A stretch of 33,095 nucleotides of DNA. Origin: a virus. The stretch lies in the IMG/VR virus record IMGVR_UViG_3300031857_000778, positions 1 through 33,095 of that record, one strand, 5' to 3'. The position numbers and the translations under genes were made by a program. This document shows positions 1-33,095 of this stretch, in pieces (position 1 is the stretch's first letter; each line of letters begins with the position of its first letter). The notes under the pieces are model-generated. The model saw nothing but the letters and a program-made list of their open reading frames with translations. It made no database searches and was not told where the DNA came from.

Positions 1-2100
1 GGTCTTCCTTTCTTCTTGCTGAACAGTGACGACTCACCATATCGTCGCGTAACAGCGCAGTACCGTAAGCAACAGATTGACCAGAGCCGTGAGCCTGGTG
101 AGCAGACGCTTACTGGTTGGTGGCTACGTTCTCAATCCTCATTCCACTATGGACAAGGTATCAAGTTCTTTGAACCTATCCAGGATGAGTCGCTACGCTT
201 CCAGTACACAGAGTCTAAAGGCATCAACGTCTGGACTAAGGGACAAGCAACGCTGCTTAACTCTAGCGAAAGCCAGCACACAGTCACTGGTGGTATTCAA
301 ACCAATGGTCGTCCGTGGCAGTATGCCCGTTCTATCCAATGGGACAAGAGCAGTATTACCTATAACGGTGTGCTTCTATCTGATGAGTACGATGTAGATA
401 AAGTCTTCCCAAAGATCACTGTATCTATTACTAACAAGGCCCTTACTACAAATGTAGCAACGCTAACAACTAGCGCTGCACACGGCCTATGTATCGGTAT
501 GCAGATTGTTATTACTGGTGTGGATGCAACCTTTAACGGTGAGTACCGCATTACATCTGTACCTACCACTACAACCTTTACTTATGCTAAGACTGCCAGC
601 AACGTAGCATCTACTGCGGTAAGCCCAGTAGGTACTGGCGTAGCTGAGGTTATCCACTTCATTGACTATAACTCTGGCACAGACTATCCAGTATTTGCTA
701 TCTGTGATGATGGTGTCTACGCCTATTGGATTACCAACGTACTTAACGCTGGAACTCCAAGACTGCGAGTATACAAGAAGTTACTTACTGATGACGCTTC
801 TGTATCGCCTACTTTAATGATTACTGAAAACAGCATTACTGTAGCCAACGCTGTAATGGAATACACCAAAGAGCGTATCGTAATGTGTGTCAACGATAAC
901 ATCTATGAAATATCATCTAGCGCTACCACCTTACCTTCTGCGGTCTATTCACACAACGATCCAGACCACATCTTTACTAGCATCACATCTAGTGGTGCTG
1001 CTATCTACGTTGCAGGCTACTCAGGTATCCAGTCAAACATCTACAAGTTTACCTTGTCTACTGCAGGTGCTATGCCTACGCTGACAAGTGCTATCACTGC
1101 AGCAGAACTACCAGTAGGTGAGAAGGTCTTTAAGATCTCGTACTACCTAGGCAATATGGCTATCGGTACCTCTGAAGGTATGCGTATGGCTGATGCAAGT
1201 CAGTTAGATGGTTCTATTACCTATGGCGCTTTAATCTTTGAATCAACTCAGCCAGTCTATGACTTTGCTTTCCGTGATAGATACATCTGGGCAGCATCTG
1301 GTGTTGATGGTCAGGTAGGACTTACTCGTGTAGATATGGGACAACCATTAGGTAACCTACAGTTCCCTTATGCCTGGGACTTGTATGACCCAGCAGATAC
1401 ATTGGCTCACTACACAACAGCCTGTGCTTTCCTCGGCGATACCTACCGCCTTGCATTCTGCAACGCTGGCAATGGTTCTGACGGAACTATCTATATCCAA
1501 TCAGCATCTACTCTGTTGGCAGAGGGAACCTTGCGTACAGGCTATGTACGCTACAACACACTAGAACTGAAGATCTTTAAGTTGATGCAGGCTCGTGTAG
1601 ATACCACTAACGGTGGACTACTGATTGACTCTATTGACTATGCAGATAACTTCTATCGCATCGGTACCTTTGCTCAGGAATCAACTGTGCCAGAGGTTAA
1701 CATCAACTATCCACAGGCATCGCAAGAGTACCTTGGCTTCCAGTTCACACTGACCCGTTCATCTACTGATGTAAGTAAGGGACCATTGTTTACTGGTTAT
1801 CAGATTAAGGCACTGCCTGCTATCCCACGTCAGAGACTTATCCAGTATCCATTGTCTTGCTTTGACCACGAATCAGATCACTTCGGCGTAGAGGTTGGCT
1901 ATGAAGGTTCAGCATACGTTCGTATGAGCCAACTAGAAAACATTGAAAACGTTGGTGACACTATCCGTGTTGAAGACTTTAGAACTGGTGAGTCCTACAT
2001 CGGACTTATCGAAGAGCTTGATTTCAGAAACGCTACCCCTTCAGATAAGCGATTCTCCGGCTACGGTGGAACGCTCTTAGTAACCATTAGGACGGTCTAA
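1..2100 (+). CDS. Large tail/virion protein, 5' end cut by window edge
   Basis: The reading frame is open to base 1 and ends with TAA at 2098-2100, so the real start lies outside the window; a TTG at 16 is only the first possible start. About 700 codons are visible. The protein is rich in Thr, Ser, Tyr and Gly with few charged runs, as in beta-rich tail proteins. Codons 139-213 hold a small beta domain (core VPTTTTFTYA) that recurs in the capsid protein. Repeated Tyr/Gly beta-strand segments follow, perhaps a propeller, but I cannot prove that fold. It lies directly before the lysis genes, the usual place for the last tail or receptor-binding gene. A tail or receptor-binding role is inferred from position and composition; a virion role is likely, the exact function is not known. 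Confidence 0.75.
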   Translation, partial: GLPFFLLNSDDSPYRRVTAQYRKQQIDQSREPGEQTLTGWWLRSQSSFHYGQGIKFFEPIQDESLRFQYTESKGINVWTKGQATLLNSSESQHTVTGGIQTNGRPWQYARSIQWDKSSITYNGVLLSDEYDVDKVFPKITVSITNKALTTNVATLTTSAAHGLCIGMQIVITGVDATFNGEYRITSVPTTTTFTYAKTASNVASTAVSPVGTGVAEVIHFIDYNSGTDYPVFAICDDGVYAYWITNVLNAGTPRLRVYKKLLTDDASVSPTLMITENSITVANAVMEYTKERIVMCVNDNIYEISSSATTLPSAVYSHNDPDHIFTSITSSGAAIYVAGYSGIQSNIYKFTLSTAGAMPTLTSAITAAELPVGEKVFKISYYLGNMAIGTSEGMRMADASQLDGSITYGALIFESTQPVYDFAFRDRYIWAASGVDGQVGLTRVDMGQPLGNLQFPYAWDLYDPADTLAHYTTACAFLGDTYRLAFCNAGNGSDGTIYIQSASTLLAEGTLRTGYVRYNTLELKIFKLMQARVDTTNGGLLIDSIDYADNFYRIGTFAQESTVPEVNINYPQASQEYLGFQFTLTRSSTDVSKGPLFTGYQIKALPAIPRQRLIQYPLSCFDHESDHFGVEVGYEGSAYVRMSQLENIENVGDTIRVEDFRTGESYIGLIEELDFRNATPSDKRFSGYGGTLLVTIRTV
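412..645 (+). repeat. FCCH-like beta domain, copy 1 (tail protein)
   Basis: This is the coding segment of a roughly 75-residue domain inside the tail protein. Its hallmarks are an AHGL motif, a following NGEY turn and the stretch SVPTTTTFTYA. A second copy lies in the capsid protein at 31302-31535 and shares the pattern ITN-ALT-NV-T, AHGL, NG-Y-I-SVP-TTTFTYA-TASN. The pattern resembles the E1 FCCH-like domain often annotated in phage structural proteins; that name is recalled, not searched. Confidence 0.7.
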
Positions 2101-2294
2101 TGCAGGCACAAGACTACGCAACGATAGCTGTTGCAGTATGCACAATCATCGGTGGTTTTGCTACTGGCGTTCGCTGGTTAGTTAAGCACTACCTTAATGA
2201 ACTCAAGCCTAATGGTGGTTCATCATTAAAGGATTCAGTACAAAGATTAGAAGATCGCATAGATGACCTGTACCGATTGGTTGCAGAGAAATGA
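2100..2294 (+). CDS. Small single-span membrane protein, holin-like
   Basis: The ATG overlaps the stop of the tail gene by one base (TAATG), so translation is probably coupled. The 64-residue product has one hydrophobic segment near residues 7-28 (ATIAVAVCTIIGGFATGV), a short basic stretch, and a C-terminal amphipathic helix ending RLEDRIDDLYRLVAEK that could form a coiled coil. This shape, directly before an endolysin, fits a holin or holin accessory protein. A class III holin or a tail-associated membrane protein would look the same. No specific family is recognised. Confidence 0.75.
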   Translation: MQAQDYATIAVAVCTIIGGFATGVRWLVKHYLNELKPNGGSSLKDSVQRLEDRIDDLYRLVAEK

Positions 2295-2297
2295 GTA

Positions 2298-2804
2298 ATG
2301 ATGAAACCTGTTGCAAAGAAAGCCACGCCTGCCGCTATTGCTGTCCTTCGACAAGCCACAGCGATAGCGCCTTTACGCAAGAAAGTATCCGATGGATTAC
2401 TACCGAGCAAGGCACACATCAATCAGAATCCCAACAGTGACCACAACACAGGTCTTGCAGTTGATCTAACTCACGACAAGTTAGGTGGCATTGACTGCGA
2501 TGAAATCTTCCAGAAGTTAAAGGAAGATAAGCGCGTTAACTACTTAATCTTTAAGGGCAAGATCTGGTCAGCAGAACGAGCCAGTGAGGGTGACCGTGAA
2601 TATACTGGTAGCAACCCACACAATAAGCATTTACATATCTCCATCAATGGAAGTATGGGTAATGATACAAGTCCCTGGTTCTGGTGGATGAACCAACCAA
2701 AGATTGTTAATCAACTCAGAGCAAAAGCAATTCCTAAAGCAGTTAAGAAGTTGCCAAAGGAAGAAGTTTGTACCTGTTGCAAGTTGCACGGTGCAAAGTC
2801 CTAA
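2298..2804 (+). CDS. Endolysin, M15-type zinc peptidase
   Basis: The 168-residue product carries the zinc ligands of peptidase M15/VanY-like endolysins: SDHNTGLAVDLTH (H49 and D56) and HNKHLHISI (H111/H113). In this family the enzyme cuts peptide crosslinks of peptidoglycan at the end of infection. The catalytic domain fills residues 12-130, with no signal peptide, so release through a holin is expected. The C-terminus ends in a Cys cluster (CTCCKLHG), unusual for the family and perhaps metal-binding. Start codons ATG at 2298 and 2301 are adjacent and cannot be told apart. It sits between two small membrane-protein genes, as in a lysis cassette. Confidence 0.9.
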   Translation: MMKPVAKKATPAAIAVLRQATAIAPLRKKVSDGLLPSKAHINQNPNSDHNTGLAVDLTHDKLGGIDCDEIFQKLKEDKRVNYLIFKGKIWSAERASEGDREYTGSNPHNKHLHISINGSMGNDTSPWFWWMNQPKIVNQLRAKAIPKAVKKLPKEEVCTCCKLHGAKS

Positions 2805-2822
2805 TCCCCATAGGAGGAAACA

Positions 2823-3014
2823 ATGAACACAGAAACAATGAAAGCAATCGCAGTTACATACTTGCGTGCAGGAGTGGCATCAGTGCTGGCCTTGTATCTT
2901 GCAGGTGTGACAGACCCAAAGGCTCTGCTTATGGCAGGAGTCGCAGCAGTTGCAGGTCCATTGCTAAAGGCAATCGACCCATCAGCTACAGAGTTTGGTC
3001 GCGGATCTAAGTAA
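2823..3014 (+). CDS. Two-span small membrane protein, holin candidate
   Basis: A strong Shine-Dalgarno (AGGAGG) lies six bases before the ATG. The 63-residue product has two hydrophobic stretches, about residues 9-28 and 34-50, separated by a short TDPK turn, and a polar C-terminal tail. Two close spans, small size and position right after the endolysin make it the better holin candidate of the two small membrane proteins here. It is the last gene before a strong terminator and so closes the virion/lysis transcript. The function is inferred from topology and context, not from a recognised family. Confidence 0.8.
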   Translation: MNTETMKAIAVTYLRAGVASVLALYLAGVTDPKALLMAGVAAVAGPLLKAIDPSATEFGRGSK

Positions 3015-3036
3015 GAAGTAACTGCGAGGCGAAGAG

Positions 3037-3068
3037 GCTCACCCCGAAAGGGGTGGGCTTCTTTTTTT
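3037..3068 (+). terminator. Rho-independent terminator after lysis genes
   Basis: A nine-pair stem GCTCACCCC/GGGGTGGGC (one G-T pair) closes a GAAA tetraloop and is followed by TTC and seven T. It lies 22 bases after the holin stop codon. No T-run exists on the opposite strand, so it acts on plus-strand transcription. Confidence 0.93.
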
Positions 3069-3076
3069 GTCCCGTT

Positions 3077-3310
3077 TTATTCTGCATCAGCAGGACAAGG
3101 AACAGTCACTAGGTTCCCACAATTTACACAGGTTCCATCAAGGAACCACCAGACCAGTTCATTGTCCTCAAAGGCGCACATCACATTAAAGACCTGCGAC
3201 CCACACGTACACACGTGGATAGGTCCTAAACCCCGCAGATCGGCCCCGTAAGGCTCAGGAAGGGTATGTTTAGACCAGAGTTTAGGCAGGGTGAGTAGAC
3301 GGAACCACAT
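3077..3310 (-). CDS. Zinc-ribbon protein of unknown function
   Basis: A lone minus-strand gene between two plus-strand operons. From the ATG at 3310 the product has about 77 residues. Its C-terminal half has HVCTCGS and then GTCVNCGN, a CxC/CxxC arrangement that suggests one bound zinc. It also holds a conserved-looking patch (GADLRGLGPIHV) and a Trp-rich strand (ELVWWFLDG). An in-frame GTG at 3358 would add 16 residues, but that stretch contains a hairpin (GGAGC/GCTCC at 3324-3336) and looks like leader. No good Shine-Dalgarno is seen for either start. Small zinc ribbons of this kind are common in phages; the function is unknown. Confidence 0.72.
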   Translation of the reverse strand: MWFRLLTLPKLWSKHTLPEPYGADLRGLGPIHVCTCGSQVFNVMCAFEDNELVWWFLDGTCVNCGNLVTVPCPADAE

Positions 3311-3375
3311 AGACGGACGGCTAGGAGCTTCGCTCCCGATTACAGTAATTCGCCTCACGGCTCATATGGTAGCCA

Positions 3376-3429
3376 TAATGGGTGTCGCTAATGCGACGAC
3401 ACGCCGTTAGGTGTAGCCTAGCCCAATGA
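3376..3429 (+). promoter_or_regulatory. Structured leader before the early plus-strand operon
   Basis: The only gap before the 3426 gene contains a hairpin GTCGC-TAAT-GCGAC (3384-3397), then GGTGTAGCCTA (3410-3420) and GCCCAATGA, whose ATG starts the next gene. The same order of elements appears in the leader of the terminase operon (16819-16870). TGGG at 3379-3382 can pair with CCCA at 3422-3425 just before the start codon. A promoter must lie nearby but no clear -35/-10 pair is seen. Confidence 0.45.
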
Positions 3430-3983
3430 CCACAATCGTTGGAGTAGAAGGAATTGACTACGCTGTTCTAGTAGCTGATAGTCAGATCACCGAAGATAAC
3501 CTCATCACTATTGCTACTTCCACGCCAAAGATTGTTGAGGTGGGTAAGTATCTCATTGGAGTCTCAGGGGACACGCGACCAGGAGACATCCTTGCCTACA
3601 ACTGGAAGCCACCTGCCTATCGAGGTGAGAACCCAGCGCAATTTATGGGACGCAAGATTATCCCAAGTATTATCACAGCATTTACCGACAACAACTACGA
3701 CTACAACAAGGTGGACAAAGATGACGGCTTCGATTATCTCATTGCTTTTAACGGCAATATCTTTCGCATTGCTTGTGATCTCTCTTTTTTCCAAGCAAAT
3801 CACGGAGCGTATGGCATTGGTTCTGGTGGTCAGCTTGCTCTCGGCTACCTGTATTCAGTTATCAAACCTGATGTTGACCTAGCCTATGCAAAGAGACACG
3901 CCCGTAAAGCTGTTGAGATAGCTTCGGTCCTTGACTCTAATACCAACAAGCCTTTACAGTTGGTAGTACAGGAAAGGATGTAA
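3426..3983 (+). CDS. Proteasome beta/HslV-like Ntn-hydrolase
   Basis: The 185-residue protein begins MTTIVGV. After Met removal Thr becomes residue 1, the catalytic nucleophile position of proteasome beta subunits and HslV. Asp falls exactly at position 17 (ADSQIT) and Lys at 34 (TPKI), matching catalytic D17 and K33 with one extra residue, and GIGSGGQLALGYLY matches the later GSGG segment. Length fits the catalytic core without a propeptide. No Clp/HslU/Mpa-like ATPase is seen in the window. If active it would be a barrel-forming peptidase, or it could mix with or interfere with the host proteasome; that is inference. It is the first gene of the operon; the Shine-Dalgarno is poor, but the start is fixed by the Thr. 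An Ntn fold used for another amidohydrolase reaction is the alternative. Confidence 0.82.
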   Translation: MTTIVGVEGIDYAVLVADSQITEDNLITIATSTPKIVEVGKYLIGVSGDTRPGDILAYNWKPPAYRGENPAQFMGRKIIPSIITAFTDNNYDYNKVDKDDGFDYLIAFNGNIFRIACDLSFFQANHGAYGIGSGGQLALGYLYSVIKPDVDLAYAKRHARKAVEIASVLDSNTNKPLQLVVQERM

Positions 3984-3985
3984 CT

Positions 3986-4138
3986 ATGGAGTTTAATACA
4001 TACGATTATGTAGAGCCAGAGTTCAAAGGTGTTATTGCAACAGGTGAATACGCTGCACACTACTGGTTTGAGCAAGGTTGGAAAGCCTGTAGACTTGCAT
4101 TCTTGTTGCACAAACAAGCAGAAGAAGCTGGTGTATGA
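3986..4138 (+). CDS. Small protein of unknown function
   Basis: A 50-codon frame starts two bases after the proteasome-like gene and ends in an ATGA overlap with the PP-loop gene. The product begins MEFNTYDYVEPEFKG and is rich in aromatic residues, with a predicted C-terminal helix (ACRLAFLLHKQAEEAG). No family is recognised. The tight packing on both sides is the main support. Confidence 0.65.
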   Translation: MEFNTYDYVEPEFKGVIATGEYAAHYWFEQGWKACRLAFLLHKQAEEAGV

Positions 4139-4974
4139 AACACGTAGTAATGTTTTCAGGTGGCATCGGCTCTTGGGCTGCAGCAAAGATGGTTGCAGCC
4201 AAGCACGGCACTGAGGATCTTTACTTAGTTTTTACTGATGTTAAAGGTAATGCTGAGTCTTCACATATAGGAGAAGATGAAGATACTTATAGGTTCCTAG
4301 ACGATGCAGTAAAGAATATCGGTGGGGCTTACATATACATAAATGAAGGCAAGGATATCTGGGAGGTATTTAAGGATAAAAAATTCCTTGGAAACTCACG
4401 ATTAGCTCACTGTTCTTTTGAGTTAAAACAAAAGCCAGCAAGAAAATGGCTTAATGAAAACTGCGATCCAAACGAAACGATTGTGTATGTTGGTATTGAC
4501 TGGACAGAAACACATCGTTTACCAGCCATAGTTAAGAACTACAAACCATATGTAGCTGTCGCTCCGTTGGCTGAACCTTTCTTTCATAAAGAAACCAAGA
4601 TGTATTACGACAAGCACGAACTTATCGAATGGGCTGAGTCAGAGGGTTTGAAAACCCCACGTCTTTACAGCCTTGGCTTTAGTCACAACAACTGTGGAGG
4701 TGGTTGTGTCAGAGCTGGACAAGGACAGTTTAAGAAACTACTAGAAATTATGCCTGAACGTTTTGCTATGTGGGAAGCAAAGGAACAGGAAGTTATTAAA
4801 CATATTGGCAAGGATGTATCTATACTTACAGATATGAAAGATGGCGTTAAAAGACCATTGCCACTGATAGAATTAAGACGTAGAGTAGAAGACCAACCCC
4901 AGTTAGTTGATGAATCAGATATCGGTGGATGTGGTTGCTTCTTTGAGGATGATGAAAGGGAAACGAATGACTGA
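4135..4974 (+). CDS. PP-loop ATPase, PAPS-reductase/DndC-like family
   Basis: The 279-residue product opens with SGGIGS (residues 8-13), the PP-loop that binds ATP in adenylating enzymes of the PAPS reductase/N-type ATPase superfamily. A later AHCSFELKQKP resembles the Cys-x-x-x-Leu-Lys segment of PAPS reductase relatives. Further Cys clusters (HNNCGGGCVRAG, and GGCGCFF near the end) could hold an iron-sulfur cluster or carry sulfur. Phages often encode such proteins; roles proposed include sulfur assimilation, DNA or tRNA thiolation, and nucleotide modification, and the sequence does not decide among them. It overlaps the upstream gene by 4 bases and the downstream gene by 8. Confidence 0.85.
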   Translation: MKHVVMFSGGIGSWAAAKMVAAKHGTEDLYLVFTDVKGNAESSHIGEDEDTYRFLDDAVKNIGGAYIYINEGKDIWEVFKDKKFLGNSRLAHCSFELKQKPARKWLNENCDPNETIVYVGIDWTETHRLPAIVKNYKPYVAVAPLAEPFFHKETKMYYDKHELIEWAESEGLKTPRLYSLGFSHNNCGGGCVRAGQGQFKKLLEIMPERFAMWEAKEQEVIKHIGKDVSILTDMKDGVKRPLPLIELRRRVEDQPQLVDESDIGGCGCFFEDDERETND

Positions 4975-5920
4975 TGCAAAAGAATTACTACTGTCCGTAC
5001 TGCATCAAAAGGATGCAAGTAAGTCACGATCAAAACAAAAGCAGGTAGGACCATCAGAGATTGGTGGTTGCCGTCGTAAAGTCTGGTACCGACTTAATGA
5101 CCAGCCAGAAACCAATGAGAACCTGAGCAAACTTGCAGCTATTATGGGAACAGCAATTCACGCTGAGATTGAGAAGTCCATTGCTTCTGTAGATCCAACT
5201 GGGCAAAAGTATATGGTTGAAACAGAGGTTGAATACGGTGATATCAAAGCTCACGTAGACTTATTTGTTCCTGAAACTGGTGATGTTATTGATTGGAAAA
5301 CTGTGAAGGTGAAGAACCTTGCATATTTCCCATCGACACAACAACGCTGGCAAGTACAGGTCTATGGATATCTGCTCTCTAAGAACGGGTATAAGGTCAA
5401 TCGTGTTTCATTATGTGCTATTGCACGTGATGGTGATGAGCGGGATGTTAAAGTTCACACAGAAGATTACGACGAGTCAATGGCACTTGAAGCATTAAAC
5501 TGGCTAGAGGCTGTTAAGGCTACTGAAACTGCGCCAGAGCCAGAAAAAGATGAATTCTTCTGTCAGAGTTATTGTCAATTCTATGACGCAAGTGGGCAGT
5601 TAGGATGCGTTGGTCTAAAAAAAGAACGTATCGCAACTGAAGAGGTTTTGATCCAGGACAAGGATGCCTCAACTAATGCGATGAAATACTTACAGTTAGA
5701 CGAGAAGATCAAAGAGTTGACAAAAGAAAAAGACTCACTAAAGTCAGCCCTTGAAGGTATCGCTGGAGTTACAGATACAGGTATCCAGGTTCGATGGAAC
5801 AAGGTAGCTGGAGTAACATCAGTAGACAAAGATGAAGTACTTGCTAAACTTGGCTTTGTACCAACTAAGCAGGGTGCAGAAACATTACGGTTAACAATCA
5901 AACAATCTGGAGGAAAGTAA
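4967..5920 (+). CDS. Cas4-like PD-(D/E)XK nuclease with iron-sulfur cysteines
   Basis: The 317-residue product has an N-terminal Cys (GGCRRKVWYRL, C35), a conserved His (GTAIHAEIE, H65), the catalytic core Asp98...D109-W-K111 (DVIDWKT), a QVQVYGY motif near 129-135, and a C-terminal Cys trio (C199, C203, C214). This is the layout of Cas4/AddB-type RecB-family exonucleases that bind a 4Fe-4S cluster. After the nuclease comes a predicted coiled coil (EKIKELTKEKDSLKSAL). The likely role is DNA end processing in replication or recombination; there is no CRISPR array here. The start is ATG 4967, with GAAAGGGA upstream; an in-frame ATG at 4907 would run deep into the previous gene. Confidence 0.85.
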   Translation: MTDAKELLLSVLHQKDASKSRSKQKQVGPSEIGGCRRKVWYRLNDQPETNENLSKLAAIMGTAIHAEIEKSIASVDPTGQKYMVETEVEYGDIKAHVDLFVPETGDVIDWKTVKVKNLAYFPSTQQRWQVQVYGYLLSKNGYKVNRVSLCAIARDGDERDVKVHTEDYDESMALEALNWLEAVKATETAPEPEKDEFFCQSYCQFYDASGQLGCVGLKKERIATEEVLIQDKDASTNAMKYLQLDEKIKELTKEKDSLKSALEGIAGVTDTGIQVRWNKVAGVTSVDKDEVLAKLGFVPTKQGAETLRLTIKQSGGK

Positions 5921-6295
5921 ATGGCTGCAAACGAAAACACAAAGTTCCAAGTGAACTTCAAGACAAGCAATGGAACGCTTATCAATCTTTACGCAACTGA
6001 TGTAAAGGATCTAGAGACAGGTCTTACTGACCTATCAATGGTTGCAACTCTTATCAAAACCACCGATGCTGAACTCAATGGTGGTAAAGCACCAGCACCT
6101 ACTGCTGAATCAGTAGCACAGCAGTTTAATGCAACACCTGTTGCTGCCCCTGCTGTTGTCGAAGGTCAGGCACCTAGTTGTAAGCACGGTGTGATGAGCT
6201 TCCGTACAGGTACTTCTGCTCGTGGCCCTTGGAAGGGCTGGATGTGTGCTGCGCCAAAGGGTGCAACAGATAAGTGCTCAACTATCTGGGCTTAG
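5921..6295 (+). CDS. Hypothetical protein with C-terminal zinc-binding tail
   Basis: The ATG follows the nuclease stop directly, with GGAGG 8 bases before it. The N-terminal 50 residues look like a small mixed alpha/beta domain, then an Ala/Pro-rich linker (residues 56-82) leads to a C-terminal part with C87, H89, C109 and C119 set around GPWKGWMC, suggestive of a zinc site. The layout (folded domain, flexible linker, small finger) would suit a nucleic-acid-binding partner of the Cas4-like nuclease. No family is recognised. Confidence 0.8.
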   Translation: MAANENTKFQVNFKTSNGTLINLYATDVKDLETGLTDLSMVATLIKTTDAELNGGKAPAPTAESVAQQFNATPVAAPAVVEGQAPSCKHGVMSFRTGTSARGPWKGWMCAAPKGATDKCSTIWA

Positions 6296-6298
6296 CAA

Positions 6299-6568
6299 AT
6301 GCGGGAACCGCACGAGTTTGAGGTTCCTTTATGTGCTCAAGTAGGTGGCGATCTATTCTTTCCTGACCAGGAAAACGAAGGCAAGTTAGTTCGCATCAAT
6401 ATCGCAGCAGCAAAATCAATCTGTCGTAGCTGTCAACACATCACTGAGTGTGCAGAGTGGGGTATCCGCAAGGAACAACACGGCATCTGGGGAGGACTGA
6501 CAGGTAACGAACGACGCAAGATTCGCAAACAACGAAACATAATCTTAGAACAGGATAAGAGTGCTTAA
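6299..6568 (+). CDS. whiB: WhiB-family transcriptional regulator
   Basis: The 89-residue product has the four Cys of a WhiB 4Fe-4S cluster (C12, C42, C45, C51, with CRSCQHITEC), then the G[VI]WGG turn (HGIWGGLTGNERR) and a basic DNA-binding tail (RRKIRKQR). WhiB proteins bind the host sigma factor and reprogram transcription; the family is limited to Actinobacteria and their phages, so this gene is the best host marker in the window. It overlaps the next gene by 8 bases. Phage WhiB proteins can repress host whiB genes; whether this one does is unknown. Confidence 0.93.
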   Translation: MREPHEFEVPLCAQVGGDLFFPDQENEGKLVRINIAAAKSICRSCQHITECAEWGIRKEQHGIWGGLTGNERRKIRKQRNIILEQDKSA

Positions 6569-7400
6569 ACTTTCCCGCGCTTGGAGTGGAGTGACTACCA
6601 AAGCCACGCCATTACCTGACGTGTGGAAAAGTTTAGTCAAGCAATCTATTAAGTTTCGTCGTGGTCAAGTATGTATGGTAGCTGCAGCACCTAACGCTGG
6701 TAAGTCAATGTTCGCATTGATCTATGCCATCAAAGCACAGGTGCCAACGCTGTTCTTCTCCGCCGATACAGACACAGCGACAGTAATGATTCGCGCTGCT
6801 GCACACCTATCGGGCCACAGTCAGTTATCTGTGGAACAGAACATAGAAAAGAGAGCTGATTATTATTCAGCACACTTGGCTAACACATCACATATTCAAT
6901 GGGTCTTTGACTCCAGTCCGTCTCTTGATGATATTGAGATGGAGATAAAGGCATACTTTGAATTGTATGGGGTAGCACCTCAGTTGATTATCATAGATAA
7001 CCTAATGAATGTATCTGCTGAGACAGACAATGAGTGGGCAGGGCTACGTGCAATTATGATGGAGTTGCACGATATGGCACGTAAGACAGAGGCTTGCGTC
7101 TTAGTACTCCATCACGTATCAGAACAATCAGAGTATGGTTCTCCTATGATGCCACCACCTAGACGAGCTATCCACGGAAAGGTAAGTCAATTACCAGCGT
7201 TGATACTCACACTAGGTTATGATCCAACACAGGGTCTATTGCGTATCGCATCAGTTAAGAACCGATTTGGTCCACACTTTGCTGATGCTTCTCAATGGGC
7301 ATCACTGTTTGTAAACTTTGGTGCTTGTCAAATAGGAGATGATGATGCACAAGGTAGAGCATACCTTCGTGCCAATGGAGAGAGCAGCATCTATGGCTAA
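6561..7400 (+). CDS. RecA/DnaB-like replicative ATPase
   Basis: The start is GTG 6561, overlapping whiB by 8 bases. The 279-residue product has Walker A AAPNAGKS (residues 42-49), an FFSADT strand, Walker B QLIIIDNL (about 141-148) and a sensor-like CVLVLHHVSEQ, the order found in DnaB C-terminal and RadA-type P-loop domains. The DnaB N-terminal domain is absent, so it is either a minimal replicative helicase or a recombination ATPase. The adjacent resolvase and primase genes support a role at the replication fork. Confidence 0.85.
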   Translation: MLKLSRAWSGVTTKATPLPDVWKSLVKQSIKFRRGQVCMVAAAPNAGKSMFALIYAIKAQVPTLFFSADTDTATVMIRAAAHLSGHSQLSVEQNIEKRADYYSAHLANTSHIQWVFDSSPSLDDIEMEIKAYFELYGVAPQLIIIDNLMNVSAETDNEWAGLRAIMMELHDMARKTEACVLVLHHVSEQSEYGSPMMPPPRRAIHGKVSQLPALILTLGYDPTQGLLRIASVKNRFGPHFADASQWASLFVNFGACQIGDDDAQGRAYLRANGESSIYG

Positions 7401-7743
7401 CAAGAATGGTCGCAAAGGTTCTCAGTTTGAGACAGATGTAATGAAATGGTTACGCGGTGTCGGAGCTATGGCAGAACGTTTGACTAAGGCTGGGGCAAAA
7501 GATGAAGGTGATATGGTTGTTATCATATCTGGAGAAACCTACATCCTAGAACTCAAGAACAGGCAGACCCTTTCCCTGCCTGAATTCTGGAGAGAAGCAC
7601 AAGTTGAGGCGCTTAACTACGCAAAGGCTCGGGGTCTTGGGGAAGTTCCTCTTTCCTATGTTGTAGTTAAGCGTCGCAACGCATCAATAGATCAAGCCTG
7701 GGTCATTCAAGACCTAGCCCAATGGATAAAGGAGAAAAAATAA
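7393..7743 (+). CDS. Holliday-junction-resolvase-like PD-(D/E)XK nuclease
   Basis: From ATG 7393 (GGAGAGAG upstream) the product has 116 residues: GRKGSQFETDVMKWL with E13, KDEGDMVV with D40, and YILELKNR with E53 and K55, the catalytic set of Hjc-type and VRR-NUC-like nucleases. It probably cuts branched DNA during phage replication or packaging. An in-frame ATG at 7339 lies deep inside the helicase gene and is less likely. Overlap with the helicase gene is 8 bases. Confidence 0.83.
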   Translation: MANKNGRKGSQFETDVMKWLRGVGAMAERLTKAGAKDEGDMVVIISGETYILELKNRQTLSLPEFWREAQVEALNYAKARGLGEVPLSYVVVKRRNASIDQAWVIQDLAQWIKEKK

Positions 7744-7892
7744 TGCCAGTACCAGAAGGTGAAATCACCACAACAGATATTCTAGTACCAGAAGAAGTAG
7801 TTGAAGAATACAATGAAGATGTTGCTGCATACGAGGCAACTATGGCAGATGCTTTAGAGAAGGCCAAGAATGATTTGCCAGAACTGTCATAA
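7743..7892 (+). CDS. Small acidic protein of unknown function
   Basis: A 49-codon frame whose ATG overlaps the previous stop (TAATG), with AAAGGAG upstream. The product begins MPVPEGEITTTDILVPEE and is strongly acidic with a C-terminal helix. No family is recognised; coupling and Shine-Dalgarno support it. It overlaps the next small gene by 23 bases. Confidence 0.65.
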   Translation: MPVPEGEITTTDILVPEEVVEEYNEDVAAYEATMADALEKAKNDLPELS

Positions 7893-8049
7893 AGGCGGAG
7901 AAGAGAACACTCTCGCCCATTACAAGCGAGCTACTCATTGGCACGACAAGTGTGATGATAAGGGGTGTGTATGCCAGCACAAGACTGGTCCAGGGTACGT
8001 AAAGCGGGGCGGCACAAAGGTTCCGTTGATGCAAACTCAATCCCCGTAG
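7870..8049 (+). CDS. Overlapping Cys/His-rich zinc protein
   Basis: A 59-codon frame bridges the acidic gene and the primase zinc-finger gene and overlaps both. The product starts MICQNCHKGGEEN and contains CxxC, a His patch (HWHDKC) and KGCVCQHKTG, enough ligands for one or two zinc ions. GAGAAGG lies 6 bases before the ATG. The pattern looks like a genuine zinc ribbon and fills most of the 78-base space between its neighbours. Function unknown. Confidence 0.6.
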   Translation: MICQNCHKGGEENTLAHYKRATHWHDKCDDKGCVCQHKTGPGYVKRGGTKVPLMQTQSP

Positions 8050-8348
8050 GAGTAATCGTAACTCACTATGGCGGTGAGGTAAGAGAAGGTAAGTCAGCAT
8101 CCGTTCGCTGTTGCATCCATAACGACAGTAGACGTAGTGCTGTAATAAATACCTATGACAATTTGTACTACTGCCACACCTGCGGTAAGGGTGGAAGCGC
8201 AGTAGATATCGTTATGGAAATAGAGAACTTGGAGTTCAAGGATGCCCTCAATCGTGCAATCGAAATCGTTGCTGGAAGCGGCCAATCATTACAGTCAGGC
8301 AATAAACGAAGAGGCTCTAAACTATCTCGAAGGACGTGGAATATCTGA
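7971..8348 (+). CDS. DNA primase, CHC2 zinc-binding part (split gene)
   Basis: The 125-residue product contains the DnaG-type zinc finger: C47/C48, H50 (CCIHND), then YYCHTCGKGG with C68 and C71, followed by the helix EFKDALNRAIEIV that normally leads into the primase core. After that helix the frame ends in a basic tail with no counterpart in primases. The rest of the primase continues in another frame in the next gene, overlapping by 107 bases. The start is ATG 7971 with AAGGGG upstream; a GTG at 7965 is also possible. The domain would bind template and help choose the priming site. Confidence 0.82.
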   Translation: MPAQDWSRVRKAGRHKGSVDANSIPVGVIVTHYGGEVREGKSASVRCCIHNDSRRSAVINTYDNLYYCHTCGKGGSAVDIVMEIENLEFKDALNRAIEIVAGSGQSLQSGNKRRGSKLSRRTWNI

Positions 8349-8892
8349 TGTAATCGCACATCAGTATTCGTTGGGTGTAGTAACAGATCCAATCAACGGC
8401 CACGAAATGCACACGGGCTGGCTTTCTATACCCTACATCACAGCTAATGGTCTATGCGTAGGCTTTAAGTTCAGACGATTAGATGAAGGCAAACCCAAGT
8501 ATGGATCTCCATTGGGACAGAAGGCACACCTATACAACGTAGGTGACATCACCATTGACAGCTCTTACATTGCAGTATGTGAAGGTGAATTAGATACAGT
8601 CATCTTGTCTGGTCTAGTGGGCATACCAGCAGTAGGTGTACCTGGAGTTCAGGCTTGGAAGCCACACTTTGTCAAACTCTTTGCTGGCTATGACAACATC
8701 TTTGTTATCGGTGACAATGACATCAAGGAAGATGGTACTAACCCAGGTGCTGAGTTTTCTAAGCGTGTCGCACAAGAGGTTACAAATAGTACAATAGTAA
8801 CATTACCCCCATCAATGGACATCAATGACTACTACTTAGCCAATGGTGTAGATGCAACTAGAGCTTTGCTACTAGGTGAGAAGGATGAGTAG
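8242..8892 (+). CDS. DNA primase, TOPRIM catalytic part (split gene)
   Basis: The 216-residue product begins with the helical region that joins zinc finger to core in DnaG proteins (EALNYLEGRGIS, then YSLGVV), continues with FKFRRLDEGKPKYG, and has the TOPRIM motifs CEGELD (E114) and IGDND (D158, D160) that bind catalytic metal. It therefore carries the RNA-primer synthesis site. ATG 8242 has GGAG seven bases upstream, so separate translation is possible; equally, a frame change near 8270-8290 would join it to the zinc-finger gene into a normal primase. Confidence 0.85.
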   Translation: MPSIVQSKSLLEAANHYSQAINEEALNYLEGRGISDVIAHQYSLGVVTDPINGHEMHTGWLSIPYITANGLCVGFKFRRLDEGKPKYGSPLGQKAHLYNVGDITIDSSYIAVCEGELDTVILSGLVGIPAVGVPGVQAWKPHFVKLFAGYDNIFVIGDNDIKEDGTNPGAEFSKRVAQEVTNSTIVTLPPSMDINDYYLANGVDATRALLLGEKDE

Positions 8893-8898
8893 AGACGA

Positions 8899-9294
8899 AT
8901 GGCTACAAATGGTACAGATTTTGCAGCATATGGGCTTCCAGATCCTAGAGATCAATACGGAAACCGAGACACTCTTGATTCGACCTATACAGACAAGATA
9001 GATGCAGCCTTTATCGCAGATGTCTGGCGTATTATGGATCAAGCAGGCAATCTGCTGGTGCGTAAGCATCACGACTACGGTCCAAAGAACATTGCTCACT
9101 CACCAGGTGGACCACTTAATGGTCTGCGTGTACGTATGTGGGACAAGATAGCTCGCATCAATAACCTTCTTGACTCTGGCGTTAAGCCAAGCAACGAGTC
9201 CTTGCGTGACTCTTTCTTAGATCTACTGAACTACTCAGCTATTGCAATGATGGTACTCGATGGTGTGTGGCCTGAAGTAGAGGACAATGACTGA
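8899..9294 (+). CDS. Nmad1/DUF1599 protein
   Basis: The 131-residue all-helical product has KHHDYGPKNI (residues 56-65), VRMWDKIARINNL (78-90), NESLRDSFLDLLNY (99-112) and a C-terminal MMVLDGVWP, the pattern of DUF1599, also named nucleotide-modification-associated domain 1. The acidic and His positions recall all-alpha NTP pyrophosphohydrolases. In phages the family is proposed to act on modified or toxic nucleotides, but its substrate is unknown. The start ATG lies six bases after the primase stop. Confidence 0.82.
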   Translation: MATNGTDFAAYGLPDPRDQYGNRDTLDSTYTDKIDAAFIADVWRIMDQAGNLLVRKHHDYGPKNIAHSPGGPLNGLRVRMWDKIARINNLLDSGVKPSNESLRDSFLDLLNYSAIAMMVLDGVWPEVEDND

Positions 9295-9919
9295 GTTACA
9301 TAAGTCTATCTACGACATAGCACCTAGCGTTGCAAGTGCAATAGCAAGGCGCTTTCGTGGCTACGTAGAACGAGATGATGTCCTGCAAGAATGTCTTGCT
9401 TGGGCATTAACACGTGGTAGACAGTTCGATGAGATGCTTAATGAACCCAACCCAGTCCAGCGTGTCATCAATGAGAAGCGTATTGCTTGGCAGATGAAGC
9501 GTACTGCTGAACGTTATGCTCGCAAGGAGAAGGCGGCTAAGTCTGGTTATCGCACAGGTGATGAAGCCTTCTACGATACAGCTATGATCGCACAGGTCTT
9601 GCCTCACGTGATTGCATCCATTGTAGATAACACAGTCTTAGAACAAGCACAAAACATCATCAACGATGGTTCACCTAAGAAGCCTAGCGTTCCAGCAGAA
9701 GGTGGCAACCTGCTTGCTACCTTGATTGATGTCAAGCGTTCTTATCTTAAGTTAGAAGTAGAGGACCAGACCATACTTCGCTTGCGCTACCACGAGGGAC
9801 AGACCTTGCAACAGGTGGCAAACGTCTTAGAGTGTGCAGTATCTACCGCAGATCGTAGATGCACCAGCGCATTGCGTAAGGTGCAGAACGGTTTGGGTGG
9901 TGACAACCCGTGGCAATGA
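9287..9919 (+). CDS. Sigma-70-like protein with region-4 HTH
   Basis: The 210-residue product has an N-terminal part resembling a reduced sigma region 2 (GYVERDDVLQECLAWAL) and a C-terminal helix-turn-helix (LRLRYHEGQTLQQVANVLE, then STADRRCTSALRKV) like sigma region 4. It may direct host RNA polymerase to phage promoters or act as a related DNA-binding regulator. No clear core-binding region 2.2 was verified. It overlaps the Nmad1 gene by 8 bases and the next gene by 4. Confidence 0.78.
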   Translation: MTELHKSIYDIAPSVASAIARRFRGYVERDDVLQECLAWALTRGRQFDEMLNEPNPVQRVINEKRIAWQMKRTAERYARKEKAAKSGYRTGDEAFYDTAMIAQVLPHVIASIVDNTVLEQAQNIINDGSPKKPSVPAEGGNLLATLIDVKRSYLKLEVEDQTILRLRYHEGQTLQQVANVLECAVSTADRRCTSALRKVQNGLGGDNPWQ

Positions 9920-10299
9920 AAGAGATTGATCTATTCTTATTCCTGTTGGATAACAAGTACCCAGACCTACAAAAGTCAGAGGGCATCTACGACTCCTTCG
10001 ATTGCATTAGTCGTGACTCGAACGCATACATAGAGTTGAAGTGTCGCAACACCCACTATCCCACGCTACTGATTGAAGAGTTCAAGTATCGAAAACTTAT
10101 CACTCAGGCAGCAGAGCGAGATCTCACCCCCTTCTACATTAACTCGACTCCAGAAGGGGTCTTTTCTTTTGACCTAATGGAAGTGGCAGAGCCAGAGTGG
10201 TTTAGTCATTGGATGCCAGCGACAACTGAGTTCTCACGTTCTAACAAGGTCAGCAAGTTAGTAGGTTATCTACCTATCGAGGAAGCGGTGAAGCTCTGA
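9916..10299 (+). CDS. Small PD-(D/E)XK-type nuclease
   Basis: From ATG 9916 (ATGA overlap with the sigma-like gene) the 127-residue product has YDSFDC followed by NAYIELKCR, where D29, E40 and K42 fit the core of restriction-endonuclease-fold proteins, and a later EEFKYRKL helix. A GTG at 9910 is also in frame. It is the third nuclease of this fold in the operon. Function could be junction cutting, host DNA degradation or repair; the sequence does not say. Confidence 0.72.
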   Translation: MKEIDLFLFLLDNKYPDLQKSEGIYDSFDCISRDSNAYIELKCRNTHYPTLLIEEFKYRKLITQAAERDLTPFYINSTPEGVFSFDLMEVAEPEWFSHWMPATTEFSRSNKVSKLVGYLPIEEAVKL

Positions 10300-10472
10300 T
10301 GCAGTATGACTATCGTTGCACAGAATGCAATGGCGAATTAACTATTGAACGATCTATCCACGAGGACCCACGTGAACCTTCTTGCTTTGATTGCCACGTC
10401 CCAATGATACGCAAGTGGGACTCGCCAGCTATCACCTTCAAGGGTAAAGGATTTTACTCTACTGGTGGATAG
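10299..10472 (+). CDS. FmdB-like zinc-ribbon protein
   Basis: A 57-codon frame overlapping the previous stop by one base (TGATG). The product begins MQYDYRCTECNG, has a second knuckle SCFDCHV, and ends FKGKGFYSTGG, the layout and closing motif of FmdB-type regulatory zinc ribbons found in bacteria and phages. It is the last gene before the convergent terminator. Confidence 0.8.
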   Translation: MQYDYRCTECNGELTIERSIHEDPREPSCFDCHVPMIRKWDSPAITFKGKGFYSTGG

Positions 10473-10494
10473 TGCTATGCTTTATGTACCTCGG

Positions 10495-10507
10495 CAGCAA
10501 ATTGCTG
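10495..10507. promoter_or_regulatory. 13-bp dyad CAGCAA-A-TTGCTG
   Basis: A perfect inverted repeat of six bases around one central A sits between the last plus-strand gene and the terminator. It could be a small operator or just part of the terminator region. Confidence 0.35.
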
Positions 10508-10521
10508 AGAGTGCTAGCAAG

Positions 10522-10553
10522 AAGCCCCCGCCAGTTATGGCGAGGGCTTTTTG
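10522..10553. terminator. Terminator between convergent operons
   Basis: Stem AAGCCCCCGCCA/TGGCGAGGGCTT with one mismatch and a GTTA loop, followed on the plus strand by a T-run (CTTTTTG). On the minus strand the stem is followed by the weaker CTTCTTGCT, so it may also stop the methyltransferase transcript. Confidence 0.85.
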
Positions 10554-10572
10554 TTTGCTGAAGGAAAAGGGT

Positions 10573-10989
10573 TCAGAAACCTTCAGCCACATCTACTATG
10601 CCTTGCACGATCCACTCTACCACAGGTACTGCAACTGCATTACCTATCTGGCGATAGCGCGTTGAGTCAGCCGCACCTTCAGTCCAGTTATCAGGAAAGC
10701 CCTGCAATCTTTCGCACTCAATAGGTGTAAGCCTTCTTACTGGTGTCTGTTCATTGATAACATAAGGAACACGAGCACCACCTGTTCCCCAGTATGTAGC
10801 TACTGTCGGAGAATACTTCTCATACAGGCGAGTATCATCTACTCGCGTAGCCTCAAAGATCAAGACTGTTGCTCTCACTTCTGCGGTGTTATCAAAAGCG
10901 TTCAATGTAGGACACACTCCACCCTCAATCCAGGTTTCGTGATCCTCATTGTGTTGTGCTCTCCTGCTCTTGACGTACCACATTCTCAA
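10573..10989 (-). CDS. Cytosine-C5 DNA methyltransferase, C-terminal part
   Basis: This frame holds the end of a Dcm-type enzyme: VKSRRAQHNEDHETW and CPTLNAFD from the target-recognition region, then motif IX-like RLTPIECERLQGFPDNW and motif X-like YRQIGNAVAVPVV. The N-terminal catalytic part is the next gene upstream, in another frame. The first possible start is TTG 10989, overlapping the upstream TGA (TTGA); ATG 10983 is more usual. Neither half alone would methylate DNA; the halves must associate, be joined by a -1 frame change, or be a broken gene. Confidence 0.8.
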   Translation of the reverse strand: MRMWYVKSRRAQHNEDHETWIEGGVCPTLNAFDNTAEVRATVLIFEATRVDDTRLYEKYSPTVATYWGTGGARVPYVINEQTPVRRLTPIECERLQGFPDNWTEGAADSTRYRQIGNAVAVPVVEWIVQGIVDVAEGF

Positions 10990-11612
10990 ATGCTTTCTGT
11001 AATTGATCTGGTAACAGCTTGCCGTTCCTGTTGCTCCTGCGGAGTACTCCCTCTGCGGCCTTGACTGTTAAATAGTATTTCTGCTGGACTGGTTGAGTCT
11101 GAACCACGTCTGCCAACGATGAAGACACGCTTCCTTCGCTGGGGTACTCCAAAGTATTGAGCATCAAGCACACGCCACCCGAGAGAATACCCGAGGTCGG
11201 CCATCGTCCCGATGACGACTCCAAAATCTTTTCCATCGTTACTGGATAACAAACCAGGGACGTTTTCGATGATGAAGTATTCTGTTTGCGTTTCTTCCAC
11301 AAGTCTTGCAATCTCCCAGAATAACCCGCTTCGTGCGCCAGCAAGACCAGCACGTTTGCCAGCAACGCTGAGGTCTTGACAGGGAAATCCTCCTGTAATA
11401 ATTCCTTTGCTTGGTGTAAATCCTGCATTGATTAAGTCCTCACCCTTCACTTCTGTAACGTCAGTAAATTGCTTCGCATTGGGGAAGTGCTGAGCCAGCA
11501 CCTCGTTGCACTTCTTATCTATCTCTACGCTAGCTACAACCTTTACTCCTTGTCGCTGCATAGCAAGATCAAACCCACCCACTCCTGCAAAGAGTGAGAC
11601 ACCCGTCAGCAC
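10986..11612 (-). CDS. Cytosine-C5 DNA methyltransferase, N-terminal part
   Basis: Start GTG 11612, directly after the lysozyme-like gene stop. The 208-residue product has motif I SLFAGVGGFDLA (S-adenosylmethionine binding), motif IV GGFPCQDLS with catalytic C78, motif VI ENV (116-118) and motif VIII YFGVPQRRKRVFIV. It then stops in the target-recognition region, before motifs IX and X. The following frame supplies these. Phages use such enzymes to protect DNA from host restriction; no partner restriction gene is seen. Confidence 0.85.
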   Translation of the reverse strand: MLTGVSLFAGVGGFDLAMQRQGVKVVASVEIDKKCNEVLAQHFPNAKQFTDVTEVKGEDLINAGFTPSKGIITGGFPCQDLSVAGKRAGLAGARSGLFWEIARLVEETQTEYFIIENVPGLLSSNDGKDFGVVIGTMADLGYSLGWRVLDAQYFGVPQRRKRVFIVGRRGSDSTSPAEILFNSQGRRGSTPQEQQERQAVTRSITESI

Positions 11613-12047
11613 TTAGTACCACCCTCGTCTGTCTGAGTGTCCAAGAGCGCGACACGCACTCCCTCGATAGCGGTGACCAAGGTATCGTAAACCGTGAAGG
11701 ATTTGTAGTTCAGGCTCTCCACTACGTTCTCTAAGGAGTTGAGCAATTCCAAAAGCTGAGCTTCTTGGTTTGCCCTCAGAGTCTCTTGGGCGAGCAAGGT
11801 GGTCGAACCTGGACTCACGGGTCCATAGGGTGACGAGACACTCTCTCTCTTGCCTATTGTATCCGAGTGCTCGTGAGTAACTAATTGCAAGTGCCTTGTT
11901 CTCACGCTTTTCCTCCATCGTTGCCTTCGTTCGTTCCTTCATTACTGGTACGTGCAAGGTCGTCTGCACCTGTGGCTCGTGTGTGAACGCCCATAGAAAG
12001 AACAGTAGAGCCGTCAATGCTAATCCAATTTTTCCCTTGTTTCTCAT
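11613..12047 (-). CDS. Membrane-anchored lysozyme/SLT-like protein
   Basis: The 144-residue product starts with a basic-hydrophobic signal or anchor (KIGLALTALLFFLWAF, residues 6-21), a helical linker, and a compact domain from residue 50: TLWTRESRFD with candidate catalytic E78, SSAFGIAQLL, RYLGHRYRG and a final GWY. This matches lytic transglycosylase-like or APF-type domains that cleave the glycan strand. C70 and C132 could form a disulfide outside the cell. GGAGAAG lies nine bases before the ATG. It is distinct from the M15 endolysin and is read with the small-gene operon, so a role in entry, superinfection control or wall remodelling is possible. Confidence 0.8.
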   Translation of the reverse strand: MRNKGKIGLALTALLFFLWAFTHEPQVQTTLHVPVMKERTKATMEEKRENKALAISYSRALGYNRQERECLVTLWTRESRFDHLARPRDSEGKPRSSAFGIAQLLRERSGEPELQILHGLRYLGHRYRGSACRALGHSDRRGWY

Positions 12048-12201
12048 CTGCTATCTTCTCCATTTCGAGCAACTGCTTATAGGTATCAGGGTATAGATGA
12101 GCAAGGCGTACTAGCGCACGATCTCTCGCCCTTCTGTAATTACGATCACGTATAGTCTTACGTGCTGCCGTAGCCATACGTCTTTGTGCATCATCAATCA
12201 T
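11902..12201 (-). CDS. Basic helical protein of unknown function
   Basis: ATG 12201 has GGGAGG nine bases upstream, so it is chosen over a TTG at 12222. The 99-residue product begins MIDDAQRRMATAARKT and has an Arg-rich helical half (RDRNYRRARDRALVRLAHLYP), then a polar tail. It resembles a nucleic-acid-binding protein. It overlaps the lysozyme-like gene by 146 bases, an unusually long overlap, so the true C-terminal extent is odd but the frame is open. Confidence 0.62.
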   Translation of the reverse strand: MIDDAQRRMATAARKTIRDRNYRRARDRALVRLAHLYPDTYKQLLEMEKIADEKQGKNWISIDGSTVLSMGVHTRATGADDLARTSNEGTNEGNDGGKA

Positions 12202-12274
12202 TGAGCTTATCCTCCCATACAATCAAAGCATAGGCAATTAGCATTACTATTACTATCCCAATCCACAGGTTCAT
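12194..12274 (-). CDS. 26-residue membrane microprotein
   Basis: ATG 12274 forms an ATGA overlap with the previous stop, and the frame ends 8 bases inside the next gene. The product begins MNLWIGIVIVMLIAYALIVW, almost entirely one hydrophobic span, with a charged tail (EDKLND). The downstream gene's Shine-Dalgarno lies within it. Too short for family assignment, but overlap on both sides and clean topology favour a real gene. Confidence 0.5.
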   Translation of the reverse strand: MNLWIGIVIVMLIAYALIVWEDKLND

Positions 12275-12543
12275 AGGCTCGCAGCCCTTACAATTTCGCT
12301 GATGTCTAAGGTCTGACCCACCAGGTGAGCGTCCTCATCATCACTATCCCAAGCACTTACCAATAGACGGCTACCTGTTGGAGAGTTAGCAAGCCATTGG
12401 ATAGCCTGCTCAGCATTAGCTCCGCCCCACGTGTTTTCTCCGTCAGGTTCTACTACCTCGTAGAATAGGATCAGCTCAGACTTCTTTGGGTGTATCGTGT
12501 ATAGGTTGGGATAGTGCGCCTTAGTAATAAACCCTCTATTCAT
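12271..12543 (-). CDS. Hypothetical protein
   Basis: ATG 12543 is preceded by AAGGGG; a GTG one codon earlier is possible. The roughly 90-residue product is a mixed alpha/beta protein with acidic stretches (SAWDSDDEDAH) and a Trp/Gly turn (ENTWGGANAEQAIQWL). No motif is recognised. It overlaps the previous gene by 8 bases. Confidence 0.7.
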   Translation of the reverse strand: MNRGFITKAHYPNLYTIHPKKSELILFYEVVEPDGENTWGGANAEQAIQWLANSPTGSRLLVSAWDSDDEDAHLVGQTLDISEIVRAASL

Positions 12544-12784
12544 CACCCTTCCCCTCTCCTTCTGCTTGTTCCTTTGCTACATCATTAACTGTTTTCTCAG
12601 GCTTATCCGAGGACAGGCTGATCTTAGACAGGGCTTCGCCTAACGCGGTGCGCCAGTTCGTTGCCTCTCCCGCAGCTAATAGAGTGGGTTCATCTCCACT
12701 AAAGTCAAACAGTTCTACCTTGTTCCACTTTTGTCCCGCTTGTATTACTACTGTGATAACGTGCGTTGCTGTATCTTCACTCAT
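12536..12784 (-). CDS. Hypothetical protein with acidic EGEGKGDE tail
   Basis: The 82-residue product has a beta-rich first half (HVITVVIQAGQKWNKVELF), a helix with a conserved-looking Trp (NWRTALGEALSKI) and a charged tail ending AEGEGKGDE. The tail is encoded by the purine-rich stretch that serves as ribosome-binding site for the next gene. The start ATG overlaps the upstream stop by 8 bases. Function unknown. Confidence 0.7.
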   Translation of the reverse strand: MSEDTATHVITVVIQAGQKWNKVELFDFSGDEPTLLAAGEATNWRTALGEALSKISLSSDKPEKTVNDVAKEQAEGEGKGDE

Positions 12785-12983
12785 TTATTATTCCTATTCT
12801 GTGTAGTGTTTTGACCATACGTTCTACGTTCTTTATTGCCTCACCGATCTCACCGCGTTCCATTTGTTGCACGGCTACCTTCTGGAGTAACTCTACCTTA
12901 GCCACAAGGTATTCTATAGGAGGCTCACCCATACGTAAACTCTCCCTTTCCTTCTCTGTGCAACTGGGGCAACAATAGCTCAT
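12777..12983 (-). CDS. Small protein with CCPSC knuckle and helical body
   Basis: ATG 12983, GGAGGG upstream, one-base-shifted ATGA overlap with the preceding Cys-rich gene. The 68-residue product opens MSYCCPSCTEKERES, then has two amphipathic helices (VAKVELLQKVAVQQM and AIKNVERMVKTLHRI). A single CxxC-like knuckle could bind metal as a dimer. Function unknown. Confidence 0.7.
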   Translation of the reverse strand: MSYCCPSCTEKERESLRMGEPPIEYLVAKVELLQKVAVQQMERGEIGEAIKNVERMVKTLHRIGIINE

Positions 12984-13096
12984 TTCTTACCCTCCACTTC
13001 ACACTCATCACACTCTTTACATAGCCCACAATCCTCACAGGTAAAGTTATACTGCTCGCAAACCTCACAGTATGGCAACGCATAAGGCGCACTCAT
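12980..13096 (-). CDS. Cys-rich 38-residue microprotein
   Basis: The product has seven Cys in 38 residues: YCEVCE, then FTCEDCGLCKECDECE, a run of CxxC spacings from residue 10 to 32, enough for one or two zinc ions or a small iron-sulfur centre. ATG 13096 overlaps the previous stop (ATGA), and GGAGAGGGTGAGG precedes it. The frame ends in ATGA with the next gene. Frame conservation of Cys spacing makes chance unlikely. Confidence 0.68.
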   Translation of the reverse strand: MSAPYALPYCEVCEQYNFTCEDCGLCKECDECEVEGKK

Positions 13097-13170
13097 ACCT
13101 CACCCTCTCCTTCGCTCTCGTTTTCATACCACTCACCGCAAAAGTCACATTGGACTAGATCGTTATTCAT
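13093..13170 (-). CDS. 25-residue CxxC microprotein
   Basis: Begins MNNDLVQCDFCGEWYEN and ends ESEGEGEV. One CxxC zinc knuckle is followed by an acidic tail whose codons form the ribosome-binding site of the next gene. Start and stop both overlap their neighbours (TGATG, ATGA). Very short, so confidence rests on coupling and the knuckle. Confidence 0.5.
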   Translation of the reverse strand: MNNDLVQCDFCGEWYENESEGEGEV

Positions 13171-13286
13171 CACTCACCCTCTCCTTCGCACTTATGAACT
13201 ACGTTATCTGGATAGTCGTAGATACTCTTTATTACATAGCCGTAATGCTTACCGCAATTAAGGCACTCACCTGTCCGAACTATCAT
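13170..13286 (-). CDS. 38-residue zinc-knuckle microprotein
   Basis: Begins MIVRTGECLNCGKHYGYVIK, with CxxC-x-x-H and a later Cys (HKCEGEGE), so a CCHC-type zinc site is possible. Shine-Dalgarno GGAGAGGG lies 6 bases upstream; the stop overlaps the next start (TGATG). The C-terminal EGEGE is encoded by the repeated ribosome-binding element. Confidence 0.6.
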   Translation of the reverse strand: MIVRTGECLNCGKHYGYVIKSIYDYPDNVVHKCEGEGE

Positions 13287-13441
13287 TCACCCTCTCCTTC
13301 TATTGGTAGTACGCGACCCTTAAAGTCGCTGCTGATTATCTTGATTACATCTGAACCCGTAGACAGTTTCTCCCAATCCCAATGTCGGGGATCTCCGTCA
13401 TAGGTATCTATCTCTAGTGCCACTATCCACTTATCTTTCAT
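13283..13441 (-). CDS. 52-residue hypothetical protein
   Basis: AAAGGAGG precedes ATG 13441. The product begins MKDKWIVALEIDTYDGDP and contains HWDWEKLSTG, looking like a small beta-hairpin/helix fold, and again ends in EGEGE. It overlaps both neighbours by 4 bases. No family recognised. Confidence 0.62.
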   Translation of the reverse strand: MKDKWIVALEIDTYDGDPRHWDWEKLSTGSDVIKIISSDFKGRVLPIEGEGE

Positions 13442-13572
13442 ACCGCTACCTCCTTTATCCTTTTAAGAAACTCAGAATAGGTTTCTTTTACATAGTACTC
13501 GCAACTCTTTTTGTGTTGGTCGTACCTGTATTGGTCGCACACCACACAGTTATTGTTAATGTCATAGCACAT
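13438..13572 (-). CDS. 44-residue Cys-containing protein
   Basis: Begins MCYDINNNCVVCDQYRYDQH with Cys at 2, 9, 12 and 23 and a His at 20, a plausible zinc site, followed by a helix (YSEFLKRIKEVAV). GAGGAGG lies upstream of ATG 13572. It ends in ATGA with the next gene. The last codons KEVAV are the next gene's Shine-Dalgarno. Confidence 0.62.
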   Translation of the reverse strand: MCYDINNNCVVCDQYRYDQHKKSCEYYVKETYSEFLKRIKEVAV

Positions 13573-13798
13573 CTAGTTCTACCTCCTCATCATCTAGTAT
13601 CAAGGTGACAGTTATGTCATTGATGATCGACTCATTTATCTTGCCGATCTCGTCCTCTATGTTGCTCATACCCTTAACCGCAGCTCGGCCATAGGCCTCA
13701 TCACTTAGGTTTCCCGTGGTGTCGTCAAGCTCTAGGCATACATTGGTGGTGATTGTCAGGTAATCGGTTACGAAAGTAACGCGGTAGTCGTAGTTCAT
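13562..13798 (-). CDS. Hypothetical beta-strand/helix protein
   Basis: The 78-residue product starts MNYDYRVTFVTDYLTITTN, has a central helix (AAVKGMSNIEDEIGKI) and returns to strand (DITVTLILDDEEVELDV). The symmetrical strand-helix-strand order suggests a small ferredoxin-like fold. ATGA overlap with the upstream gene and 11-base overlap with the downstream one. Function unknown. Confidence 0.72.
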   Translation of the reverse strand: MNYDYRVTFVTDYLTITTNVCLELDDTTGNLSDEAYGRAAVKGMSNIEDEIGKINESIINDITVTLILDDEEVELDVL

Positions 13799-13980
13799 AG
13801 CCCCTCATCCTCGCATAACTGCTCGTGCGCCTCTAGCACGAGGTCAGGTACATCATTACTATCAATGAAATCATCACCCTTAAACCACTCTGTGTGAGTG
13901 CCGTACTCTCCTACATAAGTGCGTACTAGGTACTCACCTAGTTGCCACTCATACTTAGTTTCCGTGATCTCCATACTCAT
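13795..13980 (-). CDS. Hypothetical acidic protein
   Basis: ATG 13980 overlaps the upstream stop (TAATG) with GAGAGAGG before it; an upstream TTG at 14007 is rejected. The 61-residue product begins MSMEITETKYEWQLGEYLV, is beta-rich and ends in an acidic helix (LEAHEQLCEDEGL). No motif recognised. Confidence 0.68.
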   Translation of the reverse strand: MSMEITETKYEWQLGEYLVRTYVGEYGTHTEWFKGDDFIDSNDVPDLVLEAHEQLCEDEGL

Positions 13981-14327
13981 TACGCTACCTCTCTCTCGTG
14001 TGTGCAACAGGTATTACAGTTACCGCAATCTCCGCAGCGGTTATCACGGCTTGATAGATCGTAAGAGTTAGCGCACTTATCGCACTCTCCCTCTTGCTCA
14101 TCTAGTAGTTGCCTTACCTGATCGCAGATCTCATCAGACCCGCAGCTTTGCCAATACTCTGCTCTCTCTGCCTCTTTAACCGCCTCTAACCATAGATCAT
14201 CACTTATCGTGATCCCCTTTTCGCTATCGAAAGAGGTTTCGGCAAACTCTTTATCCCAAAAGGCTACAAGCAATACATCATCAGGCTTGTAGTCTTTTAA
14301 CTGTTCGATCAACTCTGAGACTTTCAT
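13980..14327 (-). CDS. Hypothetical protein with Cys-rich zinc tail
   Basis: The N-terminus MKVSELIEQLKDYKPDDVLL is a pattern common in small phage and bacterial proteins of unknown role. The C-terminal 35 residues hold nine Cys (ECDKCANS, NRCGDCGNCNTCC), enough for two zinc sites, similar in spacing to the 38-residue Cys-rich protein downstream. ATG 14327 lies right after the previous stop. The tail ends HEREVA, again encoding the next ribosome-binding site. Confidence 0.78.
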   Translation of the reverse strand: MKVSELIEQLKDYKPDDVLLVAFWDKEFAETSFDSEKGITISDDLWLEAVKEAERAEYWQSCGSDEICDQVRQLLDEQEGECDKCANSYDLSSRDNRCGDCGNCNTCCTHEREVA

Positions 14328-14489
14328 TTACTTACCCTCTCCCTCTAGTAATTTAATCGCTAGGTTTATAGCCTCGGTAGCCCTCGCCCTCTCTTGCTCT
14401 ATGGTGTCCTTGTCAAAGCGTGGTGCGGTGTTAGGATCGAAAGACTTTTGTATGATGTTTAGATACTTAATCGCCTCTTTTGTATTCAT
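14328..14489 (-). CDS. 53-residue helical protein
   Basis: Begins MNTKEAIKYLNIIQKSFDPN and continues as charged helices (EQERARATEAINLAIKLL), ending EGEGK. The start overlaps the upstream stop (ATGA) and the stop abuts the next start. The final codons form the downstream Shine-Dalgarno GGGAGAGGG. Function unknown. Confidence 0.62.
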   Translation of the reverse strand: MNTKEAIKYLNIIQKSFDPNTAPRFDKDTIEQERARATEAINLAIKLLEGEGK

Positions 14490-14647
14490 TGATTAGCCAC
14501 CTCTCTGATGTGCTCACGCCATAGCTTTATCGCTTGTCGTTTGGTGTATCCGTAATACACGCGGTTGAGGAAATAGTGGTCACTCTCCCCCTCCAATACA
14601 CCAGAGATAGACCACGCACCTGACGGAAATAACTTTTCTACTGTCAT
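14486..14647 (-). CDS. 53-residue hypothetical protein
   Basis: GGGAGAAAG precedes ATG 14647. The product contains WSISGVLEGESDHYFL and RVYYGYTKRQAIKLWREHI, a Tyr-rich strand followed by a basic helix; similar short proteins are familiar from actinobacteriophages, with no known role. It ends IREVANQ, overlapping the next start by 4 bases. Confidence 0.65.
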   Translation of the reverse strand: MTVEKLFPSGAWSISGVLEGESDHYFLNRVYYGYTKRQAIKLWREHIREVANQ

Positions 14648-14665
14648 TTAACTTTCTCCCTTTTT

Positions 14666-14750
14666 TCTAGTAGAGAGAGGCTCACCCTCTCCCTTTCCCT
14701 TTCTGCCTCGGCTAGAGGCAGACCACCGCCCACCACCCGACAGGGTGGGC
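14666..14750 (-). other. Three-hairpin intercistronic segment
   Basis: Within the 115-base gap between two minus-strand genes, the transcript can form CCACCC-TGTC-GGGTGG (14733-14748), a perfect TCTGCCTC/GAGGCAGA stem (14702-14722), and a GAGAGG/CCTCTC hairpin near 14672-14690. No T-run follows, so these look like RNA processing, stability or attenuation elements rather than a simple terminator. Confidence 0.5.
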
Positions 14751-14762
14751 GATAGCCCGCTG

Positions 14763-14933
14763 CTAGATCTGAACGCACTCAGACATTGATCCCCAACACC
14801 ACCCGAGGAACTCAGCTCGTGGAGAGTCAATACCAACCCACCACAAACAGGCAGAGATCAAAACCAAACCCCAAAGGACAAAAACCGAGACGATCCCGAG
14901 GACAAACCAACCGCGAGGCGTGATGTTTCGCAT
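14763..14933 (-). CDS. 56-residue membrane protein
   Basis: ATG 14933 overlaps the upstream stop (TAATG). After MRNITPRGW comes a hydrophobic span (residues 10-33, with VLGIVSVFVLWGLVLISA) and a short C-terminal part with WCWGSMSECV containing two Cys. Size and shape resemble small phage membrane proteins of superinfection or lysis-control type, but no family is identified. Confidence 0.65.
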   Translation of the reverse strand: MRNITPRGWFVLGIVSVFVLWGLVLISACLWWVGIDSPRAEFLGWCWGSMSECVQI

Positions 14934-15232
14934 TAGTTCGCCAATCTGCGGGAAAGAGTCACAAGAGACTCAATCAGGGTCAGGGCTTTTTCACTATGTC
15001 CGCCTATGTGGTACGAGATCGCCTCATCATCTGCGGGTGTGCCTAGTTCGTAGCGTTTCCAATCGTAAACAGTTGCAACAGTTGAGCCGAGGCGAACGCC
15101 CCACTCAATAGTTACTTTCCCGCCTTCCTCGTAGGTCATAGGTTCACCCAATACCGCGGTTAATTCTGCGCGGGTGGTAACGATCTCCCCGCGGAGGCTT
15201 GTTCCGTCTATTTCCTCTGTTCGCTTTAACAT
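14933..15232 (-). CDS. Hypothetical protein
   Basis: AAGGAG lies 6 bases before ATG 15232. The 99-residue product has a beta-rich middle (GKVTIEWGVRLGSTVATVYDW) interrupted here for length, then KRYELGTPADDEAISYHIGG and a C-terminal helix (LTLIESLVTLSRRLAN). The DWK-to-IGG pattern is familiar from other actinophage proteins of unknown function. Coupled to the small membrane gene downstream. Confidence 0.75.
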   Translation of the reverse strand: MLKRTEEIDGTSLRGEIVTTRAELTAVLGEPMTYEEGGKVTIEWGVRLGSTVATVYDWKRYELGTPADDEAISYHIGGHSEKALTLIESLVTLSRRLAN

Positions 15233-15264
15233 CTGAACTCCTTTTCTGTATCTGATCTCATCAG

Positions 15265-15296
15265 GCGGTGACTCACACCGCGACCCCTTGCGGGGT
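15265..15296 (-). other. Paired hairpins between small genes
   Basis: The 70-base gap holds two perfect stems: GCGGTG/CACCGC (15265-15281) and ACCCC-TTGC-GGGGT (15283-15296). Neither is followed by T-runs on either strand, so a role in mRNA stability or processing is more likely than termination. Confidence 0.45.
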
Positions 15297-15302
15297 TTCG
15301 AT

Positions 15303-15422
15303 CTATTTCGTGGTTTTTTGGTTGATCTCGTCCATACAAACCGAACAGGTTTCGCCCCACGGCAAAACCACGCGGGCGTTTTGTAGATCGGTTATTCCAT
15401 TTCCGCAAAGTTGGCATTTCAC
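15303..15422 (-). CDS. 39-residue two-knuckle zinc ribbon
   Basis: GTG 15422 is preceded by a strong AAAGGAGG at 8-base spacing. The product begins MKCQLCGNGITDLQNARVV and has a second knuckle ETCSVCMDE, giving CxxC-N-CxxC, a minimal zinc ribbon. The stop of the upstream gene abuts the start. Function unknown; the knuckles and Shine-Dalgarno make it convincing. Confidence 0.68.
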   Translation of the reverse strand: MKCQLCGNGITDLQNARVVLPWGETCSVCMDEINQKTTK

Positions 15423-15569
15423 TTAGATTTCCTCCTTTAATTGGTCAAAACAGGCAAAACAAATGTGGTCGTGCATAGTGATCCCAACCCAACCCGCGAG
15501 GTATTGAGTTTGGATTTCTTTTTCTGTCATTTCCTCATTGGTGCATTTGAGGGTTACGCATTGAGGCAT
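15423..15569 (-). CDS. 48-residue Cys-containing protein
   Basis: ATG 15569 overlaps the upstream stop (TGATG). The product begins MPQCVTLKCTNEEMTEKE and ends with HICFACFDQLKEEI: two Cys pairs and nearby His, again a zinc-ribbon arrangement. Its last codons encode the Shine-Dalgarno of the next gene. Confidence 0.66.
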   Translation of the reverse strand: MPQCVTLKCTNEEMTEKEIQTQYLAGWVGITMHDHICFACFDQLKEEI

Positions 15570-16003
15570 CAGTTCACCGCTCTTTCCTGATAGTTCGCAT
15601 AAATCTTAAACATCTCGTTTTTCTTGGTGCTTGTTCGTGCAGAATAGAAATCAAAACCGAAAGTTTTACCGAGCGAATACAAACTCTCGTTTTCTTTTTC
15701 TTTTGGTAAATAGCCGAGTTCGATCAGTTTTCTTTGTGCCTCATAAATAAATTGATCTCCGTATCCGTACTGAAAAGGCAGAATTGCAACCTGTCCGCCA
15801 TTGATCCAGATACGTGCAGAGAAATAAGTATTCCCGTTTACTTTGTCGAACCACTCTCGGCACTCAACAAACACCGAGCGAATTTCTTTTGTGCAATTCG
15901 GGCAACCATTGAGAGAAAACATTTCGATTTCTTTTTCATCTTTTGTTTGGAACTCACAATTTAAGCAACCAACTAATTTCGCTGCCTTTGTTTCTATAGT
16001 CAT
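15569..16003 (-). CDS. Zinc-ribbon protein, first gene of the minus-strand operon
   Basis: The 144-residue product has CLNCEFQ (C13, C16) and NGCPNCTKE, a four-Cys zinc ribbon, followed by an alpha/beta domain (FSARIWINGGQVAILPFQYG, then FIYEAQRKLIELGYLP). AAGGGTAAGAA precedes the ATG. It is the largest of the Cys-motif proteins in this operon and may represent the full-length form of which the tiny ribbons are reduced versions; that is speculation. Confidence 0.78.
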   Translation of the reverse strand: MTIETKAAKLVGCLNCEFQTKDEKEIEMFSLNGCPNCTKEIRSVFVECREWFDKVNGNTYFSARIWINGGQVAILPFQYGYGDQFIYEAQRKLIELGYLPKEKENESLYSLGKTFGFDFYSARTSTKKNEMFKIYANYQERAVN

Positions 16004-16257
16004 TTCTTACCCTTTCGCGGATCGGGTCGGGTTGATCCACTAGGAAAAGAGTACACGAAAAAGACGGGTGAGCCTCCCCTATTCGGTGGGTATTTCTGCC
16101 CTGTTTTGAGCCTAATCTCAACGAGCTGGATCAAGCTGCGAGGGGTTGCCGAGGTCGTCCAATAGATCGAGCCGAGCGCGAAAGGGCGAGAGTTCGACCA
16201 ATTCGGGGAGGTTTTGGGGTGGGTAAGTGCCACCGAATTGCCTCGGTTGGTGGTCGT

Positions 16258-16277
16258 GGTTGGGTCAGGTTGGGTCA
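16258..16277 (+). repeat. Exact tandem 10-mer GGTTGGGTCA x2
   Basis: Two perfect head-to-tail copies of GGTTGGGTCA. They lie just before the GGTCGGT cluster and share its core, so both may be parts of one iteron-like array. Confidence 0.85.
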
Positions 16278-16315
16278 CTAGATCAGGGCGAGATCGGGAC
16301 AGGATCGGGGCGAGG

Positions 16316-16372
16316 TGGTCGGGTCGGTGGTCGGTGGTCGGTGGCGTGGTCGGTTGGTCGGTAGATCGGTTA
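16316..16372 (+). repeat. Degenerate GGTCGGT tandem cluster
   Basis: About six to seven copies of GGTCGG(T/G), spaced 5-10 bases, run directly into an AT-rich stretch (TTATTAAATTC). Short iterons beside AT-rich DNA resemble replication origins; a recombination or packaging site is the alternative. Confidence 0.7.
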
Positions 16373-16508
16373 TTAAATTCGTATCGGTTAGACCATTACG
16401 GGGGCGCAACCTTGCCAAAGGTGGAGCCGACCCGCGGGCATCTCCTAGCCGTACAGTACGGGGAAAGCAGACGGCACAGACGGCAAACGCGGTGCGGTTG
16501 CGGTGAGG

Positions 16509-16522
16509 ACACCCCTAGGTGT
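16509..16522. promoter_or_regulatory. Hairpin ACACC-CCTA-GGTGT
   Basis: Perfect five-pair inverted repeat at the boundary where composition changes from G-rich to AT-rich. Possibly an operator or RNA element. Confidence 0.4.
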
Positions 16523-16572
16523 TAAGTTTAGTGCGTGTGTAGTGTATGTACCCTCTACAGATATATTTCCTA

Positions 16573-16634
16573 AAGTGAACCAGATCACTTACTAATGTCC
16601 TATTTTGTACCGATTTAATAGTGACTTTAGTCAC
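16573..16634. promoter_or_regulatory. Two operator-like dyads with GTGA/TCAC half-sites
   Basis: AAGTGA-N6-TCACTT (16573-16590) and GTGACT-TT-AGTCAC (16621-16634) share GTGA/TCAC half-sites and lie in the AT-rich middle of the divergent region, 31 bases apart edge to edge. This is the usual arrangement for a regulator controlling divergent promoters. Exact -10 and -35 boxes could not be fixed; TTATAC at 16649 may be a -10. Confidence 0.5.
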
Positions 16635-16657
16635 ATTATGAAAATACTTTATACCAT

Positions 16658-16686
16658 AGGCAGGAAATGACTTTTTATTCCTGCCT
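16658..16686. promoter_or_regulatory. Nine-base inverted repeat AGGCAGGAA/TTCCTGCCT
   Basis: Perfect nine-base arms around an 11-base AT-rich spacer. It could be an operator or an RNA hairpin at the start of the late transcript. Confidence 0.5.
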
Positions 16687-16697
16687 TATATACAGTA

Positions 16698-16818
16698 GGG
16701 GCGGTAATTGTGATAGCCCCGTACAGTCTCGCTACGGTTACCCTACGCGAGTCCCTAGGACGAGTACTGACTTACCCCTCGCTACGCTGTAGCTTGCTCG
16801 GGAGTTACCGTAACTGAT
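16698..16818 (+). ncRNA. Dense hairpin region, possible structured RNA leader
   Basis: Successive perfect stems: GGGGC/GCCCC (16698-16720), CTCGC/GCGAG (16728-16751), GCTAC-GCT-GTAGC (16781-16793), AGTTAC-C-GTAACT (16803-16815). No reading frame of note crosses it. It lies in the expected 5' leader of the late operon; a regulatory RNA, packaging site or attenuator is possible. No named RNA family is recognised. Confidence 0.35.
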
Positions 16819-16840
16819 GTCGTGCCAAGCACGACTTTTA
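16819..16840 (+). terminator. Leader terminator/attenuator before terminase
   Basis: GTCGTGC-CAA-GCACGAC, a perfect seven-pair stem, followed by TTTTA. It stands 47 bases before the terminase start, so it would stop leader transcripts unless read through. It may make late gene expression depend on antitermination. Confidence 0.65.
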
Positions 16841-16870
16841 ATTGGGTGTAGTCTACCTATAACCCAATGA
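16841..16870 (+). promoter_or_regulatory. ATTGGGT/ACCCAAT leader stem near the terminase RBS
   Basis: Seven-base inverted arms around a loop containing GGTGTAGTCTA; the same word (GGTGTAGCCTA) and the same CCCAATGA end occur in the leader at 3410-3429. The Shine-Dalgarno TAGGAG lies just after it. Confidence 0.5.
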
Positions 16871-16886
16871 GATTGTAGGAGATCCA

Positions 16887-18746
16887 ATGGCTGAGAACTC
16901 AGCAGATATAGCAAAGCGAATCATCTTAGGATGTGTAGCTGAGGGTATGACCATTGAACAAGCCTGCCTATCGGCTGGCAAGTCTATGAAGACATACGAG
17001 TACTACCGACGTACTGACAAGATCTTTACTGACAAGGTTGACCGAACCCGCCTAGGACTAAAGGACAAGTCATTCGCGGCAGGCGATGTCCACGACATCT
17101 CATTTGCCGAGTTCCGCCAACGCTTCCTTAATTCCAGAACCTTCCCCCACCAGCAAAACCTGGTCGATATGATTGAAGGTAACGAGGTTTCCTGGCTACA
17201 CCCATCGATGAAGTTCGAGCAGGGTCTGGCAAACAACCGTATTCTTATTAACATCCCGCCCAACCACGCCAAGTCCATCACAATCACTGTCGACTATGTA
17301 ACCTGGCAGGTTGCCCGTAATCCTAACTTTCGTGTGCTGATCGTCTCTCAGACTCAGCAACTAGCCGCCGACTTTCTCTACGCCATCAAGCAGCGTTTGA
17401 CTCACCCAATGTATGAGAACCTTCAAAATGCTTATGCTGCTGGCGTAGGGTTTAACTCTAAGTCTGCCTCGTGGCAGGCTACCCGTATCACCTTTGGTGA
17501 TGAGCTTCGTGAGTCTAGCGAGAAGGACCCAAATATCGAGGCCGTTGGTATCGGTGGTCAGATCTACGGTAAACGTGCCGATATGATTATTGTAGACGAT
17601 GCTGTTACTCTGAAAAACGCCAATGAGTTTGAACGCCAGATCAAGTGGTTGACGCAGGACGTACGTTCTCGTCTGAACCCTACTGGTAAATTGATTATCA
17701 TTGGAACTCGTGTGGCAGCCGTAGACCTCTATCGAGAGCTACGTAACCCAGACCGCTATCCAGGTGGCTTAGTTCCTTGGAAGTACCTAGCGATGCCAGC
17801 ATTGCTTGAAACAGATGAAGACCCTGACAAGTGGGTTACCCTGTGGCCAGCATCCGATGCACCATTCGATGGGCAAGAAGAATCAGATTTGAATGAGGAT
17901 GGACTATACCCACGTTGGAATGGTCGTAACCTCTACAACGAACGTCAAGCGATGGACGCATCTACTTGGGCGCTGGTCTACCAGCAACAAGATATTTCAG
18001 ATGATGCCATCTTTGATCCAGTATGTGTGAGAGGTTCTATTGATGGAATGCGTAAAGCAGGTAGGTTGGTTCCTGGTCACCCTGGTCATCCACGCGATAC
18101 GAACGGCTTTAGTTTTATTTGTGGTCTTGATCCCGCTATGGTTGGTGATACAGCCGCCGTTTGCTACGCTATTGATCGGGTTAGCCATAAACGCTATATC
18201 GTTGACGCTATTAAAATTACTCGCCCAACGCCTGCTCAAATCCGTCAACTAATATTTGACTGGACTTCCCTCTATAGTCCTAGTGAATGGATCGTGGAGA
18301 AGAATGCGTTTCAATCATTCCTTACCCAAGACGAAGGCATCCGTGCAAACTTGGCCTCTCGGGGAGTGCTACTGCGGGAACACCATACTGGAAACAACAA
18401 ATGGGATTCAGGCTTTGGCGTTGCATCAATGTCAACTTTGTTCGGCACCAAGCAACACGACGGAAAGCACCACCGCGACAACCTTATTCATATGCCTAGT
18501 GACCAAACTGAAAACATTAAGGCGATGATCGAACAACTTATTACCTGGTCACCTACGACTAAGGGTAAGACAGATATGGTGATGGCACTGTGGTTCTGTG
18601 AGATCCGCGCACGTGAGATGCTCAACCAAGGTATCCACGCTACACACCATATGAAAAACCCATTCCTGTCTCGTTACGAACAGGGCAAGCGAACAGTCAT
18701 CAACATTGATGAACTGCTCGCAGAGAAAGATCGTACATTCATCTAA
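16887..18746 (+). CDS. terL: Terminase large subunit with N-terminal HTH
   Basis: The 619-residue product packages DNA into the prohead. Residues 8-45 form a helix-turn-helix-like segment (EGMTIEQACLSAGKSMKTYE) like small terminase DNA-binding domains. The ATPase follows: deviant Walker A PPNHAKS (124-130), Walker B MIIVDDA (233-239) and coupling motif IIIGTR. The nuclease has GLDPA (413-417), WIVEKN and KTDMVMALW acidic residues. No separate small subunit gene is seen nearby, so the HTH may replace it. Shine-Dalgarno TAGGAG lies six bases before the ATG. First gene of the virion operon. Confidence 0.94.
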   Translation: MAENSADIAKRIILGCVAEGMTIEQACLSAGKSMKTYEYYRRTDKIFTDKVDRTRLGLKDKSFAAGDVHDISFAEFRQRFLNSRTFPHQQNLVDMIEGNEVSWLHPSMKFEQGLANNRILINIPPNHAKSITITVDYVTWQVARNPNFRVLIVSQTQQLAADFLYAIKQRLTHPMYENLQNAYAAGVGFNSKSASWQATRITFGDELRESSEKDPNIEAVGIGGQIYGKRADMIIVDDAVTLKNANEFERQIKWLTQDVRSRLNPTGKLIIIGTRVAAVDLYRELRNPDRYPGGLVPWKYLAMPALLETDEDPDKWVTLWPASDAPFDGQEESDLNEDGLYPRWNGRNLYNERQAMDASTWALVYQQQDISDDAIFDPVCVRGSIDGMRKAGRLVPGHPGHPRDTNGFSFICGLDPAMVGDTAAVCYAIDRVSHKRYIVDAIKITRPTPAQIRQLIFDWTSLYSPSEWIVEKNAFQSFLTQDEGIRANLASRGVLLREHHTGNNKWDSGFGVASMSTLFGTKQHDGKHHRDNLIHMPSDQTENIKAMIEQLITWSPTTKGKTDMVMALWFCEIRAREMLNQGIHATHHMKNPFLSRYEQGKRTVINIDELLAEKDRTFI

Positions 18747-18755
18747 GGAGAAACA

Positions 18756-20513
18756 TTGTTATCAACTAAAGAGGTCGCAGCGAAGGTAGCCCGTCTACAG
18801 ACCCGCTATGCAGCCCGTGACCAGAGAATGCGTGACGTGCTCTCTGTGCGTCAGGGTGACATCTCCAAGGTATACCCAGCAATGTTTTCAGAGGAATATC
18901 CAAAGCCTCTCGTAGCTAACTTCGTAGATGTAGCAGCACGTGACTTAGCAGAGGTAATGTCTCCACTGCCATCCTTTAACTGCGCTGCTACCAATATGGT
19001 TTCTGACTCTCAGCGTAAAGCTGCAGATACTCGTACTCGTATCGCTAACTACTACGTAGCATCCTCTGAACTACAGATCCAGATGTACACAGGTGCTGAC
19101 TGGTTTAACACCTATGGTATGTTGCCAGCGATAATTGAGATGGACTATGAAACCAATAATCCGAGAATACGTCTGCTTAATCCTTTTGGTACTTATCCTG
19201 AAATTGATAGATTTGGTCGTACCCTCTCCATCACCCAAGTCCTAGCCACCGATGCTGAGACTTTGGCTATGCAGTACCCAGAGTTCTATGACCAGATTAT
19301 GCCACGCAATGTGTATTCACCAGGATCACCTTATGTATCTTTGGTTCGCTACCACGACAAAGACCAAGATTTAATCTTTATCCCAGAGCGCAAGAATCTA
19401 GTTCTAGCAAACATTCCTAACCCAGTAGGCAAGTGCCTAGCAGGTGTTGCTATGCGTTCATCTATTGATGGCGAAGCACGTGGACAGTTTGATGATGTTC
19501 TATCAGTTCAACTTGCTCGTGCTCGCTTTGCAGTATTGCAGATCCAAGCAGCAGAAAAATCTATCCAAGCACCTATTGCTATCCCACAGGATGTGCAAGA
19601 GTTGGCATTGGGACCTGATGCAATTATGCGTTCTGCTAATCCTCAAGGTATCCGACGTGTTCCACTAGAACTTCCTAACGGAGTCTTTACTGAGTCTGGT
19701 GTTCTAGAACGTGAACTACGTACAGGTGCTCGTTACCCAGAGACTCGCTCAGGTAACATTGACGCATCTATTGTTACAGGCCGTGGTGTGCAAGCACTAC
19801 AAGCAGGATTTGATACACAAATCAAGGCAGCACAAGCACAGTTTGCTCGCTTGTTCACAGATCTTGTATCTATGTGTTTTGAAGTAGACGAGAAAGTCTT
19901 TGGTTCTATGACCAAGGAAATCAAGGGCGTGGATGACGGTACTCCATTCAATATGAAGTACGTGCCATCACGACAAATTGCAGGCAATTATGGCGTAGAT
20001 GTTCGTTACGGCATTATGTCTGGTATGGACCCAAACCGCGCCATCATTGCTTTACTACAAATGCGTTCAGACAAACTCGTATCTCGTGACTATGTACGTC
20101 GTGAGATTCCTATGGAGCTTAATGTGACGCAGGAGGAACAACGTGTTGATATCGAAGAAATGCGCGATTCTTTGCGCGTGGCTGTTGCTCAGTATGCTCA
20201 GGCCATTCCAGCGCTGGCAGCGCAAGGTCAAGACCCTAGCGAGATCATCTCGCGTATTGCAGAAGTTATCCAAGGCCGTCAAAAGGGTCTTCAATTAGAG
20301 AACGTAATCGGCAAAGCATTTGCACCTAAAGAACAACCAGCAGCTCCAGAAATGGCGATGATGCCAGGAGCACCAGGAACTCCAGCAGCAGGTGCGGCCC
20401 CCGTACCTGCCTCGCAGCCAACTCCAGAACAAGGCGGAGCGGCCCCTGCTGCTGGTCCAGAACAACGTCCAGATATAGCAACCCTGCTAGCTTCTATAAG
20501 CGGCGCAGCATAA
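18756..20513 (+). CDS. Portal protein
   Basis: TTG start 18756 with AAGGAG upstream. The 585-residue product is in the portal position and has portal-like features: long helical N-terminus, LLNPFGTYPEID and GRGVQALQAGFDTQIKAAQA segments near the stem/crown helices, then FTDLVSMCFEVDEKVF. The last 75 residues are Pro/Ala/Gln-rich and flexible. It forms the dodecameric ring for DNA entry and joins head to tail. The family is inferred from position and overall pattern, not a short diagnostic motif. Confidence 0.88.
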   Translation: MLSTKEVAAKVARLQTRYAARDQRMRDVLSVRQGDISKVYPAMFSEEYPKPLVANFVDVAARDLAEVMSPLPSFNCAATNMVSDSQRKAADTRTRIANYYVASSELQIQMYTGADWFNTYGMLPAIIEMDYETNNPRIRLLNPFGTYPEIDRFGRTLSITQVLATDAETLAMQYPEFYDQIMPRNVYSPGSPYVSLVRYHDKDQDLIFIPERKNLVLANIPNPVGKCLAGVAMRSSIDGEARGQFDDVLSVQLARARFAVLQIQAAEKSIQAPIAIPQDVQELALGPDAIMRSANPQGIRRVPLELPNGVFTESGVLERELRTGARYPETRSGNIDASIVTGRGVQALQAGFDTQIKAAQAQFARLFTDLVSMCFEVDEKVFGSMTKEIKGVDDGTPFNMKYVPSRQIAGNYGVDVRYGIMSGMDPNRAIIALLQMRSDKLVSRDYVRREIPMELNVTQEEQRVDIEEMRDSLRVAVAQYAQAIPALAAQGQDPSEIISRIAEVIQGRQKGLQLENVIGKAFAPKEQPAAPEMAMMPGAPGTPAAGAAPVPASQPTPEQGGAAPAAGPEQRPDIATLLASISGAA

Positions 20514-20530
20514 CGTAAGGGAGGTGTAAA

Positions 20531-20674
20531 ATGAATAGAGGATCACGTGCAGCAGCACCTATGTCAAAGCCTGTTGAGGGCAAGAAGGATACTTCCAAGC
20601 CAGCAGGACCAGGCAAGGTTGTACCATCAATGATGCCAGCAGGTCGACGCGGAAACGCAGTCAAAAAGGGATAA
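20531..20674 (+). CDS. 47-residue basic Pro/Gly-rich protein
   Basis: GGGAGG precedes ATG 20531. The product begins MNRGSRAAAPMSKPVEGKKD and ends RRGNAVKKG; it is basic and low in hydrophobic residues, so probably disordered. It may be a head accessory or DNA-contact peptide. No family recognised. Confidence 0.68.
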   Translation: MNRGSRAAAPMSKPVEGKKDTSKPAGPGKVVPSMMPAGRRGNAVKKG

Positions 20675-20703
20675 TATTATTCTAACTAACGGAGGTACTG
20701 GGC

Positions 20704-20928
20704 GTGGATGATAAAGAAATCAAAGTTCCACGCTCAGTACACTTCGCTGATTTTTTAGTAGTGCTCGCAGGTTTAGTACATAACATTTCAAGTTCTATCC
20801 ATACAGCAACAGAAGAGTTAATGGAGATAGCTGTTTACAACGCTAACCGTAACTCAGAGGTAAACAAAGTATGGGAACAATTTTCAAACGATTTAGAGAA
20901 GATTCAGGAGGATACCGATGGTAGATAG
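20704..20928 (+). CDS. Conserved-looking small helical protein
   Basis: GTG 20704 with GGAGG nine bases upstream. The 74-residue product has a hydrophobic helix (FADFLVVLAGLVHNISSSIH) and a charged helix (EELMEIAVYNANRNS); the pattern suggests a helical bundle rather than a membrane span. It overlaps the next gene by 11 bases. Function unknown. Confidence 0.75.
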   Translation: MDDKEIKVPRSVHFADFLVVLAGLVHNISSSIHTATEELMEIAVYNANRNSEVNKVWEQFSNDLEKIQEDTDGR

Positions 20929-21280
20929 CCCATTACAAATAGGCGGTCCAGGAAAATTCTCCGTACGTGAAGACCTACCACCGTCACAAAATTACGGTGA
21001 TCGTAAGGCAATGGCAGAACAAATCGCAGGTGCTCCAACTGCTAACAACCCAGATGCGCGTCCAGTTCCTGCTAGTGATATTAAAGAAGCAGTTAAGCCA
21101 ACTCCAATAACACAAATGTTTGCACCAACAGAACGCCCTGACGAAGACATTATGACTATCGCTGGCCCACCAAAGCCAGCCGAAGGTAAGTTGTCAGACA
21201 CACTTGCTGCATTACTTCCATTCGATACAACTGGAGAAATTTCTGTTCTCTATCAGATGGCTTTATCTAGAGGTCAGTAG
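20918..21280 (+). CDS. Pro-rich virion-operon protein
   Basis: The 120-residue product is rich in Pro, Ala and charged residues (VPASDIKEAVKPTPI, AGPPKPAEGKLSD) with one C-terminal helix (EISVLYQMALSRG). It is likely largely disordered, like scaffold or linker proteins. AGGAGG is close to the ATG. The stop overlaps the next GTG start by one base. Confidence 0.75.
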   Translation: MVDSPLQIGGPGKFSVREDLPPSQNYGDRKAMAEQIAGAPTANNPDARPVPASDIKEAVKPTPITQMFAPTERPDEDIMTIAGPPKPAEGKLSDTLAALLPFDTTGEISVLYQMALSRGQ

Positions 21281-24200
21281 TGGGATCAACTTCCAATAAC
21301 ATTAAGGCTATCTCTGCTCAAGCAATGCTAACTCCAGCACAACAGCAGCAGATCAATGGCTATATCAAGGCTGTAGATTCGCACCAGAAGTTATCATCTC
21401 TTCCATCAGACGTTGCCAAGTTAGAGTACGCAAAACTAACTCCAGAGCAACAGAAGTCCTTGAAGGATAACTTTGGTAATGTTGAGCAAAAGCGTGGGTG
21501 GTTAGGAACAGCGCTTCACTACACAGTAGATCCATTGATTACCGTTGTGTCTGCTCCTGTTAAATTGGCTTTCAAAGGTGTACAAGAACTTTCAGATTTA
21601 AGCACACGTGCTTATCGTACCGCTGCTATCGCACTTGACCAGAATGTAGACATCGGTAAAGCGTGGACAACAGCAAACGATAAAGGTGACAAGGTATTTA
21701 GCCCATCACGTATTGCTGCAGCAACAAAAATTTTTGGCTCAGGCTATATGTCTGTTGCACAAAAAGTTGCAGAAGGTATGAGTCTTGACCAGATTGTTGC
21801 AACTGGTACTGAAGAAGAAAAGCAAATTGCAGCAGGTGCTGCACAAAAGAAAGATCCACTCTTTCAAGATGCACTAGATGCAGCTAACGCTGCTAAGTAT
21901 TCTCCAGGTCGAGCACTCGCTAACGCATTACTTCCTCAAAAGTGGGAAGGTTCAGGCGCAGCCTACAGAACTATCTCAGGTCTAGGTGATGCAGCATTTC
22001 GTATCTTTGCAGATCCAACACTTGCATTAGGTAAGGCTAAGAAAGCATACGATGTTTCTAAGTATGCACTTGATAACATTGTTGGCAACGCTGGTAATGT
22101 CGAAAAGGCTTTCCAAGTAGCAAGCGTACAGCGATTTGATACAGACTTTGTTGGAGCATTGAAGAAATATTCAGTAGCTCGCAAAGCAATCAAAGAAGGT
22201 ACAGCAGATCCACAGGCTTTAGTTCAGGCATCTATTGAACTCAAGCGTATTGCTCCAGAGTTTGGTGACGATGTTATCGAGTCTATGCTTAAAGAAGGCG
22301 TAGTCGAAGCTGGCACAATTAAGAACTTCCTTGCTAATAGTGAAGATGCACTACGTACTCTTAAAGGTCAAGCAGGTCGTCAGGTTCAGTTGCTTCCACG
22401 TATGGACTTAGCGCGTAGAACTCGTATTGCAGCATTGACTACTGGTAATAAGGTTCTTCGTTTTGACCAAGCAGGCAAGCGCATTAGCCGTGAAGTATTC
22501 ACTGACCAGACCAGTATTGGTGGCATTGAAGCCCAGCTAATGGCTAAGACTAAGTTTATTGATAACCGAACAGGTGAAGCAGCAACTGCTAATACGCCAA
22601 AAGAATTTTTAGAACAGGTCGAAACCAACGTCATTGGTGAGATTGAGCGTAAGACTGCAAAGTTACGTGCAGACGGTGCATTCCGTATGCCATTGGATTA
22701 TGTCCAAGATCGCATTGACCGCTTTGCATCTAAGTTTGCAAGGGTTCCATTTTTCCGTGATAACTTCTTTGACCCTAACGCAGTAGATTCTGCTGAGAAG
22801 GTCTACCAGTTAGCACGTCTTGCTAATACTCGTTACAACTCACGCCTATTTGCAGAAGCATTCAAGGCTGGAGACGAAGCACAGAAGCGTCAGATTATGA
22901 TGGGTGTCTTCAACACAGTAGCTGAGATCCGTGGACTTAATAAAGTTCCAGGTGGTAAGAATATCCTAGACGAATTGGCTAACTCATCACGTGAGCAACT
23001 TTTTGCTCCACGAATCCTAGTACGTGATGCTAAAGGTAAGCCAGTTCTTAACGACGATGGTACTTACCGTTACTTTGAACCATCCAACTTTAACGATCAA
23101 CAGTTTGCTATCTTTGATTTCCAATTAGCAGGAGGTATGACTGTTCCTAAGATTCAAGATCTTGATGGAATAGTTGACCGCTTCCAAATTGGAAGTAAGA
23201 TTATGAACTGGTCACACTCTCAATGGGCTGAGAATCTAACATCTGCTTGGTCATTCTTGACTCTTGCTGGTCCTCGCTTTGCTGTGCGTAACTCTATTGA
23301 AGATCTAATGGTTCACCTTGCAGTAGGCGATGGCGCTTGGGGTGTTGTGGCAGGTAAGCGTCTATCTACTAAGATACGTCTTGGTCAAGGTGGCGAGACT
23401 CTAGGTGTTATTAACAAACTTATCAAGCGCTCAGACCGTGAACTTTACGCTGGCAAGATTGCTGAAGCAAAGACAGTTGAAGATGCTCGTAAGGTTATGG
23501 CAGATGCTGTTATGACAGACAAGTATCTTGGTAAACTAGATCCACAAGCACGTGAGATTATTGCTGAGATGGCAGAGTTTGGCGCTATTGACGATCTACT
23601 CGCAGGCGTTGCAGAAGGTGGCAAGAAGGGTATTACTGGTGCTGACCACTGGACAGATGCGCTTCGTACCGTAGATAAGTTTGGCACATCTCGTGAATAC
23701 AAAATTGATGGCGTTACTTACGCCAAGCAAAGCGGTGGAAACTACCGTGAGTATTCTCCTATTACAGCAGAGGGAAAGATTGCTTGGATAACAAGCATTG
23801 CTGCAATCGGCAACGATCCTCTAGGTTCTATCGCGCTTCGTTATATGTCAGATAGCCCAGAATCTAAAGAATTTGCTATTAGACAAATCATAAAGTTTAT
23901 TGATTCTCCAGAGTATGCAGCGCAAAAGGCTCGTTTCCAGCTATACCGTCCTGGCAATAATGCTGATGTACGAGTACACGCAGAAAATGTATACGCTGCA
24001 ACTCGTAACCTATTTGTTAACAGCCAAGATAAAGTAAACCAAGCATTGCTTGCAAAGGTTACGATTCGTACACCAGAAGGTGGCATTAAGATCAATACTC
24101 GTGACTTAGGTATTGATGACTTGCCAGCATTGGCAGAAGATGCACCACAGTTTATCTCTGGTCCGAGCATTATGCCTATTGCAGAAGGTAATCCTGCTGG

Positions 24201-26055
24201 CAAGATCGTAGGAAAACACTGGAACTGGGTTGGCGAGATGAATGCTCGCTGGTCACGTGAACCAATGGTGCTATCTGCTGCTGTAGATATGCGTAAGCGT
24301 TGGAAAGCAGGCGGTTTAGAAGAGCGTTATATCAAGATGATGACAGATCCTATCCGCAATAACGCCAAATTAAACGCTGAAGAGAAAGCTGCTTTAATTG
24401 CCGATGCTGAACGTAAGGCTAAAGTTAAGATTATTGAGATGACACAGGACCTTGCTAAAGAGCGAGTCCTTGCATACGTAGATAATCCAGAGGTTCGTAC
24501 CCAGTTAGCCTTCACAATGCGTAACTTTGCTCGCTACTATCGTGCAACTGAAGACTTTTATCGCCGTGCATTGCGTGGTGTTCGCTATAACCCAGAGTCA
24601 ATCGCACGTTTATCACTGACTTATGAAGGTGTATCGCACTCTGGCTTCATCCAAAAGGACGATCAGGGCGAGGCTTACTTCATCTATCCAGGTATGCAGC
24701 CAGTTTACGCAGCAATGTCTAAACTTGCTACAGTATTTGGCATCAAGGGCGCATTCGTTGCACCTATGCCAGTAGAGTTCGGTGCAAAGCTCAATATGAT
24801 TTCACCATCTATGAATCCAGACTCGTTGTTCCCAACGTTCTCTGGTCCATTGGCAGCATTGCCAGTCAAGATGATGTACGAGTTGGTTCCATCACTGAAA
24901 GAATCAGAGAAGTATCTCTTTGGTGAGTACGGTGAAGACCAACCAATCATTAACGCTATCCTTCCAGCCCACATTAACCGTGCATTGGGTGCATTAAACA
25001 AGGATGAGCGTGATTCACAGTACGCATCAGCTTTCCGTAAGGCAGTTACCTACCTAGAGGCTACTGGTAACGGATTAAAGATTACAAAAGATGCCAATGG
25101 TATCGAAGTTCCACCGTCACCAGGTGAACTAGAGGAATATCAAGATAAACTGAAGGCAACAACCCAGACAGTCTTGGGTATGCGCTTCTTTAGTGCCTTG
25201 ATATTGCCAGCATCACCATCAGTTCAACTCAAGTCTGAAATGGCTGGATGGGTTCGTGACAACGAACGTACAAGTTTTAAGCAGGTATTCTCTAACCTAG
25301 TTACTGAGTACAACGGTGATTACACCCGCGCTACTGAGGAATGGATCAAACTATTCCCAAAGCAAATGCCATACACAGTATCTGAATCTAAGAAGAATAC
25401 CGTTGCTGTTATCAAGTATGGTGAGGCGGCAGGTAACTGGGTAGATAACAACACTGAGTTGCTCAAGAAGTATCCAGAAGCTGCAGCATTTTTGATTCCA
25501 AACATTGGTAAGTTCAGTTATGACGCTTACAAGACAATGATGAACGAAGGCTTCCTTGATAAGAAGCAGGTCGGTGACTTCTTACGTGAGACACAGATTG
25601 CTACTGACAAACAGTATTACTTCCAACAACGCAAAGAATACCTCAACTTATTGGAAACAACTGCTTCAGTAGACCAGAAGCGTCTGATTAACAAGCAATG
25701 GGATTCTTGGTCAGGTCAGTTTATGTCAGTTCGTCCACAGTTGCAGACAGAGTTTGCATCAGGTGGAGCATCAGATGTTCGTCGTGAGATTGCTATTAAC
25801 GACCTACGTAATATGTTGACTAACGAAAAGAACCTTCCTAAGACCAAGACAGTAGCCGTTCTTCGTCAAATGCTTCAGGCTTATGACAGTTTTAGTACTC
25901 AGTTCTCATCTATCACAGATAGAACAGATGCAGCACAGGATCGTAAAGATGCTTTGCAAGCAGGTGCTAAGGCTCAACTACAAGAACTAGCCAACAGCAA
26001 TCCAAATACTAAATCAGCTTATGATGTTTTGTTTGCATCATTGATCGGAGACTAA
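21280..26055 (+). CDS. 1591-residue internal/ejection virion protein candidate
   Basis: GTG 21280 overlaps the previous stop. This is by far the largest protein in the window. It is mostly helical and rich in Ala, Lys and Gln, with a hydrophobic patch near residues 85-105 (YTVDPLITVVSAPVKLAF) and long charged helices to the end. Located between portal and capsid genes, it resembles the large ejected or internal proteins of podophages rather than a tape measure, which normally follows the capsid and tail genes. No enzyme motif (lysozyme, protease) was seen. Virion role likely, precise role inferred. Confidence 0.8.
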   Translation: MGSTSNNIKAISAQAMLTPAQQQQINGYIKAVDSHQKLSSLPSDVAKLEYAKLTPEQQKSLKDNFGNVEQKRGWLGTALHYTVDPLITVVSAPVKLAFKGVQELSDLSTRAYRTAAIALDQNVDIGKAWTTANDKGDKVFSPSRIAAATKIFGSGYMSVAQKVAEGMSLDQIVATGTEEEKQIAAGAAQKKDPLFQDALDAANAAKYSPGRALANALLPQKWEGSGAAYRTISGLGDAAFRIFADPTLALGKAKKAYDVSKYALDNIVGNAGNVEKAFQVASVQRFDTDFVGALKKYSVARKAIKEGTADPQALVQASIELKRIAPEFGDDVIESMLKEGVVEAGTIKNFLANSEDALRTLKGQAGRQVQLLPRMDLARRTRIAALTTGNKVLRFDQAGKRISREVFTDQTSIGGIEAQLMAKTKFIDNRTGEAATANTPKEFLEQVETNVIGEIERKTAKLRADGAFRMPLDYVQDRIDRFASKFARVPFFRDNFFDPNAVDSAEKVYQLARLANTRYNSRLFAEAFKAGDEAQKRQIMMGVFNTVAEIRGLNKVPGGKNILDELANSSREQLFAPRILVRDAKGKPVLNDDGTYRYFEPSNFNDQQFAIFDFQLAGGMTVPKIQDLDGIVDRFQIGSKIMNWSHSQWAENLTSAWSFLTLAGPRFAVRNSIEDLMVHLAVGDGAWGVVAGKRLSTKIRLGQGGETLGVINKLIKRSDRELYAGKIAEAKTVEDARKVMADAVMTDKYLGKLDPQAREIIAEMAEFGAIDDLLAGVAEGGKKGITGADHWTDALRTVDKFGTSREYKIDGVTYAKQSGGNYREYSPITAEGKIAWITSIAAIGNDPLGSIALRYMSDSPESKEFAIRQIIKFIDSPEYAAQKARFQLYRPGNNADVRVHAENVYAATRNLFVNSQDKVNQALLAKVTIRTPEGGIKINTRDLGIDDLPALAEDAPQFISGPSIMPIAEGNPAGKIVGKHWNWVGEMNARWSREPMVLSAAVDMRKRWKAGGLEERYIKMMTDPIRNNAKLNAEEKAALIADAERKAKVKIIEMTQDLAKERVLAYVDNPEVRTQLAFTMRNFARYYRATEDFYRRALRGVRYNPESIARLSLTYEGVSHSGFIQKDDQGEAYFIYPGMQPVYAAMSKLATVFGIKGAFVAPMPVEFGAKLNMISPSMNPDSLFPTFSGPLAALPVKMMYELVPSLKESEKYLFGEYGEDQPIINAILPAHINRALGALNKDERDSQYASAFRKAVTYLEATGNGLKITKDANGIEVPPSPGELEEYQDKLKATTQTVLGMRFFSALILPASPSVQLKSEMAGWVRDNERTSFKQVFSNLVTEYNGDYTRATEEWIKLFPKQMPYTVSESKKNTVAVIKYGEAAGNWVDNNTELLKKYPEAAAFLIPNIGKFSYDAYKTMMNEGFLDKKQVGDFLRETQIATDKQYYFQQRKEYLNLLETTASVDQKRLINKQWDSWSGQFMSVRPQLQTEFASGGASDVRREIAINDLRNMLTNEKNLPKTKTVAVLRQMLQAYDSFSTQFSSITDRTDAAQDRKDALQAGAKAQLQELANSNPNTKSAYDVLFASLIGD

Positions 26056-26056
26056 A

Positions 26057-26797
26057 GTGCCAGTAGGCGGAAACCCTAAAAGAAAACAGCAACCTGCTGC
26101 TGGAACAGCAGATGCAACCTCATCTGGCGGCTTCAGAGATGGTCTTATTAACGATGTCACATACATCACTTCAAGTATTCCTACTGCAGTAAATCCAAAC
26201 AATGTAGAAAAGACTACTCAGAAAGAACTTATCCGTAAGTTTCTAGAGATGAGTCCACAAGAGCGCATTGGCATTGGTAATCGTCTTAAGAGTGCTGGGT
26301 ATCAAGTAGGTGGATTAACTGGTCAGGCTACTAAGGATCTTCGTAACGCTTATCTCAAGGCTTATGATGACCTTAATCAAGAGATCCTTATTGGTCAGCA
26401 ATTAGACTTTAATACTTTCCTTACTCGTGAGGCAAGTGCAGGCGGGGCAGGTCAAGGTCCACGTGAGCCTTACACACAGGCACAAGAAATTAACGATATG
26501 GCTGCTAAGACTTTGATTAACACAATCATCAGAGGTCAGAACAGTCGTGATGCCACTGATGAAGAAATTGCTAAATACACAGCAGAGATTCGCAATCAGC
26601 AAAAGAAGAACCCATTGGTTACTGCATATACAACCAAGGGTGGACAGACTACTGGATCAAAAACTACTGGTGGTTTTGGTCAACAGGAAGCACAGCAATT
26701 TTTATTAGACAAAATTTCACAAGGTGATGAGGCTAAAGCCAATCGTGCCTTGGACGCATATTCAGCAGTAGTAAATCTATTTGGAGGGCTTAGTTAA
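26057..26797 (+). CDS. Virion-operon protein, function unknown
   Basis: GTG 26057 follows the giant gene's stop by one base. The 246-residue product is polar; an early segment (KFLEMSPQERIGIGNRLKSA) looks like a folded helical repeat, and the C-terminal third is Gly/Gln/Thr-rich (KGGQTTGSKTTGGFGQQEAQ). Similar helical motifs appear in the following large proteins, suggesting a set of related virion-associated proteins. Stop overlaps the next ATG (TAATG). Confidence 0.75.
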   Translation: MPVGGNPKRKQQPAAGTADATSSGGFRDGLINDVTYITSSIPTAVNPNNVEKTTQKELIRKFLEMSPQERIGIGNRLKSAGYQVGGLTGQATKDLRNAYLKAYDDLNQEILIGQQLDFNTFLTREASAGGAGQGPREPYTQAQEINDMAAKTLINTIIRGQNSRDATDEEIAKYTAEIRNQQKKNPLVTAYTTKGGQTTGSKTTGGFGQQEAQQFLLDKISQGDEAKANRALDAYSAVVNLFGGLS

Positions 26798-28602
26798 TGG
26801 CAAATCGTCCAGATAACACGTACGTCTCCCAAGTATTTAACTTTGGTGTAGATAAGAACCTGCCTCTTGGATTCGTAAACGTTGTATACAGCAAGGAAAC
26901 TGGCAACGTAGTCGGTTATGAAAAAGGTGGAAAGTTCTACAACCTAGGCGAGAAGATTCCTGAGAAGGTTACAGAACCGCAAAAGCGTAAGACTTATACT
27001 GGTTCTATCGAAGAGCGTGTAACTGCTATTGAACGTGAAGCAGAAGAAGCTAGAGCAGCAAAGGCAGATTCTGATGCTAGAGCTGCAACATCTGGTGACC
27101 AAAGAGCCAGAGCAGCACAGGGTGATCTTTTAGATAACTACGCCACTTCACTCAAGCCACGCCTTGGTGAACTTGGTTTCCAAATTGAAGCCTATGCTCG
27201 CAAGATTGCACGTGGCGATAAACTCTCTGTTATAGAAGAAAAAGAATTAAAGCGTTTTAGTGATGAGTATGCCAAGTTAAATAAAACTTACAATGAGGCA
27301 CGTTCTGATGCACTAGAATTTTACTATGGAACTCAGTCAGAGCCTGTAACACAGACTGGCAAGAAGACAGTGCTCAGTTCTGCAAAGACTGCTCAGACAC
27401 AAGGGGGGCCTACTGGAACTCCAGCACAGGCACCTACGCTTGCTCCTGCTCCAACACCAACACCTGCACCTAAACCAACTACTGGCGGTACAACAGGTGG
27501 AACAACAGGCGGTAGAACTGATGGCATTACTCCAACCACAGGTACGGGGCAAGCAGTTCCATCTACATTTAATGTAGGAACATTCCGTGCTGCAGATGAA
27601 GCATCTATGGCCGCGGCTGAAGGTGTTGTTGTGCCGAAGACCTACGATCAAGCTCTTGCTAATGTTCAAGAAAAGTACAATCTTCCAGATATCCTATTTA
27701 GTCAGGTCAAGTCTCTTGGAACACTATTAGATCGTTATGTCAATGCTAAGAAATACGGCAAAGATGGTATTGCTGACATACAAAAGTTTGTTGAATTAGT
27801 CAAAATAGATCCTTGGTATCGTGCCAATGAAGGCGTAATTAAACAGCGTTATATTGAAAAGTATAACTACGAAGATTTACTCAAATCTGGTAAGGCTGTT
27901 GGAAATACAAAATACGAACAAGATATTCGTAGAATTACTGATGACCTTATGACTAGAGCGCGTAATCTTGGGTCTGCTATTGATGAAGGTCAAGCAAAGT
28001 TAATCGCTGAAGATCTGTATATTCACAACCAAGATGAAGAAGAGACTGTTAAGACTCGTCGACTTGTCAGTGGTATACGTCCTATCGCTGGAATGATTGC
28101 TGGAAAGATTACAGAAGATTTTAGTGGTCTTGCTCTTAAAAATTACCAAGGACTTCAGGAAATTGCTAAGCGCAATGGCTTTAAGATTGAGGATATTCTT
28201 CCACCTGGAGTAGATGGAAAACCTGCAACGGCAGAGGACACATTAAAACGTATTGCGTTAGGTGAGATAGATCCAACTCGTTTGGAACAAGATGTTCGCA
28301 AACTTGCAGCCGTTGGACAGCCACAATTTGTACGCGACCTACTGGGTCAGGGCATCAACCTAGATGCTATCTATTCTCCATACCGAAAGACTATGGCTAG
28401 AATCCTAGAACTAGACGAAGGTCAGATTGATTTAACTGATCCAACACTACGTATGGGTATAAACGATAAGGGCGATGTGAACCTCTATGATTACTCAAAG
28501 GCTTTGCGTCAAGACTCTCGCTGGCAGTACACAGGTAATGCTCGTGAAGAAGTCTCAGATGCAGCACTTACAGTTCTTCGTAACTTCGGATTCCAGGGGT
28601 AA
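26797..28602 (+). CDS. Large virion-associated protein with PTG-rich linker
   Basis: The 601-residue product has a short beta N-terminus (FGVDKNLPLGFVNVVY), a coiled-coil part rich in Glu, Arg and Ala, then a Pro/Thr/Gly linker around residues 205-250 (repeated APTPTPAP and TTGG) and a helical C-terminal half. The linker suggests two domains joined flexibly. Probably carried inside the virion with the 1591- and 437-residue proteins. No catalytic motif recognised. Confidence 0.78.
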   Translation: MANRPDNTYVSQVFNFGVDKNLPLGFVNVVYSKETGNVVGYEKGGKFYNLGEKIPEKVTEPQKRKTYTGSIEERVTAIEREAEEARAAKADSDARAATSGDQRARAAQGDLLDNYATSLKPRLGELGFQIEAYARKIARGDKLSVIEEKELKRFSDEYAKLNKTYNEARSDALEFYYGTQSEPVTQTGKKTVLSSAKTAQTQGGPTGTPAQAPTLAPAPTPTPAPKPTTGGTTGGTTGGRTDGITPTTGTGQAVPSTFNVGTFRAADEASMAAAEGVVVPKTYDQALANVQEKYNLPDILFSQVKSLGTLLDRYVNAKKYGKDGIADIQKFVELVKIDPWYRANEGVIKQRYIEKYNYEDLLKSGKAVGNTKYEQDIRRITDDLMTRARNLGSAIDEGQAKLIAEDLYIHNQDEEETVKTRRLVSGIRPIAGMIAGKITEDFSGLALKNYQGLQEIAKRNGFKIEDILPPGVDGKPATAEDTLKRIALGEIDPTRLEQDVRKLAAVGQPQFVRDLLGQGINLDAIYSPYRKTMARILELDEGQIDLTDPTLRMGINDKGDVNLYDYSKALRQDSRWQYTGNAREEVSDAALTVLRNFGFQG

Positions 28603-28606
28603 ATAA

Positions 28607-29920
28607 ATGGCACGTGATCCACAAGGCGGTTCATTCAACCTTCCAGTTGTAGATGAGCAAACAAAAGCTGCTGGTATGCGAGCATCAATGGCTGCTGCAA
28701 AAACAGCAGCAGAACAAATGGCTGAAGATCTCTACTACACAAAAATAGTTTCAGGTGGTAAAACTCAAGCCCAACTTGATGCTTTAGCAAATGCTCGTAC
28801 AACAGCAGCAACTATTCGTGATACATCTACAACTATGTCAGCACGTGTAGATCCAGCAACTGGTAAAGTCATTACAACACCAAAGGGAACAGTAACCCCA
28901 GTTGCTCCAGTTGCTCCAGTGCCAGTAGTAACACCACAAGGAACAATATATACGGCAACTGATGGTACAAAATTTACAGACCAGGCAGCTTATGCCACAT
29001 ATCAAGCATCTCTTAGTAAAGCGGCAACAGATAAGGCAGCAGCGGATCTAGCTGCTAAGACAAAACTAGCAGGAGAAACAGCGGCACGTCAGTCTGCCTA
29101 TGACTTACTATATTCAGAGTTTGACCGCTATGGTCTTGGTTCTCTAGTAGCACCACTAAAAGATCTCATCACATCAGGTGTATCACCTTCAGAGTTTACT
29201 CTTCGACTACGCGAGACAGAGGCTTACAAGAAGCGCTTTGCAGCTAACGAAGCACGTATCAAAAAAGGACTTCGTGCTCTTTCAGAGTCTGAGTACATTC
29301 GCAACGAAGATGCTTACCAAGAGGTAATGCGCCGTCGTGGATTGCCACCTGAGTACTACGCTACTGGTGACCTTGGAGTGCAAAAGGGATTTGAAGCGCT
29401 ACTTGCTGGAGATGTATCTTCTACTGAACTAGAAGACCGCATTGTCACAGCACAAGACCGTGTACTTAACGCCAACCCAGAGATTGCTGCACAACTCAAG
29501 CAATTCTACCCAGGTATTTCCAATGGAGATATCTTGGCTTATGCACTAGATCCTGCTAACGCTATCAACCAAATCAAGCGTAAGATTACTGCCGCTGAGA
29601 TTGGTGCTGCTGCTGGAACATACGGCTTAGGTACAACAGTAGGTCGTGCTGAACAACTAGCAGGTGCTGGCGTAACTGAAGCCACAGCGCAACAAGGATT
29701 CAAGACTATTTCTCAGGTAGGTCCACGAGCTGGAGTACTGGCTCAGTACTACAAGCAAGATCCTTACACACAGGAAACTGCTGAACGAGAGTTCTTTGGA
29801 CTTACTGGAGCACGTGAAGCAGAGATGCAACGTAAGAAGCTAACCTCACTAGAGACTGCCGCATTCAGCGGTAGTGCTGGTGCTGGTGCAATCGCTAGAG
29901 ACAGAGCTGGCGTACTATAA
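28607..29920 (+). CDS. Large virion-associated protein
   Basis: The 437-residue product is Ala/Thr-rich at the start with a Pro/Val linker (VTPVAPVAPVPVVTPQGT), then a long helical region with EFDRYGLGSLVAPLKDLI and SESEYIRNEDAYQEVMRRRG. The phrase DRYGLGSL followed by a helical segment is typical of phage virion proteins in this genome position, but no name can be given. It ends 125 bases before the scaffold gene. Confidence 0.77.
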   Translation: MARDPQGGSFNLPVVDEQTKAAGMRASMAAAKTAAEQMAEDLYYTKIVSGGKTQAQLDALANARTTAATIRDTSTTMSARVDPATGKVITTPKGTVTPVAPVAPVPVVTPQGTIYTATDGTKFTDQAAYATYQASLSKAATDKAAADLAAKTKLAGETAARQSAYDLLYSEFDRYGLGSLVAPLKDLITSGVSPSEFTLRLRETEAYKKRFAANEARIKKGLRALSESEYIRNEDAYQEVMRRRGLPPEYYATGDLGVQKGFEALLAGDVSSTELEDRIVTAQDRVLNANPEIAAQLKQFYPGISNGDILAYALDPANAINQIKRKITAAEIGAAAGTYGLGTTVGRAEQLAGAGVTEATAQQGFKTISQVGPRAGVLAQYYKQDPYTQETAEREFFGLTGAREAEMQRKKLTSLETAAFSGSAGAGAIARDRAGVL

Positions 29921-29930
29921 ACAAAGCCTG

Positions 29931-29954
29931 CCAACGGGACGACTGGTCCGTTGG
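29931..29954 (+). other. Hairpin CCAACGG/CCGTTGG in virion-operon gap
   Basis: Seven-pair perfect stem in the 125-base gap before the scaffold gene; no T-run follows. A processing or stability element that separates large virion genes from highly expressed scaffold and capsid genes is plausible. Confidence 0.45.
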
Positions 29955-30045
29955 AGTGAATCAAAACCAGTAGTAGGAGCCACACCACCCGCCCCAAGGT
30001 GAATGTGCGGCCTGCGTCAATCTAACAAGAACGGGAGAAGGACCT

Positions 30046-30513
30046 ATGTCCAACTATGACTACGAGGACGATGACTTCGGTATCGAAGACAGCGGAAATG
30101 ACCTTGTAAAACAACTGCGTAAAGCTACTAAGCAAAAAGACAAAGAACTGGCTGAACTAAAAGCACAGTTTGAAAGTCTTAACAAAGCGCAAAGAGAACG
30201 AGCAATCAAAGATGCCCTCGAAAGTCGAGGGGTAAACGGCAAAATTGCCGCATTTATCCCACAGGATATAGACCCAACTGAAGAGTCTGTATCTAAATGG
30301 TTAGCAGACTATGCCGATGTATTCGGTATTGAAGTTAATCAGAACCAGGCAACACCTAATGTAGACCCAGCCCAAGCTGCTGCATATAAGCGTATGACTA
30401 ATGCTGTCGAATCAGGATCATCTCCTGAACACAACGACAACATTATGCAGAAACTAATGAATGCAAATAGCCGCGAAGAGTTGGACGAAGTTATTAAGTT
30501 GTCTGGACTCTAA
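30046..30513 (+). CDS. Capsid scaffolding protein
   Basis: The 155-residue product is acidic and helical: NDLVKQLRKATKQKDKELAE leads into a coiled coil, then a linker and a C-terminal helical end (NSREELDEVIKLSGL). This composition directly before the capsid gene is typical for phage scaffold proteins, which guide prohead assembly and leave before packaging. No protease motif is seen. GGGAGAAGG lies before the ATG. Confidence 0.83.
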   Translation: MSNYDYEDDDFGIEDSGNDLVKQLRKATKQKDKELAELKAQFESLNKAQRERAIKDALESRGVNGKIAAFIPQDIDPTEESVSKWLADYADVFGIEVNQNQATPNVDPAQAAAYKRMTNAVESGSSPEHNDNIMQKLMNANSREELDEVIKLSGL

Positions 30514-30545
30514 TCCGATCCTAAACAAGAAAGGCTAGACCACAA

Positions 30546-31727
30546 ATGGCTATCCCAACAGGTACCCCTACCACCACGTCTAGCATCAGCAACCTCGTAC
30601 AAGCAGCATACGATCAGTATGTAAGAATGGCACTACGTTCCATTCCTGTTATGCGTTCACTTGCAGATGTTAAGCCAGTGCAACAGGCAATGCCAGGATC
30701 ATCAGTTGTTTTCTCAATCTATTCAGATTTGGCACAAGCTACATCTACATTGAGCGAAGCATCAGATGTTTCAAGCATTGCACTAGGTAACCCATCACAG
30801 GTTACAGTAACACTGAACGAATACGGTTCAGCAGTTACAACAACAAAGAAGTTAAACCTAACTTCATTCAACGACGTTGATTCAGCACTTGCTGACATCA
30901 TCGCGTACAACGCAGCAGATTCTATCGACAACGTTGTAGGTCAGGTCCTCTCAGCAGGAACTAACGTGATCTACTCAAACGGTCCATCAGGAACTGCTCC
31001 AACATCATCAGCAACAGTTCTACCAGGAGACACAATGACAGTTGCGAGCATTCGCAACGCTGTTGTATCACTTCGCACAAACAAGGCATTGCCTCGTATG
31101 GGTGAACTATATGCTGCATACCTACACCCACGTCAGTCAGCAGACCTACGCGCTGAGACTGGTACAGGCGGTTTCCAGGAGCTAACAAAGTACGTTGAGC
31201 GTACACCGTTCGTTGCTGGTGCAGTAGGCGTTATCGAAGGCGCTTTCATCGTTGAGACACCGCGTGTTCTAAACGGTCTAAAGTTAGCTGCTGGTATCAC
31301 ACCTACAGTTGCAATCACAAACGTCGCTTTGACATCTAACGTAGTGACAATCACTACTGCAGTTGCTCACGGTCTTGGTGTAGATCAGGTTGTAACAGTT
31401 GCTGCTACAACTAACACAGGCGTTAACGGAACATACACAATCGCGTCTGTTCCATCAACAACAACATTTACCTATGCACTTACAGCATCTAATATCTCAT
31501 CAGTTGCTGACACAGGTACTGTTACATTCACCAACAACTACCGTGCGATTATCGCAGGTCGTGAAGCATTGGCTGAAGCACAGGCTGCAGATATCTCAAC
31601 CGTTATCGGTCCAGAGATTGATGCGCTACGTCGCTTCCGCACAATCGGTTGGTACTACTTCGGAGGCTTTGCACGTCTTCGTGAAGCAGCTCTCTTCCGT
31701 ATTGAGTCATCTGCAACAAACGGATAA
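30546..31727 (+). CDS. Major capsid protein, N4-gp56-like, with inserted beta domain
   Basis: The 393-residue product follows the N4-gp56 capsid pattern: AYDQYVRMALRSIPVMRSLAD, SSVVFSIYSDLAQATSTLSE, QVTVTLNEYGSAVTTTKKL, then VGVIEGAFIVETPRV and a C-terminal GREALAEAQAADIS, LRRFRTIGWYYFGGF. Residues about 253-330 are an extra beta domain (AHGL, NGTYTIASVPSTTTFTYA) placed after the ETPRV strand, where decoration domains tend to project. The same domain occurs in the tail protein at the left edge. A modest AAAGG lies before the ATG. Confidence 0.92.
   Translation: MAIPTGTPTTTSSISNLVQAAYDQYVRMALRSIPVMRSLADVKPVQQAMPGSSVVFSIYSDLAQATSTLSEASDVSSIALGNPSQVTVTLNEYGSAVTTTKKLNLTSFNDVDSALADIIAYNAADSIDNVVGQVLSAGTNVIYSNGPSGTAPTSSATVLPGDTMTVASIRNAVVSLRTNKALPRMGELYAAYLHPRQSADLRAETGTGGFQELTKYVERTPFVAGAVGVIEGAFIVETPRVLNGLKLAAGITPTVAITNVALTSNVVTITTAVAHGLGVDQVVTVAATTNTGVNGTYTIASVPSTTTFTYALTASNISSVADTGTVTFTNNYRAIIAGREALAEAQAADISTVIGPEIDALRRFRTIGWYYFGGFARLREAALFRIESSATNG
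31302..31535 (+). repeat. FCCH-like beta domain, copy 2 (capsid protein)
   Basis: Coding segment of the inserted domain in the capsid gene, matching the tail-protein copy at 412-645 at roughly half of aligned residues by eye, including AHGL, NG-Y-I and TTTFTYA. The insert is bounded by normal capsid sequence on both sides. Confidence 0.75.
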
Positions 31728-31744
31728 TTCCGTCAGTGCAACGG

Positions 31745-31770
31745 CAGGGGGAGGGGAAACTCTCCCTCTG
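31745..31770 (+). other. Hairpin after the capsid gene
   Basis: CAGGGGGAG/CTCCCTCTG forms nine pairs (one G-T) around an eight-base loop, with no T-run. It may stabilise capsid mRNA or partly lower downstream expression. Confidence 0.5.
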
Positions 31771-31790
31771 TCACTTATGAAAGGTTGGAT

Positions 31791-32117
31791 ATGGCATACA
31801 CACTAACAACTCCGTACCAGTGGCAAACCTGGGGCGCAGGCTATAACGAGTTCACTCCTTATGCTCGCCTTGCAGGTCGTCGCTTTATTGGTGGAACTAT
31901 TGATGGTCCTATCGCACCTAGTATGACAGATGTAGCACGTGGTCAGACAATCATTGTTAATGGAACTACCGTTACTTTGACATTGACTCCAAGCCAAGAT
32001 GAACTAGCAGCAGCTAGTTACTACTTCCTTGGTGGACACGAGTACGAGATCAGTAATGAACAAGCACAGGTTCTTATTAACGCTGGCTACGGCGATTATG
32101 TGACACCGATAGTATGA
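31791..32117 (+). CDS. Small head or head-tail protein
   Basis: ATG 31791 with GAAAGG upstream is preferred to TTG 31785. The 108-residue product is aromatic and beta-rich at first (YQWQTWGAGYNEFTPYARL), with a segment TIIVNGTTVTLTLTPSQDEL and a final helical/turn part (SNEQAQVLINAGYGDYVTP). Immediately after the capsid gene, a capsid accessory or connector role is likely. Overlaps the next gene by 4 bases. Confidence 0.78.
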   Translation: MAYTLTTPYQWQTWGAGYNEFTPYARLAGRRFIGGTIDGPIAPSMTDVARGQTIIVNGTTVTLTLTPSQDELAAASYYFLGGHEYEISNEQAQVLINAGYGDYVTPIV

Positions 32118-32386
32118 GTTTACATAGACGAACAACGCATCCAGAGTATGTCGAAGACTGCTTTGGCTGCAAGATTGGCGAACTAGAGTTGAGCGTAGGT
32201 GTGGCAAACCACAGAGGTATACCTACTGCTAAACAGCACGATAAGGAACTACAGTCCTATTACGATGCTACAAGGCAAGGTATAGAACCTCGTTCAACAA
32301 AGAGTAAAGATATAGATGCAGCAGTTAAACTTTCCAACGAAGCTGGTAAAGCATTCGATGGGATCTCAATGACCTTCAAAGACTAG
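32114..32386 (+). CDS. CFGCK-motif head-region protein
   Basis: The 90-residue product starts with HPEYVEDCFGCKIGELELSV, a Cys-x-x-Cys motif seen in small proteins of actinophage head operons, and continues with a charged helical tail (DIDAAVKLSNEAGKAF). The function is not known; position suggests head completion or assembly. ATGA overlap with the upstream gene. Confidence 0.75.
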   Translation: MSLHRRTTHPEYVEDCFGCKIGELELSVGVANHRGIPTAKQHDKELQSYYDATRQGIEPRSTKSKDIDAAVKLSNEAGKAFDGISMTFKD

Positions 32387-32394
32387 GAGAAACA

Positions 32395-32517
32395 ATGCCA
32401 AACGTAGACGGAAAGAAGTTTCCATACACAGCAAAAGGTAAGATGGATGCAAAGAAAGAAATGAAAAAGAAGATGATGAAGAAGGCATCTGTTAAGAAGA
32501 TGGGGAAGAAGAAGTAA
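32395..32517 (+). CDS. 40-residue Lys-rich peptide
   Basis: AGGAG lies before ATG 32395. The product begins MPNVDGKKFPYTAKGKMD and ends in a Lys/Met-rich stretch (EMKKKMMKKASVKKMGKKK). The strong positive charge suggests DNA or RNA binding in the virion. The stop overlaps the next ATG. Confidence 0.65.
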   Translation: MPNVDGKKFPYTAKGKMDAKKEMKKKMMKKASVKKMGKKK

Positions 32518-32639
32518 TGGAAAACTACGAAGAAGATATTGCAAAGTACCCAACACCTGATAAGCAGTACGAAGGTGCTATGAAGTTTCAGTCTTACGAA
32601 TCAGTACAGACAGGTGCAATGGGAAAGTCTGCTAAGTAA
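32517..32639 (+). CDS. 40-residue hypothetical peptide
   Basis: ATG 32517 overlaps the previous stop (TAATG) and its own stop abuts the next ATG. The product begins MENYEEDIAKYPTPDKQYEG and ends GAMGKSAK; Tyr-rich and polar. No family recognised; packing is the main support. Confidence 0.6.
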   Translation: MENYEEDIAKYPTPDKQYEGAMKFQSYESVQTGAMGKSAK

Positions 32640-32918
32640 ATGGCAAAGTCTCCAGCGTGGCAAAGAGCAGAGGGCAAAAACCCAAAGGGTGGCCTGAACG
32701 CAAAGGGTCGTGCCTCTGCCAAAGCGCAGGGGATGAACCTCAAGCCTCCAGTCAAGAAGGCTGAGGCTGCCAAGTCTCCTAAGTCTGCAGCAAGACGTAA
32801 GTCTTTCTGTGGTCGTATGTGTGGGATGAAAGCCAAGAACACTTCTAGTAAGACAGCTAAAGATCCGAACTCAAGAATAAACAAGTCACTACGTGCTTGG
32901 GATTGTAGTTGCAAATGA
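32640..32918 (+). CDS. Basic DUF6321-like protein
   Basis: The 92-residue product starts MAKSPAWQRAEGKNPKGGLN, a pattern of DUF6321-type phage proteins, continues KSPKSAARRKSFCGRMCGMK with a Cys pair, and ends SRINKSLRAWDCSCK. It is very basic. Family assignment is from memory of the motif order; function unknown. ATGA overlap with the next gene. Confidence 0.75.
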   Translation: MAKSPAWQRAEGKNPKGGLNAKGRASAKAQGMNLKPPVKKAEAAKSPKSAARRKSFCGRMCGMKAKNTSSKTAKDPNSRINKSLRAWDCSCK

Positions 32919-33079
32919 AAAAGAAAGCAGCATTCTGGGATACAAAGAATCCTAAAGAGAAGTCAAAGAAATTAACGCCAGCACAAAAGGCGTCAGCAAA
33001 GGCACGGGCTAAGGCAGCAGGACGACCTTATCCAAATCTAGTAGATAACGCAGCAGCATCTCGTAAAAAGAAGAAGTGA
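32915..33079 (+). CDS. 54-residue Lys/Ala-rich peptide
   Basis: Starts MKKKAAFWDTKNPKEKSKK and contains SAKARAKAAGRPYPNLVDN, a motif also found in other phage basic proteins, ending RKKKK. ATGA overlap with the DUF6321-like gene supports it. DNA binding or condensation is a guess from charge. Confidence 0.68.
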   Translation: MKKKAAFWDTKNPKEKSKKLTPAQKASAKARAKAAGRPYPNLVDNAAASRKKKK

Positions 33080-33088
33080 GGTAGATAG

Positions 33089-33095
33089 GTGGCAC
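33089..33095 (+). CDS. Possible start of the next gene, cut by window edge
   Basis: GTG 33089 with GAGG about eight bases upstream might begin the next virion gene (first codons GTG GCA), but only seven bases are visible. Confidence 0.25.

Follow-up and report, generated by a model that had tools for sequence, protein, structure and literature searches.

Proteasome homologues carried by phages are already known. They were catalogued in 2021 by Fuchs, Alva and Lupas as the groups PPH and AAH, with no AAA+ partner reported for any novel homologue and no Actinobacteria-specific phage found to encode AAH; in the same study, BPH is described as not being regulated by an unfoldase (PMC8665760). Reports on individual phage genomes mention such homologues as well (PMC8953757, PMC9127768, PMC7289586), and the literature that we found reports no tested function for any of them. 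What is new here is the breadth of these homologues in freshwater actinophages, their presence in two cultured Planktophila phages, their two genomic positions and their accessory status.

The window, that is, the whole stretch of DNA analysed here (IMG/VR record IMGVR_UViG_3300031857_000778; 33,095 bases, G+C 45.8%), is probably incomplete, as the complete genomes of related phages measure 39 kb. The features considered in the following are:

3031..3064, + strand: terminator-like hairpin closing the upstream lysis (endolysin-holin) unit; 15 pairs followed by a T run, a consensus match only
3077..3358, − strand: divergent Cys-rich gene of 93 aa, conserved in 79 of 82 window-type loci
3343..3425, + strand: conserved leader with a promoter-like CATAT(T/G)GTA and the hairpin GTGTCGC...GCGACACGCCG
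3426..3983, + strand: group I proteasome-like (Ntn hydrolase) protein; PF00227 (4e-11), phrog_1040 (3e-26), AlphaFold2, Foldseek and VIA-align
4967..5920, + strand: Cas4/RecB-like exonuclease (PF01930, 4e-8), the next conserved gene downstream, present in 79 window-type loci
6299..6568, + strand: WhiB-like regulator (PF02467, 2.7e-15), an actinobacterial host marker
6561..7400, + strand: DnaB-like helicase ATPase (PF03796, 1e-11; phrog_243, 5e-72)
18756..20513, + strand: portal homologue (50% identity with the portal of E7; the latter matches phrog_104 at 1.5e-24)

Fold and active centre of the encoded protein

The + strand ORF at 3426-3983 runs from an ATG to a stop codon and encodes 185 aa with the N-terminus MTTIVGVEG. 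Upon removal of Met, Asp falls at mature position 17 and Lys at mature position 34, the latter being the equivalent of Lys33 shifted by one inserted residue; a GVSG segment ends at mature 47, and GSGG occupies residues 132-135. In full-length numbering, these positions read Thr2 (catalytic Thr1), Asp18 (Asp17), Lys35 (the Lys33 equivalent) and Gly48 (Gly47). The Met-Thr-Thr start, Asp17, Lys34 and GSGG on which the initial annotation had relied are therefore all present in the translation. Of the 102 ORFs in the window that encode 60 aa or more, this one alone combines Thr or Ser after Met with Asp at mature position 17. The Pfam Proteasome profile PF00227 scored the protein at 43.3 bits (E 4e-11) against a curated cut-off of 22.4 and matched 32 of the 33 aligned family members, and PHROG 1040, named 'peptidase HslV family', matched it with an E-value of 2.8e-26.

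An AlphaFold2 model built from the alignment of 33 phage homologues (mean pLDDT 89.5) displays the proteasome beta fold, consisting of a beta-sandwich Ntn core (S1-S11) and flanking helices at residues 50-58, 70-88, 135-145 and 152-169. Foldseek ranked BPH on top (TM 0.78), followed by HslV and 20S beta subunits, and the family profile, when compared with solved chains, likewise matched BPH best (E 5e-9) and HslV next. VIA-align against 20S beta subunits yielded Z values of 19-21 over ~170 residues and superimposed residue 2 of the model on the catalytic Thr, residue 1 of the beta subunits. The structural comparison thus returned a proteasome beta fold and no match to a non-Ntn fold.

We further counted active-site conservation over 195 distinct homologues. 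Asp17 is kept in all of them, Thr1 in 192 (the exceptions being two BPH-like rows with Ser and one mis-called start), Lys33 in 194 (an HslV row is misaligned at that column) and Gly47 in 183. The triad is thus essentially invariant and the Thr nucleophile retained, and the earlier assignment to beta-type Ntn hydrolases with an intact Thr/Asp/Lys centre is borne out by profile, predicted fold and conservation alike. The Asp166 equivalent differs between family members (D 102, N 38, T 38, S 14 among the 195 homologues); loss of this residue, which is linked to autolysis, may be tolerable because these proteins have no propeptide. A motif R51...W60-x-P62-P63 is a further feature of the family. 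Among window-type relatives, dN/dS was ~0.10-0.12, indicating strong purifying selection on the gene. Profiles, fold, dN/dS and conservation rule out a chance or misread ORF.

No partner ATPase had been seen at this locus, and the same holds across 18 phage records. An HslU/ClpX-type unfoldase (AAA_2, PF07724) was absent from the 18 related records including the window, ClpP from 18 records of an overlapping set and Pup from 18 phage records, whereas PF00227 genes occurred at most once per record (18 records), which indicates that there is no phage alpha subunit. The DnaB-like helicase at 6561..7400 is the only clear ATPase near the proteasome-like gene and is not an unfoldase; a PF00004 match in E7-type phages, tried as a candidate unfoldase partner, is also a DnaB-like helicase. 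An S78 prohead protease was detected only in the 129-kb phage DSL-LC01.

Relatives and two genomic positions

At least 595 related loci are present in IMG/VR, along with a second homologue type and a few large-phage homologues, which reveals a widespread lineage that is very common in phages of freshwater (lake) actinobacteria. Homologues with 34-35% identity to the window protein are encoded by the Planktophila phages LanE43-AprE7 and F5 (OX376640/OX376641). According to the main text of the report on phages that match these accessions, they were isolated on 'Ca. Planktophila landstejnensis' LanE-43; that text mentions genes for host-protein degradation and does not name the proteasome-like gene (PMC10202952). 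These two homologues, together with the WhiB gene found in 18 of the 18 phage records searched, support the actinobacterial host supposed in the initial annotation. A literature search on Nanopelagicales proteasomes retrieved nothing.

Phages of Microbacterium, Arthrobacter, Vibrio, Pseudoalteromonas, Psychrobacter, Klebsiella, Pantoea, Tunturiibacter and Moorella carry further homologues, as do plasmids of rhizobia, Streptomyces, Paraburkholderia and Bacillus. When the Microbacterium phage homologue was used as a query against IMG/VR, no match was obtained. A bacterial source was also considered and rejected, since genome contigs of 84,980 species yielded only three distant, BPH-like gammaproteobacterial matches. 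In the tree, a single clade (100/97-98) unites the homologues from plasmids and proteobacterial phages and leaves the actinophage sequences outside; the latter group together with moderate support (83/94) in a tree that is weak at depth, and a group confined to freshwater sequences is neither supported nor refuted (p-AU 0.43). As a side observation, one of the rhizobial-plasmid homologues (loci L176, L187, L190 and L189, the last on a Sinorhizobium americanum plasmid) has nifQ on one side and an iron-sulphur assembly gene on the other, with nifS nearby.

Window-type phages share a gene order that comprises endolysin, holin, terminator-like hairpin, divergent Cys-rich gene, proteasome-like gene and Cas4-like exonuclease, followed by gp49-like, WhiB, DnaB-like helicase, RusA, primase and sigma-like (sigma-region-4) genes, all on the + strand. 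Because the Cys-rich gene at 3077..3358, which has no PHROG or Pfam match, runs divergently, the gene at 3426 is the first of the rightward unit, in agreement with the earlier proposal that it opens an operon with WhiB and a sigma-like protein. In the leader, which is strongly conserved among window-type phages and occurs once in the window, CATAT(T/G)GTA precedes the hairpin, and the hairpin lies ~23-28 nt upstream of the start codon. Its pattern is present in 77 of 81 relatives, and the remaining four retain the hairpin, a base change in one arm being compensated in the other (GTCGC/GCGAC becomes GTTGC/GCAAC). Judging from the sequence, the leader may act as a promoter combined with an operator, or as a 5' UTR that folds into a structure. 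In the window, a PAPS-reductase-like gene (4135-4974; phrog_424) separates the proteasome-like gene from the exonuclease; it is a recent insert found in 3 of ~78 loci including the window.

E7-type phages carry the gene elsewhere. In all 81 E7-type loci, which were found via the protein, it lies directly 3' of the portal gene and is followed by a 147 aa gene and then by the gene of a 1,764 aa protein. The window has homologues of the E7 genes for terL (45% identity), the portal (50%), a 120 aa protein (39%) and the large protein (27%), and its portal region contains nothing proteasome-like. To avoid selection for the proteasome-like gene, we independently retrieved loci by the portal alone; the gene then adjoined the portal in 63 of 76 E7-type and in none of 80 window-type loci. 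Records of at least 35 kb contained a proteasome-like gene in six of six window-type and six of eight E7-type cases, and two whole E7-type records (37-40 kb, with homologous portals) have none at all. In ~10 E7-type loci, the next structural gene comes immediately after the portal, and nothing takes the place of the missing gene. With its two loci and its clean absence from some E7-type phages, the proteasome-like gene is a mobile accessory gene, and it is well conserved.

Very large proteins are encoded behind the portal in both types (21280-26055 in the window, 1,591 aa; 8228-13522 in locus L185, 1,764 aa). They are ~27% identical over the C-terminal half, have no PHROG match and are probably internal virion proteins.

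Place among described families

The window protein resembles both PPH and AAH in its compact beta fold, Thr1/Asp17/Lys33, small single domain, lack of a propeptide, occurrence in tailed phages and lack of an AAA+ partner. However, PPH is described as ~140 aa long and without H2, and the 185 aa window protein, with both H1 and H2, falls outside this definition, the shortened H1 being told from H2 by position only. As for AAH, the window lineage lies outside the Rhizobium/Sinorhizobium/Streptomyces clade (100/97-98), which may correspond to AAH. The 2021 statement on actinophages is therefore to be qualified: actinophages do carry group I homologues, of a lineage that is not clearly AAH.

BPH (PDB 5ovs, 5ovt, 5ovu) is the best profile and Foldseek match and shares the four flanking helices, but identity is ~22-24%, and the phage protein is set apart by a shortened H1 and by the motifs R51 and W-x-PP. 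The BPH assembly is a double ring of heptamers whose pore loop is long and acidic; our comparison covers the subunit fold only. HslV (ClpQ) shares the fold, the N-terminal Thr and the GSGG segment. Nevertheless, this assignment was rejected, as the window protein scores 20.4 bits against an NCBIfam TIGR03692 cut-off of 157.75 and the 18 records contain no HslU-type unfoldase. PrcB, the actinobacterial 20S beta subunit, is alike in fold and triad (Z ~20 to 20S beta subunits in general), but was also discarded, given that the window protein starts with MTT without a propeptide, has no alpha subunit, and TIGR03690 matches weakly and in 14 of the 33 members. The LanE43AprE7/F5 homologues are alike in sequence (34-35% identity) and belong to phages with WhiB and with homologous terL, portal and large virion-module protein; they differ in the position of the gene directly after the portal, in a GTG start in E7 and in a shorter helix H4 (11 residues in the Planktophila-phage version versus 18 in the window protein). 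The window protein is best filed as group I proteasome-like, in an actinophage lineage; it is not HslV, not PrcB and an ill-fitting PPH.

Proposed function and alternatives

Taken together, we consider it fairly probable that the gene encodes an active-type group I proteasome-like peptidase that stands alone, is ATP-independent and is used during infection. Host methionine aminopeptidase would strip Met1 and expose Thr1, making propeptide cleavage unnecessary. By analogy with BPH and HslV, the subunits would form a homo-oligomeric chamber that may cleave unfolded or small proteins either without ATP or with a host unfoldase. We infer from this an accessory protease that could benefit the phage by removing host factors or recycling amino acids, and whose gene would be transcribed together with the replication/WhiB genes in window-type phages; in E7-type phages, the gene lies behind the portal. 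Both the variability at Asp166 and the short H4 of the Planktophila-phage version suggest that ring assembly and turnover may differ from those of BPH and HslV.

A role connected with the virion would also agree with where E7-type phages carry the gene, in particular that of a maturation protease trimming the portal, scaffold, capsid or internal proteins of the particle. The slot behind the portal, occupied in 81/81 loci found via the protein and in 63/76 portal-retrieved E7-type loci, is that of many prohead proteases, and the ~40 kb phages were found to have no S78 or ClpP-type protease. Against this, window-type phages keep the gene in a different operon despite their homologous terL, portal and large virion-module protein; ~10 E7-type loci extend past the portal with neither gene nor replacement, and two 37-40 kb records lack it entirely; and in other genomes, homologues have ThyX, PhoH and early genes as neighbours. 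Such relocation and clean absence are not the behaviour of a required head-module gene for capsid maturation, and render this role improbable. Even less credit is due to the interference with the host Pup-proteasome put forward in the initial annotation as a diversion or block of protein turnover, for which the viral protein would have to join, cap or decoy PrcB/PrcA or Mpa. The host is indeed actinobacterial, and all Actinobacteria are reported to carry the Pup-proteasome locus, with core subunits lost in some (PMC8223512). However, the sequence is nearer BPH and HslV than the bacterial beta subunit (weak TIGR03690 matches in 14/33), the phages encode neither an alpha subunit nor Pup, and the catalytic residues are preserved, of which a passive decoy would need none. 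Homologues are also carried by phages whose hosts (Vibrio, Pseudoalteromonas, Psychrobacter and Klebsiella) are not known to have a Pup-proteasome. We therefore regard this mechanism as very unlikely.

A non-proteolytic or highly specific Ntn enzyme, such as a connectase-like ligase or a processor of a single target, is a somewhat more serious contender, though still an unlikely one. Connectase belongs to the same family and is a ligase, not a protease (PMC8665760), which counts against a general protease. The variable Asp166, the H4 shortened in one clade and the R51...W60-x-P62-P63 motif as a family feature would also suit a specialized enzyme. In contrast, there is no connectase-type helical insertion over the active site, and the predicted fold is compact and close to that of BPH, a peptidase chamber.

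Building on the stand-alone peptidase that we favour, a bolder and tentative proposal is that actinophages infecting abundant lake bacteria might have evolved their own subfamily of unfoldase-free proteasome-like enzymes, with an altered oligomer or specificity and defined host or phage targets, whose gene moved between early/replication and head operons while its function was kept. Because homologues are carried by two cultured 'Ca. Planktophila' phages, the role of a viral proteasome-like protein can now be tested in a real host.

A minor observation concerns a separate region of the window (10573-11612), where C5 DNA methyltransferase motifs are split over the overlapping − strand ORFs 10986-11612 and 10573-10989, for which a frameshift, a split gene or an assembly error are the candidate explanations.
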